Positions 1 to 64,000 of a stretch of 64,000 bases of DNA are shown in pieces; position 1 is the stretch's first letter; every line of letters starts with the position of its first letter. This DNA is from Beroe forskalii (Eukaryota; Ctenophora; Nuda; Beroida; Beroidae), in contig WFMF01000050.1 of assembly GCA_011033025.1 (NCBI GenBank), positions 248,001-312,000 on the forward strand, in the 5' to 3' direction. Below the pieces are notes generated by a model. That model searched no databases, had not been told where the DNA came from, and saw only the letters and a list, made by a program, of their open reading frames with translations. Made by a program: the position numbers and the translations under genes.

Positions 1-1579
1 CAAGTGTGAAATTTAAGCTGGTGCCTAGTTTGAGACACCAGGTTAAAGTGTTAATCACAGACTGGTTTCAAAAGAGTGGACCGTAAACTGCAGTGAAACA
101 AGGTTTCTTTATAGATTCATCTCAACCTCATAATATGTGATGAGGTAATTTTGAACTGGAAAGTGCCACACTTGTTGATATCAAGTTGGAAAACAGAGCA
201 AAAGTTGAATCATATGAAGACTAAAAACCACAAGAGAAAATGGTGTCAGAGTGAGATTCTTAGGGGTGTGCATTATACAACTGATAGTTGGTACCTAAGA
301 TCAAGAACATAGTTACATAGGGACTTTTGTATTTAGACAGTGTGTGTGAAAATTAAAAAAAGTGGTATCAAGTGTGCAACATCATGGACCATGGTAACAC
401 GTGGTGTCAATTAGAATAAATTGGACATCTGACCAGTTATGATACTGTGGCTCCCAGCCCCCAACATAATGATTAAAATTTATTTGAATTCTTACGAATT
501 TTACCCAAATTAATGGTTGTTTCAAGAAAAGTGCCTAATTGAAATCAAAGACTGAGGCTTTGCCATGGCTAATTTGTCAATAAGTACCTGCTGGATAAAT
601 TTAGAGTCGGCCATCCCTAAGCGATTTACAAATGCATTCAGGAATCGGACAGCTATGAAATTGGCTGCGTTGACTTGATGCAGAACGAAACGTTCACTAT
701 TTACGCGCTGAGAATGCGCGCAATTCTCAGATCCGCAGTTAACAGTGATCATAGGTAAAACGTTCGAAATTTTATGGTGCAGGTGTTCCTACTGTTTACC
801 GTCTAGTGGAATCTGAATACATTTTTAACTGGAATAAATCATCAAAACCATCAAAAGAATCAAACGTAACTATAAGTTATAGGATGTCAAAACTCGAAAA
901 AAATGAATACTAAAAGTGAAAGTGGGTATGAATCGTCGAATGTTGATAGTTGATAAACAAAATAGGGAAAATGTCAAGTCAAAACTCAATGGACTGGTCA
1001 AGGTTGAGAAACAACGGAGATAAATTCACAAGAAGCTCAACAGAGGCACAATGCTCATTGCTCATAGCAATGCTAACAAAATAAAACAAAAACCGGAAAG
1101 TAATGGCACGTACGGGGAAACACGTACAGGGAAAGTATTACTAGTTCAGTAGTATATCCATGTCCCGAAGTCCCGTTGGAAAGCAATTGCAACTAGATCA
1201 AAACAGAATAAGAGGAGACTATAATAGATGCAATAATTTCCATAAATAGACTAAAATTACATCAAAGCATCAATCTGAGGAACATAAGTACACACGCTGT
1301 ACACACTACACAGCTACACAATTTTTGTCCCAAGTTAACTTAATCAGTGCATGTTACCAAATGTAGGTGAAATATCCAGATGAAGATAATGTTATCCAAA
1401 CAAATTAACAACGCCGCACAATGTTCCCGGTACAAGAACAGAATAAAAGCGAGGACCAGGAAAAATTACATTTTGAATATGAGTAATTGGTGTAATTTTA
1501 CTCATTATTCGTCAAAAGAGTTTTTGAATATGTGTAATCCGCTATTTTTTTGGGGACACTCAAAAATCATCATGTCACC
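1..1579. other. No recognisable gene
   Basis: AT-rich unique-looking sequence. The short open frames inside it have no recognisable domain and no codon signal. I see nothing that can be annotated. Confidence 0.6.
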
Positions 1580-2594
1580 CCCCCCAAAACAGAACTAAAT
1601 GCTTTAGCCAGTTCTTCAGCTGCTTCAGTAGCATTGTCTGTCAGAGAACCATCTTCACATTCCAAGTTGGGAACACCAGACTTGAGTAAACGTTTGTTTC
1701 GTAGGTAGTGGTAGAAAGCTTTGGAATTATCTTTGACATTGCATGCTATTTTTTTCTTTCATAGTTCAACTTCAATCTGAAATTTCATCTTCATAAACTT
1801 GCTGTCGGGACATTGCATAGCTAAAACTTTCAGAAGATGGGTTGCAGTCAAATTGTGTCCAGGCCTTATTCTTAAGTTTCAGTTTGCGTTTCAAAGCAGA
1901 ACTTGACCAAGGTGATTTCAGTGGGACATTATTTTCATAAAAGGATCAGTTGGAACAATATCGAGAGATCTGCTGCAATTTGGCATTAAGCTCTTCCAAC
2001 ATACCTTCAACATCAAGATTATCACCACTGTATTTCCAGTCAATATTGGTAACACTATACTCTAATATCTTATCAGGTGAAATCTTACCCCATAACTGCT
2101 TCTGGACAGTGTCATTTTTTAGAGCAGAGTCATTGGAAACTCCCAACTTGACCACTAAGCATGAGTGATCTGATTTGCCAAGTGGTGAAGATAATTTATG
2201 CCCAGTAACCAGACCATCATTATTCATTAAAACCTGATCAAGCAAGCTTTCCTGGAGTTGACCTCCAACCATCCCCTCCTGCGAGTGGTTTCAGTAGTTA
2301 AAACCCATGAAAGTCCAAGATCATTGAAACATTGGGCAAATCTAGCTTGCTGGTACAGAAGCTTATTATTGGTATCAAAACTGCCTGGTACACAAATGCC
2401 ATTGCTCCAGAGAACATCTGGCAGATTGAAATCTCCAACAATGATAGTTTCATAGGGATTTAATTCATGACAAACATCATTGATACACTGAATCAGATGA
2501 TCATTTTGTTTCTCAGTGAGTGCTTGGGATCTATAAACACATGCAATGCAAACAATGCCTTTGTCTGTTTTAATCCGAACAGCCACAGAGTCAA
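1580..2594 (-). pseudogene. LINE retrotransposon fragment: endonuclease domain plus linker, broken
   Basis: Read on the minus strand, this is the apurinic-type endonuclease (EEP fold) of a CR1/Jockey-like non-LTR retrotransposon, which nicks target DNA. The GDFNLP motif lies near 2430-2450, a VCIACVYRS-like strand lies upstream of it, and the catalytic SDH motif (GKSDHSCL) lies near 2155-2180. The two halves are in different frames, so there is a frameshift near 2250. Below 1945 the frame breaks repeatedly, but the usual linker is still readable (KAWTQF, KAFYHYLRNKRLL, SGVPNLE, DGSLT, EELAKAF). It stops before the reverse transcriptase. The 5' side is cut at about 2594, where the shared repeat module begins. 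Inactive fragment; the family is inferred from motifs. Confidence 0.8.
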
Positions 2595-2846
2595 CAAATA
2601 TAAATAAAAGTCGACAATGATGTATTGAAGATGTTAAAGAATGATTACAAGAACCGTGGTGATTGAATCCTTCGGCGGAAAAAAACTGACCTGTTCTTGG
2701 TGACGATCGAGATGTTGAGATATTCAGCGCTCGATTCTCAGACACATGATGATTCACGGAGTGCGCGGCTCCGACTAAGTAAAAAATTTAATTTTTACTT
2801 TAAATTGCCGTGGTGGTTGATCCTTCCGGATCAATTGGCTCATGTG
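2595..2846 (+). repeat. Mosaic repeat core module, copy 1
   Basis: This segment recurs at 31790-31945 (minus), 37696-37916 (plus) and 60246-60505 (minus). The shared core runs from the AACAG/GTCAGTTTTT-like edge to AAATTGCCG and is nearly identical in all copies. Inside it, GAAGGATTCAATCACCACGG and GAAGGATCAACCACCACGG (both on the minus strand) form a direct repeat about 150 bp apart. The core has no coding potential I recognise. Confidence 0.75.
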
Positions 2847-2879
2847 AACGTATCCGTAGGAGAAAGGGCAAGTGCACTT

Positions 2880-3885
2880 CTGCAGACAAAAAAGCGCATG
2901 CACTTCCCCAGAATAGAAAAGCGCGCGCACTTCTTCAGAAAAGAAATGCGCGCGCACTTCTTCAGAAAAGAAAAGCGCGCGCACTTCTTCAGAAAAGAAA
3001 AGCGCGCGCACTTCTTCATAGAAGAAAAGCGCGCGCACTTCTTCATAGAAGAAAAGCGCGCGCACTTCTTCATAGAAGAAAAGCGCGCGCACAATTCTTC
3101 ATAGAAGAAAAGCGCGCGCACAATTCTTCATAGAAGAAAAGCGCGCGCACAATTCTTCATAGAAGAAAAGCGCGCGCACAATTCTTTATAGAAGAAAAGC
3201 GCGCGCACTTCTTCATAGAAGAAAAGCGCGCGCACTTCTTCATAGAAGAAAAGCGCGCGCACTCCTTCATAGAAGAAAAGCGCGAACACTTCTTCATAGA
3301 AGAAAAGAGCGCGCACTTCTTCATAGAAGAAAAGCGCGCGCACTTCTTCATAGAAGAAAAGCGCGCGCACGGCGCACTTCTTCATAGAAGAAAAGCGCGC
3401 GCACTTCTTCAGAGAAGAAAAGCGCGCGCGTTTCTTCAGAGAAGAAAAGCACGCGCGTTTCTTCAGAGAAAAAAAGCACGTGCGTTTCTTCAGAGAAAAA
3501 AAGCACGTGCGTTTCTTCAGAGAAGAAAAGCACGCGCGTTTCTTCAGAGAAGAAAAGCACGCGCGTTTCTTCAGAGAAGAAAAGCACGCGTTTCTTCAGA
3601 GAAGAAAAGCACGTGTTCGCATTTCTTCATAGAAGAAAAAGCGCGCACTTCTTCAGAGAAGAAAAAGCACGCGTTTCTTCAAGCACGCGCGTTTCTTCAG
3701 AGAAAACGCGCGTTTCTTCAGAAAAAAAGCGTTTCTTCAGAGAAAAAAGCACGCGCGTTCTTCAGAAGAAGAAAAGCACGCGCGTTTCTTCAGAAGAAAA
3801 GCACGCGCGTTTCTTCAGAGAAGAAAAGCACGTGCGTTTCTTCAGAGAAGAAAAGCACGTGCGTTTCTTGACGAAACGCATGTAA
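2880..3885. repeat. 27-bp minisatellite, GCGCGC-rich, hairpin-forming unit
   Basis: Roughly 35 copies of a 27-bp unit. It has two main variants: CTTCTTCATAGAAGAAAAGC plus GCGCGCA up to about 3400, then TTTCTTCAGAGAAGAAAAGC plus ACGCGCG. Each unit contains the dyad CTTCT..AGAAG followed by alternating GC. The unit length is a multiple of three, so several frames stay open; these are not genes. Confidence 0.95.
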
Positions 3886-4341
3886 TTTACTTATATGCTT
3901 CTCTGAAGAAAATTTATTGAGAGAAGCAAACAAGCTAATTTTAAGGAAGCGCATGCAAAATTCCGTAACAAAACATGGAGTAAGCATGGAGTAAGCTTAA
4001 AATCTAACATCGTTTTTTATATTTTTGTTAGTGACACTAGTCAGTAGTCGTGGCTGGAAATGAAATAAAATAAAATCAAAAACGAACTTCTACTATTGGT
4101 GTTTGCCATTAGAAATAAGGATCAGTTAATTTTGATCAAATTGCAAAACAGCAAAAATCAGTATTAGTACTCAGCTGAAAACAGTTTTGATTCCGACCTT
4201 ATTGTTATCTTTCCCTCAACATCCACTCAAAACATATTCAACTCTTTGTAAAACATACCAATATCATAGGGAATAACAGACTCTAAATCAAATTCTCCTG
4301 TTTATCAAGTTTATCACATCCACATAATACCTTTAGTGGTA
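3886..4341. other. No recognisable gene
   Basis: Unique AT-rich sequence between the minisatellite and the gap. It holds degraded echoes of the minisatellite unit at 3890-3990 and nothing else recognisable. Confidence 0.6.
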
Positions 4342-4441
4342 NNNNNNNNNNNNNNNNNNNNNNNNNNNNNNNNNNNNNNNNNNNNNNNNNNNNNNNNNNN
4401 NNNNNNNNNNNNNNNNNNNNNNNNNNNNNNNNNNNNNNNNN
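4342..4441. other. Assembly gap of 100 N
   Basis: A run of exactly 100 N, the conventional placeholder for a gap of unknown length. Order and orientation of the flanks depend on scaffolding. Confidence 0.98.
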
Positions 4442-4459
4442 AAAAGTTTGATTATCAAT

Positions 4460-5230
4460 GAAATCCTAGGTCTGCCGTGTCACTGACACCAGTCCGACGT
4501 GTCACTGACACCTCCCTGTCATACTGAAAATAGTCTGACACCATTTCTTTGTTTATCCTTGACACGAGTCTGACGAATCACTGGCACCAGTCAGCCGTGT
4601 AACTGACACCAGGACCACTGACCAGTCTGTCGTGTCAATGACACCAGTCTACCCTGTCAATGACACCAGTCTGTCGTGTCATGAACACCAGTCTGACGTG
4701 TTACTGACACCAATCTGTCGTAGCACTGACACCAGTCTACCGTGCCAGGATACCAGTCTGGCCGTGTCATGAACACCAGTCTGACGTGTTACTGACACCA
4801 ATCTGTCGTAGCACTGACACCAGCCCAATGTGTCATCGACACCAGTCTGCCGTGTCAGCGAACACCGTCTGACGTGTTGCCGACACCACCTGTCGTAGCA
4901 CTGACACCAGTCTACCGCAGTCAATGACACCAGTCCGCCGTGTCATGAAACCTGTCTGACGTGTTACTGACACCAATCTGTCGTAGCACTGACACCAATC
5001 TAACCTGTCCATGACACCACTACTGCTAGGAAGGGATGGGTCAGCGAGGGTCCAGGCAGCGCTCAGTCGAGGGAGCTTGACACCAGGTGAGCGTGTCAAT
5101 GACTTTTGGGCCCCGTGTCATGAAAACAAGAGACGTGTTACTGACACGGTTGCCATGTAGCACTGACACCCAGCGGCCTGTCCATGACACCTCCTACTGC
5201 TAGAAGGGAGTGAGGGCAACTGAGGGTATA
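4460..5230. repeat. Degenerate 22-23-bp tandem repeat with about 90-bp higher-order unit
   Basis: Variants of TGACACCAGTCTGCCGTGTC recur every 22-23 bp. Four of them form a higher-order unit of about 90 bp, seen in the repeats of TGTCATGAACACCAGTCTGA near 4676 and 4766 and degraded copies near 4850, 4945 and 5117. An interruption (ACTGCTAGGAAGGGA.. and ACTGCTAGAAGGGAG..) appears twice, near 5025 and 5195, suggesting a further level of about 180 bp. Confidence 0.85.
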
Positions 5231-5565
5231 TCAGCTCAGGACGAGGGAGCGTAGGCCTACGGTGAAGGGTAGAATCTCTTGGGGCCCCGGATGGGACGAG
5301 AGTCCTGTTCCTCCCCGGTTGCCATAGTGTCGGAGCAGCCCATTCAGATATGAGCCCTGGTCTGTGAGGAGTGAGGGCAAAAAGCTATAACTCGGACGCA
5401 AAGAAATACGCTTAATTTACTTAAGGTCGAGACAAGACGATGATGGTGTACTTGCGAATTTGTTTTTAGTATTATCTAATGTAACATTCTATAATACTTC
5501 AGTCGGCGGATTGGAAAAGTAGGTTCGACGGAAAAGATCCGCTGTACGCAAAGAAATTGGGTCAC
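5231..5565. other. No recognisable gene
   Basis: Mixed sequence between the tandem repeat and the inverted repeat. It is moderately GC-rich and has no open frame of interest. Confidence 0.5.
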
Positions 5566-7215
5566 GTGACATCATGACGTGACGAATCAGAGACGTAGGA
5601 GACGCTGGACGCGCAAAAATCAGCTTTCAAAAAGATAGTCCCGAACGCAAAGGGCGATTCAACAAATGAGGTATTCAAGAGTTAGAGATAATTAAAAGGG
5701 CCCCCGGGGAAACCCCCCAACACTGTCCAAAAACACGGTTGGATTTTACGGGTTAACCCCCTGGGCCTTTTAGTCAATTTTAAAAAATTAGCTGGGCTCG
5801 ATGTAAATAAACATCACACTTTTTAAGGCTGCCATAGAAAAAAGCATTTATTCTTAAAATCAGAGGATGGGGTTTTTAAAAACCATGGAAAAACAAATTT
5901 CCTTTGGTTTTAAAAATCAAAAGATTGGGAAATTGTTAAACTTTTGGGGGAAAAATTTGGGGGTTGCCCTTTTTTTACCTTTAAAGAGTCTGATAATTGG
6001 CATGCTGGGAAAGGGAAATTTGGGGTTTTTCATTATCAATTTTGTTTATTAAACTTTAGTAACGTATTAAAAACAATATAACAACGGAGAGACACGGCTG
6101 CATAGATTGGGTGATTGGGAATAGGCTATTATAAAAAACACTTTTTTGAACGGGAAACCACAATTTTTCTTTTTTTCCCCAAAACATTGTGATTCGAAAA
6201 GATACTATAGCAAAGCTTTAATATCACCGAAAACTTTTATTTAATCATATACCATTTTAGGTAACTGATCGTCAGGTGGAAAAAAAATATCCAGATCAAC
6301 AAATTTTGAAAAGTCACAACCGGGAATTTGGGTAGTAGCGGGGGAAAATGCTGTCTAATTTTTTTTAAACCTTTATTTTCCAAAAGTTATTGTCAAAAAT
6401 ATTTCGGGTTTTGATTCAAATGAATTTCTGGGAAAAAGGCACAAAATAGTAAATTTTGGGCCAAAAAAGTAATTTTTTGGGTTGTTATTATTTCCAATTT
6501 TGGGGTTTTTTGGGATCAAAAGGGTTGATTTTAAGACTTTGTAAATTGATTAACTTAATTTAGATTTTAAGGGATCTTGGAATTTGATGTTTCACCCTTT
6601 AGTGAAGATAAAGCTCTGAGGACTGCCGGTAAAGTTCGTCATATCATCTCGGTGGCTCATTCTCTACCTGATCCGATGAGGCAGGGAGTCTTAGCATTTC
6701 ATCAGACCGAGCAAACGCGAAGCATTACCTTTATTTATAACCCAGAGCTTATTTTGATATTTCTAACGGTTATTGATTATCGGTATCCTTATAGACTTTA
6801 AATTCTAGCTTCCCATCCCTCTAAATTGTATATAGCGGAGCTTGCATCATGATTCTGTTGACTTTTATGATTTGCAAAATGTTGAGATCTTGTTGTATGA
6901 GGAAGGGTCGACATCGAAAATTCAAAATAACGTCACGGGGATTCGATCTGGGACATTCTTCTTAAGAGTCTAGTGTTAACCACTCGCCCATCGCTCTCGT
7001 GCCTGAAAGTATTTTGATGCCATATTCACCATGTTTTTAATTCTGACCAAAATTTTCCAAAATTGCAAGATTTTTCTCCTTTAAGGTAATTTCCCGTTGT
7101 AACTCCAATACATACCAAAATCTGGAGTGAAATAACCCTGAAGTATGGCATTTCTCCGGATGGGAAGCTAGAATATCAAGTTCTACTGCCATAACGATAC
7201 CGCTACCTGTAGGAT
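5566..7215 (+). repeat. Left arm of 3.5-kb inverted repeat, low-complexity consensus
   Basis: This arm is the reverse complement of 7340-9110. The inner ends share ATAACGATACCGCTACCTGT. Outer anchors include GAGACGCTGGACGCGC near 5607 against its complement near 9052. Between about 5690 and 6570 the sequence is smeared into G, T and A homopolymers where the other arm has normal complexity, for example GGGAAAGGGAAATTTGGGG against GAAGGCAAATTTGGAAGC. I read this block as a poor consensus rather than biology. Confidence 0.8.
6932..7000 (-). mobile_element. tRNA-derived SINE-like segment (left-arm copy)
   Basis: Minus-strand counterpart of 7558-7627. The pol III A-box-like GGGCGAGTGGTTAA and B-box-like GATCGAATCCC are preserved. 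It is carried inside the inverted repeat rather than inserted independently. Confidence 0.45.
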
Positions 7216-7339
7216 AGCGCTACTTGTGGTCGCATGGGATGTGAAAGGAGCTCCTCAGCCAAAAAAGTACTTTGTAACTTACCGTATCAGCTTATCAGCA
7301 AGAGAACAAGCCTATAGTCTGATATCATCATCTTGGCCG

Positions 7340-9110
7340 TATAGGTAGCGGTATCGTTATGGCAGTAGAACTTGATATTCTAGCTTCCCATCCGGGGAAT
7401 GCATACTTCAGGGTTATTTCACTCTAGAATTTGGTATGTATTGAGATTACAACGGGTATGTATTGAGATTACAAACGATAAAAATCTTGCAAATTTGGAA
7501 AATTTTGGTCGAATTAAAACAGGTGAATCTGGTGCATCAAAATACTTTCTATGCACGAGAGCGATGGGCGAGTGGTTAACACTTGTGACTCTTAAGCAGA
7601 ATGTCCCAGATCGAATCCCCGTGGACGCTATATTTTCGATGTCGACCTTCTCATACAACAAGATCTCCAACATTTTGCAAATCATAAAGTCAACAGAATC
7701 ATGATGCAAGCTCCATATATACAATTTAGAGGATGGGAAGCTAGAATTTAAAGTCTATAAGGATACCGATGTCAATAGCCGTTAGAAATGTCAAAAATAA
7801 GCTCACAGGTTATAAGTAAAGGTAATGCTTCGCGTTTGCTCGGTCTGATGAGTACTCTAAGACTCCTTACCTCATCGGATCAGGTAGAGAATGAGCCACC
7901 GAGATGATATGACGAACTTTTTACCGGCAGTCCTCCAAGAGCTTTATCTTCACTCAAGAGTGTAGCATGCGAGTCGCAGATCGCCTGAAATCATGAAATT
8001 AAGTTAATCAAGTGTACAAAAGTCTTATATCAACGCCTTGTGAGTGCCCAAAATCTTAAAAATTGCTTGTGAGATAATAACAAGCCAAAATGCTACTGTT
8101 TTAGCGACCAAATTTACTATTTTGTGCCATTCCCAGTTAATTGGCATTTGAATCGAAACACAAGGAAATACTTTACCCCGAGCAATAACTCTGGAGAAAA
8201 TCAAGGCTCTGAAAAAATTCAGAGCAGCATCTTCCGCTACTATCGATTCAACCTGGTTGTGAGCTTCGTTTCACAATCTGTTGATCATGGATATTTGTTC
8301 CACCTGACGCCAGTCGGGTTACCTGAAATGGTATATGATTGAAATCAAAGATTATTACGGTGATACTTAAAGCTTTGCTTATAGTATGCTTTTCGAATCA
8401 CGATGTATGTAGGTAAAGCTTAATCAAGACAAATTGTCGGACTTCAACACGTTCAATAAGTGTTTTTATCATATGTAATAGCCTCAGCCTGCCAATCACC
8501 CAATCTATGCAGCCGTGTCTCTCCGTTGTTATATGTGCGACTATGCAATTACTCAGTTTAATGAGCAAAAATTGATAATAAACAAGCTTCCAAATTTGCC
8601 TTCAGCATGTCACACGGTGATCAGACTCTTTGAAGGTAGACAAGGTACAGCAGCTCCAAATTTCTACCGCATAAGATTGTAACAATATCCAGATCTGTCA
8701 TGATTCATTAAACACAAGGAAATATTGTTATATACATGCTATGTTTGAAAACCCATCACGTTGTCTGAACAAAGAATAAATGCGCTGTCTATGGCACCTT
8801 GACAGCTTCAAAGAGTGTGATTTGCTTCTTGATTACATCGAGAAACAGCTCCAACTCGTATTTTTCCCGCTTGACTACAAGGTCGAGTGATTCAACAAGT
8901 AAAATACTTATACACGATGTTCTCTGGAGCAGTGTTGGGGTTACCTCAGGTCCTCTGCCATGCTATCTCTAACTCGTGAATACCTCGCAGCTGATGAATC
9001 GTCCTGCGTTCGAGGACTATCTGTCTCTGAGAACGCGCTGAGTTGCGCGCGCGTCCAGCGTCTCCTGCTGCCCTCTGATTGGCCGATGTTACGTCACGCG
9101 CTGGTCACGT
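7340..9110 (-). repeat. Right arm of 3.5-kb inverted repeat
   Basis: Inverted copy of 5566-7215, separated from it by about 125 bp. Sequence quality is normal. The outer end (8995-9130) is CpG-dense and contains TCACGTG; the matching part of the left arm also keeps a CACGTG (5573). No coding region is recognised in either arm. Confidence 0.8.
7558..7627 (+). mobile_element. tRNA-derived SINE-like segment with pol III boxes
   Basis: GGGCGAGTGGTTAACAC (A-box-like, 7566) and GATCGAATCCC (B-box-like, 7610) stand about 45 bp apart, as in leucine/serine-type tRNAs. CTTAAGC lies where an anticodon loop (TAA) would be, but the anticodon and acceptor stems do not pair well. I therefore call it tRNA-derived and not a functional tRNA gene. 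Confidence 0.5.
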
Positions 9111-12100
9111 GCGCGGCAGCTCGAAGAGTCACCAAGCAGTCCGCCAATTTCTAATACGCGGAGTATAGTATTACGCAACCACGCAACGACAAAATACTGT
9201 GCTTCTTAATAAGATAAAATGATTTTCATACCAATTCCTAATGGTTACCTTAGCGAGCAAAAGGATAATATAGGCGCTTGCTTCCTACAAACGTTCTGTC
9301 AGAACAAATGATTTTATCGGAATTCAATAGATTTTGTCTCAATACTCGAATAATAGGATTTGATGATAGCCGTAAGCTGGCTGACAAGTATTTTAAATTT
9401 GACCTCTGCGCTTTTGACTCAAATCATCTGGCGGTAGAAACATTTGCATCAACAAGCGGCACAAACGTTTGTACAGTGGAAGAAAATCGAAAGAAGTTTC
9501 CGTGATTTCGAATAAGGCTCATTCCTGCGACTAGCATATTAAATAGGTAGCATGGAATTATTTTAATAGTCATTTAGAGTCATTAACGGGCTACACCCTA
9601 TGACATGGGATTAGGAGGAAAATGAATAATATTGAAATTAATTGTCTGGGGTATTATAGGATCGCCACTTAATATCAATTTATATCGATGGTGTATTAGC
9701 GAGCAGGTTGATCGTAAACTTGTGCACTGATTTGCCAATTTCATGACGGTTTCAGGACCTAACGACAAGCTGACAAGCTAAAACACCAAAGATATCATAT
9801 TCTAATATCAGACGTTGCCTGGTTGAACAATATACGATACTATTTTCGCGTTGTCTCCATACCCACACCAAAATTATATAAATTGAAGCGGGGAATAAAT
9901 ACTCAATCAGTCAATGACTAAATACTAGCTACATGCTATTAAAGTATTAAACTGAATTCGTGTGAGAAGGATTAAAGGCTCGCCCCCCCTTTAAGCTTGT
10001 CTTTGTCACGCACTGTATTAGCTTATTACTATTAGTGTATTACTACTCTGGTTTGATCCGATCCATTGTAAGATGGGCATTTTCAATCTTATTAATGCCT
10101 CGCAATATATATGGCATGTCTATTGTCTACTGTAGATTGTACGAAGGTAATCTGTATACCTGGATGCCTACAGGATAGTACCATATTATGAACCTGACAG
10201 ATCCATTGAACAGATTGTGCCGATTAATCCTACTGCCAACTAAGGTACTAGTTCGCAGTATCGAAGGTACTTTGGCATTATATCACCATGTCACATGTGT
10301 CGTAGCGTAATATACGCCTATGTAACGCCACGAAGTACTACCGTTACACAAATAATTGCACTCAACTTCGCCTGACGCCTCGTCAATACGTGCACTTGTC
10401 GACGAGTGTGATTAGTGCTCTAATTGCCACTCAGTGATGCCTTATGTGGTGTAATTGGCGAGGAGTAGCCGAGTGTGATGTGCACAATATGCATTGAAAC
10501 TTGGCTTATCGTGAGGCGATGTTTTGCAGTGCAGCATAAACATGGATAAGGAAACTTAATGTCTAATAGAGTAATAGCTTTGTCCTGTATCCTAAATGGA
10601 GAATTTAATTTCTGCAAAAACCTCGATCTATTTAGCGATGACCAAATGGCAAGTACTATTAAAAAAGAAGGCAGGGAAGTCAGATGATGTGAGATTTAGT
10701 AACTAATGAAGGCATTAACTTTTATCACGCGAATCGTCAAATCACATATTACTTTTTGACGAATTAACTTATAAAATATAATATTCAACGACAATACTTT
10801 GCTAGTTTGCTGCAAGAGACAATATAAGATTCAATACTGTATGACAACGATTAAATTGTTTCCTCAAGTTATAATCAAATATAAAGTTTTGTTGGTCAAT
10901 GTCAGCAGAGAATTTTATTGTGATGGTTATATCATGAAATATATAGGGGAGTATGGCGCATGTCACATGACCAGGCGACCTGGTGTATGGGAGCTCTCTT
11001 CTAATGATGGTTGCTTTAAGCCGCACACGAGAAATAGGCGGTTCAACGTCATCAACTCACTCTGTTGAGCTATGATAATGACGTCATCCTACCTGCCTAT
11101 TTCATGTGCGCGGCCATTAGTCTGTATAGGATGATTGAGAGTGGGAGTGGTGCTTTGCAATAGAGGCTTTATTATTAAAAGCCACCTGTTGTACTATTAA
11201 CCAAGGAATTGAATTTAATTAACTGCAAGGAGTTAAATGCCTCGGAAGTCCTTGCGATTTTCCAATTAGAATAATTAAGTGGAGTGCAAAGATACTGGTC
11301 ATTGAATAGTCAAACAACGCCCCAAAAGGCGTTCACTCAAGCTGTACTGCTCATAATAAATTGGTATCAAGACTCCTTGAATCAATATCCTCCATGGAGT
11401 GATTTATTTTCCGGTATTAGATCACGGAACTGGCAGGTTGCCATAGTTCTTATTTCAAGTTCAATTTCCAGCATCGTGAAGAATGGCCGTCTATTGCAAT
11501 CGTGATCATCTATGTTAATAATTTGAGAGTGTTCGTGCATCTGTCTGTAATGACTATTAAAGAAGTGCATTTGATATTTTTGATCGGTTTTTTCGGGAAA
11601 ATCTTCACCCAATTAAGGGGATTGTTATCATTAAAGGGAAATTTGAGTTAGACCGTCCGTTGATTAGTTATTCGCATAATAAATATCATGCGTTTACTAT
11701 GCTATTATATGCTATGTAAAGGCAATATTATATAGGTGATCTCAAATTAAAACGTATGTTGTGCGGTGCATTTCCGCGAATATCTGTAATCCTCGGTAAG
11801 CGGTAGTGGTGATCCAATCACTTTACACATTCCTTGATGAGGTCATGAAGCAAGTAACTGTTGGCTGCTGGATACAAGATGAACCAAAGGTATGAGGTTG
11901 ATTGTTTCCACTTTCCGCGAATCTTCGCGGGCAAACGCTTAATTCATATTTTTATTGACCACCTCCTTTTAATAACTCAAAATTGACTCCTTTTGACTCA
12001 AAGTATCGGGTAGTAGCAATTGCAGTAACAAGAGAAACTATTTGAGCTGCAATATCAATATTGTCAGCTGGTCACAACCTTCATTAAATAGGTGATTATT

Positions 12101-12398
12101 AAATAGGTAATGGAGCTCACGCGCTGCGAACTATATCGCGTTGCAAACTATCCCAGGTTTACAACTTCACAAGAAGCGAGACTCAATCGAAAGACTACTG
12201 TTTTACAGTAATTGTCGAATTAAACCGTGAACTCTTTACAACGACCATCGAATTCAGTCCGTTCAATCAAATTATAGCCATGCATTACTTTGCATAATGC
12301 TGCATAAATAGAGAAAACAGTCTCCATCCTAATTATAGTGTACTGAGGTTCTGTACACATCTTACATGTGACAAAGACACTACACAAGTGCTCACTCC
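9111..12398. other. Intergenic, no recognisable gene
   Basis: About 3.3 kb of AT-rich sequence. Short open frames inside lack any recognised domain. The only structure I see is the dyad at 11020-11114. It contains the likely 3' flank of the lipoxygenase, but no canonical AATAAA lies close to the stop. Confidence 0.6.
11020..11114. repeat. Inverted repeat with CRE-like loop
   Basis: GCCGCACACGAGAAATAGGC (11020-11039) pairs with GCCTATTTCATGTGCGCGGC (11095-11114) with two mismatches. The loop holds AACGTCATCAAC and TGACGTCATC, a CREB-type palindrome. It could be a small foldback element or a regulatory dyad. Confidence 0.6.
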
Positions 12399-14684
12399 TC
12401 AGCCCTGCGTTGCAATGGGCACGTTCTCAGGGTTCAGCACGTTGTACTTGAGGTACTTCCCCTCATTCCTCCTCTCTATCCTCTTCCTCAACTCCCTCAG
12501 TCTCCCCGTCAGCCTCTGCAAGCATTCCACCTGATCAGGAGCCACTGCCATGTTCTCCCCCACAATCCCCTGCCGACTGAGGGTGCTGGAACTCAGGTAG
12601 AACTTGTCTGTGAGGGAGAAGGAGCTCAGATGGTAGGTTATGTCCATGGATATGAAGCTGATAACGGGGACGGGGAGCGTGGACAGGATCCTGTCCATCG
12701 TCACTATCTCGTCCTGTTCGGGAGGGGGCAGTTTCAGGCAGGACGGGGCGTTAGGGGTGAAGCTGTAGTAGGTGAACGCCTCGCTGTTCACAGCCGCGTG
12801 ATACACTGAGATGTTGAATATGATGGCTGTCAGGTACTCGATAAGTCCTTCCTTGGTGGCCATGGACCGAGGGAATCCGGCACTCTCAGGGAACCCCCGG
12901 TATCTGTACCCCTCATCCATCACTTCCCTGATAAAGTTCTGCAGCTCAATGTCTTGTACAATGTCATCTGCTGTAGGGTAAGTGAGATTGACCATCTCTG
13001 TGACGTAGCTTTGCAAGATGTTCCAGTACTCAAGGGTATCGTCTCGGTAGTGATACCCCGGAATACCACTCACACCTCTCTTCTTAGCTTCCTCTGGAAT
13101 TATAAGATCCCGGAAATTAAACGTTTTGAAGTAGTTATTGAACACGGTTTTCACATCGTCACCCGCTGCTAAATACTTGGAAAACATGGCACTTTTCCCC
13201 AGCAGGAACTTCCTGGCCTGAAGCTGTACGGGGATAAGACCTTGAATGTGGGGCTGGAGGAGTCTGAGAATGGGATGGGCGTTAGCAAGGTTCCTGTACG
13301 CAGCCACAGCAAAGACCTCGTTGACTGCGTGTGCTCTGGCGTAGTGTGTGCACAGGGCATGGGTGTTAAAGTCTGCAGATCTGAAGTAGAGTTTAGCCAG
13401 CATCCACCTCAAGTTGTCATGATCCCCCTTCTCTGTGTCCGGTTCAGGAGGACACCAGAATGTGACTGGGGAGTTGTCGACCCTGTTCTCGAGCCGGATG
13501 AGAACAGGCAGGAGTTTACTGTTATCGGAGACATAGAACAGGCAGTCAGCCAACACAACATACCAGGTCTGTTTCTCCCCTGCCAGGAGTTTACTTGCCT
13601 TACCACCGTGTTTCACCCCAATCAGGTTATCGTTCGTCACTTCGAATATCTTCTCCTGTTTGACAGCATCATCCAGAGTCTTCCCCTCCAGAATGTGCTC
13701 TGGAATCCTCTCCACACCACCCTCCCACCTCGTTCCCTCGACCGTTTTCACCTGTTTTATCACAGGAGCGTTTGGTCCGCACAGCATCTCCCTCCCCAAC
13801 TCCTCGTCATCATCGTAGAGTGTAGCAACCCTCAGAGCTGCATGTACTGCCATCTTAGACCAGCCCTGCTCGTCTCCGTTCTGTCTGATAAACGCGGCAT
13901 ACTGCTCCACTTTGTGGAAGGTATCCGGCAGCACACCCAGCAAGTCATCCAGCAGGTTGGTCAGTGCCATCATCCCCGTCTTCTGACTGAACTTCTTAGC
14001 AAAGCTCTCCGCGTACCCCTCCTGCTTGCCCTCCTGTTTCACAAACCCCGGGAATAGCCCAGGCCTCTCTTCCTTGTCTGGACCGTTCCAGGGCAGCATG
14101 GATCGGGTCATCTCCAGGTCCTTGTTCCGGGCCTGGATCAGGAAGTTCTCCTGCTCCAGTTGGAGTAGAGTCCCCGCCCCTTCCCTCACTAGGAGGAAGG
14201 GCAGACAACCGTTACCCGTCTTCTCAGGGAGTTCGTTGTACGGATACAGGTAGTTCTTAACCGGGAACGTGAACTTGCTGTCTTCGTACAGCACTGTGAC
14301 CCGGCGAATGTAGAGCACGTCTCGTGTAAGCTTCGAGAGTTTACTCTTGATAGCGATTTTGATGAGTTTGGGATCCTTGACGGTTACCGGTAGCCAGAAG
14401 TCTGCGGATACCGTACCCTCGCTGTCAGCAGCAAAGGAACCCCTGATTTCCAGATCACGTGATTCAGTGTGCTCCGAGTAGGGGTTGATTGTGATGAAGA
14501 CCGAGCCCTCGTGCCATTTGTTGACGGCAGTTTGTTGGGGGTAGTAGGACCCTGTTTGGATCAGGATGGTGTACGGGCAAATGTCTTCGCTCGAGATTTC
14601 CTCGGGGACGGTTTTCCGTTTTCCAGTAGATGCCTGAAAATGCTTTAACATTTGGTTGCACTCGAGAAGTTGGTCTCGTTTCAC
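12399..14684 (-). CDS. Lipoxygenase with N-terminal PLAT domain, single long exon
   Basis: Lipoxygenases insert O2 into polyunsaturated fatty acids. Residues about 36-150 resemble the PLAT/LH2 domain that docks on membranes, and about 160-761 the catalytic domain. Iron ligands are visible: His447 and His452 in SADFNTHALCTHYARAH, then His629 and Asn633 in VYHAAVN. HPILRLLQPH and YSFTPNAPSCLKLPPP are family motifs. The last ligand is normally the carboxylate of a C-terminal isoleucine; this frame ends VPIATQG, so that residue is absent. The frame begins at GTG, not ATG; the first in-frame ATG is at 14651 (Met12). The frame is open upstream to about 14727 with a weak acceptor-like TTTGTTAG near 14703, so an upstream exon is possible. 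Position-specificity cannot be read. Confidence 0.9.
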   Translation of the reverse strand: MKRDQLLECNQMLKHFQASTGKRKTVPEEISSEDICPYTILIQTGSYYPQQTAVNKWHEGSVFITINPYSEHTESRDLEIRGSFAADSEGTVSADFWLPVTVKDPKLIKIAIKSKLSKLTRDVLYIRRVTVLYEDSKFTFPVKNYLYPYNELPEKTGNGCLPFLLVREGAGTLLQLEQENFLIQARNKDLEMTRSMLPWNGPDKEERPGLFPGFVKQEGKQEGYAESFAKKFSQKTGMMALTNLLDDLLGVLPDTFHKVEQYAAFIRQNGDEQGWSKMAVHAALRVATLYDDDEELGREMLCGPNAPVIKQVKTVEGTRWEGGVERIPEHILEGKTLDDAVKQEKIFEVTNDNLIGVKHGGKASKLLAGEKQTWYVVLADCLFYVSDNSKLLPVLIRLENRVDNSPVTFWCPPEPDTEKGDHDNLRWMLAKLYFRSADFNTHALCTHYARAHAVNEVFAVAAYRNLANAHPILRLLQPHIQGLIPVQLQARKFLLGKSAMFSKYLAAGDDVKTVFNNYFKTFNFRDLIIPEEAKKRGVSGIPGYHYRDDTLEYWNILQSYVTEMVNLTYPTADDIVQDIELQNFIREVMDEGYRYRGFPESAGFPRSMATKEGLIEYLTAIIFNISVYHAAVNSEAFTYYSFTPNAPSCLKLPPPEQDEIVTMDRILSTLPVPVISFISMDITYHLSSFSLTDKFYLSSSTLSRQGIVGENMAVAPDQVECLQRLTGRLRELRKRIERRNEGKYLKYNVLNPENVPIATQG

Positions 14685-14851
14685 TTCTGTTCCCTTGCTA
14701 ACAAATTGAGTTGGATTTAAATTTCAATAGGAAATAAGTTAGAAATTCACCAGTTCTCAGTCACTTGACTGGCACAATAACGTACGCTATTTGGGGCAGG
14801 TATCAATCTGACGTATCCATTTGATGTCGAAACACCACACCCCATTTTCAA

Positions 14852-15210
14852 AATTCAAATTGAGTTGAATGTCGGGAATTTTTCCTACAATAGTACAATT
14901 AAATCCAGAGGATAATTGATAAAATTCAAATTTCAATTTTCAAAATAAGCTTCTAAAAGTGGGTAGAACCAAGAAATTTATTGTATTGGTTATGAGACAT
15001 CTTTAGTTTAGTGATGCCAAAAATACCAAAAACTACCAATAAACAACGTTTCAAAAGCATGCAAAGTGAAAGAAAATTTAAAAGTGGCAAATCTACTACG
15101 TTTCTCTGCTCATAGCTTGCTTTGGACCATCATGCATGTTGTATTTCTGTAAGATTATAAGATAGCAACTTGACTATACGTCACTGGAATGACATCACAG
15201 GATTTACATT
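14852..15210 (+). repeat. Dispersed direct repeat A, copy 1
   Basis: Shares CAAAATTCAAATT, AATAAGCTTCT..GGGTAGAACCA, ACTACCAATAAACAACGTTT, TTTAAAAGTGGCAAAT and a CGTCACT.GAATGACATCA block with 21438-21822 in the same order and orientation. The two copies flank the transporter pair, suggesting an old segmental duplication. Confidence 0.7.
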
Positions 15211-15220
15211 TGAGAAAGAA

Positions 15221-15286
15221 GTTTCCTGCAGATGCCTGGAAATGCTTCAACATTTGGTCTCACTCGAGAGATTGGTCTTTTTTCAT
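15221..15286 (-). pseudogene. Remnant of a second lipoxygenase 5' coding end
   Basis: About 66 bp match the first 22 codons of the lipoxygenase at 12399-14684 (GATGCCTG.AAATGCTT.AACATTTGG and CACTCGAGA shared). Reading on the minus strand gives MKKDQSLE, a stop, then DQMLKHFQASAG. The copy has ATG where the intact gene has GTG. It is truncated right after this piece, so it cannot be functional. It shows that a tandem lipoxygenase copy once existed. Confidence 0.75.
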
Positions 15287-15630
15287 GATTTTGCCTGATA
15301 GTTTTTGCATGATCTGTCTACTCGATTTTGTCATCAAATAAAGTGTACACACGTCAAGAGAATCTGAATGTACATAGTGACATTTCCATTTCCAGATGCA
15401 CTTTGCCTATGTTAGCCTACGATAAAAAAATATCATAGGCTACCATAGATAAAGTTCAGGCAAATAAAAGCTTTGGAAATTTAGCGTTAAATGCCATTGC
15501 ATGCACATGTGTTGCCTTATGGTGGCTTTTAAGCAACCGAGAGTACTACTGCTAATCTTAAAACTTAATAGTTATACCGTATACGTCGTTTAAAGAAATT
15601 GGACATCATCATGGATAATAATACTCACAT

Positions 15631-17606
15631 CACCCTGAACTTACTGCCAAGGGTATTTGTAAACTCTTCTAGCTAAGGTCAGTGTCCATAGTTTCTCGTT
15701 TCAGCACCATAATAGAAATAGTTAACACCACGGTTACCCCATGTATGATTCCAATGGCATACCGTGCCCCTGCCAGCAGCACATAATCAGCAATGAAAAG
15801 TGCCATTAGGGCCCCCAAACTAGCACTTGCTAGCCCTATTGAGCCCATGGTGGCCCTGATAATTGTAGGCATGTACTCAGTCATCAGAAGGTAGGGTGCC
15901 AGGGCAGAGCTGGCTACTACCGGGTAAACCATGAAGAGAAGGCTAACTTGGAGATAGCGGTATTCACACAAGTTGAAGTACAGCGAGCCAAGGACCAGGA
16001 CACCGAAAGAACCTACCACTGTGAAAACCCGCTTCCGTCCGAATCTGTCCAGGAGAATCAATGTGATGACCAAACCGAGGGGTTCAGCAACGTTCACCAC
16101 ACTTACATTTGACAACACTTCCCTGTCATAGCTGCATGTGGAAATAGCCGAGGTGGCTATGTTGTCATCAATGCAGTACCCCTCCTTGAGAATCCTGGGC
16201 ACCGAGTAGCTGTAGAAGAAGTAGTTGAAATGCGAAGTTATTCCTGCCACTATAAGGGCTATTGTGTTGCTTACATTATCAGATGCCCTCAATATTTTTA
16301 CAAAGTATGGAAGGGAGAAGGATTCGGGCTCTTCATTGAAGAAAGCGTTTGTGTCATTTGAGTTTCTTGCTAGTTTCAGTCCTTTATCGTCCTTCCGATT
16401 CATTTTGTAAATACTCTTCACTGTTATCTCCGCTTCACTGACCCTCCCATTATAGAAGTGATAGCGGGGTGACTCCCTTGTGAAAAGTAAAATCAAGATA
16501 CATGGAGAAAAGAAGGCCACGGACACGATGACCAAGCACCGCCAGGACGCCCCCATGATACCCATGGTCAGGTAGGCCATGAAACTGGTCAGCAGGATCC
16601 CAACTCCGTACGCCACGCACGTGCCCGTCACGGCTAGGCCCCGGTGCTTCTTAGGCACTATCTCTCCAGGAAACACGTAAACGTGAGCCAGCCCCAGTCC
16701 CGTGGCTAGCCCCAGGAGGGTGCGAAGCAGCACAAACTCCCAGTACTCCGTGGCTGCAGCACTGAGGCCCCCAAAGACAAGGAGACCTGACGCTGAGATG
16801 AGCATTAGGGGCCTCCTTCCGAACCTGTCACCCAGGGGGGAAGTGAAGAAGGAAGTGAGGGTCTGAGCTGCGTAGGTACTGAGGTTGAGACAGGAGAGTT
16901 GGAAGGGGGAGAGGTCCCACTCGCACCGGAGAGTGGGTCCGATCAGCGAGAGGATGATGAGAACTGATCCTGCAAGGGCGTTCACCAGGAAGCAGCCGGA
17001 CATGTAGAACAAGGTTCCGCAACCGAAACCTGCACCTTCCAAGGCTTCGATGATGTCAAAAGTTGGTGCTGTGTCAGGTTTATGGGTGAGCGTTTGTGGT
17101 AATGGATCTTCTCCTAACTCAGTCTCCATGTAAACGTCCTTGTCTACTGCAGCCTTCTGCGCGTCGTGGTTCATTTTCACCTGCATTGTACATGAAATTG
17201 AACCTAATCGTTATCAGTGTAAATGAACCGTATTGTTATCTGGTTATCATAAAACTGATGATTGACTCCATTGCACAGTGCACAATAGCTTGATATTTTT
17301 CCCTCCCCACTGGCCTTTTTGTCTTACAAAAAGGCATTGAGGAGGGTTGGCAGAGATCGTGGTTTGGGAAGGTGAGAAATAGGATATTATGTGTATAGCA
17401 GGTTCAGGTTTGAAATACAACTACTGTTGTTTCTGAAAAGTTCCCGGAATGCTCCTTTATAATATCAGTCCTTTATAATATGTCCCTCGCTCAGTCCCCA
17501 TGTCACGTAAATCTACAAAATCTGAAAATCACGAACTTCTCAATTCACGGAGCTGTCGGTGCCACATGCTCGAACTCTCCTAAATTATGACAAATTCTGA
17601 ACTTAT
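15631..17606 (-). repeat. Transporter duplication unit 1
   Basis: Direct tandem duplication with period 3269 bp; unit 2 is 18900-20875. Similarity covers the whole coding region, about 40 bp beyond the stop and about 420 bp of 5' flank, then ends abruptly. Confidence 0.9.
15669..17186 (-). CDS. SVOP/SV2-like MFS transporter, copy 1
   Basis: A 505-residue major facilitator protein in one exon, with about 12 membrane segments. The N-terminal EALEGAGFGCG resembles the SVOP/SV2/SLC22-related group. GDRFGRRPLML (loop 2-3) and DRFGRKRVFTV (loop 8-9) are the paired MFS signatures, and RESPRYHFYNGR matches the family's PESPR motif before the central cytosolic loop. The large loop between segments 1 and 2 typical of SLC22 proteins is short, which favours the SVOP side. 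The likely substrate is a small organic solute or ion; it cannot be named. The start ATG at 17186 is the first in frame after an upstream stop; a second Met is four codons later. The neighbour 3.3 kb upstream is a near-identical paralogue. Confidence 0.9.
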   Translation of the reverse strand: MQVKMNHDAQKAAVDKDVYMETELGEDPLPQTLTHKPDTAPTFDIIEALEGAGFGCGTLFYMSGCFLVNALAGSVLIILSLIGPTLRCEWDLSPFQLSCLNLSTYAAQTLTSFFTSPLGDRFGRRPLMLISASGLLVFGGLSAAATEYWEFVLLRTLLGLATGLGLAHVYVFPGEIVPKKHRGLAVTGTCVAYGVGILLTSFMAYLTMGIMGASWRCLVIVSVAFFSPCILILLFTRESPRYHFYNGRVSEAEITVKSIYKMNRKDDKGLKLARNSNDTNAFFNEEPESFSLPYFVKILRASDNVSNTIALIVAGITSHFNYFFYSYSVPRILKEGYCIDDNIATSAISTCSYDREVLSNVSVVNVAEPLGLVITLILLDRFGRKRVFTVVGSFGVLVLGSLYFNLCEYRYLQVSLLFMVYPVVASSALAPYLLMTEYMPTIIRATMGSIGLASASLGALMALFIADYVLLAGARYAIGIIHGVTVVLTISIMVLKRETMDTDLS

Positions 17607-18899
17607 CGGTTGTTAAAGAATTCGTGTCATAAAACATTAGGAGCGAGTTGGGAAAGGCTATGGTTCTGCACCTAGTGCCAGACTGCATAATTCGACTGTT
17701 TACTGAATTCGACCAAGGCGAATATTGCTTTTCGGAATAAGCGACAGCATTGAAACAGAAAACGCGAAAGCATGAAATTTGAAGATCAGATGAAAAGTGA
17801 TATCAACTTTGTATCAACTATCAAGAGAAGATATTGCGTGAATACTGAATAAACGGTGACACCATCTGATGCGAAACGTGAACCAATTCAATAATTAGGC
17901 GCGAAATCTACAATGAACTGAATACATCAACTTGATTCCGTGGTACGTACATTAGGGCGTGTCATAATTTTCCAACTATAAAGAACTGTATATTGTTCGG
18001 GGTAAAAAGCTATTTTCCAGGAGCCCAGAAAGTTATATGGGAAGTTCTTTGTCCCCTCACCCTGACAACGGTTTTTGGTCAATTTGATAGTGCAAAATCG
18101 ATCTGGGGTGGTGGTGTAATTTCAAACCTGTGGGAACAGTGCGAAAATGGCATGTGAATGACCGCGCCCATTTTTAGCATGGGAATATTTTGCATAATCA
18201 TATTTTGGCGCCAAAAATTTTTGAAGGTCGAACTCAAAAATCCGGCTCTATTAGTTTCTCCGGAATTTATTCTTGATTCACGTAAAAAAAAGAATCATGC
18301 AAAAATATCAATCGTAGCTTGAGTTTTTAGCAGTTGAGTAAAGCACTTGTTTTTTTTTTTGTTTGGAAACCCACGGTGGGGCTGGCAATGTGCCGAAATA
18401 AAAAAAAACGCGAACTTAGAAAATGGCAATTTTGTGCTTTTTATGAGGTTTTTAGGACCTCAAATCGCCATTTTAGCAGCAATCAACCCCAGACTTGCAG
18501 AAAATACATATCCAACGTAACGCTATTTATCGAATAAAGTTGGTCTCATTCAAAAATATTGATATTTGGCCAAGTTATGGGTCAAAATAGGCTTGCGCAA
18601 CGCGCATATGCCCATATATGGGCATACGTTTTTCGGCCATAACTCGAAACTATCGAGTTGAGACGATAATAATCAGAACATGTTTCCGTACAAAATTGTG
18701 TCAAATTTAGCGCGGCGTATTGCGCGTTCCCATAATAATTATTGCGCGGTGTAAAATAGCTAAATATTAATATCTAATTTCCTTAATAACTGTCAACCTA
18801 AATGGGCTTTTTTGCTTTGACTTGGTCAAATTTTGGCTGGGATTACCGCTCCTTCAATCCTCATATTATTCTACTGGGCATGGATTTTAATACTTAAAT
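17607..18899. other. Spacer between the two transporter genes
   Basis: About 1.3 kb without a recognisable gene. It contains a perfect 20-bp palindrome, TATGCCCATATATGGGCATA (18607-18626), and AT-rich filler. It is not part of the duplicated unit. Confidence 0.7.
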
Positions 18900-20875
18900 C
18901 ACCCTTTACTTACTGCCTAGTGTATTTGTAAACTCTGCTAGCTAAGGTCAGTGTCCATAGTTTCTCGTTTCAGCACCATAATAGAAATAGTGAACACCAC
19001 AGTTACCCCATGTATGATTCCAATGGCATACCGTGCCCCTACCAGCAGCACATAATCAGCTATGAAAAGTGCCGTTAGGGACCCCAAACTGGCACTCGCT
19101 AGCCCTATTGAGCCCATGGTGGCCCTGATAATTGTGGGCATGTACTCAGTCATCAAGAGGTAGGGTGCCAGGGCAGAGCTGGCTACTACCGGGTAAACCA
19201 TGAAGAGAAGGCTAACTTGGAGATAGCGGTATTCACATAAGTTGAAGTACAGCGAGCCAAGGACCAGGACACCGAAAGAACCTACCACTGTGAAAACCCG
19301 CTTCCGTCCGAATCTGTCCAGGAGAATCAATGTGATGACCAAACCGAGGGGTTCAGCAACGTTCACCACACTTACATTTGACAACAAGTCCCTGTCATAG
19401 CTGCACGAGGAGTTAGCCGAGGTGGCTATTTTGTCATCAATGCAGTACCCCTCCTTGAGAATCCTGGGCACCGAATAGCTGTAGAAGAAGTAGTTGAAAT
19501 GCGAAGTTATTCCTGCCACTATCAGGGCTATCGTGTTGCTAACGTTATCAGATGCCCTCAATATTTTTACAAAGTATGGAAGGGAGAAGGATTCGGGTTT
19601 TTCGTTGAAGAAAGCGTTTGTGTCATTTGAGTTTCTTGCTAGTTTCAGTCCTTTATCGTCCTTCCCATTCATTTTGTAGATACTCTTCACCGTTATCTCC
19701 GCTTCACTGACCCTCCCATTGTAGAAGTGATAGCGGGGTGACTCCCTTGTGAAAAGTAAAATCAAGACACACGGAGAAAAGAAGGCCACGGACACGATGA
19801 CCAAGCACCGCCAGGACGCCCCCATGATACCCATGGTCAGGTAGGCCATGAAACTGGTCAGCAGGATCCCAACTCCGTACGCCACGCACGTGCCCGTCAC
19901 GGCTAGGCCCCGGTGCTTCTTAGGCACTATCTCTCCAGGAAACACGTAAACGTGAGCCAGCCCCAGTCCCGTGGCTAGCCCCAGGAGGGTGCGAAGCAGC
20001 ACAAACTCCCAGTACTCCGTGGCTGCCGCACTGAGACCCCCAAAGACAAGGAGACCTGACGCGGAGATGAGCATCAGGGGCCTCCTCCCGAACCTGTCAC
20101 CCAGGGGGGAAGTGAAGAGGGAAGTGAGGGTCTGAGCTGCGTAGGTACTGAGGTTGAGGCACGAGAGTTGGAAGGGGGAGAGGTCCCACTCGCACCGGAC
20201 AGTGGGTCCGATCAGCGAGAGGATGATGAGAACTGATCCTGCTAGCGCGTTCACCAGGAAGCAGCCGGACATGTAGAACAAGGTTCCGCAACCGAAACCT
20301 GCACCTTCCAAGGCTTCGATGATGTCAATAGTTGGTGCTGTGTCAGGTTTTTGGGTGAGCGTTTGTGGTAATGGATCTTCTCCTAACTCAGTCTCCATGT
20401 AAACGTCGTTGTCTACTGCAGCCTTCTGCGCGTCGTGGTTCATTTGCACCTGCATTGTACATGAAATTGAAGCTAATCGTTATCAGTGTAACTGAACCAT
20501 ATTGTTATCTGGTTATCATAAAACTGATGATTGACCCCATTGCACAGTGCACAATAGCTTGATATTTTTCCCTCCCCACTGGCCCTTTTGTCTTACAAAA
20601 AGGCATTGAGGAGGGTTGGCAGAGATCGTGGTTTGGGAAGGTGAGAAATAGGATATTATGTGTATAGCAGGTTCAGGTTTGCAATACAACTACTGTTCTT
20701 TCTGAAAAGTGCCCGGAATGCTCCTTTATAATATCAGTCCTTTATAATATGTCCCTCGCTCAGTCCCCATGTCACGTAAATCTACAAAATCTGAAAATCG
20801 CGAACTTCTCAATTCATGGAGCTGTCGGTGCCACATGATCGAACTCTCCCAGATTATGACAAGTTCTGAACTTAT
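18900..20875 (-). repeat. Transporter duplication unit 2
   Basis: Second copy of the unit described at 15631-17606. Its upstream flank is equally conserved up to GAACTTAT at about 20875, where the two copies diverge at once. Confidence 0.9.
18938..20455 (-). CDS. SVOP/SV2-like MFS transporter, copy 2
   Basis: 505 residues, same length as copy 1. By my alignment 18 positions differ (about 96% identity) and there are no indels. Differences cluster in one extracellular-facing stretch (CIDDKIATSANSSCSYDRDLL against CIDDN..ISTCSYDREVL, near residues 340-360), a place that could affect substrate entry. All MFS signature residues are intact in both copies. The promoter-proximal flank is duplicated too, so both are likely expressed, perhaps together. 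This is a recent duplication with both frames maintained. Substrate unknown. Confidence 0.9.
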   Translation of the reverse strand: MQVQMNHDAQKAAVDNDVYMETELGEDPLPQTLTQKPDTAPTIDIIEALEGAGFGCGTLFYMSGCFLVNALAGSVLIILSLIGPTVRCEWDLSPFQLSCLNLSTYAAQTLTSLFTSPLGDRFGRRPLMLISASGLLVFGGLSAAATEYWEFVLLRTLLGLATGLGLAHVYVFPGEIVPKKHRGLAVTGTCVAYGVGILLTSFMAYLTMGIMGASWRCLVIVSVAFFSPCVLILLFTRESPRYHFYNGRVSEAEITVKSIYKMNGKDDKGLKLARNSNDTNAFFNEKPESFSLPYFVKILRASDNVSNTIALIVAGITSHFNYFFYSYSVPRILKEGYCIDDKIATSANSSCSYDRDLLSNVSVVNVAEPLGLVITLILLDRFGRKRVFTVVGSFGVLVLGSLYFNLCEYRYLQVSLLFMVYPVVASSALAPYLLMTEYMPTIIRATMGSIGLASASLGSLTALFIADYVLLVGARYAIGIIHGVTVVFTISIMVLKRETMDTDLS

Positions 20876-21172
20876 AATAAACACGCGTATTTCTGTCGAA
20901 ATTTATGCGTTTTACTGATCGATCCATGTGTACACAATATATTTGTTCTCCTTATCGTCAACGTATTACTGTTAGGTTAGCCTCGCCCCTCGGGTCCAAT
21001 TCATGGCACTACACAGCCCACTGAAAAATCCTAGGGGAGGACGGGGCTTGCAAAATGGTGAAAAATCAACAAAACAAGAAATGGCTATATTACGTGTGGC
21101 AATTCTATCGAATGGTGCCGAAATGAAAACAATAGGGATATTTACACTCCGACAATAAACAAAATAAAAGGC

Positions 21173-21383
21173 TGTCATTTTAGGAATATTTCGACTAATG
21201 CCTCATGGCATTTTCAACCTGAATATTGATTATTTGTTATACAATGCTAACAAGCGAATATATGATACTTCATTGCCGTCATTTTAGGAATATTTCGACA
21301 TATGCCTCACGGCATTTTCAGTTCCTGAATATTGATTATTTATTGTACAATGCTAACAGGCGAATATATGATACTTTATTGCC
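21173..21383. repeat. 105-bp tandem duplication
   Basis: Two copies starting GTCATTTTAGGAATATTTCG (21173 and 21278), both ending in GATACTT.ATTGCC, with a few substitutions and a small indel. Confidence 0.9.
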
Positions 21384-21437
21384 TAAAAGAACACAAACAT
21401 TATCGATAAACTTTGAATCCACAAATTCATTTCCATA

Positions 21438-21822
21438 TACTCCAAAATTCAAATTAAGTTCATTGGAGGGTTTTTTTTCATTGCATATTTCATTCGACAA
21501 TGTCCTAGCATGTTATAAATTTATTTATTATCGTTATTATTATTTATTATTATTAACATGCAGTTACAATGAAAACCAGTGGAAGTTTGAAATAAGCTTC
21601 TGAAACTAAAAATGGGTAGAACCATGAAATATATTGTATTGGTAATGGTAATCAGACATCCATTCGTGATTCCAAAACTACCAATAAACAACGTTTCAAA
21701 AGCACGCGAAGTGAAAAAAATTTAAAAGTGGCAAATATAATGTTTATTTACTCATCATGCATGTATTTCTGTAGCAACTTTCATGTACGTCACTCGAATG
21801 ACATCATCACAGGATTCATAAT
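21438..21822 (+). repeat. Dispersed direct repeat A, copy 2
   Basis: Counterpart of 14852-15210. The lipoxygenase remnant beside copy 1 is absent here. The central part is expanded by AT-rich sequence. Confidence 0.65.
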
Positions 21823-22021
21823 CAGGAAAGACAGACTAAAAAAGGGAAATTTCACACTTAATCTCGTAAAACATAACAATGATTGCGTTGCCGTATTTGA
21901 GTTTTTAACCCAAAAATGTTTCTATACTATTGATTTCAATACATCCTCATCTCCCCAGATATATATGTGACTCTCGGACGACGTTATGACGAGGTTTCGA
22001 TGACGTCATCAGGTAGTGACG

Positions 22022-22183
22022 CTACACCTGAGCAGCGAGCACGACCACCTCACAGAACTGCAGGAACTCCACCTCTTTGCGGACTGTAACAGAAGCTCCG
22101 AACTCTCCTCCGCAATCCACCACGTACCAAGGCTTATACTCCTGGTAGGTGATGGTGCCGCACACGTGCTCCCCTAGCAACAC
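22022..22183 (-). CDS. FTP gene exon 4: end of domain 6 and stop
   Basis: 162 bp, phase 0. Starts VLLGEHVCGT, carries the closing FTP strand EFLQFCEVVVLAAQV and ends in TAG at 22022-22024. Acceptor CTTGCAG immediately precedes 22183. This closes the sixth domain with no tail, so no GPI or transmembrane anchor is evident. Confidence 0.85.
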   Translation of the reverse strand: MLLGEHVCGTITYQEYKPWYVVDCGGEFGASVTVRKEVEFLQFCEVVVLAAQV

Positions 22184-22270
22184 CTGCAAGGTGGTGAGCG
22201 TTAGGGGGGATCTGTAGGGGTCCTAGCAACACCTGTAGGGGTGGGGGAGGGTTAGGGGGGTTTGTTGGGT
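22173..22270. repeat. Two-copy 49-bp repeat over the exon 4 splice acceptor
   Basis: CCTAGCAACACCTG starts at 22173 and again at 22222, each followed by a G-rich GTTAGGGGGG tract. In sense direction each copy holds an acceptor (CTTGCAG or CTACAG) followed by GTGTTGCTAGG, the first 11 bases of exon 4. Confidence 0.8.
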
Positions 22271-22722
22271 GGTTGAAATTTGGTCAAATCAACGAATGAA
22301 TCGACCAATCCATCAATCTATAAATAAATTATTGATTGATTGATCCATTGATTCAATATTTATTGATTTATTAGTCGCAAGGAGCTGAAAGGGGCTTCTT
22401 AGAACCCGTCAGGTGTGATAGATCGGATATTATATTAAAAAGGAAGAGGAGTTTGCTTTATAATGGCCTTGTGGAAACATTTCGGTAGTTGTTACTTTGG
22501 TTAGAGATGAGTTGCCATGGTAACTGGGTTGTTTTGATTGTCCTGGTGTTGTTTTTGGTGTGTTTTGTGCTTGTCGGTACCAATAATTGTAACAATAAAA
22601 CAGTCAGGTAGGTAGGTTTAAACGTCATGAGACTATAACAAGTAAAAGCCTATTGATCATGCCACAATAGTGTCGTCACAAGCTACAATAACATATTATT
22701 GTCTTGCTACAATGCCACCTAC

Positions 22723-22861
22723 CGTTGCCCCATCAATGTAGCTGGGCATGTTGACATCTAGCCGGGGAAAGATAACAACCTGCCCCACACTCCTACTCTC
22801 AGCTAAGTCAACACTCCACCAATGCATGCCTTGCTGCACTGCCGTGGAGAAACACGATTCT
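22723..22861 (-). CDS. FTP gene exon 3: middle of domain 6
   Basis: 139 bp: one base completing the split lysine codon of exon 2, then 46 codons beginning ESCFSTAVQQGMHWWSVDL and ending YIDGAT. Acceptor CTTCAG is at 22862-22867; donor GTAGGT starts at 22722. The first 14 bases of this exon are also the edge of the 49-bp array in the preceding intron. Confidence 0.85.
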
Positions 22862-23430
22862 CTGAAGTTTTGGGGTTGTTTTAAGCTACCTCAATTAGAA
22901 ACACGATTCTCTGAAGTTTTGGGGTTGTTTTAAGCTACCTCAATAAGAAACACGATTCTCTGAAGTGGTGGGAGTGTTTTAAGCTACCTCAATTAGAAAC
23001 ACGATTCTCTGAAGTGGTGGGGTTGTTAAATGCTGCCTCAATTAGAAACACGATTCTCTGAAGTTTTGGGGTTGTTTTAAGCTACCTCAATTAGAAACAC
23101 GATTCTCTGAAGTTTTGGGGTTGTTAAATGCTGCCTCAATTAGAAACACGATTCTCTGAAGTTTTGGGGTTGTTAAATGCTGCCTCAATTAGAAACACGA
23201 TTCTCTGAAGTTTTGGGGTTGTTTTAAGCTACCTCAATTAGAAACACGATTCTCTGAAGTTTTGGGGTTGTTTTAAGCTACCTCAATTAGAAACACGATT
23301 CTCTGAAGTTTTGGGGTTGTTAAATGCTGCCTCAATTAGAAACACGATTCTCTGAAGTTTGGGGTTGTTTTAAGCTAACTCAATTAGAAACAAGATTCTC
23401 TGATGTTTTGGGGTTGTTTTAAACTATCTA
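22848..23430. repeat. 12-copy 49-bp array over the exon 3 splice acceptor
   Basis: GATTCTCTGAAG recurs at 22856, 22905, 22954, 23003, 23052, 23101, 23150, 23199, 23248, 23297, 23346 and 23394, a near-constant 49-bp period. In sense direction each unit contains CTTCAG then AGAATCGTGTTTCT, the first 14 bases of exon 3. Two unit subtypes alternate (GTTTTAAGCTACC and GTTAAATGCTGCC). The outermost copy has a changed acceptor (ATCAG). Confidence 0.95.
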
Positions 23431-23685
23431 GATAAGTCAATAGCATAGCCACTTCTAATTCTACAAACAACTTGTTTCTAGAAATCTAACAATCTTAATC
23501 TGGTTAAATGGAATCATGATTGCTATTGAATGCACAGATTTGGAGAAAAAGAAATCTAACAATCGTTACTAATACTTAATTTGTGAATTATGAATCCTCT
23601 CAGACTGAGTTGGGTTTTTATAGAAATGGACTGAAAATTTGATTTTAGCATCTAGAATAAATTCAAGATTAAAATAGCGACTTAC

Positions 23686-25910
23686 TTGAAAAAGTCACCC
23701 TCTGTCTCCCCATCAACTGCCTTATCAGGAGTCCCGTCCAAGTAAACACTGGACGAACTAGCCTTCATCCTGTGAGCCAGGTTAGGTCCACTTAGATCCA
23801 CCGCTTCCTCATCCTCAGCCGGGTCGTATTGGTGGTTCACGAACACTTGGAACTCACAGAACACCAAGGCATCGTTCAGCTTTGTCATTCTGAACACCCG
23901 TCCCCAGGCGTTGTAGAGAGGCACTTCGTATCGGTACTTTCCGTCACGGTACGTTAGACTGGCAACCGTCCTGCTGTCCAATGTGATGGTGTTGCCGTGC
24001 ATCCTCTTCATTTCGTTGGTATTGTCTGCTCTGCCTACGATGTCAAGGTAATCCACATAGTACTCCCTTCCTAGATCCACTTCCCACCAGCTGATGGCTT
24101 CCTTGTTAGTGTGGGTGCAGGATTGAGCGTTCCACTTGGCTGTGCTGAGGTGGGTAAACCCGTCCACTGCCCGCTTAGCTTCACCCCCATGGGCAGTGCT
24201 GGACTGGGTTGTATTCTTCCACAGAGCTACGTTCTCCAGACTTGGGATGGTGGACGGTAGCTCCTCTTCCACCAAATCCTCGTTCCTCACCAGAACCTGG
24301 ACTTCACATAACATGAGGTGTAGTTGTGCTCTTTGGACTGTGACGATCTGACCGTGAGCCTCCTGCTCACTCGCGTCTATGACTATAGGGAACCTGGCTT
24401 CGTAAAGCTCCTCACTAACGTATCCCACCATCTGCCTTCCCACATACACCCTCGACCACAGGATGTCTTTCTCTCCACTTGCTGTCCTGCTCCAGATCAG
24501 GACCTTGTCCACTTTGTAAACCTTGCCCAAATCCACCCTAAACTCCGCAGCCCCCAAGTTGTTGGTGTGTCCACAACTCTGTCTGTTCCAGTGAGTGTAC
24601 GTCCACCCGTCCACAACGCGGCTAGCTTCTCCGCCCCATCCCACAGATGTCTGCCACGCCTTCTTCCTGAGTGCCACGTTAGTGTAGTTCCCCAGGATCT
24701 CACCCTCACTGGCGATAGTGAGAGGTTCATCCTCAACCAGAGCCTTATCCACCATCACCTGCACCTCACACAGAACCAGGTACTGATTCTGTGCTTCTAT
24801 TGTTACAGACCTCCCTGCAGACTGATCAGCAGAACACTTCACTATGTCAGGTCCCTCTCCCTTCTTCTTAGCGTTCACAGTCCCGCACCTGTGGTCCCCG
24901 ATCCAGAGCCGAGCGCCTTGAAGTGGAGAGTCCGCGTCGTCCCTGCCCCACACCCTCACATGATCCACCTGGTACACCCTCCCTAGATCCACCTTCCACC
25001 ACTCCAGCCCCTGATTGTAGGTGTGAGAGCAGCTTGCCTGGTGGTAGTTCTGCTTGGTAACTCCATCATTAGCTCTACTTGCTACTCCGCCCCATGGCTC
25101 CGAACTGGCTGTCGCGTTCTTCCCCACAGCCACATTGAAGTACTCGCCCACTGCCTCCCCCAGATGGCTAGTGTCCTCAGTGGGAATCTCCTCATCCGTC
25201 TCCGGCAACTTCTCAGGATCCACCATTACTTGGAGCTCGCAGATGGTTATTGTCGCATCCCAATGCTCGACTCTGACATGTCGACCCGTCAGAAGGTCAG
25301 CATTCCCACCACAGTCGATCTTCACAGCGTTCTTCTTCTTCTCAAACCCTGATATAGTCTGACACGCCACGTTCCCTACTTTAACTGTAGCTCCGTTTAG
25401 CCAGGTTTGATCAGCATCCGTCCTGCCGTAGATCATTATATGATCAATATGGTAGACTCTACCCAGGTCCACTTCCCAGTAAGCCATGGATCGGGAGTTC
25501 CTAGCGTAGGTACAAGTCCTCTTATTCCATTGACCATTAGCAAACCCATCCACCCCCCTGGAAGCAACCCCACCGTGTTGTGTGCTGGACTGCGTGGCAG
25601 GCTTATTAACCGCCACATTGAGCAGACCCTCGTGGTACTCCCCTCGGTGGTGCTCAGGGGTCTGGGTGGGACCCACCTCCAGCTCCACCTGGGACTTCAC
25701 CATAACCTTCACCTCACACAGGGTCAGGCCCTGCTGGAGCACCTCTATCCGGACCTTCCTGCCCACCATGTTCTCACATTCCACCCGCTCCATCTGCTCT
25801 TTTTCATGTCCTTTAGGGTGGCACACTTCACATTACCAACCCACAGCTTAGCTCCTGCTATACGTTCTGAGCAGCAATCCGTCCTGCCGTACACTTCAAT
25901 GTACGATATC
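23686..25910 (-). CDS. FTP gene exon 2: domains 1 (rest) to 6 (start)
   Basis: A 2225-bp exon. It completes domain 1 (IEVYGRTD..AKLWVGNVKC..LTLCEVKVMV), carries domains 2-5 in full (each with N(V)A..K..Q(S)S, GG.ASR.VDG, C.HT.N, W.VDLG..Y.VD, LCE.QV.V) and begins domain 6 (NLAHRMKASSSS..DKAVDGETEGDFFK). Acceptor CAG is at 25911-25913; donor GTAAGT starts at 23685. The frame is lost at the T5 run 25800-25804 (A5 in sense); the exon is exactly one base short of the length the flanking phases require, which fits a homopolymer error or a one-base deletion. Linkers between domains are acidic. Confidence 0.85.
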
Positions 25911-26280
25911 CTGAGGGAATGTCAGTTGTTAGTGGTCCTGCCGTACACTTCAATGTACGCTATCCTGAGGGAATGTCAGTTGTTAGTAGTCCGTCCTGCC
26001 GTACACTTCAATGTACGATATCCTGAGGGAATGTCAGTTGTTAGTAGTCCGTCCTGCCGTACACTTCAATGTACGATATCCTGAGGGAATGTCAGTTGTT
26101 AGTAGTCCCTCCTGCCGTACACTTCAATGTACGATATCCTGAGGGAATGTCAGTTGTTAGTTATTAGTAGTCCCTCCTGCCGTACACTTCAATGTACGAT
26201 ATCCTGAGGGAATGTCAGTTGTTAGTAGTCCCTCCTGCCGTACACTTCAATGTACGATATCCTGAGGGAATGTCAGTTGT
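25878..26280. repeat. Seven-copy 58-bp array over the exon 2 splice acceptor
   Basis: CCTGCCGTACACTTCAATGT starts at 25883, 25937, 25995, 26053, 26111, 26176 and 26234: spacing 54, 58, 58, 58, 65, 58. In sense direction most units hold TACTAAC (branch-point consensus), ATTCCCTCAG (acceptor) and 33 bases identical to the start of exon 2. Confidence 0.95.
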
Positions 26281-26540
26281 GTGAATCAATGTGTTTATAA
26301 CGATGACAAGATTTAAAACTTTAGTCTCATTCTGTCGACATTATTCCTCATAGATGAGTCCGGGTTATTGCATGAGAGTCTAAAAACACAACTAAAGGAA
26401 TTAACTGGTAACAATATTTGGCAGAACAAGCATTAGCTTTTCAAGAGATTCAGTGCTTTGATTGGTTGATTTGAAACTTTACAGAATTGAATTTAGGATG
26501 ACAGGAGAAGGATGGTTCATGAACAGAAATAATATGTATG

Positions 26541-26582
26541 TTTCAAAGAGCATGTTTCAAAGAGCATGTTTCAAAGAGCACT
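26541..26582. repeat. Three-copy 14-bp repeat in intron 1
   Basis: GTTTCAAAGAGCA(T) repeated three times in a row. Confidence 0.85.
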
Positions 26583-26841
26583 ATTGTACGATTACAAATG
26601 CAACAACAAAACATTATCAATCAAAGAATCAATGCAATAAATATCATAAAAACAATATCAACGAATAAGGGCTTAACGATAATCTGCAGGAGCATGCAAA
26701 AGAGGTGAATGGACTTTTTCTCGCCGTGTAAACAAGTAAAACAGAGCCAGAACGGCGAAACGAAACAGTAAATAAGTGCAGAAACTGTGAATGAGAGAAT
26801 GAGAAACCGTTTGCTGAAGAATATTACTCCGAAACCAGTGG

Positions 26842-26909
26842 CACGTGCGCGCGCGCAACACGTGACCTTGATTTGGTACAGTAACAGTGGCACGTGTGCG
26901 AGTCACGTG
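26842..26909. promoter_or_regulatory. Cluster of four CACGTG E-boxes in intron 1
   Basis: CACGTG occurs at 26842, 26859, 26891 and 26904 within 68 bp, in a CpG-rich stretch with (GC)n, about 250 bp inside intron 1 of the FTP gene. CACGTG is the binding site of bHLH-zip factors such as USF, MYC/MAX and MITF. An intronic enhancer or alternative promoter is possible; that is inference. Confidence 0.45.
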
Positions 26910-27152
26910 GGACGGTAATTACATGTTTAGAGAGTTTCTCGCGGGAACGAAACATTTGGTATACATGTTTCTAGTAAGAGTGTGTGATGTTTGAAAGGAT
27001 TACAATACACTGAAACTATCTGATAGACACAGTGAATGTATTTGATAGAGGGATTCTGCCAGTGTGTCTATCGCTCTATTTTTTATCCCCTCCCGCTGGC
27101 TAAATCCTCACGCAATAACCCGGACGAATCTATAAAGTCTCTAAACCCTCAC

Positions 27153-27409
27153 CTGTACACATCCTGCAGGTCTACCTCCCACCACTGCACTCCCTCATTG
27201 TTACTGTGCTGGCAGGAGCCATGGTGCCAGTTCCCTGAGGTCACGCCGTCCACAGCTCGCGAGGACACGCCCCCACTCCCAGTGTTGGACTGGCTGGTGG
27301 GCTTGCCCAGCGCTACGTTGATGAACTGTTCCACTGTCTTCACGCCGTCTTCCTCAGAAAGGACTGTCCTATGCTGCAGCAGCAACAGGAAGGTAGCTAC
27401 TAGTAGCAT
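27153..27409 (-). CDS. FTP gene exon 1: signal peptide and first half of domain 1
   Basis: Starts with ATG at 27409 and a clear signal peptide (MLLVATFLLLLQHRTVLSEE). It continues into NVALGKPTSQSN..GGVSSRAVDG..WWEVDLQDVY, the first half of an FTP domain. The exon ends in TACAG at 27153, followed by donor GTGAGG (27152-27147). The split arginine codon (AG+G) is completed by exon 2, giving VYRISYIEVYGRTD, exactly the family's pattern. No strong TATA box is seen upstream. Confidence 0.9.
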
Positions 27410-28650
27410 GCTCTCTGGGGGTGGATGATAAGTCTGACATGAGGTGTCTCGGCTTAGAGAATCTTTCTGAAAGTTTCAAGTCGCGCGCAACGTGTACGTA
27501 TATTCTGTTACTAAATGAAAATCACGTACGTACAAATAGCGCTCGCGTGGAAATTTCAGAATCATTCTCAGATGTCGCAGATCTTCAATAAATATAATAA
27601 AAACATTGATTTTCAATTAGGTCCACTCATAATTTTTGATATGTTTCAGAGGTTAACAGTGGTGTGTAGAATTAGGAATTCGAATTCCCAATCGTATGGA
27701 CTTGAAACATCATAGTCTGTCGGAAGAAGAACAATCAGAAGAAATGCGAACTACTATGAAAACTGAAGGAGATTCAAATTCAACTGATTCAAGTTTACCA
27801 GTAGAGCAAACAATGTCGACTTGGCTTGTTTATAAAAACTTTGTGAATTGTGTTGACATCACAAAACATTGACGTCGTCCCAATTGTGACACTCAGTTTC
27901 TAAAATATCTTTAATAGTACAGAGCCCTCGTTAACGATGGTATGGGAGTGACCCTCCTTTCAGTGTCATTTTGACGGGTAACAAAGCAATATTAGCGTAA
28001 TTTACAAATGATGAATTATTTGTATCACAATAGGCAAGCGGCATTCACTTTGTTCCACAACTTTAGGGCATTTATGGTGAACAAAAGCATCTCATCTGTG
28101 ATATGAATGTGTCCATTTACGTAGTCTTAAAGGTTATTGTCTTCAATAATATTGAATATGGTACCTATGCCAGTGTTACAACCGGTCACCGATTCGAAAT
28201 GTGATTTTTTAAATTCATGCCGATAAAATTTGATACTTGGTATGTATCAGATTTTGACTATAAAATATATTTATAAATATAATGACTTCGACAATGATTG
28301 ATTATATAATCTACTTTTACTGGTATTTCTCAACCCCCATATAACTAAAAAAATAAGTAAAAGGAGCCACTCATAGAGGATGTCCGCAAAATTTAGGTCA
28401 TTTAAGACCCCCAGTCCCTCCTCACTTGTCCTAAATCCAAAAACCCCTTTCCCGCTCCCCACAGACGTCCGCATTTGTGCCGAAAAGCACCTAAAAACTG
28501 AAGAATTTTAAGTGAAATCACTGATGAATCCATTGACATACAGACAAAAAATGTGGACTTCTGTATTTAGCTAAAGAACCTCAGCCCCCCTCATTGCGAA
28601 CGTCCTTTATGAAAATAACTTTCTAGCGTGTTGTGTGCGTTTTTCTCATC
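27410..28650. other. 5' flank of FTP gene and intergenic sequence
   Basis: No other gene recognised. The FTP promoter should lie in the first few hundred bases; there is a CpG-rich patch with GCGCGC and paired TACGTA words at about 27480-27540 but no clear TATA box. Confidence 0.5.
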
Positions 28651-28705
28651 CTATAATTAGAATCTCAATCGATCGATCGGCGAGTGCGCGCCTCCGCCGA
28701 AGGCA

Positions 28706-29985
28706 TCTCAATATATCGATCGATTGATGCATCTCAATCTGATCGATCGATTGATGCATCTCAATCAGATCGATCGATTGATGCATCTCAAACGGATCGA
28801 TCGATTGATGCATCTCAATCGGATCGATCGATTGATGCATCTCAATCGGATCGATCGATTGATGCATCTCAATCGGATCGATCGATCGATGCATCTCAAT
28901 CGGATCGATCGATCGATGCATCTCAATCGGATCGATCGATTGATGCATCTCAATCGGATCGATCGATTGATGCATCTCAATCGGATCGATCGATTGATGC
29001 ATCTCAATCAGATCGATCGATTGATGCATCTCAATCAGATCGATCGATTGATGCATCTCAATCAGATCGATCGATTGATGCAGATCGATCGATTGATGCA
29101 TCCTAATCCGATCGATCGATTGATGCATCTCAATCAGATCGACCGATTGATGCATCTCAATCAGATCGATCGATTGATGCATCCTAATCCGATCGATCGA
29201 TTGATGCATCTCAATCAGATCGACCGATTGATGCATCTCAATCAGATCGATCGATTGATGCATCTCAATCAGATCGACCGATTGATGCATCTCAATCAGA
29301 TCGATCGATTGATGCATCTAAATCAGATCGATCGATTGATGCATCTAAATCAGATCGATCGATTGATGCATCTCAATCAGATCGATCGATTGATGCATCT
29401 CAACCAGATCGATCGATTGATGCATCTCAATCGAATCGATAGATTGATGCATCTCAATCGAATCGATCGATTGATGCATCTCAATCGAATCGATTGATTG
29501 ATGCATCTCAATCGGATCGATCGATTGATGCATCTCAATCAGATCGATCGATTAATGCATCTCAATCGGATCGATCGATTGATGCATCTCAATCGGATAT
29601 ATCGATTGATGCATCTCAATCGGATCGATCGATTGATGCATCTCAATCGGATCGATCGATTGATGCATCTCAATCGGATAGATCGATTGATGCATCTCAA
29701 TCGGATAGATCGATTGATGCATCTCAATCGGATCGATCGATTGATGCATCTCAATCGGATCGATCGATTGATGCATCTCACCGGATCGATCGATTGATGC
29801 ATCTCAATCGGATTGATCGATTGATGCATCTCAATCGGATCGATCGATTGATGCATCTCAATCGGATCGATCGATTGATGCATCTCAATCGGATCGATCG
29901 ATTGATGCATCTCAATCGGATCGATCGATTGATGCATCTCAATCGAATCGATCGATTGATGCATCTCAATCGGATCGATTGATGC
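28706..29985. repeat. 27-bp GATCGATC minisatellite
   Basis: About 47 copies of a 27-bp unit: GATCGATCGATTGATGCATC followed by TCAATCG. CGATTGA..TCAATCG within each unit forms a 7-bp stem, and GATGCATC and TCGATCGA are palindromes. A few units differ by one base, and one is shortened (near 29081). All frames stay open because 27 is a multiple of three; the resulting repeats MHQSIDPIE and similar are not protein genes. Confidence 0.97.
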
Positions 29986-30135
29986 AAGCGCTAAACGCCC
30001 CGAGAACATCTTGTCAGACGTTGTCTGATTAGTAGGATTTTACCCTATCCTCCGCCGCGCGCCATTTTTTCCGCGGGGAACACGACCCTCCAAATTTCCG
30101 AGTGTTGCGCGCTAGGGATGGGTGAAATCCATCTA

Positions 30136-31141
30136 CAGTAGGGTGTCAGAATTATTGGCGCGTTAGTGCGCGCGCGTTTCACAGACGTTTCGCAGTGACA
30201 ACTTTTATCAGCCATTACAAGTGATCATGTGACTCAATGTTAGTTTCTCGATTGTCAGCAGTAAGTGTAAGCAATGGGCGTTTCGTCAGATATTTCCTAA
30301 GTCAATTTTATCGAATTTATCATTATTTATGGTGCAAAATGTGTAACCAATCACGACTTGAAAGCATTGTTTGATTTCAATCATGATTGAGGCCCGAGAA
30401 CAAAATTTAAAGTTGTTTGGAGATAACCAACGATTTTCTGACGTAGCGGAGGGGCATGTCCCGGTTTTGAAGCCAATTCAGAGTCTTTTCCTCCACTACT
30501 CCGCGAGTGGCACAAGTTTTCGTCTATAAGCAAGCTGAAATCTGAGACTAGGAAAAACTAGAATATTCTTCTGAAGGCAGATATTTTCGGTTCTATTGCC
30601 ACAATTATCGCAAAATTTTCATTGATATTTGCAAGAGTATGTTTGCGATCCTCAGTAACGTTTCTTTTCATTTTTTGACCCATTCACCCCACAGGATGGG
30701 TAAATAACAACCGGTATGTAACGAGAACATTGATTTACTTCATTTGCCACAGCAAAAATTGCAATAATGCTGTGCAAGTTGTGGAGGAAAAGAGTTTGAA
30801 TTGGTTTCAAAACCGGGACATACCTTTTTGCTACGTCAGGAAATCGTAAGTTATCCTCAAACAACTTTAAATTTTGTTCTCGGGCCTCAATCATGATTGA
30901 AATCAAACAATGCTTTCAAGTCGTGATTGGTTACGCAATTTTCACTATAAATGATGATAAATTCGATAAAATTGACTTAGGAAATATCTGACGAAACGCC
31001 CATTGCTTACACTTACTGCTGACAATCGAGAAACTAACATTGAGTCACATGATCACTTGTAATGGCTGATAAAAGTTGTCACTGCGAAACGTCTGTGAAA
31101 CGCGCGCGCACTAACGCGCCAATAATTCTGACACCCTACTG
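30136..31141. mobile_element. Tc1/mariner-type MITE with about 370-bp terminal inverted repeats
   Basis: Starts CAGTAGGGTGTCAGAATTAT and ends with its exact complement, flanked on both sides by TA (30134-30135 and 31142-31143). This is the target duplication and CAGT terminus typical of the Tc1/mariner superfamily. Arms 30136-30500 and 30781-31141 pair with small indels; the centre is about 280 bp. No transposase is present, so it must have been mobilised in trans. Each arm has an in-frame reading of MIEAREQNLKLF.DN.RF, likely shared because of the symmetry; its meaning is unknown. Confidence 0.85.
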
Positions 31142-31159
31142 TACGTATATCCCAGTGTG

Positions 31160-31236
31160 GCTCGCGCGGCGCGCTTCCCCAGTGTGTCCCGTAGGGAAGC
31201 GCGCGGCGCGTACACACACCTACGCGGGCTTAGGAC
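31160..31236 (+). repeat. GC-rich repeat module, copy 1
   Basis: GCGCGGCGCGTACACACACC plus TACGCGGGCTTAGG matches 60183-60244 in inverted orientation. Alternating CG tracts form a short stem (GCGCGGCGCGCTTCCC with GGGAAGCGCGCGGCGCG). Confidence 0.7.
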
Positions 31237-31239
31237 TAG

Positions 31240-31715
31240 GTAGGGTAACATCCTACAAGGTTAGGCCGTAAGGGTTAGAATTAAGGTTTTGGTTAGGGCT
31301 ATGATTAGGTTATATTAAGGATACAGAAAAATTGACGTTTAGATCTATGACGTCACCCAGAGCCGTTAATATGGGAGACATACTATGTTACCATTCGCAT
31401 TTTGTGATCAAGAATGCTGTTTGAATGACAGACTGCTTTAATTAAATTACCTTTATTCAATAAGAGCTAATTTTTTAGAGAAAAATTCCTTGAGCTTGGC
31501 TCAAAAATCAACTTTGCCCCACCAATGGCTATTTGTTGTCATTTCGGTACGTCTCCCATATAAACGGGAGCCTTCATTATCTATGACATATGACAATGAC
31601 GTCACTCAGAAAAATATAATTAAGCGCACCTAGCGCTTTAAGGACTAGGGTTAGGGTCAGGATTAGGATCAGGATTTGTTAGGGTTAAGGTAAGGATTAA
31701 GGTTAGGGTTTTGGT
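31240..31715. other. Degenerate TTAGGG-like tracts and unique sequence
   Basis: GGGTTAGAATTAAGGTTTTG and TTAGGGTTAAGGTAAGGATT (31676-31715) resemble decayed TTAGGG repeats, but no run has more than two clean units. The rest is unremarkable. Confidence 0.5.
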
Positions 31716-31719
31716 TATG

Positions 31720-31801
31720 CCCCTCACCCAAGCCCCCGAAGGGGGCGTTAAGGGTGAGGGGTTTCTCCGAGGAGAAGAGAACATGAGCCAATTGATCCGG
31801 A
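31720..31801 (-). repeat. Double-hairpin repeat, arm 1
   Basis: CCCCTCACCC..AGCCCCC..GGGGGC..AGGGTGAGGGG (31720-31761) folds into a long GC stem, followed at once by TTCTCC-GA-GGAGAA (31763-31776). The inverted copy lies at 32718-32793, and together they bracket about 900 bp that includes core module copy 2. Confidence 0.8.
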
Positions 31802-31945
31802 AGGATCAACCACCACGGCAATTTAAAGTAAAAATTAAATTTTTTACTTAGTCGGAGCCGCGCACTCCGTGAATCATCATGTGTCTGAGAATCGAGCGCT
31901 GAATATCTCAACATCTCGATCGTCACCAAGAACAGGTCAGTTTTT
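31790..31945 (-). repeat. Mosaic repeat core module, copy 2
   Basis: Same core as 2595-2846. Beyond GTCAGTTTTT it continues into unrelated sequence (GAAGCAAATGTC), unlike the other three copies, which share a further 90 bp. Confidence 0.8.
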
Positions 31946-32717
31946 GAAGCAAATGTCTGACGCCTCACACAAAACATGCGTTCCGGTCGGCCAAGACTGA
32001 AGACGCGCGCGCAATAATTTAATTGCGCGCGCCCGCTGAAAATTTCATATTTGGAATGAATCCGAAACGCAAATTTTGCTAGTTGCGCAAGTGATGTTGC
32101 AAAAGTGTCCCACTATGTATAGGAACGCATTAAAAACGCAGAAATAAGTTCCAATAAATATAAAACCAGGAAGATAACCATGTCTAAGGCACAAGATGAA
32201 AAGCCCGTCACTGTGTTGGGCTTATTACTAACCACTGAAAAACAAGAGTACTGTTTTAAACTCAAAGACTATGCCAAAAAAGGGATGATAACATCAAGAT
32301 AATCCTTCACACTGAAAGTGTAAAATAGAGAGGGAATTAATGTCCCACCTGATTGAACCATAATCTCAATTTGTACGTAGCTACCGTATCGACTGGTTAT
32401 GCAATAATAAGTGCAACAGTCCTGTCGACTGTTCAGAGTATATGCGAATAGCAGTGTAAACGCACAAAATTCTTGTTTAGACGAAACATGTCAGAGACGC
32501 TTGCATAATGGCATGTCCACTGTCTACGATAATTATCGCAGCTGTTTAATACCTGTATAACCAAAACTTGTACGTAGTCTGTTGAAAATCTGAAGTATAG
32601 CTCCAGGTGAGCTTCCGCTTCCCTTCCACTTTCTTTTCATGAAAACGGGTAACCGGATCCTCTATCATCACATGTTACTGGAAAATAAACAGTAGGTAAT
32701 AGGGAGGAGAGGAGGGA
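31946..32717. other. No recognisable gene
   Basis: Contains the dyad GCGCGCGCAATAATTTAATT continuing to GCGCGCGC (about 32004-32032). Nothing else is identified. Confidence 0.5.
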
Positions 32718-32793
32718 ATCAATTGGCTCATGTTCTCTTCTCCTCGGAGAAACCCCTCACCCTTAACGCCCCCTTCGGGGGCTTGGTGAGGGC
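32718..32793 (+). repeat. Double-hairpin repeat, arm 2
   Basis: Inverted copy of 31720-31801 (TCTTCTCCTCGGAGAAACCC..CCCCCTTCGGGGGC). It is followed by CTACGGATACGTTCACATGA, a short module also found beside core copy 1 at about 2838-2860. Confidence 0.8.
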
Positions 32794-33431
32794 ATTCTAC
32801 GGATACGTTCACATGAGCCTGTTTGAAGCATACTTATAGTAAGAGGAGAGAGAACTGAGCCGGTAAGATGACTCAAACCAGATTCCAGAATGAAATAGGC
32901 AGCTTGTAATTATAGCCCCTCGTCCATCGTCATCTAACAAATGATGGGAAAGGCAAGACGACAAAACTTTCACTTAAGAAGTTTCAATGATACGAGAAGT
33001 CTTAAAGAACCCAGAAGATTTAACACAATTTAAGATAGTGGTTTTGAGACCTTTACTACACTTATATTGGAGTCCCCCAAAGCTCTCGAACTGCGTCAAC
33101 TTGTTGTTGGGTAGAAAAATGAAACAACCGTTACTCGGTGTGGAAAATGTATACTGTATACATCTAGACTGTTCAATTATTGAAATGTGGAATGTGTATG
33201 CCTGTAACTGTAAAGTGCAAGTACAATACCATGCTAGTCACGTTGAGCAATGAGTAATAAGTCATCATATAATGATCGTTTCTACTGCGATGTAGACTCT
33301 CTTTCTAACCCCACCTATAGCTACACTGAACCTTGAAGGGAAGGATACAAGGTATAACAACTCATTGAGGACTTACCCGGGGTCTCGCACATTATAGTTT
33401 AGTGAATATAACGAAAATCTAAAGCCTTTAG
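32794..33431. other. No recognisable gene
   Basis: An 88-codon open frame at 32987-33253 (plus) has no recognisable domain and unremarkable composition. I see no support for it as a gene. Confidence 0.5.
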
Positions 33432-34567
33432 AGACTTAGGGCCGGATTACACAACCGTTTAAGGTCGACCTTTAGCCCTAGGTGCTCCTTAAAACGGCCC
33501 AAACTGCAGTTTAAGGTCCACCTTAAAATTCCGTATTACCCAATCTGCTCCTTTAAGGCGATTTTAAGGTGCTCTTAGCGAGTTAGGTCGACCTTAAAAT
33601 TCCCGAAAAATCGGTATTACCCAATCTACCTCGTCCTTAAGTTGGTCCTTTAGCTGCTCCTTAAACGGCGAATTTTTAAGGTACCTCCAGCTCGTCCTTA
33701 AAACCAGTAGGTGCTCCTTAAACCACAATGTTATATGATAATAATTTGGAGCTACATCGTTGTCACAAGAAAAGAGATAAAATTCAATGATTCAATTTGC
33801 TGATAGCTTAGTTTGCGGTCCGGCTGTAATCGGTTCAAAAAGCAAAAACAGCCAAATTCATTAAACAATTTACCTACATAATGTGGTGTGTTTTATTGGG
33901 ATTCGTAAACGGTAAAATTTGTGAACGGTAAGACCGATAATAAGCTCTGGAATTTGTGAACAACATTTTTATTTATATTCAAGTATTCAATCTCAAATCA
34001 TCAATTAGGGTAAACAGAGCTGGCAGTGACAGCTCTCATGATTTTGGGAACTGTGTGAGTGCCCCACCGTAGGCTTCAATCACTGAATTGACAAAGGTCT
34101 ATTATCCATCAACTGTGTTTGATTGACTGATAAGACATGTTAATTTTTTAACGAGCCCCATCAATCATCATTGCAAGATATTTACTCACTATAGCAGTAA
34201 ATCCATTTCACTGGCACCAAGCACATTCAAACCCATCTATAATTTAGTTTGCTAACAGATTCAATTTGCATGTGATTTCTAGATTTAATTTCACTTCCAT
34301 ATTTGACTTCCCTTATATGGTGGTCTCTACCATATATGGAGCTGCTCCTTAACTGAGTTGCTCCTTTAATTTGGGTAATCCCAGAAAGTGTCAAAGGAGG
34401 AGCTGCTCCTAAGATGCTCCTTAGCGTTTGAGGACGACCTCCTCCTTTACGGTTTAGGTCGACCTTTACGAATTGGGTAATACCGATTTTGCTAAAGGAG
34501 GATCTACAGGAGGTGCTCCTTAGAGCTCCTCCTTAAACTTTGAGCCTCTTAGGTCGCGTATCCTCTA
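33432..34567. mobile_element. Candidate non-autonomous DNA transposon with subterminal repeats
   Basis: Both ends (33440-33725 and 34335-34560) are packed with short related words in both orientations (TGCTCCTTA, AGGTCGACCTT, TAAAGGAG, GGTATTACCCAAT). The ends are imperfect inverted repeats: GGATTACACAACC on the left and GGATACGCGACC, read from the right end inward. The centre is AT-rich and non-coding. Such clusters are typical transposase-binding subterminal regions. The superfamily and target duplication are unresolved. Confidence 0.55.
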
Positions 34568-35189
34568 AATCTATGTAAGCAGCTATGCATGATCTCTGTG
34601 CTCTGTACAATGGGTGGTGATACTTCACGACTACTAGGATTGTTTCCTCATGACAGAGTGCAGAGGACGAGGATCGTTGGTTTTTCAAGGACTTATATCA
34701 GCCTGATGCACACAGCTTGATCTCCTGTCTTGATTCATCAAGGGACACCATGGTGTCCTGACGTCCTGCTGTCCCTGCTTGCGTTTTACCCTTGAGAGAA
34801 AGTGACTGGGAAGGGCTTGCTCATCATCTTGTCATTGATGAACAGTGGTGCATAACCACAAGCAACCATCTCCTAGTGTCATACTACAGAATTGAACTTG
34901 CTTCACAATTCTATCCTTGCTATCTGTCACTTATTGCTAGCAAAACATATCAGAAAGCTTGGGACTGCTTTACACTTTTACATCACTTTGGATCCTGTGT
35001 CACAGTCCTTATCTCACTCCCTTAATCTCTAAGTTAAGAGACCAAGGAATTGTGGAAGTAGGTACATCAATAAGTATTTCCTTCAGCATTAGCTACCCTG
35101 GTGGATAGTTCTCCTGGGGGTAGAAGCTATAAATTACTTAGTCAGTGGGCTAAAAATCCAGCAGGAGCAGTTCAGCTGCAATGTCAAGG
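34568..35189. other. No recognisable gene
   Basis: A 77-codon open frame (34792-35025, plus) has no recognisable domain. Nothing else noted. Confidence 0.5.
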
Positions 35190-35640
35190 TAAATTACATG
35201 CCTTCTGGTTCCTATGATGAACCTATGAAACAAAATCCATGCTCTTATGCTGTTTGATGAATTGAAAACCTTCCTTCTTGTCAAATCAGGGAGGCTGTAT
35301 GTTGTTTGATCAGTTTTTTAGAACTGAGTTAGATACTTACCCTCTCGGAAGCAGAGGCTCCATATGCTGCTTGGTCAGTTTATAGAACTGAATTATAAAC
35401 CTTCCCTCTTAGAAGCAGGGAGGTTCATGTTGCTTGATCAGTTTATACTTTCATAACTGATTTATAACTCTCCCTCTCGGAAGCAAGGAGGCGCTATGCT
35501 TCTTGGTCAGAAGTAGGACTGACCTGAGTTAGAAACTTTCCCTCTCAGGATCAGGGAAGCTCTATATGCAGCTTGTCAACTTATAGAAATGAGGTGAGAA
35601 CCTTTCCCTGGGACGCTGGGATGCTTAAATTATCCTTTCC
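35190..35640. repeat. Degenerate about 78-bp tandem repeat
   Basis: Five to six units built from CTTCCCTCTCGGAAGCAGGG, AGGCTCTATGCTGCTTGGTC and AGTTTATAGAACTGA. Part of the left arm of the large inverted repeat and present again at 63740-64000. Confidence 0.75.
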
Positions 35641-35744
35641 ATGACTGCAGGGTATACTGCCCAATTCCTATTCACTCTACTAAAAGAATGATCACTAGAT
35701 TTATTCAAGATTAGTAGTGGGAGTCTTAGGACCCACAGGGACCA

Positions 35745-35824
35745 ATCAATCCACTGCATTGGCAGCTGTACAGCCGCCAATACAGTGGATTGATGTAACT
35801 CTGTAATGCATATTACAGAGTTAC
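35745..35824. repeat. Two adjacent hairpins, left arm
   Basis: ATCAATCCACTGCATTGGC pairs with GCCAATACAGTGGATTGAT (one mismatch), and directly after it GTAACTCTGTAAT pairs with ATTACAGAGTTAC around GCAT. The right arm keeps both at 63550-63629. Confidence 0.85.
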
Positions 35825-36429
35825 GGTATGTGGGTACCTATTTTAAGATCAATTTTCACTTGAATTCCCTGTTTTCATCCGACAACATGAGTGGATGATA
35901 GAAACTCTGCCATTCAGAGTTTATTCTAAGAGATCATGTCATTGGTTATGGCAGTGCCCTGATCCAACTGACTCTTCCGATCCAACTGATTGCAAAACTT
36001 TTTCTCTTTACTGAATTTCAAAATTTCTGAGCTGAAGAATTTGATATTTATCATTAAGTTACTAGTAAGCTCAATTAGCAATATGATACTCCTGAATATC
36101 CTGTCCAAAACATGGCAGAGATCTTCTGGCCTGTTGTAGTCTATACCTACATAGGCATTTCAATGGAATGTTCAACTCAGATGGTTGTTTGTACATGGTG
36201 GTCTCATGGTTACACTTGCGATGGTGATTGGACTTCCATTGTCCATGAACAACCATGATGTCTCTTGGATCCATTTTCTAAGCATGACTGACAGAACATT
36301 GGCTTCTGGTGTGCCATTCAGTATAATTCAATTCAATTCAATTCAATTATATATAAGGAAATTACTCCTCAAGTCATGGCATTCAATCTTGCCTGTATTC
36401 TGACGAATTGAATGAACACTTCAAGACCT

Positions 36430-36790
36430 CAATAGGTCTGCTGGTCTGTCACATTGCTAAAGCTCTAAAGACCTCAAATGAGATCTTACAGAGTCGACCT
36501 CAATAGGTCTGTCACTCTGACCATTGCTAGACACCATCAAGGGGTCTTACAGAGTCGTCCTCAAAAGGTCTGTCACTCTGTCACATAAACTAGACACCTC
36601 AAAAGGGTCTTTCATAAGAGCCGACCTCAGTAGGTCTGTCACTCTGTCATATGATCACTCTGTCACATACATGACTGACACCTCAAAAGGGTCTATAAGA
36701 GTGAATGATTTCAGTCCTCAATAGGTCTGTCATATGACTAGGCACTTCAAGATGTGCCTGTTATAGACCTTCTGATATTTAATCAGGTCT
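36430..36790. repeat. Array of hairpin-forming about 65-bp units
   Basis: Repeated CAGAGTCGACCTCAATAGGT plus CTGTCACTCTG units. GACCT-caat-AGGTC and CAGAGT..ACTCTG nest into one imperfect stem per unit. Units are separated by GACACC(T)CAAAAGGGTCTT. Confidence 0.75.
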
Positions 36791-37695
36791 GTTAATGTCT
36801 TATATGCTTATAGACAAAGATCTGACCTCAACTGCTCAACTATGCTCTTCAATGAATGCAACTAGACCATTGAAAGGTCTATCCAGTTTGAAACACCTGA
36901 GCCACAGCTCAGACAGATCTGAACCACTAAAGACTTATAGACACTTCCAAGGGTTCGTTTGAGAGTGCACTTCTAACTGTTGCTCTGTTGGTTACAGTTG
37001 ATACCTCATCACTCATGGGTGATATGTGGGCCAACACCTCACTCATAATAACTTGCTTAAGTGAGAATCATTGTGGTGTAATTATGTAAATACTACTTAG
37101 ATTAAATACTTAAATAGACACCCAACCAAAGATAATTGTTTGGTTGTTATTTCCATTATAGCTTTAGGGGTCTTACACCCACACTTGCTTAACAACAGGG
37201 TCAAAATAAGCAAAGGTAATAAAACTTACCATTTTCTCAGATAGGGTTGATTCAGGTGAGAGATGCATCCTGCATATAAACATAGCATCTTTATTTCACT
37301 ATTAGACTATTGTATTCCTGAAACTGAGTATTGCTTCATGGTATTTTTAATCCAATAGGTCTTATTTGGTAACAATAATTGAAACTTAAACAAAAGTTTA
37401 GACTTGTTCAAAATTTGATATTGATTTATAGTTTGCTAACTATACTTAAAGGTTGCTTATCTGAGGTTTGGAAGTCTCAAGTCATCTGTTATCTGAGTAT
37501 GGAATGAAATATGGAATAACCAAATACCGAAACTGGTCCACCTTTCAGAGTTGCACCATACACATGTACATGACAAGTGGCAACTGTTCAGATAACATCA
37601 CACACTACAACTGTTCAACTTGAGCTCCTATGTCTGAAATTCAACATATTAGTCTTATAAACTGTTTTTAGAATGTATATTACCATAAAAAGAAG

Positions 37696-37916
37696 TCAAC
37701 AAATATAAATAAAAGTCGACAATGATGTATTGAAGATGTTAAAGAATGATTACAAGAACCGTGGTGATTGAATCCTTCGGCGGAAAAAAACTGACCTGTT
37801 CTTGGTGACGATCGAGATGTTGAGATATTCAGCGCTCGATTCTCAGACACATGATGATTCACGGAGTGCGCGGCTCCGACTAAGTAAAAAATTTAATTTT
37901 TACTTTAAATTGCCGT
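37696..37916 (+). repeat. Mosaic repeat core module, copy 3 (truncated)
   Basis: Matches copies 1 and 4 from GTCAACAAATATAAATAAAA to AAATTGCCG, then breaks off into TTTATATGGGAG. It forms the inner end of the left arm. Confidence 0.85.
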
Positions 37917-38508
37917 TTATATGGGAGAGATACCGTCATTTCTCTACAGGAATATTTCTTTTTGGCTTCATCGTGAACTATCAACTAAGTCTTGGTTATT
38001 CCTGATGTGCAGTTGAGAAGCATTTTATAGTTTTTCTAAGTTAGCATTGACATCACAAGGTTAATTATGTAGGTCGATGTATTTGAATATTAAAGCATCT
38101 TATTTGAGTTCAATAATAAATTGTATCACATCAAATTTAAGTATCAATCATTGAATATGATGGACTATGAAGTAATATCATAATTACTGACTGTAGTAGT
38201 ACAGGTACAGGCCATGGGCAGAGCATATGCAAGCATGGGGAATGCTTGGAGCAGGCTGTAGCGGTACATGTGGTAGTATAGGCCGTAAGCAGTAGCTCAG
38301 TTTGTAATGACGTAAATTTAGTGTTTTAGTTGTCTTAAATGGTAAATTAAAGTTAATTAAGGGAATAAAGTTAAATTATTATGTAAAAGGAATTTTAGAA
38401 CGCAAATAAGTATGGAATGTGTGGAATTGCAGGTAGAAATTTTTAGGTGTTATTCGTGAAACTTACAACTTCATAACTCTACACAAAATTAACGGATTGA
38501 GACGTCCA
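37917..38508. other. No recognisable gene
   Basis: AT-rich sequence, nothing recognised. Confidence 0.5.
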
Positions 38509-38957
38509 AGACAGGAAGAAGAAAAAGGGGGAATGTTATATTCACCACGTTCTTCCCTAGCTAGTATGACATCGGGATAGCTGGGACATCAGGAGGAAGA
38601 AGGATTATCGGAATACAGAGTGGTAGGCGGAGGAAGGAAGAACAAGGAGAAACTCTACCTCCATTAGAGGAGTTTGTACCAGTGGGGTAAGTTACGTAAG
38701 TTATCGTGTATAGTAGTTTGTTTGTCTGTTGGTTATTCCTTGAATCAATGATATTCATATACGATATACATAATATCATATTTATATTCTCTGGTGAGAC
38801 CGAGTTCGTTTTGAGAGTTATTTATTTACGATCTCAGGTTTTGTTTAATACCAGGTCACCAGTCGGGAGTTTAATTTGGGCGACAGATTCGCCAAGTCGG
38901 GAGTTTGAATCAGAGTACAGTGCAGCCCAGGGGGCAAGTTGTTGACTCGGGATAACA
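38509..38957 (+). mobile_element. Candidate LTR-retrotransposon 3' end: polypurine tract and LTR
   Basis: A polypurine run (GGAAGAAGAAAAAGGGGGA, 38514-38532) lies directly before TGTTATATTCACC at 38534, as at the start of a 3' LTR. GATAACA at 38951-38957 gives a TGTTAT..ATAACA pair about 424 bp apart. No coding part or second LTR is seen, and the right boundary is uncertain. Confidence 0.35.
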
Positions 38958-39257
38958 GTAGTGCCGAGTTGGGATACTTCTGTACTAGGACACCACGGAC
39001 TCTTCTCACACGGACTCTTCTGATACGGAAGTCAGATTTCAGGACACTGATCACCACGGAAGATCACTAATACCTCTACGGGGATCGTCATCATCAGGCA
39101 ACGGCCAGATCATATATTGATATCGCGTGGTAGCGTGGGAACTGAAGTTTATACATTGATATATTGTGATAGTGAAGTTACGAGATATGTTATCGGAGTA
39201 GATATCTTGAGTTAGAGAGAGGGAGAGCGAGTACAGCAAGTAGAATATAGATTAGTT

Positions 39258-39885
39258 TATATACTACTAGCGGGCCCGTTGGACCTGCTGACACACAGCT
39301 CACTCGACACTGCTATGCAGCACCTCTTTCGCAAATTTTAAACACCAACATTCCAATTGATTGGATAGTTTTTCATTTTACCGCATCAAAATATCCCTAT
39401 CAGATCAAATAAATCAAATATCAAATTTTATGAAGGAGCAGATTGGAAAATAGAACTTTGTTGGTTACTTTTAGTCGTGCTAAACCATGTGAATTTTGAT
39501 CCGTTTTGATTGCAAATGATACAAATTCTGACAACTATTTCATACTTACATTGGAAAATTTTGTTTCGTTCACATTGATCAAGAACAGGTACCGTCCTCG
39601 TATCTGCTACACCTATCTTGAGATCTTGAATTTGAAATAAAAAGAACGTCAAATTTTCAAAAACTGCAGCACAGCATTTAACAGTAGTAGCGCAATAGAA
39701 GGCACTCTCATAGTACTGATTATAATCTGCACGTGCACAAAATTGGTTTCCATAGCAACGGCGCCTCATTTCTCCTTTTGCATTCGTTTCTCTTGATATT
39801 TTCTTGGCAAGCTCAAATTTAATTGTGGACGGCGGCACATACAAACATTATTCACGTGTGACTTTACTTTATATATAAGATATAT
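39258..39885. mobile_element. Candidate short interspersed element (ACTAGCGGGCCCG type)
   Basis: Starts TATATACTACTAGCGGGCCC and ends TTTACTTTATATATAAGATA. Similar termini occur in many invertebrate interspersed elements, but I cannot name the family. It contains a 138-codon minus frame (39428-39844) with no recognisable domain. Confidence 0.35.
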
Positions 39886-39951
39886 TCCGCTTTTATATTT
39901 TGTGTGATAACCAAGTCTCTTCCTTTTGTACAGGGTACGGGGGTATTAACA

Positions 39952-40918
39952 CTATATGCTAATATTTCTATTGTTTTTCCTTGCCCTGGGCTATAATCTA
40001 AATGCTAATATTTCCTTATTTCTATTGTTTTTCCTTGCCCTGGGCTATATGCTAATATTTCTATTATTTTTCCTTGCCCTGTGCTATATGCTAATATTTC
40101 TATTGTTTTTACTTGCCCTTGGCTATATGCTAATATTTCTATTATTTTTCCTTGCCCTGTGCTATATGCTAATATTTCCATTGTTTTTCCTTGCCCTGAG
40201 CTATATGCTAATATTTCTATTGTTTTTCCTTGCCCTGGGCTATATGCTAATATTTCTATTGTTTTTCCTTGCCCTGGGCTATATGCTAATATTTCTATTG
40301 TTTTTCCTTGCCCTGGGCTATATGCTAATATTTCTATTGTTTTTCCTTGCCCTGGGCTATATGCTAATATTTCTATTGTTTTTCCTTGCCCTGGGCTATA
40401 TGCTAATATTTCTATTGTTTTCCTTGCCCTGTGCTATATGCTAATATTTCTATTGTTTTTCCTTGCCCTGGGCTATATGCTAATATTTCTATTGTTTTTT
40501 CCTTGCCCTGGGCTATATGCTAATATTTCTATTGTTTTTCCTTGCCCTGGGCTATATGCTAATATTTCTATTGTTTTTCCTTGCCCTGGGCTATATGCTA
40601 ATATTTCTATTGTTTTTCCTTGCCCTGGGCTATATGCTAATATTTCTATTGTTCATTCCCTGCCCTGTGCTATATGCTAATATTTCTATTGTTTTTCCTT
40701 GCCCTGGGCTATATGCTAATATTTCTATTGTTTTTCCTTGCCCTGGGCTATATGCTAATATTTCTATTGTTTTTCCTTGCCCTGGGCTATATGCTAATAT
40801 TTCTATTGTTTTTCCTTGCCCTGGGCTATATGCTAATATTTCTATTGTTTTTCCTTGCCCTGGGCTATAATCTAAATGCTAATATTTCCTTATTTCTATT
40901 GTTTTTCCTTGCCCTGTG
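39952..40918 (+). repeat. 39-bp satellite, array 1
   Basis: About 25 copies of CTATATGCTAATATTTCTAT plus TGTTTTTCCTTGCCCTGGG. Both ends of the array carry the same longer variant (CTATAATCTAAATGCTAATA). Unit length is a multiple of three, which creates hydrophobic open frames (MLIFLLFFLALGY) that I do not regard as genes. Confidence 0.97.
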
Positions 40919-42924
40919 ATAAGCTACCTATCTACTTTATATTTTCATTGATCAGTATCATTTTAAGTTTCAAGGATTCAAGACACGTCTTACCTAGATA
41001 GAAAGGCTTTTATTTGGTACAAACGGAATTAATAAAAATTGAATTCAAAATCAAATAAACATGAGAAAATATCCCTTCTATATAAATCTCAAATATCCCT
41101 TCTAATTATACCACCGTGAATGAATAATAAATATGAAACAATATCTCTATCTATAACACTACATTCACTCGCACCTTAACCTAGGCATCTCTACTCACTA
41201 CACACTCACTACACTTCGTACACATCGCAAGCTAAGAAGTCACACTATCACACTCGTACTCCCTAAACTAGACCTAGCCACATCTCACAATATAGGAGTC
41301 CATCAAGTTGAGTAGGTCTCAGATACCAATTCATCCATTTGTTATAGATTCCATTTAGTAGAGAATTAAGTGAAAGTGAAACAAGTAATCAAGTGAAACA
41401 AGTAATCAAATTTTTATCCCATTTTACAATCTATTATAAACCTAATTTTACACTCAGTTAACAATATACATAATGTACTCATCTGTAACAAGAGTTTAAA
41501 ACTGACAAAGTTTTTCATGACCATTTATCCTATGATTAGGTGTTGAACCTTAACTTGGAAGTATGTTTGGAGTGTTTTCAGAGGAGACATTTCCTGGCCC
41601 TGAAGGCATAATTTCAACATGTCAAAGGTTGTCAAATTCTGGGGAAAGGAAACACACAGGCTGTTGCTATAGTGCGAACCTGAACAGAATTGACAGATTA
41701 GTTTGGTTTTTGAGTACCAACTGGGCAAGTGGTAGTTGAATTTTGTGCTAAAGTTTTACTTATTTGCTATGTTGAGATTTGCCTTTTTCATTAAAAACTT
41801 TCCAGCTGATGCAGTAGTTTCTTAGAATATGGAGAATTTGTTTAATGGTGCCAATTGGGCTACTATAAATTGCAAATGGTAAATTAGGTAATAAGCTTTA
41901 TTTCAAATATAAATCAACAATAAATAAATAACTTACATAGATATAAATTTCAGGAGAACTATGAAAAAACACTTAACAACTCATAGATGGATGAAGCCAA
42001 TTCCCTCAATACCATTATTTGTAACATATGCAATCATAGTGATAGTCAACTATAGGCATATTTAATAATATGTAGTTGCTGAATGGGGACATTGCATTTG
42101 GGATAGTTATTTGGGATATGTTTTTGCCCCTGATAGAAATCCAGAACCAACAAGCCCAAGCATGGGTCAAATAAGCTGACAAGTTGGTTGGAAATTAAAT
42201 TTTCTTTATATCAAAATCATGGCTTGGAAGCCAGTGGAGGTTGTCATGCTTATGCTGGTTATCAAGTAGCATTTTCTTAAGGATTTCTTTGACAGAAGCA
42301 ATTTTACATGAAAAATCGTCAGATATACCAACTTTTTTCTAAGCAAATTCCACATAACTGATGATTGATGAATGAATTGGTGGTTTGATGGAGGAGAAAT
42401 GAGGTTCATGTCATTATGGGTTGAAACATTATAGATAGAGTACAGTGAAATTGGGGTTCGAAATTTAAGTATTTTGAGGGATTCCATAAAGCAGTGGAAG
42501 GAGTAAAGATTTTGCACTGAGAGGATTCCATATCTTTGAAATAGTGGCTTAGTGTGCTCTTTTTCATAAAATTCAGGCCCTAAGTAAAGTATAATCTCCG
42601 TAACATTACCGTATCCCAAAACCATGAATGTCCTTGCCTTTCCCCTCTACCAATACAGTTGATCCATTAACTATACTCACACCAGTACTGTCACCAATCT
42701 GCTATTGTTTTCCTTTACCTTGGCGGAATCTTTCTATTGTTTTTCCTTGCAGGTCAAGGCTAATATTTCACTATCACGTACCTGAACAAACTTGTTCCTT
42801 CTATTTGCTTTTCGATTTTTCCCTGCCCTGGACTGATGCTAATATCCCTAAGTTTCTCCTGAGTCACCATGTCCCTTCTTCATATAATCCTAAATACATG
42901 AGCTGGAAGAGAGAATATGGTTAA
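40919..42924. other. Spacer between satellite arrays
   Basis: About 2 kb without a recognised gene. Decayed 39-bp units remain at 42700-42860 (CTATTGTTTTCCTTTACCTT, TTTCTATTGTTTTTCCTTGC, CCTGCCCTGGACTGATGCTA). A 139-codon minus frame at 42206-42625 has no recognisable domain. Confidence 0.6.
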
Positions 42925-45900
42925 CACCCTGGGCTATATGCTAATATTTCTATTATTTTTCCTTGCCCTGTGCTATATGCTAATATTTCTATTGTTTTTA
43001 CTTGCCCTTGGCTATATGCTAATATTTCTATTATTTTTCCTTGCCCTGTGCTATATGGTAATATTTCTATTGTTTTTCCTTGCCCTGGACTATATGCTAA
43101 TATTTCTATTGTTTTTTTGCCCTGGGCTATATGCTAATATTTCTATTGTTTTTCCTTGCCCTGGGCTATTTGCTAATATTTCTATTGTTTTTCCCTGCCC
43201 TGTGCTATATGCTAATATTTCTATTGTTTTTCCTTGCCCTGTGCTATATGCTAATATTTCCATTGTTTTTCCTTGCCCTGGGCTATTTGCTAATATTTCT
43301 ATTGCTTTTCCTTGCCCTGGGCTATATGCTAATATTTCTATTGTTTTTCCTTGCCCTGGGCTATATGCTTATATTTCTATTGTTTTTCCTTGCCCTGGGC
43401 TATATGCTAATATTTCTATTGTTTTTCCTTGCCCTGGGCTATATGCTAATATTTCTATTGTTTTTCCTTGCCCTGGGCTATATGCTAATATTTCTATTGT
43501 TTTCCTTGCCCTGGGCTATATGCTAATATTTCTATTGTTTTTCCTTGCCCTGGGCTATATGCTAATATTTCTATTGTTTTTCCTTGCCCTGGGCTATATG
43601 CTAATATTTCTATTGTTTTTCCTTGCCCTGGGCTATATGCTAATATTTCCATTGCTTTTCCTTGCCCTGGGCTATATGCTAATATTTCCATTGTTTTCCC
43701 TTGCCCTGGGCTATATGCTAATATTTCTATTGTTTTTCCTTGCCCTGGGCTATATGCTAATATTTCTATTGTTTTTCCTTGCCCTGGGCTATATGCTAAT
43801 ATTTCTATTGTTTTTCCTTGCCCTGGGCTATATGCTAATATTTCTATTGTTTTTCCTTGCCCTGGGCTATATGCTAATATTTCTATTGTTTTTCCTTGCC
43901 CTGGGCTATATGCTAATATTTCTATTGTTTTTCCTTGCCCTGGGCTATATGCTAATATTTCTATTGTTTTTCCTTGCCCTGGGCTATATGCTAATATTTC
44001 TATTGTTTTTCCTTGCCCTGGGCTATATATGCTAATATTTCTATTGTTTTTCCTTGCCCTGGGCTATATGCTAATATTTCTATTGTTTTTCCTTGCCCTG
44101 GGCTATATGCTAATATTTCTATTGTTTTTCCTTGCCCTGGGCTATATGCTAATATTTCTATTGTTTTTCCTTGCCCTGGGCTATATGCTAATATTTCTAT
44201 TGTTTTTCCTTGCCCTGGGCTATATGCTAATATTTCTATTGTTTTTCCTTGCCCCTGGGCTATATGCTAATATTTCTATTGTTTTTCCTTGCCCTGGGCT
44301 ATATGCTAATATTTCTATTGTTTTTCTTTGCCCTGGGCTATATGCTAATATTTCTATTGTTTTTCCTTGCCCTGGGCTATATGCTAATATTTCTATTGTT
44401 TTTCCTTGCCCTGGGCTATATGCTAATATTTCTATTGTTTTTCCTTGCCCTGGGCTATATGCTAATATTTCTATTGTTTTTCCTTGCCCTGGGCTATATG
44501 CTAATATTTCTATTGTTTTTCCTTGCCCTGGGCTATATGCTAATATTTCTATTGTTTTTCCTTGCCCTGGGCTATATGCTAATATTTCTATTGTTTTTCC
44601 TTGCCCTGGGCTATATATGCTATTTCTATTGTTTTTCCTTGCCCTGCCCTGGGCTATATGCTAATATTTCTATTGTTTTTCCGCCTGCTATAATATTTCT
44701 ATTGTTTTTCCTTGCCCTGGGCTATATGTTAATATTTCTATTTTTTCTTCGCCCTGGGCTATATGCTAATATTTCTATTGTTTTTCCTTGCCCTGGGCTA
44801 TATTCTAATATTTCTATTGTTTTTCCTTGCCATGGGCTATATGCTAATATTTCTATTGTTTTCCTTACCCTGGGCTGGGCTATATGCTAATATTTCTTTT
44901 GTTTTTTTCCTTGCCCTGGGCTATATGCTAATATTTCTATTGTTTTTCCTTGCCCTGGGCTATATGCTAATATTTCTATTGTTTTTCCTTGCCCTGGGCT
45001 ATATGCTAATATTTCTATTGTTTTTCCTTGCCCTGGGCTATATGCTAATATTTCTATTGTTTTTCCTTGCCCTGGGCTATATGCTAATATTTCTATTGTT
45101 TTTCCTTTTCCTGGGCTATATGCTAATATTTCTATTGTTTTTCCTTGCCCTGGGCTATATGCTAATATTTCTATTGTTTTTCCTTGCCCTGGGCTATATG
45201 CTAATATTTCTATTGTTTTTCCTTGCCCTGGGCTATGCTAATATTTCTATTGTTTTTCCTTGCCCTGGGCTATATGCTAATATTTCTATTGTTTTTCCTT
45301 GCCCTGGGCTATATGCTAATATTTCTATTGTTTTTCCTTGCCCTGGGCTATATGCTAATATTTCTATTGTTTTTCCTTGCCCTGGGCTATATGCTAATAT
45401 TTCTATTGTTTTTCCTTGCCCTGGGCTATATGCTAATATTTCTATTGTTTTTCCTTGCCCTGGGCTATATGCTAATATTTCTATTGTTTTTCCTTGCCCT
45501 GGGCTATATGCTAATATTTCTATTGTTTTTCCTTGCCTGGGCTATATTTCTATTGTTTTTGTTTTTCCTTGCCCTGGGCTATATGCTAATATTTCTATTG
45601 TTTTTCCTTGCCCTGGGCTATATGCTAATATTTCTATTGTTTTTCCTTGCCCTGGGCTATATGCTAATATTTCTATTGTTTTTCCTTGCCCTGGGCTATA
45701 TGCTAATATTTCTAATATTTTCCTTGCCTATTGTTTTTTTTTGTTTTTCCTTGCCCTGGCTATAATGCTTATATTTTTTTTTTTTTCCTTGCCCTGGGCT
45801 ATATGCTAATATTTCTATTGTTTTTCCTTGCCCTGGGCTATATGCTAATATTTCTATTGTTTTTCCTTGCCCTGGGCTATATGCTAATATTTCTATTGTT

Positions 45901-48900
45901 TTTCCTTGCCCTGGGCTATATGCTAATATTTCTATTGTTTTTCCTTGCCCTGGGCTATATGCTAATATTTCTATTGTTTTTCCTTGCCCTGGGCTATATG
46001 CTAATATTTCTATTGTTTTTCCTTGCCCTGGGCTATATGCTAATATTTCTATTGTTTTTTTTCTTGCCCTGGGCTATATGCTAATATTTCTATTGTTTTT
46101 CCTTGCCCTGGGCTATATGCTAATATTTCTATTGTTTTTCCTTGCCCTGGGCTATATGCTAATATTTCTATTGTTTTTCCTTGCCCTGGGCTATATGCTA
46201 ATATTTCTATTGTTTTTCTTGCCCTGGACTATATGCTTATATTTCTATTGTTTTTCCTTGCCCTGGGCTATATGCTAATATTTCTATTGTTTTTCCTTGC
46301 CCTGGGCTATGCTAATATTTCTATTGTTTTTCCTTGCCCTGGGCTGTATATTTCTATTGTTTTTCCTTGCCCTGGGCTATGCTATATTTATTGTTTTTTT
46401 TGCCCCTAATATTTATTGTTTTTCCTTGCCCTGGGCTATATGCTAATATTTCTATTGTTTTTCCTTGCCCTGGGCTATATGCTAATATTTCTATTGTTTT
46501 TCCTTGCCCTGGGCTATATGCTAATATTTCTATTGTTTTTCCTTGCCCTGGGCTATATGCTAATATTTCTATTGTTTTTCCTTGCCCTGGGCTATATGCT
46601 AATATTTCTATTGTTTTTCCTTGCCCTGGGCTATATGCTAATATTTCTATTGTTTTTCCTTGCCCTGGGCTATATGCTAATATTTCTATTGTTTTTTCCC
46701 TTGCCGTTTTTCCGCCCTGGGCTATATGCTAATATTTCTATTGTTTTTCCTTGCCCTGGGCTATATGCTAATATTTCTATTGTTTTCCTTGCCCCTGGGC
46801 TATATGCTAATATTTCTATTGTTTCTTTGCCCTGGGCTATATGCTAATATTTCTATTGTTTTCCTTGCCCTGGGCTATATGCTAATATTTTATTGTTTTT
46901 CCTTGCCCTGGGCTATATATGCTAATATTTCTATTGTTTTTCCTTGCCCTGGGCTATATGCTAATATTTTCATTGTTTTTCCTTGCCCCATTGTTTTATA
47001 TGCCGCTATATTTCTATTGTTTTTCCTTGCCCTGGGCTATATGCTAATATTTCTATTGTTTTTCCTTGCCCTGGGCTATATGCTAATATTTCTATTGTTT
47101 TTCCTTGCCCTGGGCTATATGCTAATATTTCTGTTGTTTTTCCTTGCCTGGGCTATATGCTAATATTTCTATTGTTTTTCCTTGCCCTGGGCTATATGCT
47201 AATATTTCTATTGTTTTTCCTTGCCCTGGGCTATATGCTAATATTTCTATTGTTTTTCCTTGCCCTGGGCTATATGCTAATATTTCTATTGTTTTTCCCG
47301 CCTGGGCTATATATGCTAATATTTCTATTGTTTTTCCTTGCCCTTATATGTTTATTTCTATTGTTTTTCCTTGTCCTGGGATATATGCTAATATTTCTAT
47401 TGTTTTTCCTTGCCCTGGGCTATTTGCTAATATTTCTATTGTTTTTTCCTTGCCCTGGGCTATATGCTAATATTTCCATTGTTTTTCTCTGCCTTGGGCT
47501 ATATGCTAATATTTCTATTGTTTTTCCTTGCCCTGGGCTATATGCTAATATTTCTATTGTTTTTCCTTGCCCTGGGCTATATGCTGGTTATTTCATTGTT
47601 TTTCCTTGCCCTGGGCTATATGCTAATATTTCTATTGTTTTTCCTTGCCCTGGGCTATATGCTAATATTTCTATTGTTTTTCCTTGCCCTGGGCTATATG
47701 CTAATATTTCTATTGTTTTTCCTTGCCCTGGGCTATATGCTAATATTTCTATTGTTTTTCCTTGCCCTGGGCTTATATGCTAATATTTTTATTGTTTTCC
47801 TTGCCCTGGGCTATATGTTAATATTTCTATTGTTTTTCCTTGCCCTGGGCTATATGCTAATATTTCTATTTGTTTTTCTTGCCCTGGGCTATATGCTAAT
47901 ATTTCTATTGTTTTTCCTTGCCCTGGGCTATATGCTAATATTTCTATTGTTTTTCCTTGCCCTGGGCTATATGCTAATATTTCTATTGTTTTTCCTTGCC
48001 CTGGGCTATATGCTAATATTTCTATTGTTTTTCCTTGCCCTGGAGTATATGCTAATATTTCTATTGTTTTTCCTTGCCCTGGGCTATATGCTAATATTTT
48101 TATTGTTTTTCCTTGCCCTGGGCTATATGCTAATATTTCTATTGTTTTTCCTTGCCCTGGGCTATATGCTAATATTTCTATTGTTTTTCCTTGCCCTGGG
48201 CTATATATGCTAATATTTCTATTGTTTTTCCTTGCCCTGGGCTATATGCTAATATTTCTATTGTTTTTCCTTGCCCTGGGCTATATGCTAATATTTCTAT
48301 TGTTTTTTTGCCCTGGGCTGCCCATATGCTAATATTTCTATTGTTTTTCCTGCCCTGGGCTATATTAATATTTCTATTGTTTTTCCTTGCCCTGGGCTAT
48401 ATGCTAATATTTCTATTGTTTTTCCTTGCCCTGGGCTATATGCTAATATTTCTATTGTTTTTCCTTGCCCTGGGCTATATGCTAATATTTCTATTGTTTT
48501 TCCTTGCCCTGGGCTATATGCTAATATTTCTATTGTTTTTCCTTGCCCTGGGCTATATGCTAATATTTCTATTGTTTTTCTTTGCCCTGGGCTATATGCT
48601 AATATTTCTATTGTTTTTCCTTGCCCTGGGCTATATGCTAATATTTCTATTGTTTTTCCTTGCCCTGGGCTATATGCTAATATTTCTATTGTTTTTCCTT
48701 GCCCTGGGCTATATGCTAATATTTCTATTGTTTTTCCTTGCCCTGGGCTATATGCTAATATTTCTATTGTTTTTCCTTGCCCTGGGCTATATGCTAATAT
48801 TTCTATTGTTTTTCCTTGCCCTGGGCTATATGCTAATATTTCTATTGTTTTTCCTTGCCCTGGGCTATATGCTAATATTTCTATTGTTTTTCCTTGCCCT

Positions 48901-50730
48901 GGGCTATATGCTAATATTTCTATTGTTTTTCCTTGCCCTGGGCTATATGCTAATATTTCTATTGTTTTTCTTTGCCCTGGGCTATATGCTAATATTTCTA
49001 TTGTTTTTCCTTGCCCTGGGCTATATGCTAATATTTCTATTGTTTTTCCTTGCCCTGGGCTATATGCTAATATTTCTATTGTTTTTCCTTGCCCTGGGCT
49101 ATATGCTAATATTTCTATTGTTTTTTCTTTGCCCTGGGCTATATGCTAATATTTCTATTGTTTTCCTTGCCCTGGGCTATATGCTAATATTTCTATTGTT
49201 TTTCCTTGCCTGGGCTATATGCTAATATTTCTATTGTTTTTCCTTGCCCTGGGCTATATGCTAATATTTCTATTGTTTTTCCTTGCCCTGGGCTATATGC
49301 TAATATTTCTATTGTTTTTCCTTGCCCTGGGCTATATGCTAATATTTCTATTGTTTTTCCTTGCCCTGGGCTATATGCTAATATTTCTATTGTTTTTCCT
49401 TGCCCTGGGCTATATGCTAATATTTCTATTGTTTTTCCTTGCCCTGGGCTATATGCTAATATTTCTATTGTTTTTCCTTGCCCTGGGCTATATGCTAATA
49501 TTTCTATTGTTTTTCCTTGCCCTGGGCTATATGCTAATATTTCTATTGTTTTTCCTTGCCCTGGGCTATATGCTAATATTTCTATTGTTTTTCCTTGCCC
49601 TGGGCTATATGCTAATATTTCTATTGTTTTTTTTCTATTGTTTTTCCATATATGACTATATGTATTATTTCTATTGTTTTTCTTTGCCCTGGGCTATATG
49701 CTAATATTTCTATTGTTTTTCCTTGCCCTGGGCTATACCCTAATATTTCTATTGTTTTTCATAGCCCTGGGGTATATGTTAATATTTATATTTTTTTTTC
49801 CTTGCCCTGGGCTATATGCTAATATTTCTATTGTTTTTCCTTGCCCTGCTATATGCTAATATTTCTATTGTTTTTACTTGCTCCGGGCTATATGCTAATA
49901 TTTCTATTGTTTTTTTCCTTGCCCTGGGCTATATGCTAATATTTCTATTGTTTTTCCTTGCCCTGGGCTATATGCTAATATTTCTATTGTTTTTCCTTGC
50001 CCTGGGCTATATGCTAATATTTCTATTGTTTTTCCTTGCCCTGGGCTATATGCTAATATTTCTATTGTTTTTCCTTGCCCTGGGCTATATGCTAATATTT
50101 CTATTGTTTTCCTTGCCCTGGGCTATATGCTAATATTTCTATTGTTTTTCCTTGCCCTGGGCTATATGCTAATATTTCTATTGTTTTTCCTTGCCCTGGG
50201 CTATATGCTAATATTTCTATTGTTTTTCCTTGGCCTGGGCTATATGCTAATATTTCTATTGTTTTTCCTTGCCCTGGGCTATATGCTAATATTTCTATTG
50301 TTCATTACCTGCCCTGTGCTATATGCTGATATTTCTATTGTTTTTCCTTGCCCTGGGCTATATGCTAATATTTCTATTGTTTTCCTTGCCCTGGGCTATA
50401 TGCTAATATTTCTATTGTTTTTCCTTGCCCTGGGCTATATGCTAATATTTCTATTGTTTTTACTTGCCCTGGGCTATATGCTAATATTTCTATTGTTTTT
50501 CCTTGCCCTGGGCCATATGCTAATATTTCTATTGTTTTTCCTTGCCCTGTGCTATATGCTAATATTTCTATTGTTTTTGCTTGCCCTGGGCTATATGCTA
50601 ATATTTCTATTGTTTTTCCTTGCCCTGGGCTATATGCTAATATTTCTATTGTTTTTTTCTTGCCCTGGGCTATATGCTAATATTTCCATTGTTTTTCCTT
50701 ATTTCCATTGTTTTTTTTTGCACTGGGCTA
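42925..50730 (+). repeat. 39-bp satellite, array 2
   Basis: About 200 copies of the same 39-bp unit in one orientation, with scattered substitutions and homopolymer indels. The first units repeat the variant order found near the start of array 1 (..TATTATTTTTCCTTGCCCTG, TTTTTACTTGCCCTTGGC..). The last unit ends GCACTGGGCTA at 50730, where copia sequence begins. Confidence 0.98.
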
Positions 50731-52704
50731 AACTGGTTGAGAACTATACCCAACAATGCAGCTGATGACGAAATTGTTGGAGCTGTGGTCATGGGATTAT
50801 CAGCTTCCCAAACTAGAGATGGAGCTCTAGATATAGTCCTCGATATAAATGAGAGTGAACTGTACCCAGACACAGGCATGAGCCGATTGGAAGAATCTGG
50901 GAAAAGCGAAGCAAATTCTCAAGCAGACACAAAGCCAGTAATGACAGCTAGTCCAAAAGGGATAAGGACAGTTCCAGGACTAGTTTTGATACTAAAAAGC
51001 TTAGAAAGTAAGTTTGGGATGAATGAAGAAGAGAAGGTCTTCAGACACTATGAAGAATTTGAGAATATCAAGCGAGACGCATCTATGTCAATGAAAGAGT
51101 ACATTATCAAATTTGAATCATCTCTACGGAAACTCACAGAAGATGGAGTAACAATGAATGATGCAATTCTTTCTTACAGACTGCTAAAGGGAGCAGCATT
51201 GGGAGAGGATGAAAAGATTGTGAGGACTTCTGTTTTAGATATGACTCTAGAAGAAATGAAGAAAACATTACTCAAGGCTTCAGACGTGGTTATCTGTACT
51301 TCAAGTAAATCAAAATCAGTAACCCCAAAAATCAAAGTTGTTAAAGAGGAACCAATAGAGATCTTGTATGGAAAACACATGCAATATGAACCTGAAGAAG
51401 ACTCAAGTCATCAAGATGACTATTATAGCTACAAGAACAGTATAAACTGGGAAGAAGATCATACTCAAGAGATGCACAGCCAAGAGGAGCATGAAAATGA
51501 ACCAGAGAGTAGGGAGATTTATTACAACTATTCTAGAGGTCAAAGGAATGGATACCCTCAAAGGGGATCTCAATATCAGAGAGGAAGAAAGAGAGGACCT
51601 AACTTTGATAGAGACCAACCTAAGATACACAGGAGCACACCAAGAAGAAACAGTTTTGACAGATCATCAGGACAGGTTTCAGGATGCCATATTTGCAAGT
51701 GCATCATGCACTGGGCAAGAGAATGTCCATACAAGGAACAGATCAACCAGCCAGTGAAAAGGAAGGAAGATAAATCAGAAGTCATTCTGAAAGTTGATTC
51801 AGTTATGATGGATGATGACGAACAACTTATCTACTTGGCAAGTGAAACAAAGAATCTAGCACTGATAGACAGTGGAGCTTCGAAAACTGTATGTGGGAAG
51901 AAATGGTTCGAGATCTATGAGAACAGTCTTCCACAACAGGAAAGGAGAAAAATCAGAGAGGAGAATAATACAAGTCATTTCAAGTTTGGAGACTCAAAGC
52001 CAGTTAAATCAGATGTTGTGAAAGTAATTCCAGTAGACCTCTGTGGAAAGAAAGTTCAGATAAAAGCTAATATTGTGGAGAATGATGTACCACTGCTGAT
52101 ATCTAGACATACACTGTCTGAAGCTAAAGCCAATCTCAATTTTGAACATGGGATCCTTGAAATTCAGGGGAAACCACAGACCCTTATAACAACATCATCG
52201 GGACACCTGGCAATACCAGTTGCCAAGACTGAGAAAGACCTGAAAAAGGATGCTGAGGAAATATTCTTAGAATGTGAAACTCACGATAAAGAAGCTGCAA
52301 AAATAGCAGTTAAGCTTCACAGATATTTTGGACATGCACATAAGGACAGGTTGATCAAATTCGTGAATAAGACAGACCATCATCAGAAGGATGAAATCAG
52401 CAAAGAGCTTAAGAAGTTGGATTGTGATTTGTGCAAAAAGCATGGAAGGGAAACACCAAAGCCCAAGACATGCCTGCCTATGGCTGACAAGTTCAATGAA
52501 ACAGTAGCGATGGACCTCAAATTTCTGGATGACAAAGAGATAATACTGCACAGTATTGATCTTCTGACAAGATTTTCAACAGCAGTGCTGATAAGAAGCA
52601 AAGAAAGTGAGGTTATAATTGAGAATTTCTTCAAATCTTGGATAGCAATCTTTGGTAGACCAAAAAGACTCTCTTTGACAATGGAAAAGAGTTTTGCAGT
52701 GTAG
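50731..52704 (+). pseudogene. Copia gag-protease-integrase (N-terminal part)
   Basis: A continuous frame whose first 19 codons (from 50674) are satellite sequence and not native. From 50731 it reads as copia-type gag (NWLRTIPNNAADDEIVGAVV, then helical to about 51290), a basic stretch, the CCHC zinc knuckle CX2CX4HX4C at 51685-51726, the aspartic protease IDSGAS at 51865-51882, the gag-pre-integrase/HHCC region (HRYFGHAH..LDCDLCKKHG, 52318-52445) and the first catalytic Asp of integrase (VAMDLKF, about 52509). It then leaves frame and stops at 52704. The native gag start is lost. Confidence 0.9.
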
Positions 52705-55361
52705 CCTTTGTGGACATGTGCCGTCATCTGGATATTGAGTCGATGACAACAGCAGCATTCTCTCCATTTAGCAATGGAGTAGTGGAAAGGCACAATGGTC
52801 TCCTTGCTGAAATGGTTCACAAAATCAAAGAAGATACCAAGTGTTCCACTGAAATCGCACTATGCTGGGCAGTTAATGCAAAAAACAACATGTGTAACGC
52901 TTACGGATTTTCCCCTCAGCAACTAGTCCTTGGATACAATTCAGCTCCTCCAGGACTTGATGATCAAACAGTTAAGCTAAGTCAACTGGACAGTGAAACC
53001 TGCAGCAAAATGGTTGCAGACAACATTAATGCTTTGCATGAGTCACGGCAAGCATTCCTCATGGCACAAAACTCAGACAGACTTAAACGGGCAATGAAGG
53101 ACAAAGTGTACAGTTCATACGAAACCAGATATTTCCCAGGTGATAAAGTATACTACAAAACTACTGGAAAATCCTGGAGAGGACCCGGTATTGTTATCGG
53201 ACAATACCAAAAGTTGGTGCTGATCAAAACAGGAGGACTCTTTGTTAGAGTTCATCCCTCAAGGATAAAACTGAGTGAGGAAGCAGATAGAGAAATTAAC
53301 TGCAACGCTGAAAAATCAGATGACAAAGAGGGGTCTGAAAGAGATGAGAATGACAAAAGTTCTAGCGAGGATTCTGAGTCGGATTCAGATAGTGATACAG
53401 AAGATGAGTACCAGAGAGATGACCAGGACACCCAGAGATTGAACGAGGAAGCTGTGTCCGGCACAGTAGAGGAGCAAGAGGAAAGAGTCAGTGATAGAGA
53501 AGCTAGTAGTAGTGTGACATGGAAAGATGTGGTGACAGATCCTAAGAAGCAGAGAATCGTCCTGAAAGAGGGAGATGAAGTTAGATATAAGGCTACAGAG
53601 AGAGATGATTACAAAGAGGTGACTATCTTAGGAAATGCTGGAAGAATTACAAGTAAAAGCAGTGTCAACAAGGACAGATACAATGTAATGTCCCCAGGAG
53701 GAACAAAGAGCTCAATATTCGCTGACAGAGTAGAAAACCTCCAAATAAAAAATATTGATATTGACGAAATCAACAATGTTACATGCATTGAAGGAGAAGA
53801 AGGGGTGTTCTTCACAAAAACACCTGATACTAAGATGCTTATAAAGTTGAGAGAAGCCAAAGAAGCTGAAATAGAAAATTTCAAGAAATTCGATGTCTTT
53901 GAAGAAGTTGCAATCGAGAGTTGCCAAAGACCACAGGACATAGTTTCTAGCAGATGGATCATCCAGGAGAAGCCTGACGGACGAGTTAAAGCAAGACTGT
54001 GTGCAAGAGGTTTTGAAGAAAAGGACTCATCTCTAGCAGTTGATGCACCTACTGCAGACAAATCCTCTATCAGGATATTTCTGACCCTTACCTCCACACT
54101 TGGATGGCAATCAGGATCACTAGACGTGAAATCAGCCTTTCTTCAGAGCCACCAACTTAAGAGGACAGTATTCCTGAAACCTCCCAAAGATATTAAAAAG
54201 GAAGGAGTGATTTGGAAAATCACAAAGCCCATTTATGGGTTGAAAGACTCAGCAATGAACTGGTACAAGACTCTAAAGCACGACCTCATCAAATTAGGAT
54301 GCATTCAGTCAATCCTGGATCCAACAGTATTTAGATATTACAGTGGCAATCAACTGATTGGGATATTCATTTGTCACGTGGACGATTTCCTTTATAGCAT
54401 CGGGAACCCAAACTTCCAGAATCATGTGATTGACAAATTGAAAAACAGATATGAAATCAGTTCGCAAAACCACGGAACATTTGATTATGTTGGACTCAAC
54501 CTGAAACAAGACCAAGAAGGTACCACTCTGAGCCAAAGTGCTTTTGCTGAGAAAGTAGCACCTGTGCACCTAGCGAGGACAGACAGAAGCCCTGACGATT
54601 TACTGACAGCTAAAGAGAAAACTCTTTACCAAGGCTTGCTTGGGAAGATTAACTGGTTATCTCACCAGAGTCGGCCAGACCTATCATTTCAAGCATACAC
54701 ATACTCTTTGTGTGCTCAGAACCCTACAATGGAAAATCTGAAAGGTTTGAACAAAGTGATTTCTAACATTCAGAATGGACCACAGAGTTTAAGATTTTCT
54801 AAACTCGATGCGAAAAGTCTGCAGATTGTGTGTTTCTCAGACGCCTCATTGGCAAACATGGAACCCAACAAGACGAACAGTGGAGAAGGATACCTGACTT
54901 TCCTGAGTGATGAGACAGGAAAGTGTGCTCTTATAAACTGGCGGAGTAAAAAGATCAAGAGAGTCGTACACAGCACCATAGCATCAGAATGTCTGAGCCT
55001 GGTGGATGCTATAGGCGATGCATGTTATGTACGGAATATAGTAGAGGAGATTCTGTACAAAAACCCAAGGAAGAAAGATATTCCCATTCATATGTACACG
55101 GATAGCAAGCAGCTATTCAGAGCGATCTCATCCACTCACATGGTGAATGAGAAATTACTGAGACTCAACATTGCTGAAGTAAAGCAGATAGTGAACGATG
55201 AAAATGAGAATCTGAGTGTATATTGGATTCCAACAAAGATGATGTTGAGTGACTGCTTAACGAAGCTGGGAGCGTCATCTGAAAAGTTAGCAAACGTCAT
55301 GGAACAGGGTAGGTTAGAGTTGGAAGAAATCTACCAAAACAGGGCATGCCTCAATGATTGA
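52671..55361 (+). pseudogene. Copia integrase (C-terminal part), reverse transcriptase and RNase H
   Basis: The pol reading resumes one frame over at about 52671 with DNGKEF (second catalytic Asp), then PFSNGVVERHN (catalytic Glu). A strongly acidic, serine-rich tract follows (about 53290-53490). Reverse transcriptase runs from RWIIQEKPDGRVKARL (53953) through SLDVKSAFLQ to CHVDDFL (54376-54396), where HVDD replaces the usual YVDD. RNase H has FSDASLAN (54835), ASECL and YTDSKQL (55096). The stop is at 55359-55361. Apart from the frameshift the frame is intact, so the insertion is fairly young. Confidence 0.92.
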
Positions 55362-55511
55362 TAGAGTTTAAAACGACGTCCATGCCCAGGGGAGTACGAC
55401 GTTAAAAGAAAGCCCCTGAGAAGCTCCAGCTTAGCTGTCGAGGAGAAGAAACTTTAAAGACCAGATTATGTTAAATTATTTTTAATGCATTTGTTTGAAA
55501 GACTTTCAGTT

Positions 55512-55763
55512 AAAAGGAAAAGCGGGAAGTCTGTTTCACCTGATACTAACCAGACTACATCCCCTATAGGATGCCCTTTATGATATAGTAACACCTACCT
55601 GAGAGAATCAAGCTACACCTTCAGTTCCTACATCCTAGCTGCGAGATATCTGAGACAATTCTATAAGTATCATATTTGCTATTTAGTTTATTCCCCTTTA
55701 ACTCCGTTTTATCATTTGTCTACATCGGGTAGGGGTGATATCATTCGGGAAGTGGGACAAACA
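55512..55763 (+). repeat. Copia polypurine tract and probable 3' LTR
   Basis: Purine run AAAAGGAAAAGCGGGAAG (about 55514-55531) precedes TGTTTCACC (55533). GGGACAAACA ends at 55763, giving TGTTT..AAACA termini and an LTR of about 231 bp. The boundary is tentative because the 5' LTR is absent. Confidence 0.45.
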
Positions 55764-56912
55764 CATATAATATGATATATAATTATTATTTATAATTTCT
55801 GCTGTTTTTCGTTAATTCAGCCTGTATTTTATTTATTTATTAATTTTAATTAAATTATTTCGTAATGCTATGGATATTTGGCAGCTACTTTATTTCGAAG
55901 TGCTATTTGATTTCAATTAAATCTAATTTAATCAACCTTGTTGAAGTTGTACCAAAGGTGATATTCAAGTTATTAGACAGATATTTCCCTCACCAGCAAC
56001 GCAAAGCAATTGATATTAAGTTCGTATAACTACCTAAAACCTAAAATTTATTTGTATTAGGTTACTTAAATTATTACGTCATGTTACCTTTTTAATATTA
56101 TAATGATATATGTATATTTGCTTTTATGTTGTATATATGGTTCTTATTTTTATACCTAGTTAGGTACTAACCTATTTATAATTCATCACATTCATAATAT
56201 GTTACCTAATTTTCATTGATGATGTTTGGTTGAAATGGTGTAAAATATAACATTCTATTGTTTTATTAACATTCTATTGTTTTATTAACATAATATAAAC
56301 TGATCCATAACCCCTGTTCCTTCTAAGAATTTAACATATAGAGCCCCTTGGCTGTGGAATAGTTTCACTCAAATTCTGGACCTAGGGAAATTTGGCTTAG
56401 ATAGTGATGAGAATTGTGTAAAAAATCTCCGAAGAGAGTAAAATATTATACAGCTCGAGTAAGCACCAGACATTCATAATGAATGGTGTATCGCAATAAC
56501 AATAAATAACAATAAATTAATATCTGATAACAATAAATTGATCTGATATGAATAAAATATATGTGCAATGGTTTCAGGAAGGACAAGGAATATGAAAAAA
56601 GGGTAAGGAATGTTTGCAGTTTTAGAAACCCTATTGAAATGTGAATAAATTAAAACTGAAATATTACAACACTCCAAGTGTGGATCCAATATTAAAAAAA
56701 AGAAAACTAAAACCCCTTGCCTATGTCAATGTCAAAAAGTAAATGCAAACATCCAAAAATATATAAATATGTTTTATATGGATTAGAAAACTCAATAACA
56801 ATCATAATATAAAATGACTCAATTAAAAACTCTCAACAACAAATTATGAGGGTTTTAAGGGGCAAACTTCCACATCCAAAACTAGTAATCAGTTTTAGGT
56901 ATGAGATTTAAA
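55764..56912. other. AT-rich sequence, no recognisable gene
   Basis: Very AT-rich, with a short direct repeat (ACATTCTATTGTTTTATTA twice near 56250). Nothing else is seen. Confidence 0.6.
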
Positions 56913-57011
56913 TCAAGTGTCCATTTCAGATGTTTTTCCACTGGGCTTGCCTCTATAGCCCCTGAGTGAAATGACACATGTCTTGAGAAGGTCAAATCTG
57001 AGACGTCTCCT
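56913..57011 (-). pseudogene. Retroelement polyprotein C-terminal fragment, part 2
   Basis: The minus strand reads RRRLRFDLLKTCVISLRGYRGK, which resembles the closing helix (R.L.F.LLR..I..LRG.R) of reverse-transcriptase-type retroelement polyproteins common in cnidarians and other invertebrates. Its upstream part lies at 59228-59579, on the far side of the 2.2-kb insertion. Confidence 0.5.
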
Positions 57012-59227
57012 AGAAGTTCGACTTGCCCTTTTTGAGAATTTTATAGGGTTAACTAAACAAGCTACTGCTTGCCCCTGTAACAACTCACACATTTCATACA
57101 TATCAAGACTGGGTAGTATAAAGTTTGGTAACATATTGTCAAAATAACGGAGTCAAACCCTGTAACATGTGCTGAGATATTCAAGTTTGAAAAAAGCATT
57201 CAATGTTACAGGTGCACGAGTTACAGGTTCGATTTCAGCAGCCCATATCTCTTTTCCTGAGGTCGTTAGGATTATGCAACTTTTTTAGACTGGGTAGTAT
57301 AGGAATTATCTTTTAAAAGCTGATTTGTGATACATGTGGCAAATTATTATCACTCTGTTACAGGTGGATTAAAAGGCCATGTTGAAAATCAGATGCTAAA
57401 AATATGATATTTTGCCGCACCCAACATATAACTAATTGAGCTAGAAGGTTGAAATTTGCCAAATTGTTGATTTTTGTTACGTTTTGAAGTGTCAATTCGA
57501 AACTTTGTTCCTAACACCACTGTTACAGGTGCAGAAACCTTTCAAAAATGCCAATTATTTCAATCCTTAAATATTGGCTAGTAAGCTTGTAAATTGCCCA
57601 GTGTCATCCATTTATAGCAGATTTCCAACCAAAAACATGTAATTGCATGAAAAACCGACTGTTGCAGGTTAATAACCTTGTTACAGGTGTTGAGGCTTCT
57701 TCATAGTTCCTCTTAGAATGCCTTTATTTCTGCCCCTGTAACAAATGTGAACAAAGCCAAAATTATCACACACTGTGCAGAAGGCTTTGTCTAATTGTCT
57801 TAAGCAATATTTTCGATTATAAACTTCGTTACAGGTGTAAATCATTTGTTTAAAGTTCGTGCAAATAATCCATTTAAGATTTTGCTTTCTTAATTGGAAA
57901 TTGGCAATCAAGGGGTCAATTATAACAAAACTATCATGCAATTCACATGCCTATTATGTCGTTCTGATGTTACAGATGGTTAATGAATCCAAAAACCGTG
58001 TTACAGGTGCCAAAAACATCGCTAATATGAGGAATTTGGGTGTCACCTGTAACACTGTTCAAATATCTAAGAGCTAACTAGGCTGATTGAGTCATTATCT
58101 ATCTAGGTCAATTTAACCACAATTTTAGCCACCCCTAACCTCTGTTACAGGTGCAAATGGCAAAGTTTCCATCGCAGGTGACGTTGATGATTTTTTATTA
58201 CAAATACTAGGGTGTTCTATTCTTCCCATGACCTTGAGTAATATGTTTGTTAGGTCAGTAGAACACCTGTAACATGGGGTTTCAACAATATACAGCATGA
58301 TTAACACGATATCTAATGATAAGGATGGGTTTTTAATTATAAAAACATAGATATGTAGAAACAATGTCTTAACATCACTGGTCAAAATGAATGTCTAATG
58401 ATTTTTTGCCAAATTTCGCACCTGTAACAAGGTTTTTTACTCAGAATGTTTTTGCAATAATGAGTTGTCAAAACTAAGTTAATTATCAGCTTTTGACATT
58501 GTTTCAGCCACTTTAAAGAGGTGTTTTACTTACTCTAAATATGTTAAAGAAATTTCACACAGCACCTGTAACAGGGGTTGGGAATGGTTCTTGATACTGT
58601 TACTCACTTCATAGCTGTACAGGGTGCACATCTACCAAGTGGTTTCATCAAAATAACCTGTCAAGCTATCTTAAATGGTAGGGAAATTTAAGGGGGGTTA
58701 TCAGGCACCTGTAACAAGGGTTTTGGGCATCGCCTTTTACTTTAAGTAACAAATACTATATATATGACAGTAAATCAAATGTTTTTGAGTAGAGAAAGTC
58801 TTCATGTATGTTACTATATTAAATTTAAGTCAATTTATTGGTAAATTACGAAATTTATTGCCAAATTAAGGAATTTTACATAAATTGCTGCACCCAAGTT
58901 ACAGGAGTGTGACTAAAATCAATTATCTCATCCTAATTATTCAATCCAATGACTTTACAAGACTCAAAACCATAATTTATAACATAAAATTAAATATCGT
59001 AAGTGTTACAGGTGATTCTAATGCACTATCTGGAGTGAGCTGTTCCACCTGTAACAGAGGGTTTCATATCACCACACTGACCATAGACCATCCATCAAGT
59101 AATAAACTACATATTGGTTTAATTCCGTATGTTTCAGTACACTAGTGACCCTGTAACATTGAATTTATAGTGATATGGTGTGAAAAAACAGGACTCATTT
59201 GCAGAGATAGGGGCAAGTCGAACTTCT
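57012..59227. mobile_element. 2.2-kb segment with about 20 CACCTGTAAC words and 17-bp inverted ends
   Basis: Bounded by AGAAGTTCGACTTGCCC (57012-57028) and its exact complement (59211-59227). Inside, CACCTGTAAC or GTTACAGGTG, or a one-base variant, occurs about twenty times in both orientations at irregular 40-190-bp spacing (for example 57204, 57354, 57522, 57678, 57830, 57998, 58042, 58142, 58263, 58418, 58561, 58707, 59004, 59046). It is followed mostly by A.GG.TTT. No coding region. It separates two parts of one retroelement reading frame, so I read it as an insertion, probably a non-autonomous DNA element. Confidence 0.6.
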
Positions 59228-59579
59228 GAGCCCCATCACTTACATCAGTACCCCTTTGAAGCTGTTCAGTGGTTATGGGTATCAGGCTTGGTTCAATTAC
59301 TGTGTCCTTGCATACCTGTTCAAGCAATTTTGCTATGGTACCTTTCAGTGAGTCATGTCTCAGGGAAACATAGCCACCAAGTTTGCAGGTGAGACAGTGG
59401 TTGATTGTGCTAGGTTCACCACACACACACACAAACGTGGCCTGTTCAGGGAGCTCAGAGTCAAGTTGTATCTCAAGTTGAGAATTTGATAAAAAGTCTG
59501 CTGAAAAGGTCTCTCCTAGAGGTACAAAACAACAACTTGGAATTCTGGAGCAACGAAAACTTTTTGGAGTTTGCTCCAA
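59228..59579 (-). pseudogene. Retroelement polyprotein C-terminal fragment, part 1
   Basis: The minus strand reads CVCGEPSTINHCLTCKLGGY, then VSLRHDSLKGTIAKLLEQVC, then VIEPSLIPIT..SDGA. The pattern C.CG...H.LtC..GG...RH....D..A.LL..VC.DV..EP is a Cys/His-rich domain found near the C-terminus of reverse-transcriptase-type retroelement proteins in invertebrates. The fragment starts without a recognisable RT domain and ends at the inserted segment. Not functional. Confidence 0.6.
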
Positions 59580-60182
59580 TTGAGCTCACAATTTTTAAGC
59601 CCATGAGATCAGAGCCAAAATCCCCGTCGATCAAATGTTAAAATATCTGTCGAAAGAATGTTCATTACTCATTAGCGCAAATTTTAACAAACATTCAATC
59701 AAAAACAAATTAAAAGCTTGAGTGCGCACTGTAATTTGCGCGTTCTTTCGATGGATGCGTCTTTTGTCGATCTTTGTGCACACGTGAGCCCGCATAAGTG
59801 CAGTGCATAAGCGCGCCGCACAGTTCACCTAACCTTAACCAGGTGCTTACGCGCGCGTGTAGCCTACGGCCAAGTTCTGAGAAGGAATGATGCAGAATAG
59901 GGCTTAACGCGCGCAGCATGCACCTCTTCCCTACAGGCAAGTGCGCCGCGCAACGCGAACAGGAATAAACTTGTACTTACGTTGTAGGACCTATTTTGCG
60001 CGCGCAAGCGCGCGTGTTCAGAAAACCCGAAGAAAAGGCGCGCACGCACGCGCGAACAAACAGGGACGCATAGCATGTGGCAAGGATACACGTGTTTGGC
60101 ATGTGATGGCAAGCTAGTTGAGGGCAAATTTGAAATGCATTAATGCAATAGTCATTTTGGTTCTTTGCATATTGTTTCCTAA
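59580..60182. other. CG-repeat-rich sequence, no recognisable gene
   Basis: From 59790 to 60060 it is dense in GCGCGC-type runs (for example TTACGCGCGCGTGTAG and TGCGCGCGCAAGCGCGCG). Nothing coding is recognised. Confidence 0.5.
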
Positions 60183-60244
60183 GCCCGCATAGGTGTGTGT
60201 ACGCGCCGCGCGTTTCTCTATGGGAAGCGCGCCGCGCGAACCGC
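60183..60244 (-). repeat. GC-rich repeat module, copy 2
   Basis: Inverted match of 31160-31236 (AGGTGTGTGTACGCGCCGCG). Here it abuts core module copy 4 directly. Confidence 0.7.
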
Positions 60245-60245
60245 A

Positions 60246-60505
60246 CTGAGCCAATTGATCCGGAAGGATCAACCACCACGGCAATTTAAAGTAAAAATTA
60301 AATTTTTTACTTAGTCGGAGCCGCGCACTCCGTGAATCATCATGTGTCTGAGAATCGAGCGCTGAATATCTCAACATCTCGATCGTCACCAAGAACAGGT
60401 CAGTTTTTTTCCGCCGAAGGATTCAATCACCACGGTTCTTGTAATCATTCTTTAACATCTTCAATACATCATTGTCGACTTTTATTTATATTTGTTGACT
60501 TCTTT
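60246..60505 (-). repeat. Mosaic repeat core module, copy 4
   Basis: Full-length inverted copy including both internal direct repeats; it forms the inner end of the right arm. Confidence 0.85.
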
Positions 60506-61746
60506 TTATGGTAATATACATTCTAAAAACAGTTTATAAGACTAATATGTTGAATTTCAGACATAGGAGCTCAAGTTGAACAGTTGTAGTGTGTGATGTT
60601 ATCTGAACAGTTGCCACTTGTCATGTACATGTGTATGGTGCAACTCTGAAAGGTGGACCAGTTTCGGTATTTGGTTATTCCATATTTCATTCCATACTCA
60701 GATAACAGATGACTTGAGACTTCCAAACCTCAGATAAGCAACCTTTAAGTATAGTTAGCAAACTATAAATCAATATCAAATTTTGAACAAGTCTAAACTT
60801 TTGTTTAAGTTTCAATTATTGTTACCAAATAAGACCTATTGGATTAAAAATACCATGAAGCAATACTCAGTTTCAGGAATACAATAGTCTAATAGTGAAA
60901 TAAAGATGCTATGTTTATATGCAGGATGCATCTCTCACCTGAATCAACCCTATCTGAGAAAATGGTAAGTTTTATTACCTTTGCTTATTTTGACCCTGTT
61001 GTTAAGCAAGTGTGGGTGTAAGACCCCTAAAGCTATAATGGAAATAACAACCAAACAATTATCTTTGGTTGGGTGTCTATTTAAGTATTTAATCTAAGTA
61101 GTATTTACATAATTACACCACAATGATTCTCACTTAAGCAAGTTATTATGAGTGAGGTGTTGGCCCACATATCACCCATGAGTGATGAGGTATCAACTGT
61201 AACCAACAGAGCACCAGTTAGAAGTGCACTCTCAAACGAACCCTTGGAAGTGTCTATAAGTCTTTAGTGGTTCAGATCTGTCTGAGCTGTGGCTCAGGTG
61301 TTTCAAACTGGATAGACCTTTCAATGGTCTAGTTGCATTCATGGAAGAGCATAGTTGAGCACTGAGCAGTTGAGGTCAGATCTTTGTCTATAAGCATATA
61401 AGACATTAACAGACCTGATTAAATATCAGAAGGTCTATAACAGGCACATCTTGAAGTGCCTAGTCATATGACAGACCTATTGAGGACTGAAATCATTCAC
61501 TCTTATAGACCCTTTTGAGGTGTCAGTCATGTATGTGACAGAGTGATCATATGACAGAGTGACAGACCTACTGAGGTCGGCTCTTATGGAAGACCCTTTG
61601 AGGTGTCTAGTTTATGTGACAGAGTGACAGACCTTTTGAGGACGACTCTGTAAGACCCCTTGATGGTGTCTAGCAATGGTCAGAGTGACAGACCTATTGA
61701 GGTCGACTCTGTAAGATCTCATTTGAGGTCTTTAGAGCTTTAGCAA

Positions 61747-62930
61747 CTTACCTTCCAAAAGTGGGTAGCAGGAGTAGCCCTGCTACCGAGGGGATTTTTT
61801 TCAAAACCGAGGGGATTTTCATGTCAAGATGCACGCACGCAGCGTGCTTGCCACCGAAAATCTCGAAGGTGAGGGGGAAGCGGGTAGTGAAGCAAGGGGA
61901 TGTGAAGTAGAGGGGAAGATGGTGTGATGGTCCAGAAGGGCTGAGGGAATTAAGGTGAGGGACGTTAATTGAGTGAAAGTAAAGTGAGGGGACTTTAGTA
62001 ACTAAGATGAGGGAAGTATGGTGAGGGGAATTAACTAATTAAGGTGAGGGGGAAGTATGGTGAGGGAATTAACTAATTAAGGTGAGGGAAGTATGGTGAG
62101 GGGAATTACGGTGATTCGTGATGAGATGTAAGGTGAGGGGAAGTGAGGTGAGGGAAAAGCGATATGCCACAAGAGGAAAATACCGACCATTTTAAACTTT
62201 TGTAATAGTTCAATGATAGATAATCGATAGAAAATGCCTTTGGCAAGAAAAGGATTGTTAATCAAATTAAACATTACCAGATTGATCTCAGAGGCAGACA
62301 CAGGCACAAAATTTGAAAATTTCCACTGCGGCGGGCTGTTGTGATTCAGTAATGTCACTAAATTGATCCAAGTACAATTTCAGATGCAATACTTTCACAA
62401 TTTTTGCCTACGGCTGGCTATTTGAATCACATCATACATTAATAAACAAATTGATCTTAGAGGCAGATTCAAGCACAAAACCTTAAAATTTTTCGCCTGC
62501 GGCGGGCTGTTGTGATCCAATTATGTCACTAACTTGATCAATCATAGACACAACCTAAGGTATAAAAGCTTCACACTTTTTTGCCAACGGCTGGCTGTTT
62601 TAATCACATTATACATTAAATGGATTGATGTTAAGGGCAGATTCAGGTGCAAAACCTTGAAAATTTTCGCCTGCGGCGGGCTGTTGTGATCCAATTATGC
62701 CACTAAATTGATCCTAGACACAATCTAGGGTATAAAACCTTCACACTTTTGCCAACGGCTGGCTGTTTTAATCACATTATACATTAAATGGATTGATGTT
62801 AAGGGCAGATTCAGGTGCAAAACCTTGAAAATTTCGCCTACGGCGGGCTGTTGTGATCCAATTATGCCACTAAATTAATCCTAGACACAATCTAGGGTAT
62901 AAAACATTCTCAATTTTTGCCTACGGCTAC
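61747..62930. mobile_element. 1184-bp insertion present only in the right arm
   Basis: Comparison with the left arm shows that TGTGACAGAC between ..TTTAGCAA and CAGCAGACC.. is replaced by 1184 bp. The insert starts with CTTACCTTCCAAAAGTGGGT and a GGTGAGGG-rich section (61865-62155). It ends in four degenerate copies of a repeat of about 170 bp. No coding capacity. The origin is unknown; no clear target duplication. Confidence 0.7.
62280..62930. repeat. About 170-bp tandem repeat, four degenerate copies
   Basis: CTGCGGCGGGCTGTTGTGAT or a close variant recurs near 62325, 62497, 62671 and 62838. Each unit also has GCCAACGGCTGGCTGTTT..ATCACAT. Two related halves per unit suggest an older internal duplication. 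Confidence 0.8.
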
Positions 62931-63549
62931 CAGCAGACCTATTGAGGTCTTGAAGTGTTCATTCAATTCGTCAGAATACAGGCAAGATTGAATGCCATGA
63001 CTTGAGGAGTAATTTCCTTATATATAATTGAATTGAATTGAATTGAATTATACTGAATGGCACACCAGAAGCCAATGTTCTGTCAGTCATGCTTAGAAAA
63101 TGGATCCAAGAGACATCATGGTTGTTCATGGACAATGGAAGTCCAATCACCATCGCAAGTGTAACCATGAGACCACCATGTACAAACAACCATCTGAGTT
63201 GAACATTCCATTGAAATGCCTATGTAGGTATAGACTACAACAGGCCAGAAGATCTCTGCCATGTTTTGGACAGGATATTCAGGAGTATCATATTGCTAAT
63301 TGAGCTTACTAGTAACTTAATGATAAATATCAAATTCTTCAGCTCAGAAATTTTGAAATTCAGTAAAGAGAAAAAGTTTTGCAATCAGTTGGATCGGAAG
63401 AGTCAGTTGGATCAGGGCACTGCCATAACCAATGACATGATCTCTTAGAATAAACTCTGAATGGCAGAGTTTCTATCATCCACTCATGTTGTCGGATGAA
63501 AACAGGGAATTCAAGTGAAAATTGATCTTAAAATAGGTACCCACATACC

Positions 63550-63629
63550 GTAACTCTGTAATATGCATTACAGAGTTACATCAATCCACTGTATTGGCGG
63601 CTGTACAGCTGCCAATGCAGTGGATTGAT
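63550..63629. repeat. Two adjacent hairpins, right arm
   Basis: Mirror copy of 35745-35824, with both stems preserved and order reversed. Confidence 0.85.
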
Positions 63630-64000
63630 TGGTCCCTGTGGGTCCTAAGACTCCCACTACTAATCTTGAATGAATCTAGTGATCATTCTTTTAGTAGAAT
63701 GAATAGGAATTGGGCAGTATACCCTGCAGTCATGGAAAGGATAATTTAAGCATCCCAGCGTCCCAGGGAAAGGTTCTCACCTCATTTCTATAAGTTGACA
63801 AGCTGCATATAGAGCTTCCCTGATCCTGAGAGGGAAAGTTTCTAACTCAGGTCAGTCCTACTTCTGACCAAGAAGCATAGCGCCTCCTTGCTTCCGAGAG
63901 GGAGAGTTATAAATCAGTTATGAAAGTATAAACTGATCAAGCAACATGAACCTCCCTGCTTCTAAGAGGGAAGGTTTATAATTCAGTTCTATAAACTGAC

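Follow-up and report, generated by a model that had tools for sequence, protein, structure and literature searches.

Every intron of an FTP-domain gene of Beroe forskalii was found to end, at its 3' side, in a tandem array that copies the intron's own acceptor, the exon-proximal copy lying exactly on that acceptor. The gene (four exons, three introns) is on the minus strand of the 64,000-nt stretch of contig WFMF01000050.1 that was analysed, here called the window, and the coordinates are given in Table 1. These arrays are probably 'mirages' at three introns that were likely gained, in which a 3' splice-site module would have been duplicated in place, expanded and tolerated, as it would also have been in other genes.

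Table 1. Positions in the window of the exons and introns of the FTP-domain gene, of the three arrays and of the repeated element.
Feature	Position	Strand	Description
exon 1	27153..27409	-	signal-peptide-like start and beginning of FTP domain 1; donor CAG|GTGAGG
intron 1	25911..27152	-	1242 bp; present neither in paralog c420 nor in the uninterrupted ORF of ortholog P0028
repeated element with inverted ends in intron 1	26350..27136	-	about 787 bp, starts about 16 nt past the donor
array 1	25878..26280	-	7 acceptor copies; 58-bp unit of CTAAC (6/7 copies), ACTGACATTCCCTCAG and the first 33 nt of exon 2
exon 2	23686..25910	-	FTP domains; one-base frame change close to the 5' end
intron 2	22862..23685	-	824 bp; donor is the exact end of the ORF of ortholog P0028
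array 2	22848..23426	-	12 acceptor copies; 49-bp unit of TTAAAAC or TTTAAC, CAACCCCAAAACTTCAG and the first 14 nt of exon 3
exon 3	22723..22861	-	gene model
intron 3	22184..22722	-	539 bp; gene model
array 3	about 22173..22260	-	2 acceptor copies; period 49, of CCCCCCTAAC, a pyrimidine-rich stretch, CAG and the first 11 nt of exon 4
exon 4	22022..22183	-	stop codon TAG at 22024-22022

The unit of each array represents a 3' splice-site module, composed of a pyrimidine-containing stretch, an AG and the head of the exon, often with a branch-point-like motif. The exonic part of the units comprised 33, 14 and 11 identical bases in arrays 1, 2 and 3 respectively, and the edges of all three arrays lie slightly inside the respective exon. 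Within this gene boundary-spanning arrays were present at acceptors only, the donors being outside the arrays. TRF reported array 1 as 58 bp x 6.9 (93% match) and array 2 as 49 bp x 11.8 (92% match), both over the intervals in Table 1. Array 3 was absent from the TRF list and scored too low to count as spanning by the standard measure; at period 49, 11+3 of its bases agree exactly, and its flanks were alike by eye save for a small indel. An earlier note on this DNA had described an array at the 3' end of each intron (7 x 58, 12 x 49 and 2 x 49 bp) with units holding an AG and the first 33, 14 or 11 exon bases, and all of this was borne out, the copy counts of 7, 12 and 2 including the real acceptor, being made with a motif that itself contains AG and being subject to the errors that can affect assembled arrays. 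In a genome search at the DNA level, which skips very common words, the unit of array 1 matched its own site and contig C369 only, and the unit of array 2 had no match beyond its own site. A dispersed mobile family was thus unsupported as the source of these two units, no scattered copies being found beyond one related contig.

The joined exons of the gene model read into FTP sequence, and exon 1 gave a match to F5_F8_type_C_2 slightly below the Pfam cut-off. The start and stop codons were identified by eye and the acceptors were chosen from reading frame and homology only; the acceptor used is presumably the last, exon-proximal copy of each array. The frame change in exon 2 may be an assembly error or decay, and the gene might therefore be a pseudogene, where any array would be tolerated.

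The sister paralog, c420, is intronless, and the joined exons aligned to it without a gap at all three junctions; upstream of junction 3, at distances of 18 and 27 nt, lie two gaps of one base each that compensate for one another. The ORF of the ortholog P0028 runs on across the site of intron 1 and stops at the donor of intron 2, and the tree obtained was ((window,P0028),(c420,P0029)), with starred support. Divergence between the window gene and c420 amounted to a dN of 0.26, with no usable dS. By parsimony, and with the database ORFs P0028 and P0029 treated as genomic, these data suggest, as the likeliest history, a gain of all three introns after the split from c420; repeated loss, or retroposition of intronless copies, is a possible alternative.

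Introners are transposon-derived introns, and intron 1 resembles them in containing a high-copy element with inverted ends, for which 40 genome places were scored (its own included), the others being 87-93% identical. A transposable element might accordingly have supplied the introns together with their splice sites. However, the element (query 15-801, window 27136-26350) includes neither splice site of intron 1, the donor (27152) lying just outside it and the acceptor (25911) more than 400 nt away. Contig C369 is haplotype-like, sharing 92% identity with the window across the 1.5 kb that surround exon 1. It carries at least three unit copies of array 1, the contig start falling inside the array, and has about 155 bp between the array and the donor-side match, too little for the full element; the same distance in the window is about 840 bp. 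A transposon origin of intron 1 was rejected on these two grounds. Introns 2 and 3 had no other match in the genome, and an introner-like origin of the introns is largely refuted and hardly credible.

Rogers-type gain, in which an intron arises when exonic AG/GT is duplicated in tandem, has reportedly been the subject of a study in potato. For Drosophila such gain is treated in part of PMC2891723, and a section of PMC3087553 proposes that introns with mirages in amphioxus globin genes originated from tandemly duplicated exon segments. The arrays could likewise have made the introns of the FTP-domain gene, the stretch between duplicated exon segments becoming intronic, and it fits that the introns look young, that they adjoin duplicated exon sequence and that each holds exon copies. 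However, the five intron segments outside the arrays showed no similarity to their own exons above shuffles, all scoring under the 95% shuffle level, and an exonic origin of the intron bodies was rejected. The intronic part of the arrays was not exon-like by eye and, unlike the Rogers-type gain described there, the gene repeats a 3' module only, with donors outside the arrays. This origin is regarded as quite improbable. Tandem dual-specific splice sites, as outlined in part of PMC10809524 for human UBC and VCX3A, also place splice signals in tandem repeats; there a single site is both donor and acceptor, and the intron is a multiple of the unit in length. The copies found here differ in being acceptor-type and inside the intron; with intron lengths of 1242, 824 and 539 set against units of 58, 49 and 49, only the equality 539 = 11 x 49 recalls that system, yet the donor of this intron is in no unit.

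The preferred reading concerns the 3' module. Once the three introns had been gained, after the split from intronless c420, a short segment with the module and the first exon bases would have been tandemly duplicated in situ at each intron, and the arrays may have expanded via slippage or unequal exchange. Upstream copies would turn into intron while the exon-proximal copy would preserve the original acceptor-exon junction, and for this reason the arrays would be tolerated rather than selected. The same duplication process would act at acceptors and donors of other genes in a minisatellite-rich genome. Acceptors may carry arrays more often than donors, possibly because a duplication is better tolerated upstream of an AG than just past a donor.

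Recurrence was assessed in control genes. With the FTP-domain gene left out, tandem copies of splice sites that touch or span the boundary were detected at 12/121 acceptors and at 3/124 donors (p 0.017). The difference is fragile, and part of the control sites are paralogous and not independent. The p value was 0.029 without one hand-corrected acceptor and 0.047 at 10/119, and by gene region the comparison gave 10/39 acceptors against 3/39 donors (p 0.065). Block-shuffled control sequence yielded a mean of 0.05 matches per 121 acceptors and 0.0 for donors. All 15 matches were in myosin and CCT genes (7 and 5 respectively for acceptors), and no array match was found in 13 kinesin introns or at the borders of single-FTP exons (12 acceptors, 13 donors); recurrence is therefore uneven across genes. 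A 69-bp unit present 32 times in a myosin gene (contig C29) consists of about the first 45 exon nt and CCTAACCCACCTCTCAG. Two CCT paralogs on one contig (C558), with sampled exons 95-100% and introns 86-90% identical (gaps aside), differ in carrying 4 and 1 copies of an acceptor module in intron 4 and 3 and 1 copies of a donor module in intron 1. At L026, an FTP-exon locus, a candidate array was dropped, as by eye it sits roughly 150 bp beyond the donor.

The control set was built by removing 3 of 67 modelled introns (model score of 3 or less) and two rows, an overlapping HMM row from C225, taken out before modelling, and a row from C826, taken out later. Introns were modelled where the HMM exons on either side were at most 22 profile positions apart; several known myosin and CCT places were omitted. 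Unpaired exon edges joined the set at a later stage and gave single-site picks for 32 acceptors and 34 donors. The kinesin controls are three regions chosen for compactness from the kinesin genes found (C736, C580 and C1014), locus L019 was assigned no acceptor, and the acceptor in C580 was shifted by hand to the exon-proximal copy. Some single-site picks (C1 and C826) and some kinesin models (C736) are uncertain entries.

Strictly exon-spanning copies were equally frequent at control acceptors (3/121) and donors (3/124). In the first sample of 64 introns, at a score of at least 16, arrays were scored at 4/64 acceptors, 3/64 donors, 30/384 random positions of the same loci and 1/192 shuffles, and a stricter exon-matching criterion left 2 acceptors and 2 donors. 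At score 16 arrays were about as common at intron-interior positions (41/512) as at acceptors. Since exon-spanning copies are equal and intron interiors hold arrays about as often, the case for an acceptor-specific process is weakened; such duplication was set aside as unsupported, the first 64 introns showing no enrichment and the excess in the enlarged set not extending to exon-spanning copies. The mechanism suggested in the earlier note, repeated duplication of acceptor regions, thus reappears in other genes but affects donors too, and its proposed comparison of arrays at 3' and 5' sites came out, in the sampled genes, in favour of acceptors for touching or spanning copies and level for strictly exon-spanning ones.

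The same figures bear on pure chance. TRF arrays with a period of at least 10 make up 22% of the window and 4-12% of four other sampled locus groups, and with 4-22% of sampled DNA in arrays the gene may be an extreme draw chosen afterwards, an account that overlaps the neutral form of the preferred one. The array frequency in intron interiors and the parity of exon-spanning copies are what chance would give. However, the edges of the arrays lie slightly inside every exon, and at control rates three of three introns would have a probability of about 1e-3 for copies that touch or span and of 1.5e-5 for those that span (a criterion that array 3 itself would fail), both figures being post hoc, as the arrays were the reason for choosing the gene. 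Within that limit, and with the low count in shuffled sequence, the view that three of three argues against chance was upheld, and chance by itself is considered rather doubtful.

The real acceptors of introns 1 and 2 were at percentiles 0.30 and 0.34 among 71 reference acceptors, around the lower third, and that of intron 3 was stronger (0.73). Upstream copies in the arrays had predicted scores similar to the real acceptors, and all 6, 11 and 1 of them in arrays 1, 2 and 3 would, if spliced, lead to an early stop and a truncated protein. The branch motif YTRAY preceded 39/77 acceptors and 143/385 random intron positions; as it is only mildly commoner at acceptors, candidate branch points are predictions at the level of the motif. 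The acceptor scores and the early stops could reflect selection for stacked 3' splice sites, extra modules raising the splicing efficiency of young introns with weak acceptors or poison acceptors giving regulated unproductive splicing and decay. The excess of touching or spanning arrays at acceptors agrees with this, as does the report, in part of PMC2809761, that splice sites are weaker, and premature stops more frequent, in new Drosophila introns. However, the strong acceptor of intron 3 is duplicated as well and intron interiors hold arrays as often. Intact AGs are moreover expected without selection, because tandem turnover homogenises copies, and the counting motif includes the AG. Selection of this kind appears unlikely, and there is a similarly small chance that amplification of the complete 3' module (branch point, pyrimidine tract, AG and exon head) is a recurrent, acceptor-biased ctenophore process that helps new introns to establish through stacked weak or NMD-linked poison acceptors.

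The splice-boundary minisatellites of amphioxus, which the earlier note had mentioned, do exist. The passages of PMC3087553 and PMC3902484 that concern these mirages describe minisatellite-like repeats spanning intron-exon boundaries in Adh3, the globins BflGb6 and BflGb9, troponin C and PGBD5, with units of 10-160 bp, many with AG or GT, at 5' and 3' boundaries, and with regular splicing undisturbed; RT-PCR data exist for them. The ctenophore units match that description in spanning the boundary, in carrying splice signals (7, 12 and 2 AG copies, which score like reference acceptors), in an overlapping range of sizes and in affecting both boundaries in the genome, as the exon-spanning copies indicate. 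Compared with the amphioxus cases in those passages, the present ones belong to another phylum, occupy three of three introns in one gene, have young-looking host introns, often hold a branch-point-like motif in acceptor units and come with a sampled frequency (12/121 acceptors, 3/124 donors), and they are described here from sequence.

Mirages have been known but rarely reported, and were previously described as an oddity of amphioxus genes. Their presence in unrelated genes of a ctenophore, and at introns of seemingly recent gain, suggests that they are a general by-product of minisatellite-rich genomes, countable in any long-read assembly. The arrays also raise a question about splicing, as they offer the spliceosome a choice of up to twelve 3' splice sites that resemble each other and lie close together. 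A comparison of intron age with acceptor copy number across ctenophore genomes can now test how tandem duplication is linked to intron gain; if module amplification helps new introns to establish, arrays would be far commoner in new introns than in old ones.

The FTP-domain gene, which carries several FTP-type (F5_F8_type_C_2) domains, lies on the minus strand of the window, in an assembly of 216 Mb and 1134 contigs. Exon borders were set by reading frame, and the joined exons generated an unbroken frame from the long exon-2 ORF onward, reaching the end of an FTP domain. A frame change of one base, located by eye close to the 5' end of exon 2 (25832–25910), may be an assembly error or decay, and the gene may be decaying. 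A nearby lipoxygenase ORF matched annotated Mnemiopsis leidyi proteins at 69% at best and one database protein at 81%, which places the organism among the ctenophores. Two near-identical sugar-transporter-like (MFS) ORFs of 513 aa lie in tandem on the minus strand (15669–17210 and 18938–20479).

Exons, acceptor arrays and the intron 1 element of the FTP-domain gene (window positions)
Feature	Position	Strand	Detail
Exon 1	27409-27153	minus	border set by reading frame
Exon 2	25910-23686	minus	border set by reading frame
Exon 3	22861-22723	minus	border set by reading frame
Exon 4	22183-22022	minus	border set by reading frame
Array 1	intron 1 acceptor	minus	58 bp x 7 copies, 33 exon bases
Array 2	intron 2 acceptor	minus	49 bp x 12 copies, 14 exon bases
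Array 3	intron 3 acceptor	minus	period 49, 2 copies, 11 exon bases
Repeated element, ~787 bp, inverted ends	26350-27136 (intron 1)		starts ~16 nt past donor

The copy numbers, unit sizes and exon-base counts that the earlier note had claimed for the three arrays were correct on recheck. In each intron the acceptor is the array member closest to the exon, and the units combine a stretch containing pyrimidines with AG and the head of the exon. Array 3 is weak, being missing from the TRF list and below the standard spanning score; its duplication appears credible because of an 11+3-base exact match with similar flanks. No duplication was scored at any of the three donors. Arrays at three of three introns would be rare at control rates (probability 1e-3 to 1.5e-5), although it was this pattern that drew attention to the gene.

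Acceptors were scored with a matrix built from 71 control acceptors. Array copies scored 8.3–9.6 against 8.4 for the real site in intron 1, 7.6–12.3 against 9.3 in intron 2, and 14.7 against 12.7 in intron 3. Splicing to any upstream copy (6, 11 and 1 in introns 1–3 respectively) is predicted to meet a stop after 5–32 codons. CTAAC occurs 19 nt upstream of the exon in 6/7 copies of array 1 and at 18–20 nt in both copies of array 3, while array 2 has TTAAC at 18 nt in only 4/12 copies, the copy presumed to be used being without it. This motif is a putative branch point only, since it is only mildly enriched before control acceptors (39/77 vs 143/385 random intron positions).

The element in intron 1 is high-copy, with 40 places scored among 179 candidates, window copy included, and 11 other copies whose ends were compared share sequence beyond the right end of the window copy. 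C369, a haplotype-like contig, is 92% identical to the window over exon 1 and the upstream region, and at least three array-1 units stand at its extreme end. The distance from array to donor-side match is ~155 bp on C369 vs ~840 bp in the window, which would leave no room for a full element on C369. If C369 is the other haplotype, array 1 would predate the insertion; alternatively, C369 may have arisen by recent duplication or may have lost the element. Genome searches with the bodies of introns 2 and 3 returned self-matches only, and an exon-duplication model of intron gain was unsupported for the intron bodies of this gene.

Further repeats were seen in the window. A Copia-like (RVT_2) retroelement region with ORFs at 50641–55361 has a 39-bp minisatellite of ~200 copies (42927–50700 and 40017–40869) immediately upstream. 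Tandem arrays of 61 bp at 36471–36646 and 61552–61716, 25 kb apart and with units that look reverse-complementary, are perhaps the ends of a large element. The translated segment KTDLFLVTIEMLRYS..., present at 2667–3104, 31669–32112 and 60114–60422, is a dispersed repeat.

The closest paralog in the genome, c420, is a single unbroken ORF of 944 aa, and its alignment with the joined exons runs directly through all three junctions, with two one-base gaps that offset each other 18 and 27 nt upstream of site 3. The tree topology was ((window,P0028),(c420,P0029)), with support of 99/98, 100/99 and 100/100, P0028 and P0029 being database ORFs. P0028 is 74% identical to exon 2; its ORF stays open across the intron-1 site and terminates where reading into the intron-2 donor would bring a stop codon, as expected of an unspliced genomic ORF. 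Taken by parsimony, the c420 alignment, the tree and the P0028 ORF ends suggest that intron 2 was gained before the split from the species of P0028, intron 1 after it, and that intron 3 is younger than the c420 split, a reading subject to the uncertain source, genomic or transcript, of P0028 and P0029. Instead of intron gain in the window gene, it is possible that the c420, P0028 and P0029 copies lost introns or arose by retroposition.

Control introns were modelled from Pfam exon matches in myosin, CCT/TCP1 and kinesin genes; 64 of the first 67 models were kept, and later additions gave 77. Single-FTP exons contributed another 12 acceptors and 13 donors, and unpaired exon edges a further 32 acceptors and 34 donors; the window gene is left out of all counts. 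An excess of arrays at 3' over 5' splice sites was present in these genes for tandem copies touching or spanning the site (acceptors 12/121 vs donors 3/124, Fisher p 0.0165; local block-shuffle means 0.05 and 0.0) and absent for copies truly reaching into the exon (3/121 and 3/124). The 12 acceptor hits came from myosin (7) and CCT (5) genes, so acceptor duplication extends beyond the FTP gene; none was found in 13 kinesin introns or the single-FTP exons. The excess is fragile: p was 0.029 without one hand-corrected site (11/121), 0.047 at 10/119, 0.065 by gene region (10/39 vs 3/39) and 0.17 for modelled introns and FTP exons alone (6/89 vs 2/90).

Among the first 64 introns, arrays occupied 41/512 (copy upstream) and 44/512 (copy downstream) interior positions, a rate like that at acceptors (4/64), compared with 0/256 and 1/256 positions in exon interiors. 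On the acceptor side of a 69-intron profile, occupancy fell from 7/69 at 20 nt before the junction to 5/69 on it, 3/69 at 10 nt into the exon and 0/69 at 40 nt; on the donor side it stood at 2/69 both at +20 and on the junction, 1/69 at 10 nt into the exon and 0/69 at both 20 and 40 nt. The plain reading is that introns are minisatellite-rich and exons free of them, and that the acceptor side allows arrays up to or slightly into the exon.

The myosin array on contig C29 is far larger than the window-gene case, with ~32 copies of a 69-bp unit, each containing the first ~45 exon bases and CCTAACCCACCTCTCAG. Another myosin array (C225) has 8 units of 34 bp with an 11-base exon match including one mismatch. 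Two inverted CCT paralogs on C558 (L067 and L068) are 95–100% identical in sampled exons and 86–90% in introns, gaps aside; the first has four acceptor modules in intron 4 vs one in the second, and the second has three donor modules in intron 1 vs one in the first. Whichever state is ancestral, module copy number has changed since these paralogs split, and their differing counts make them a good pair for testing splicing. Kinesin exon pieces (profile ~221–264 and 263–302) recur several times within 4 kb at C291:171201–174881, a tandem exon duplication.

The amphioxus splice-boundary minisatellites mentioned in the earlier note do exist: PMC3087553 describes them as mirages, with haplotypes differing in length, splicing undisturbed as judged by RT-PCR and a proposed part in intron gain, and PMC3902484 mentions further amphioxus cases. 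Among the matches listed in open-licence full texts the term mirages referred to amphioxus repeats only. No ctenophore report of such arrays appeared among those listed, a weak absence given the open-licence scope; passages of two ctenophore genome papers did not contain 'tandem repeat'. The FTP-gene arrays are filed as a member of the mirage kind in a new phylum because no mirage-defining feature failed among those checked here. The arrays are real and of a kind already known, and other genes of this genome, beyond the one that the earlier note describes, have them too; their most interesting aspect is the meeting of young-looking introns and acceptor arrays in one gene.
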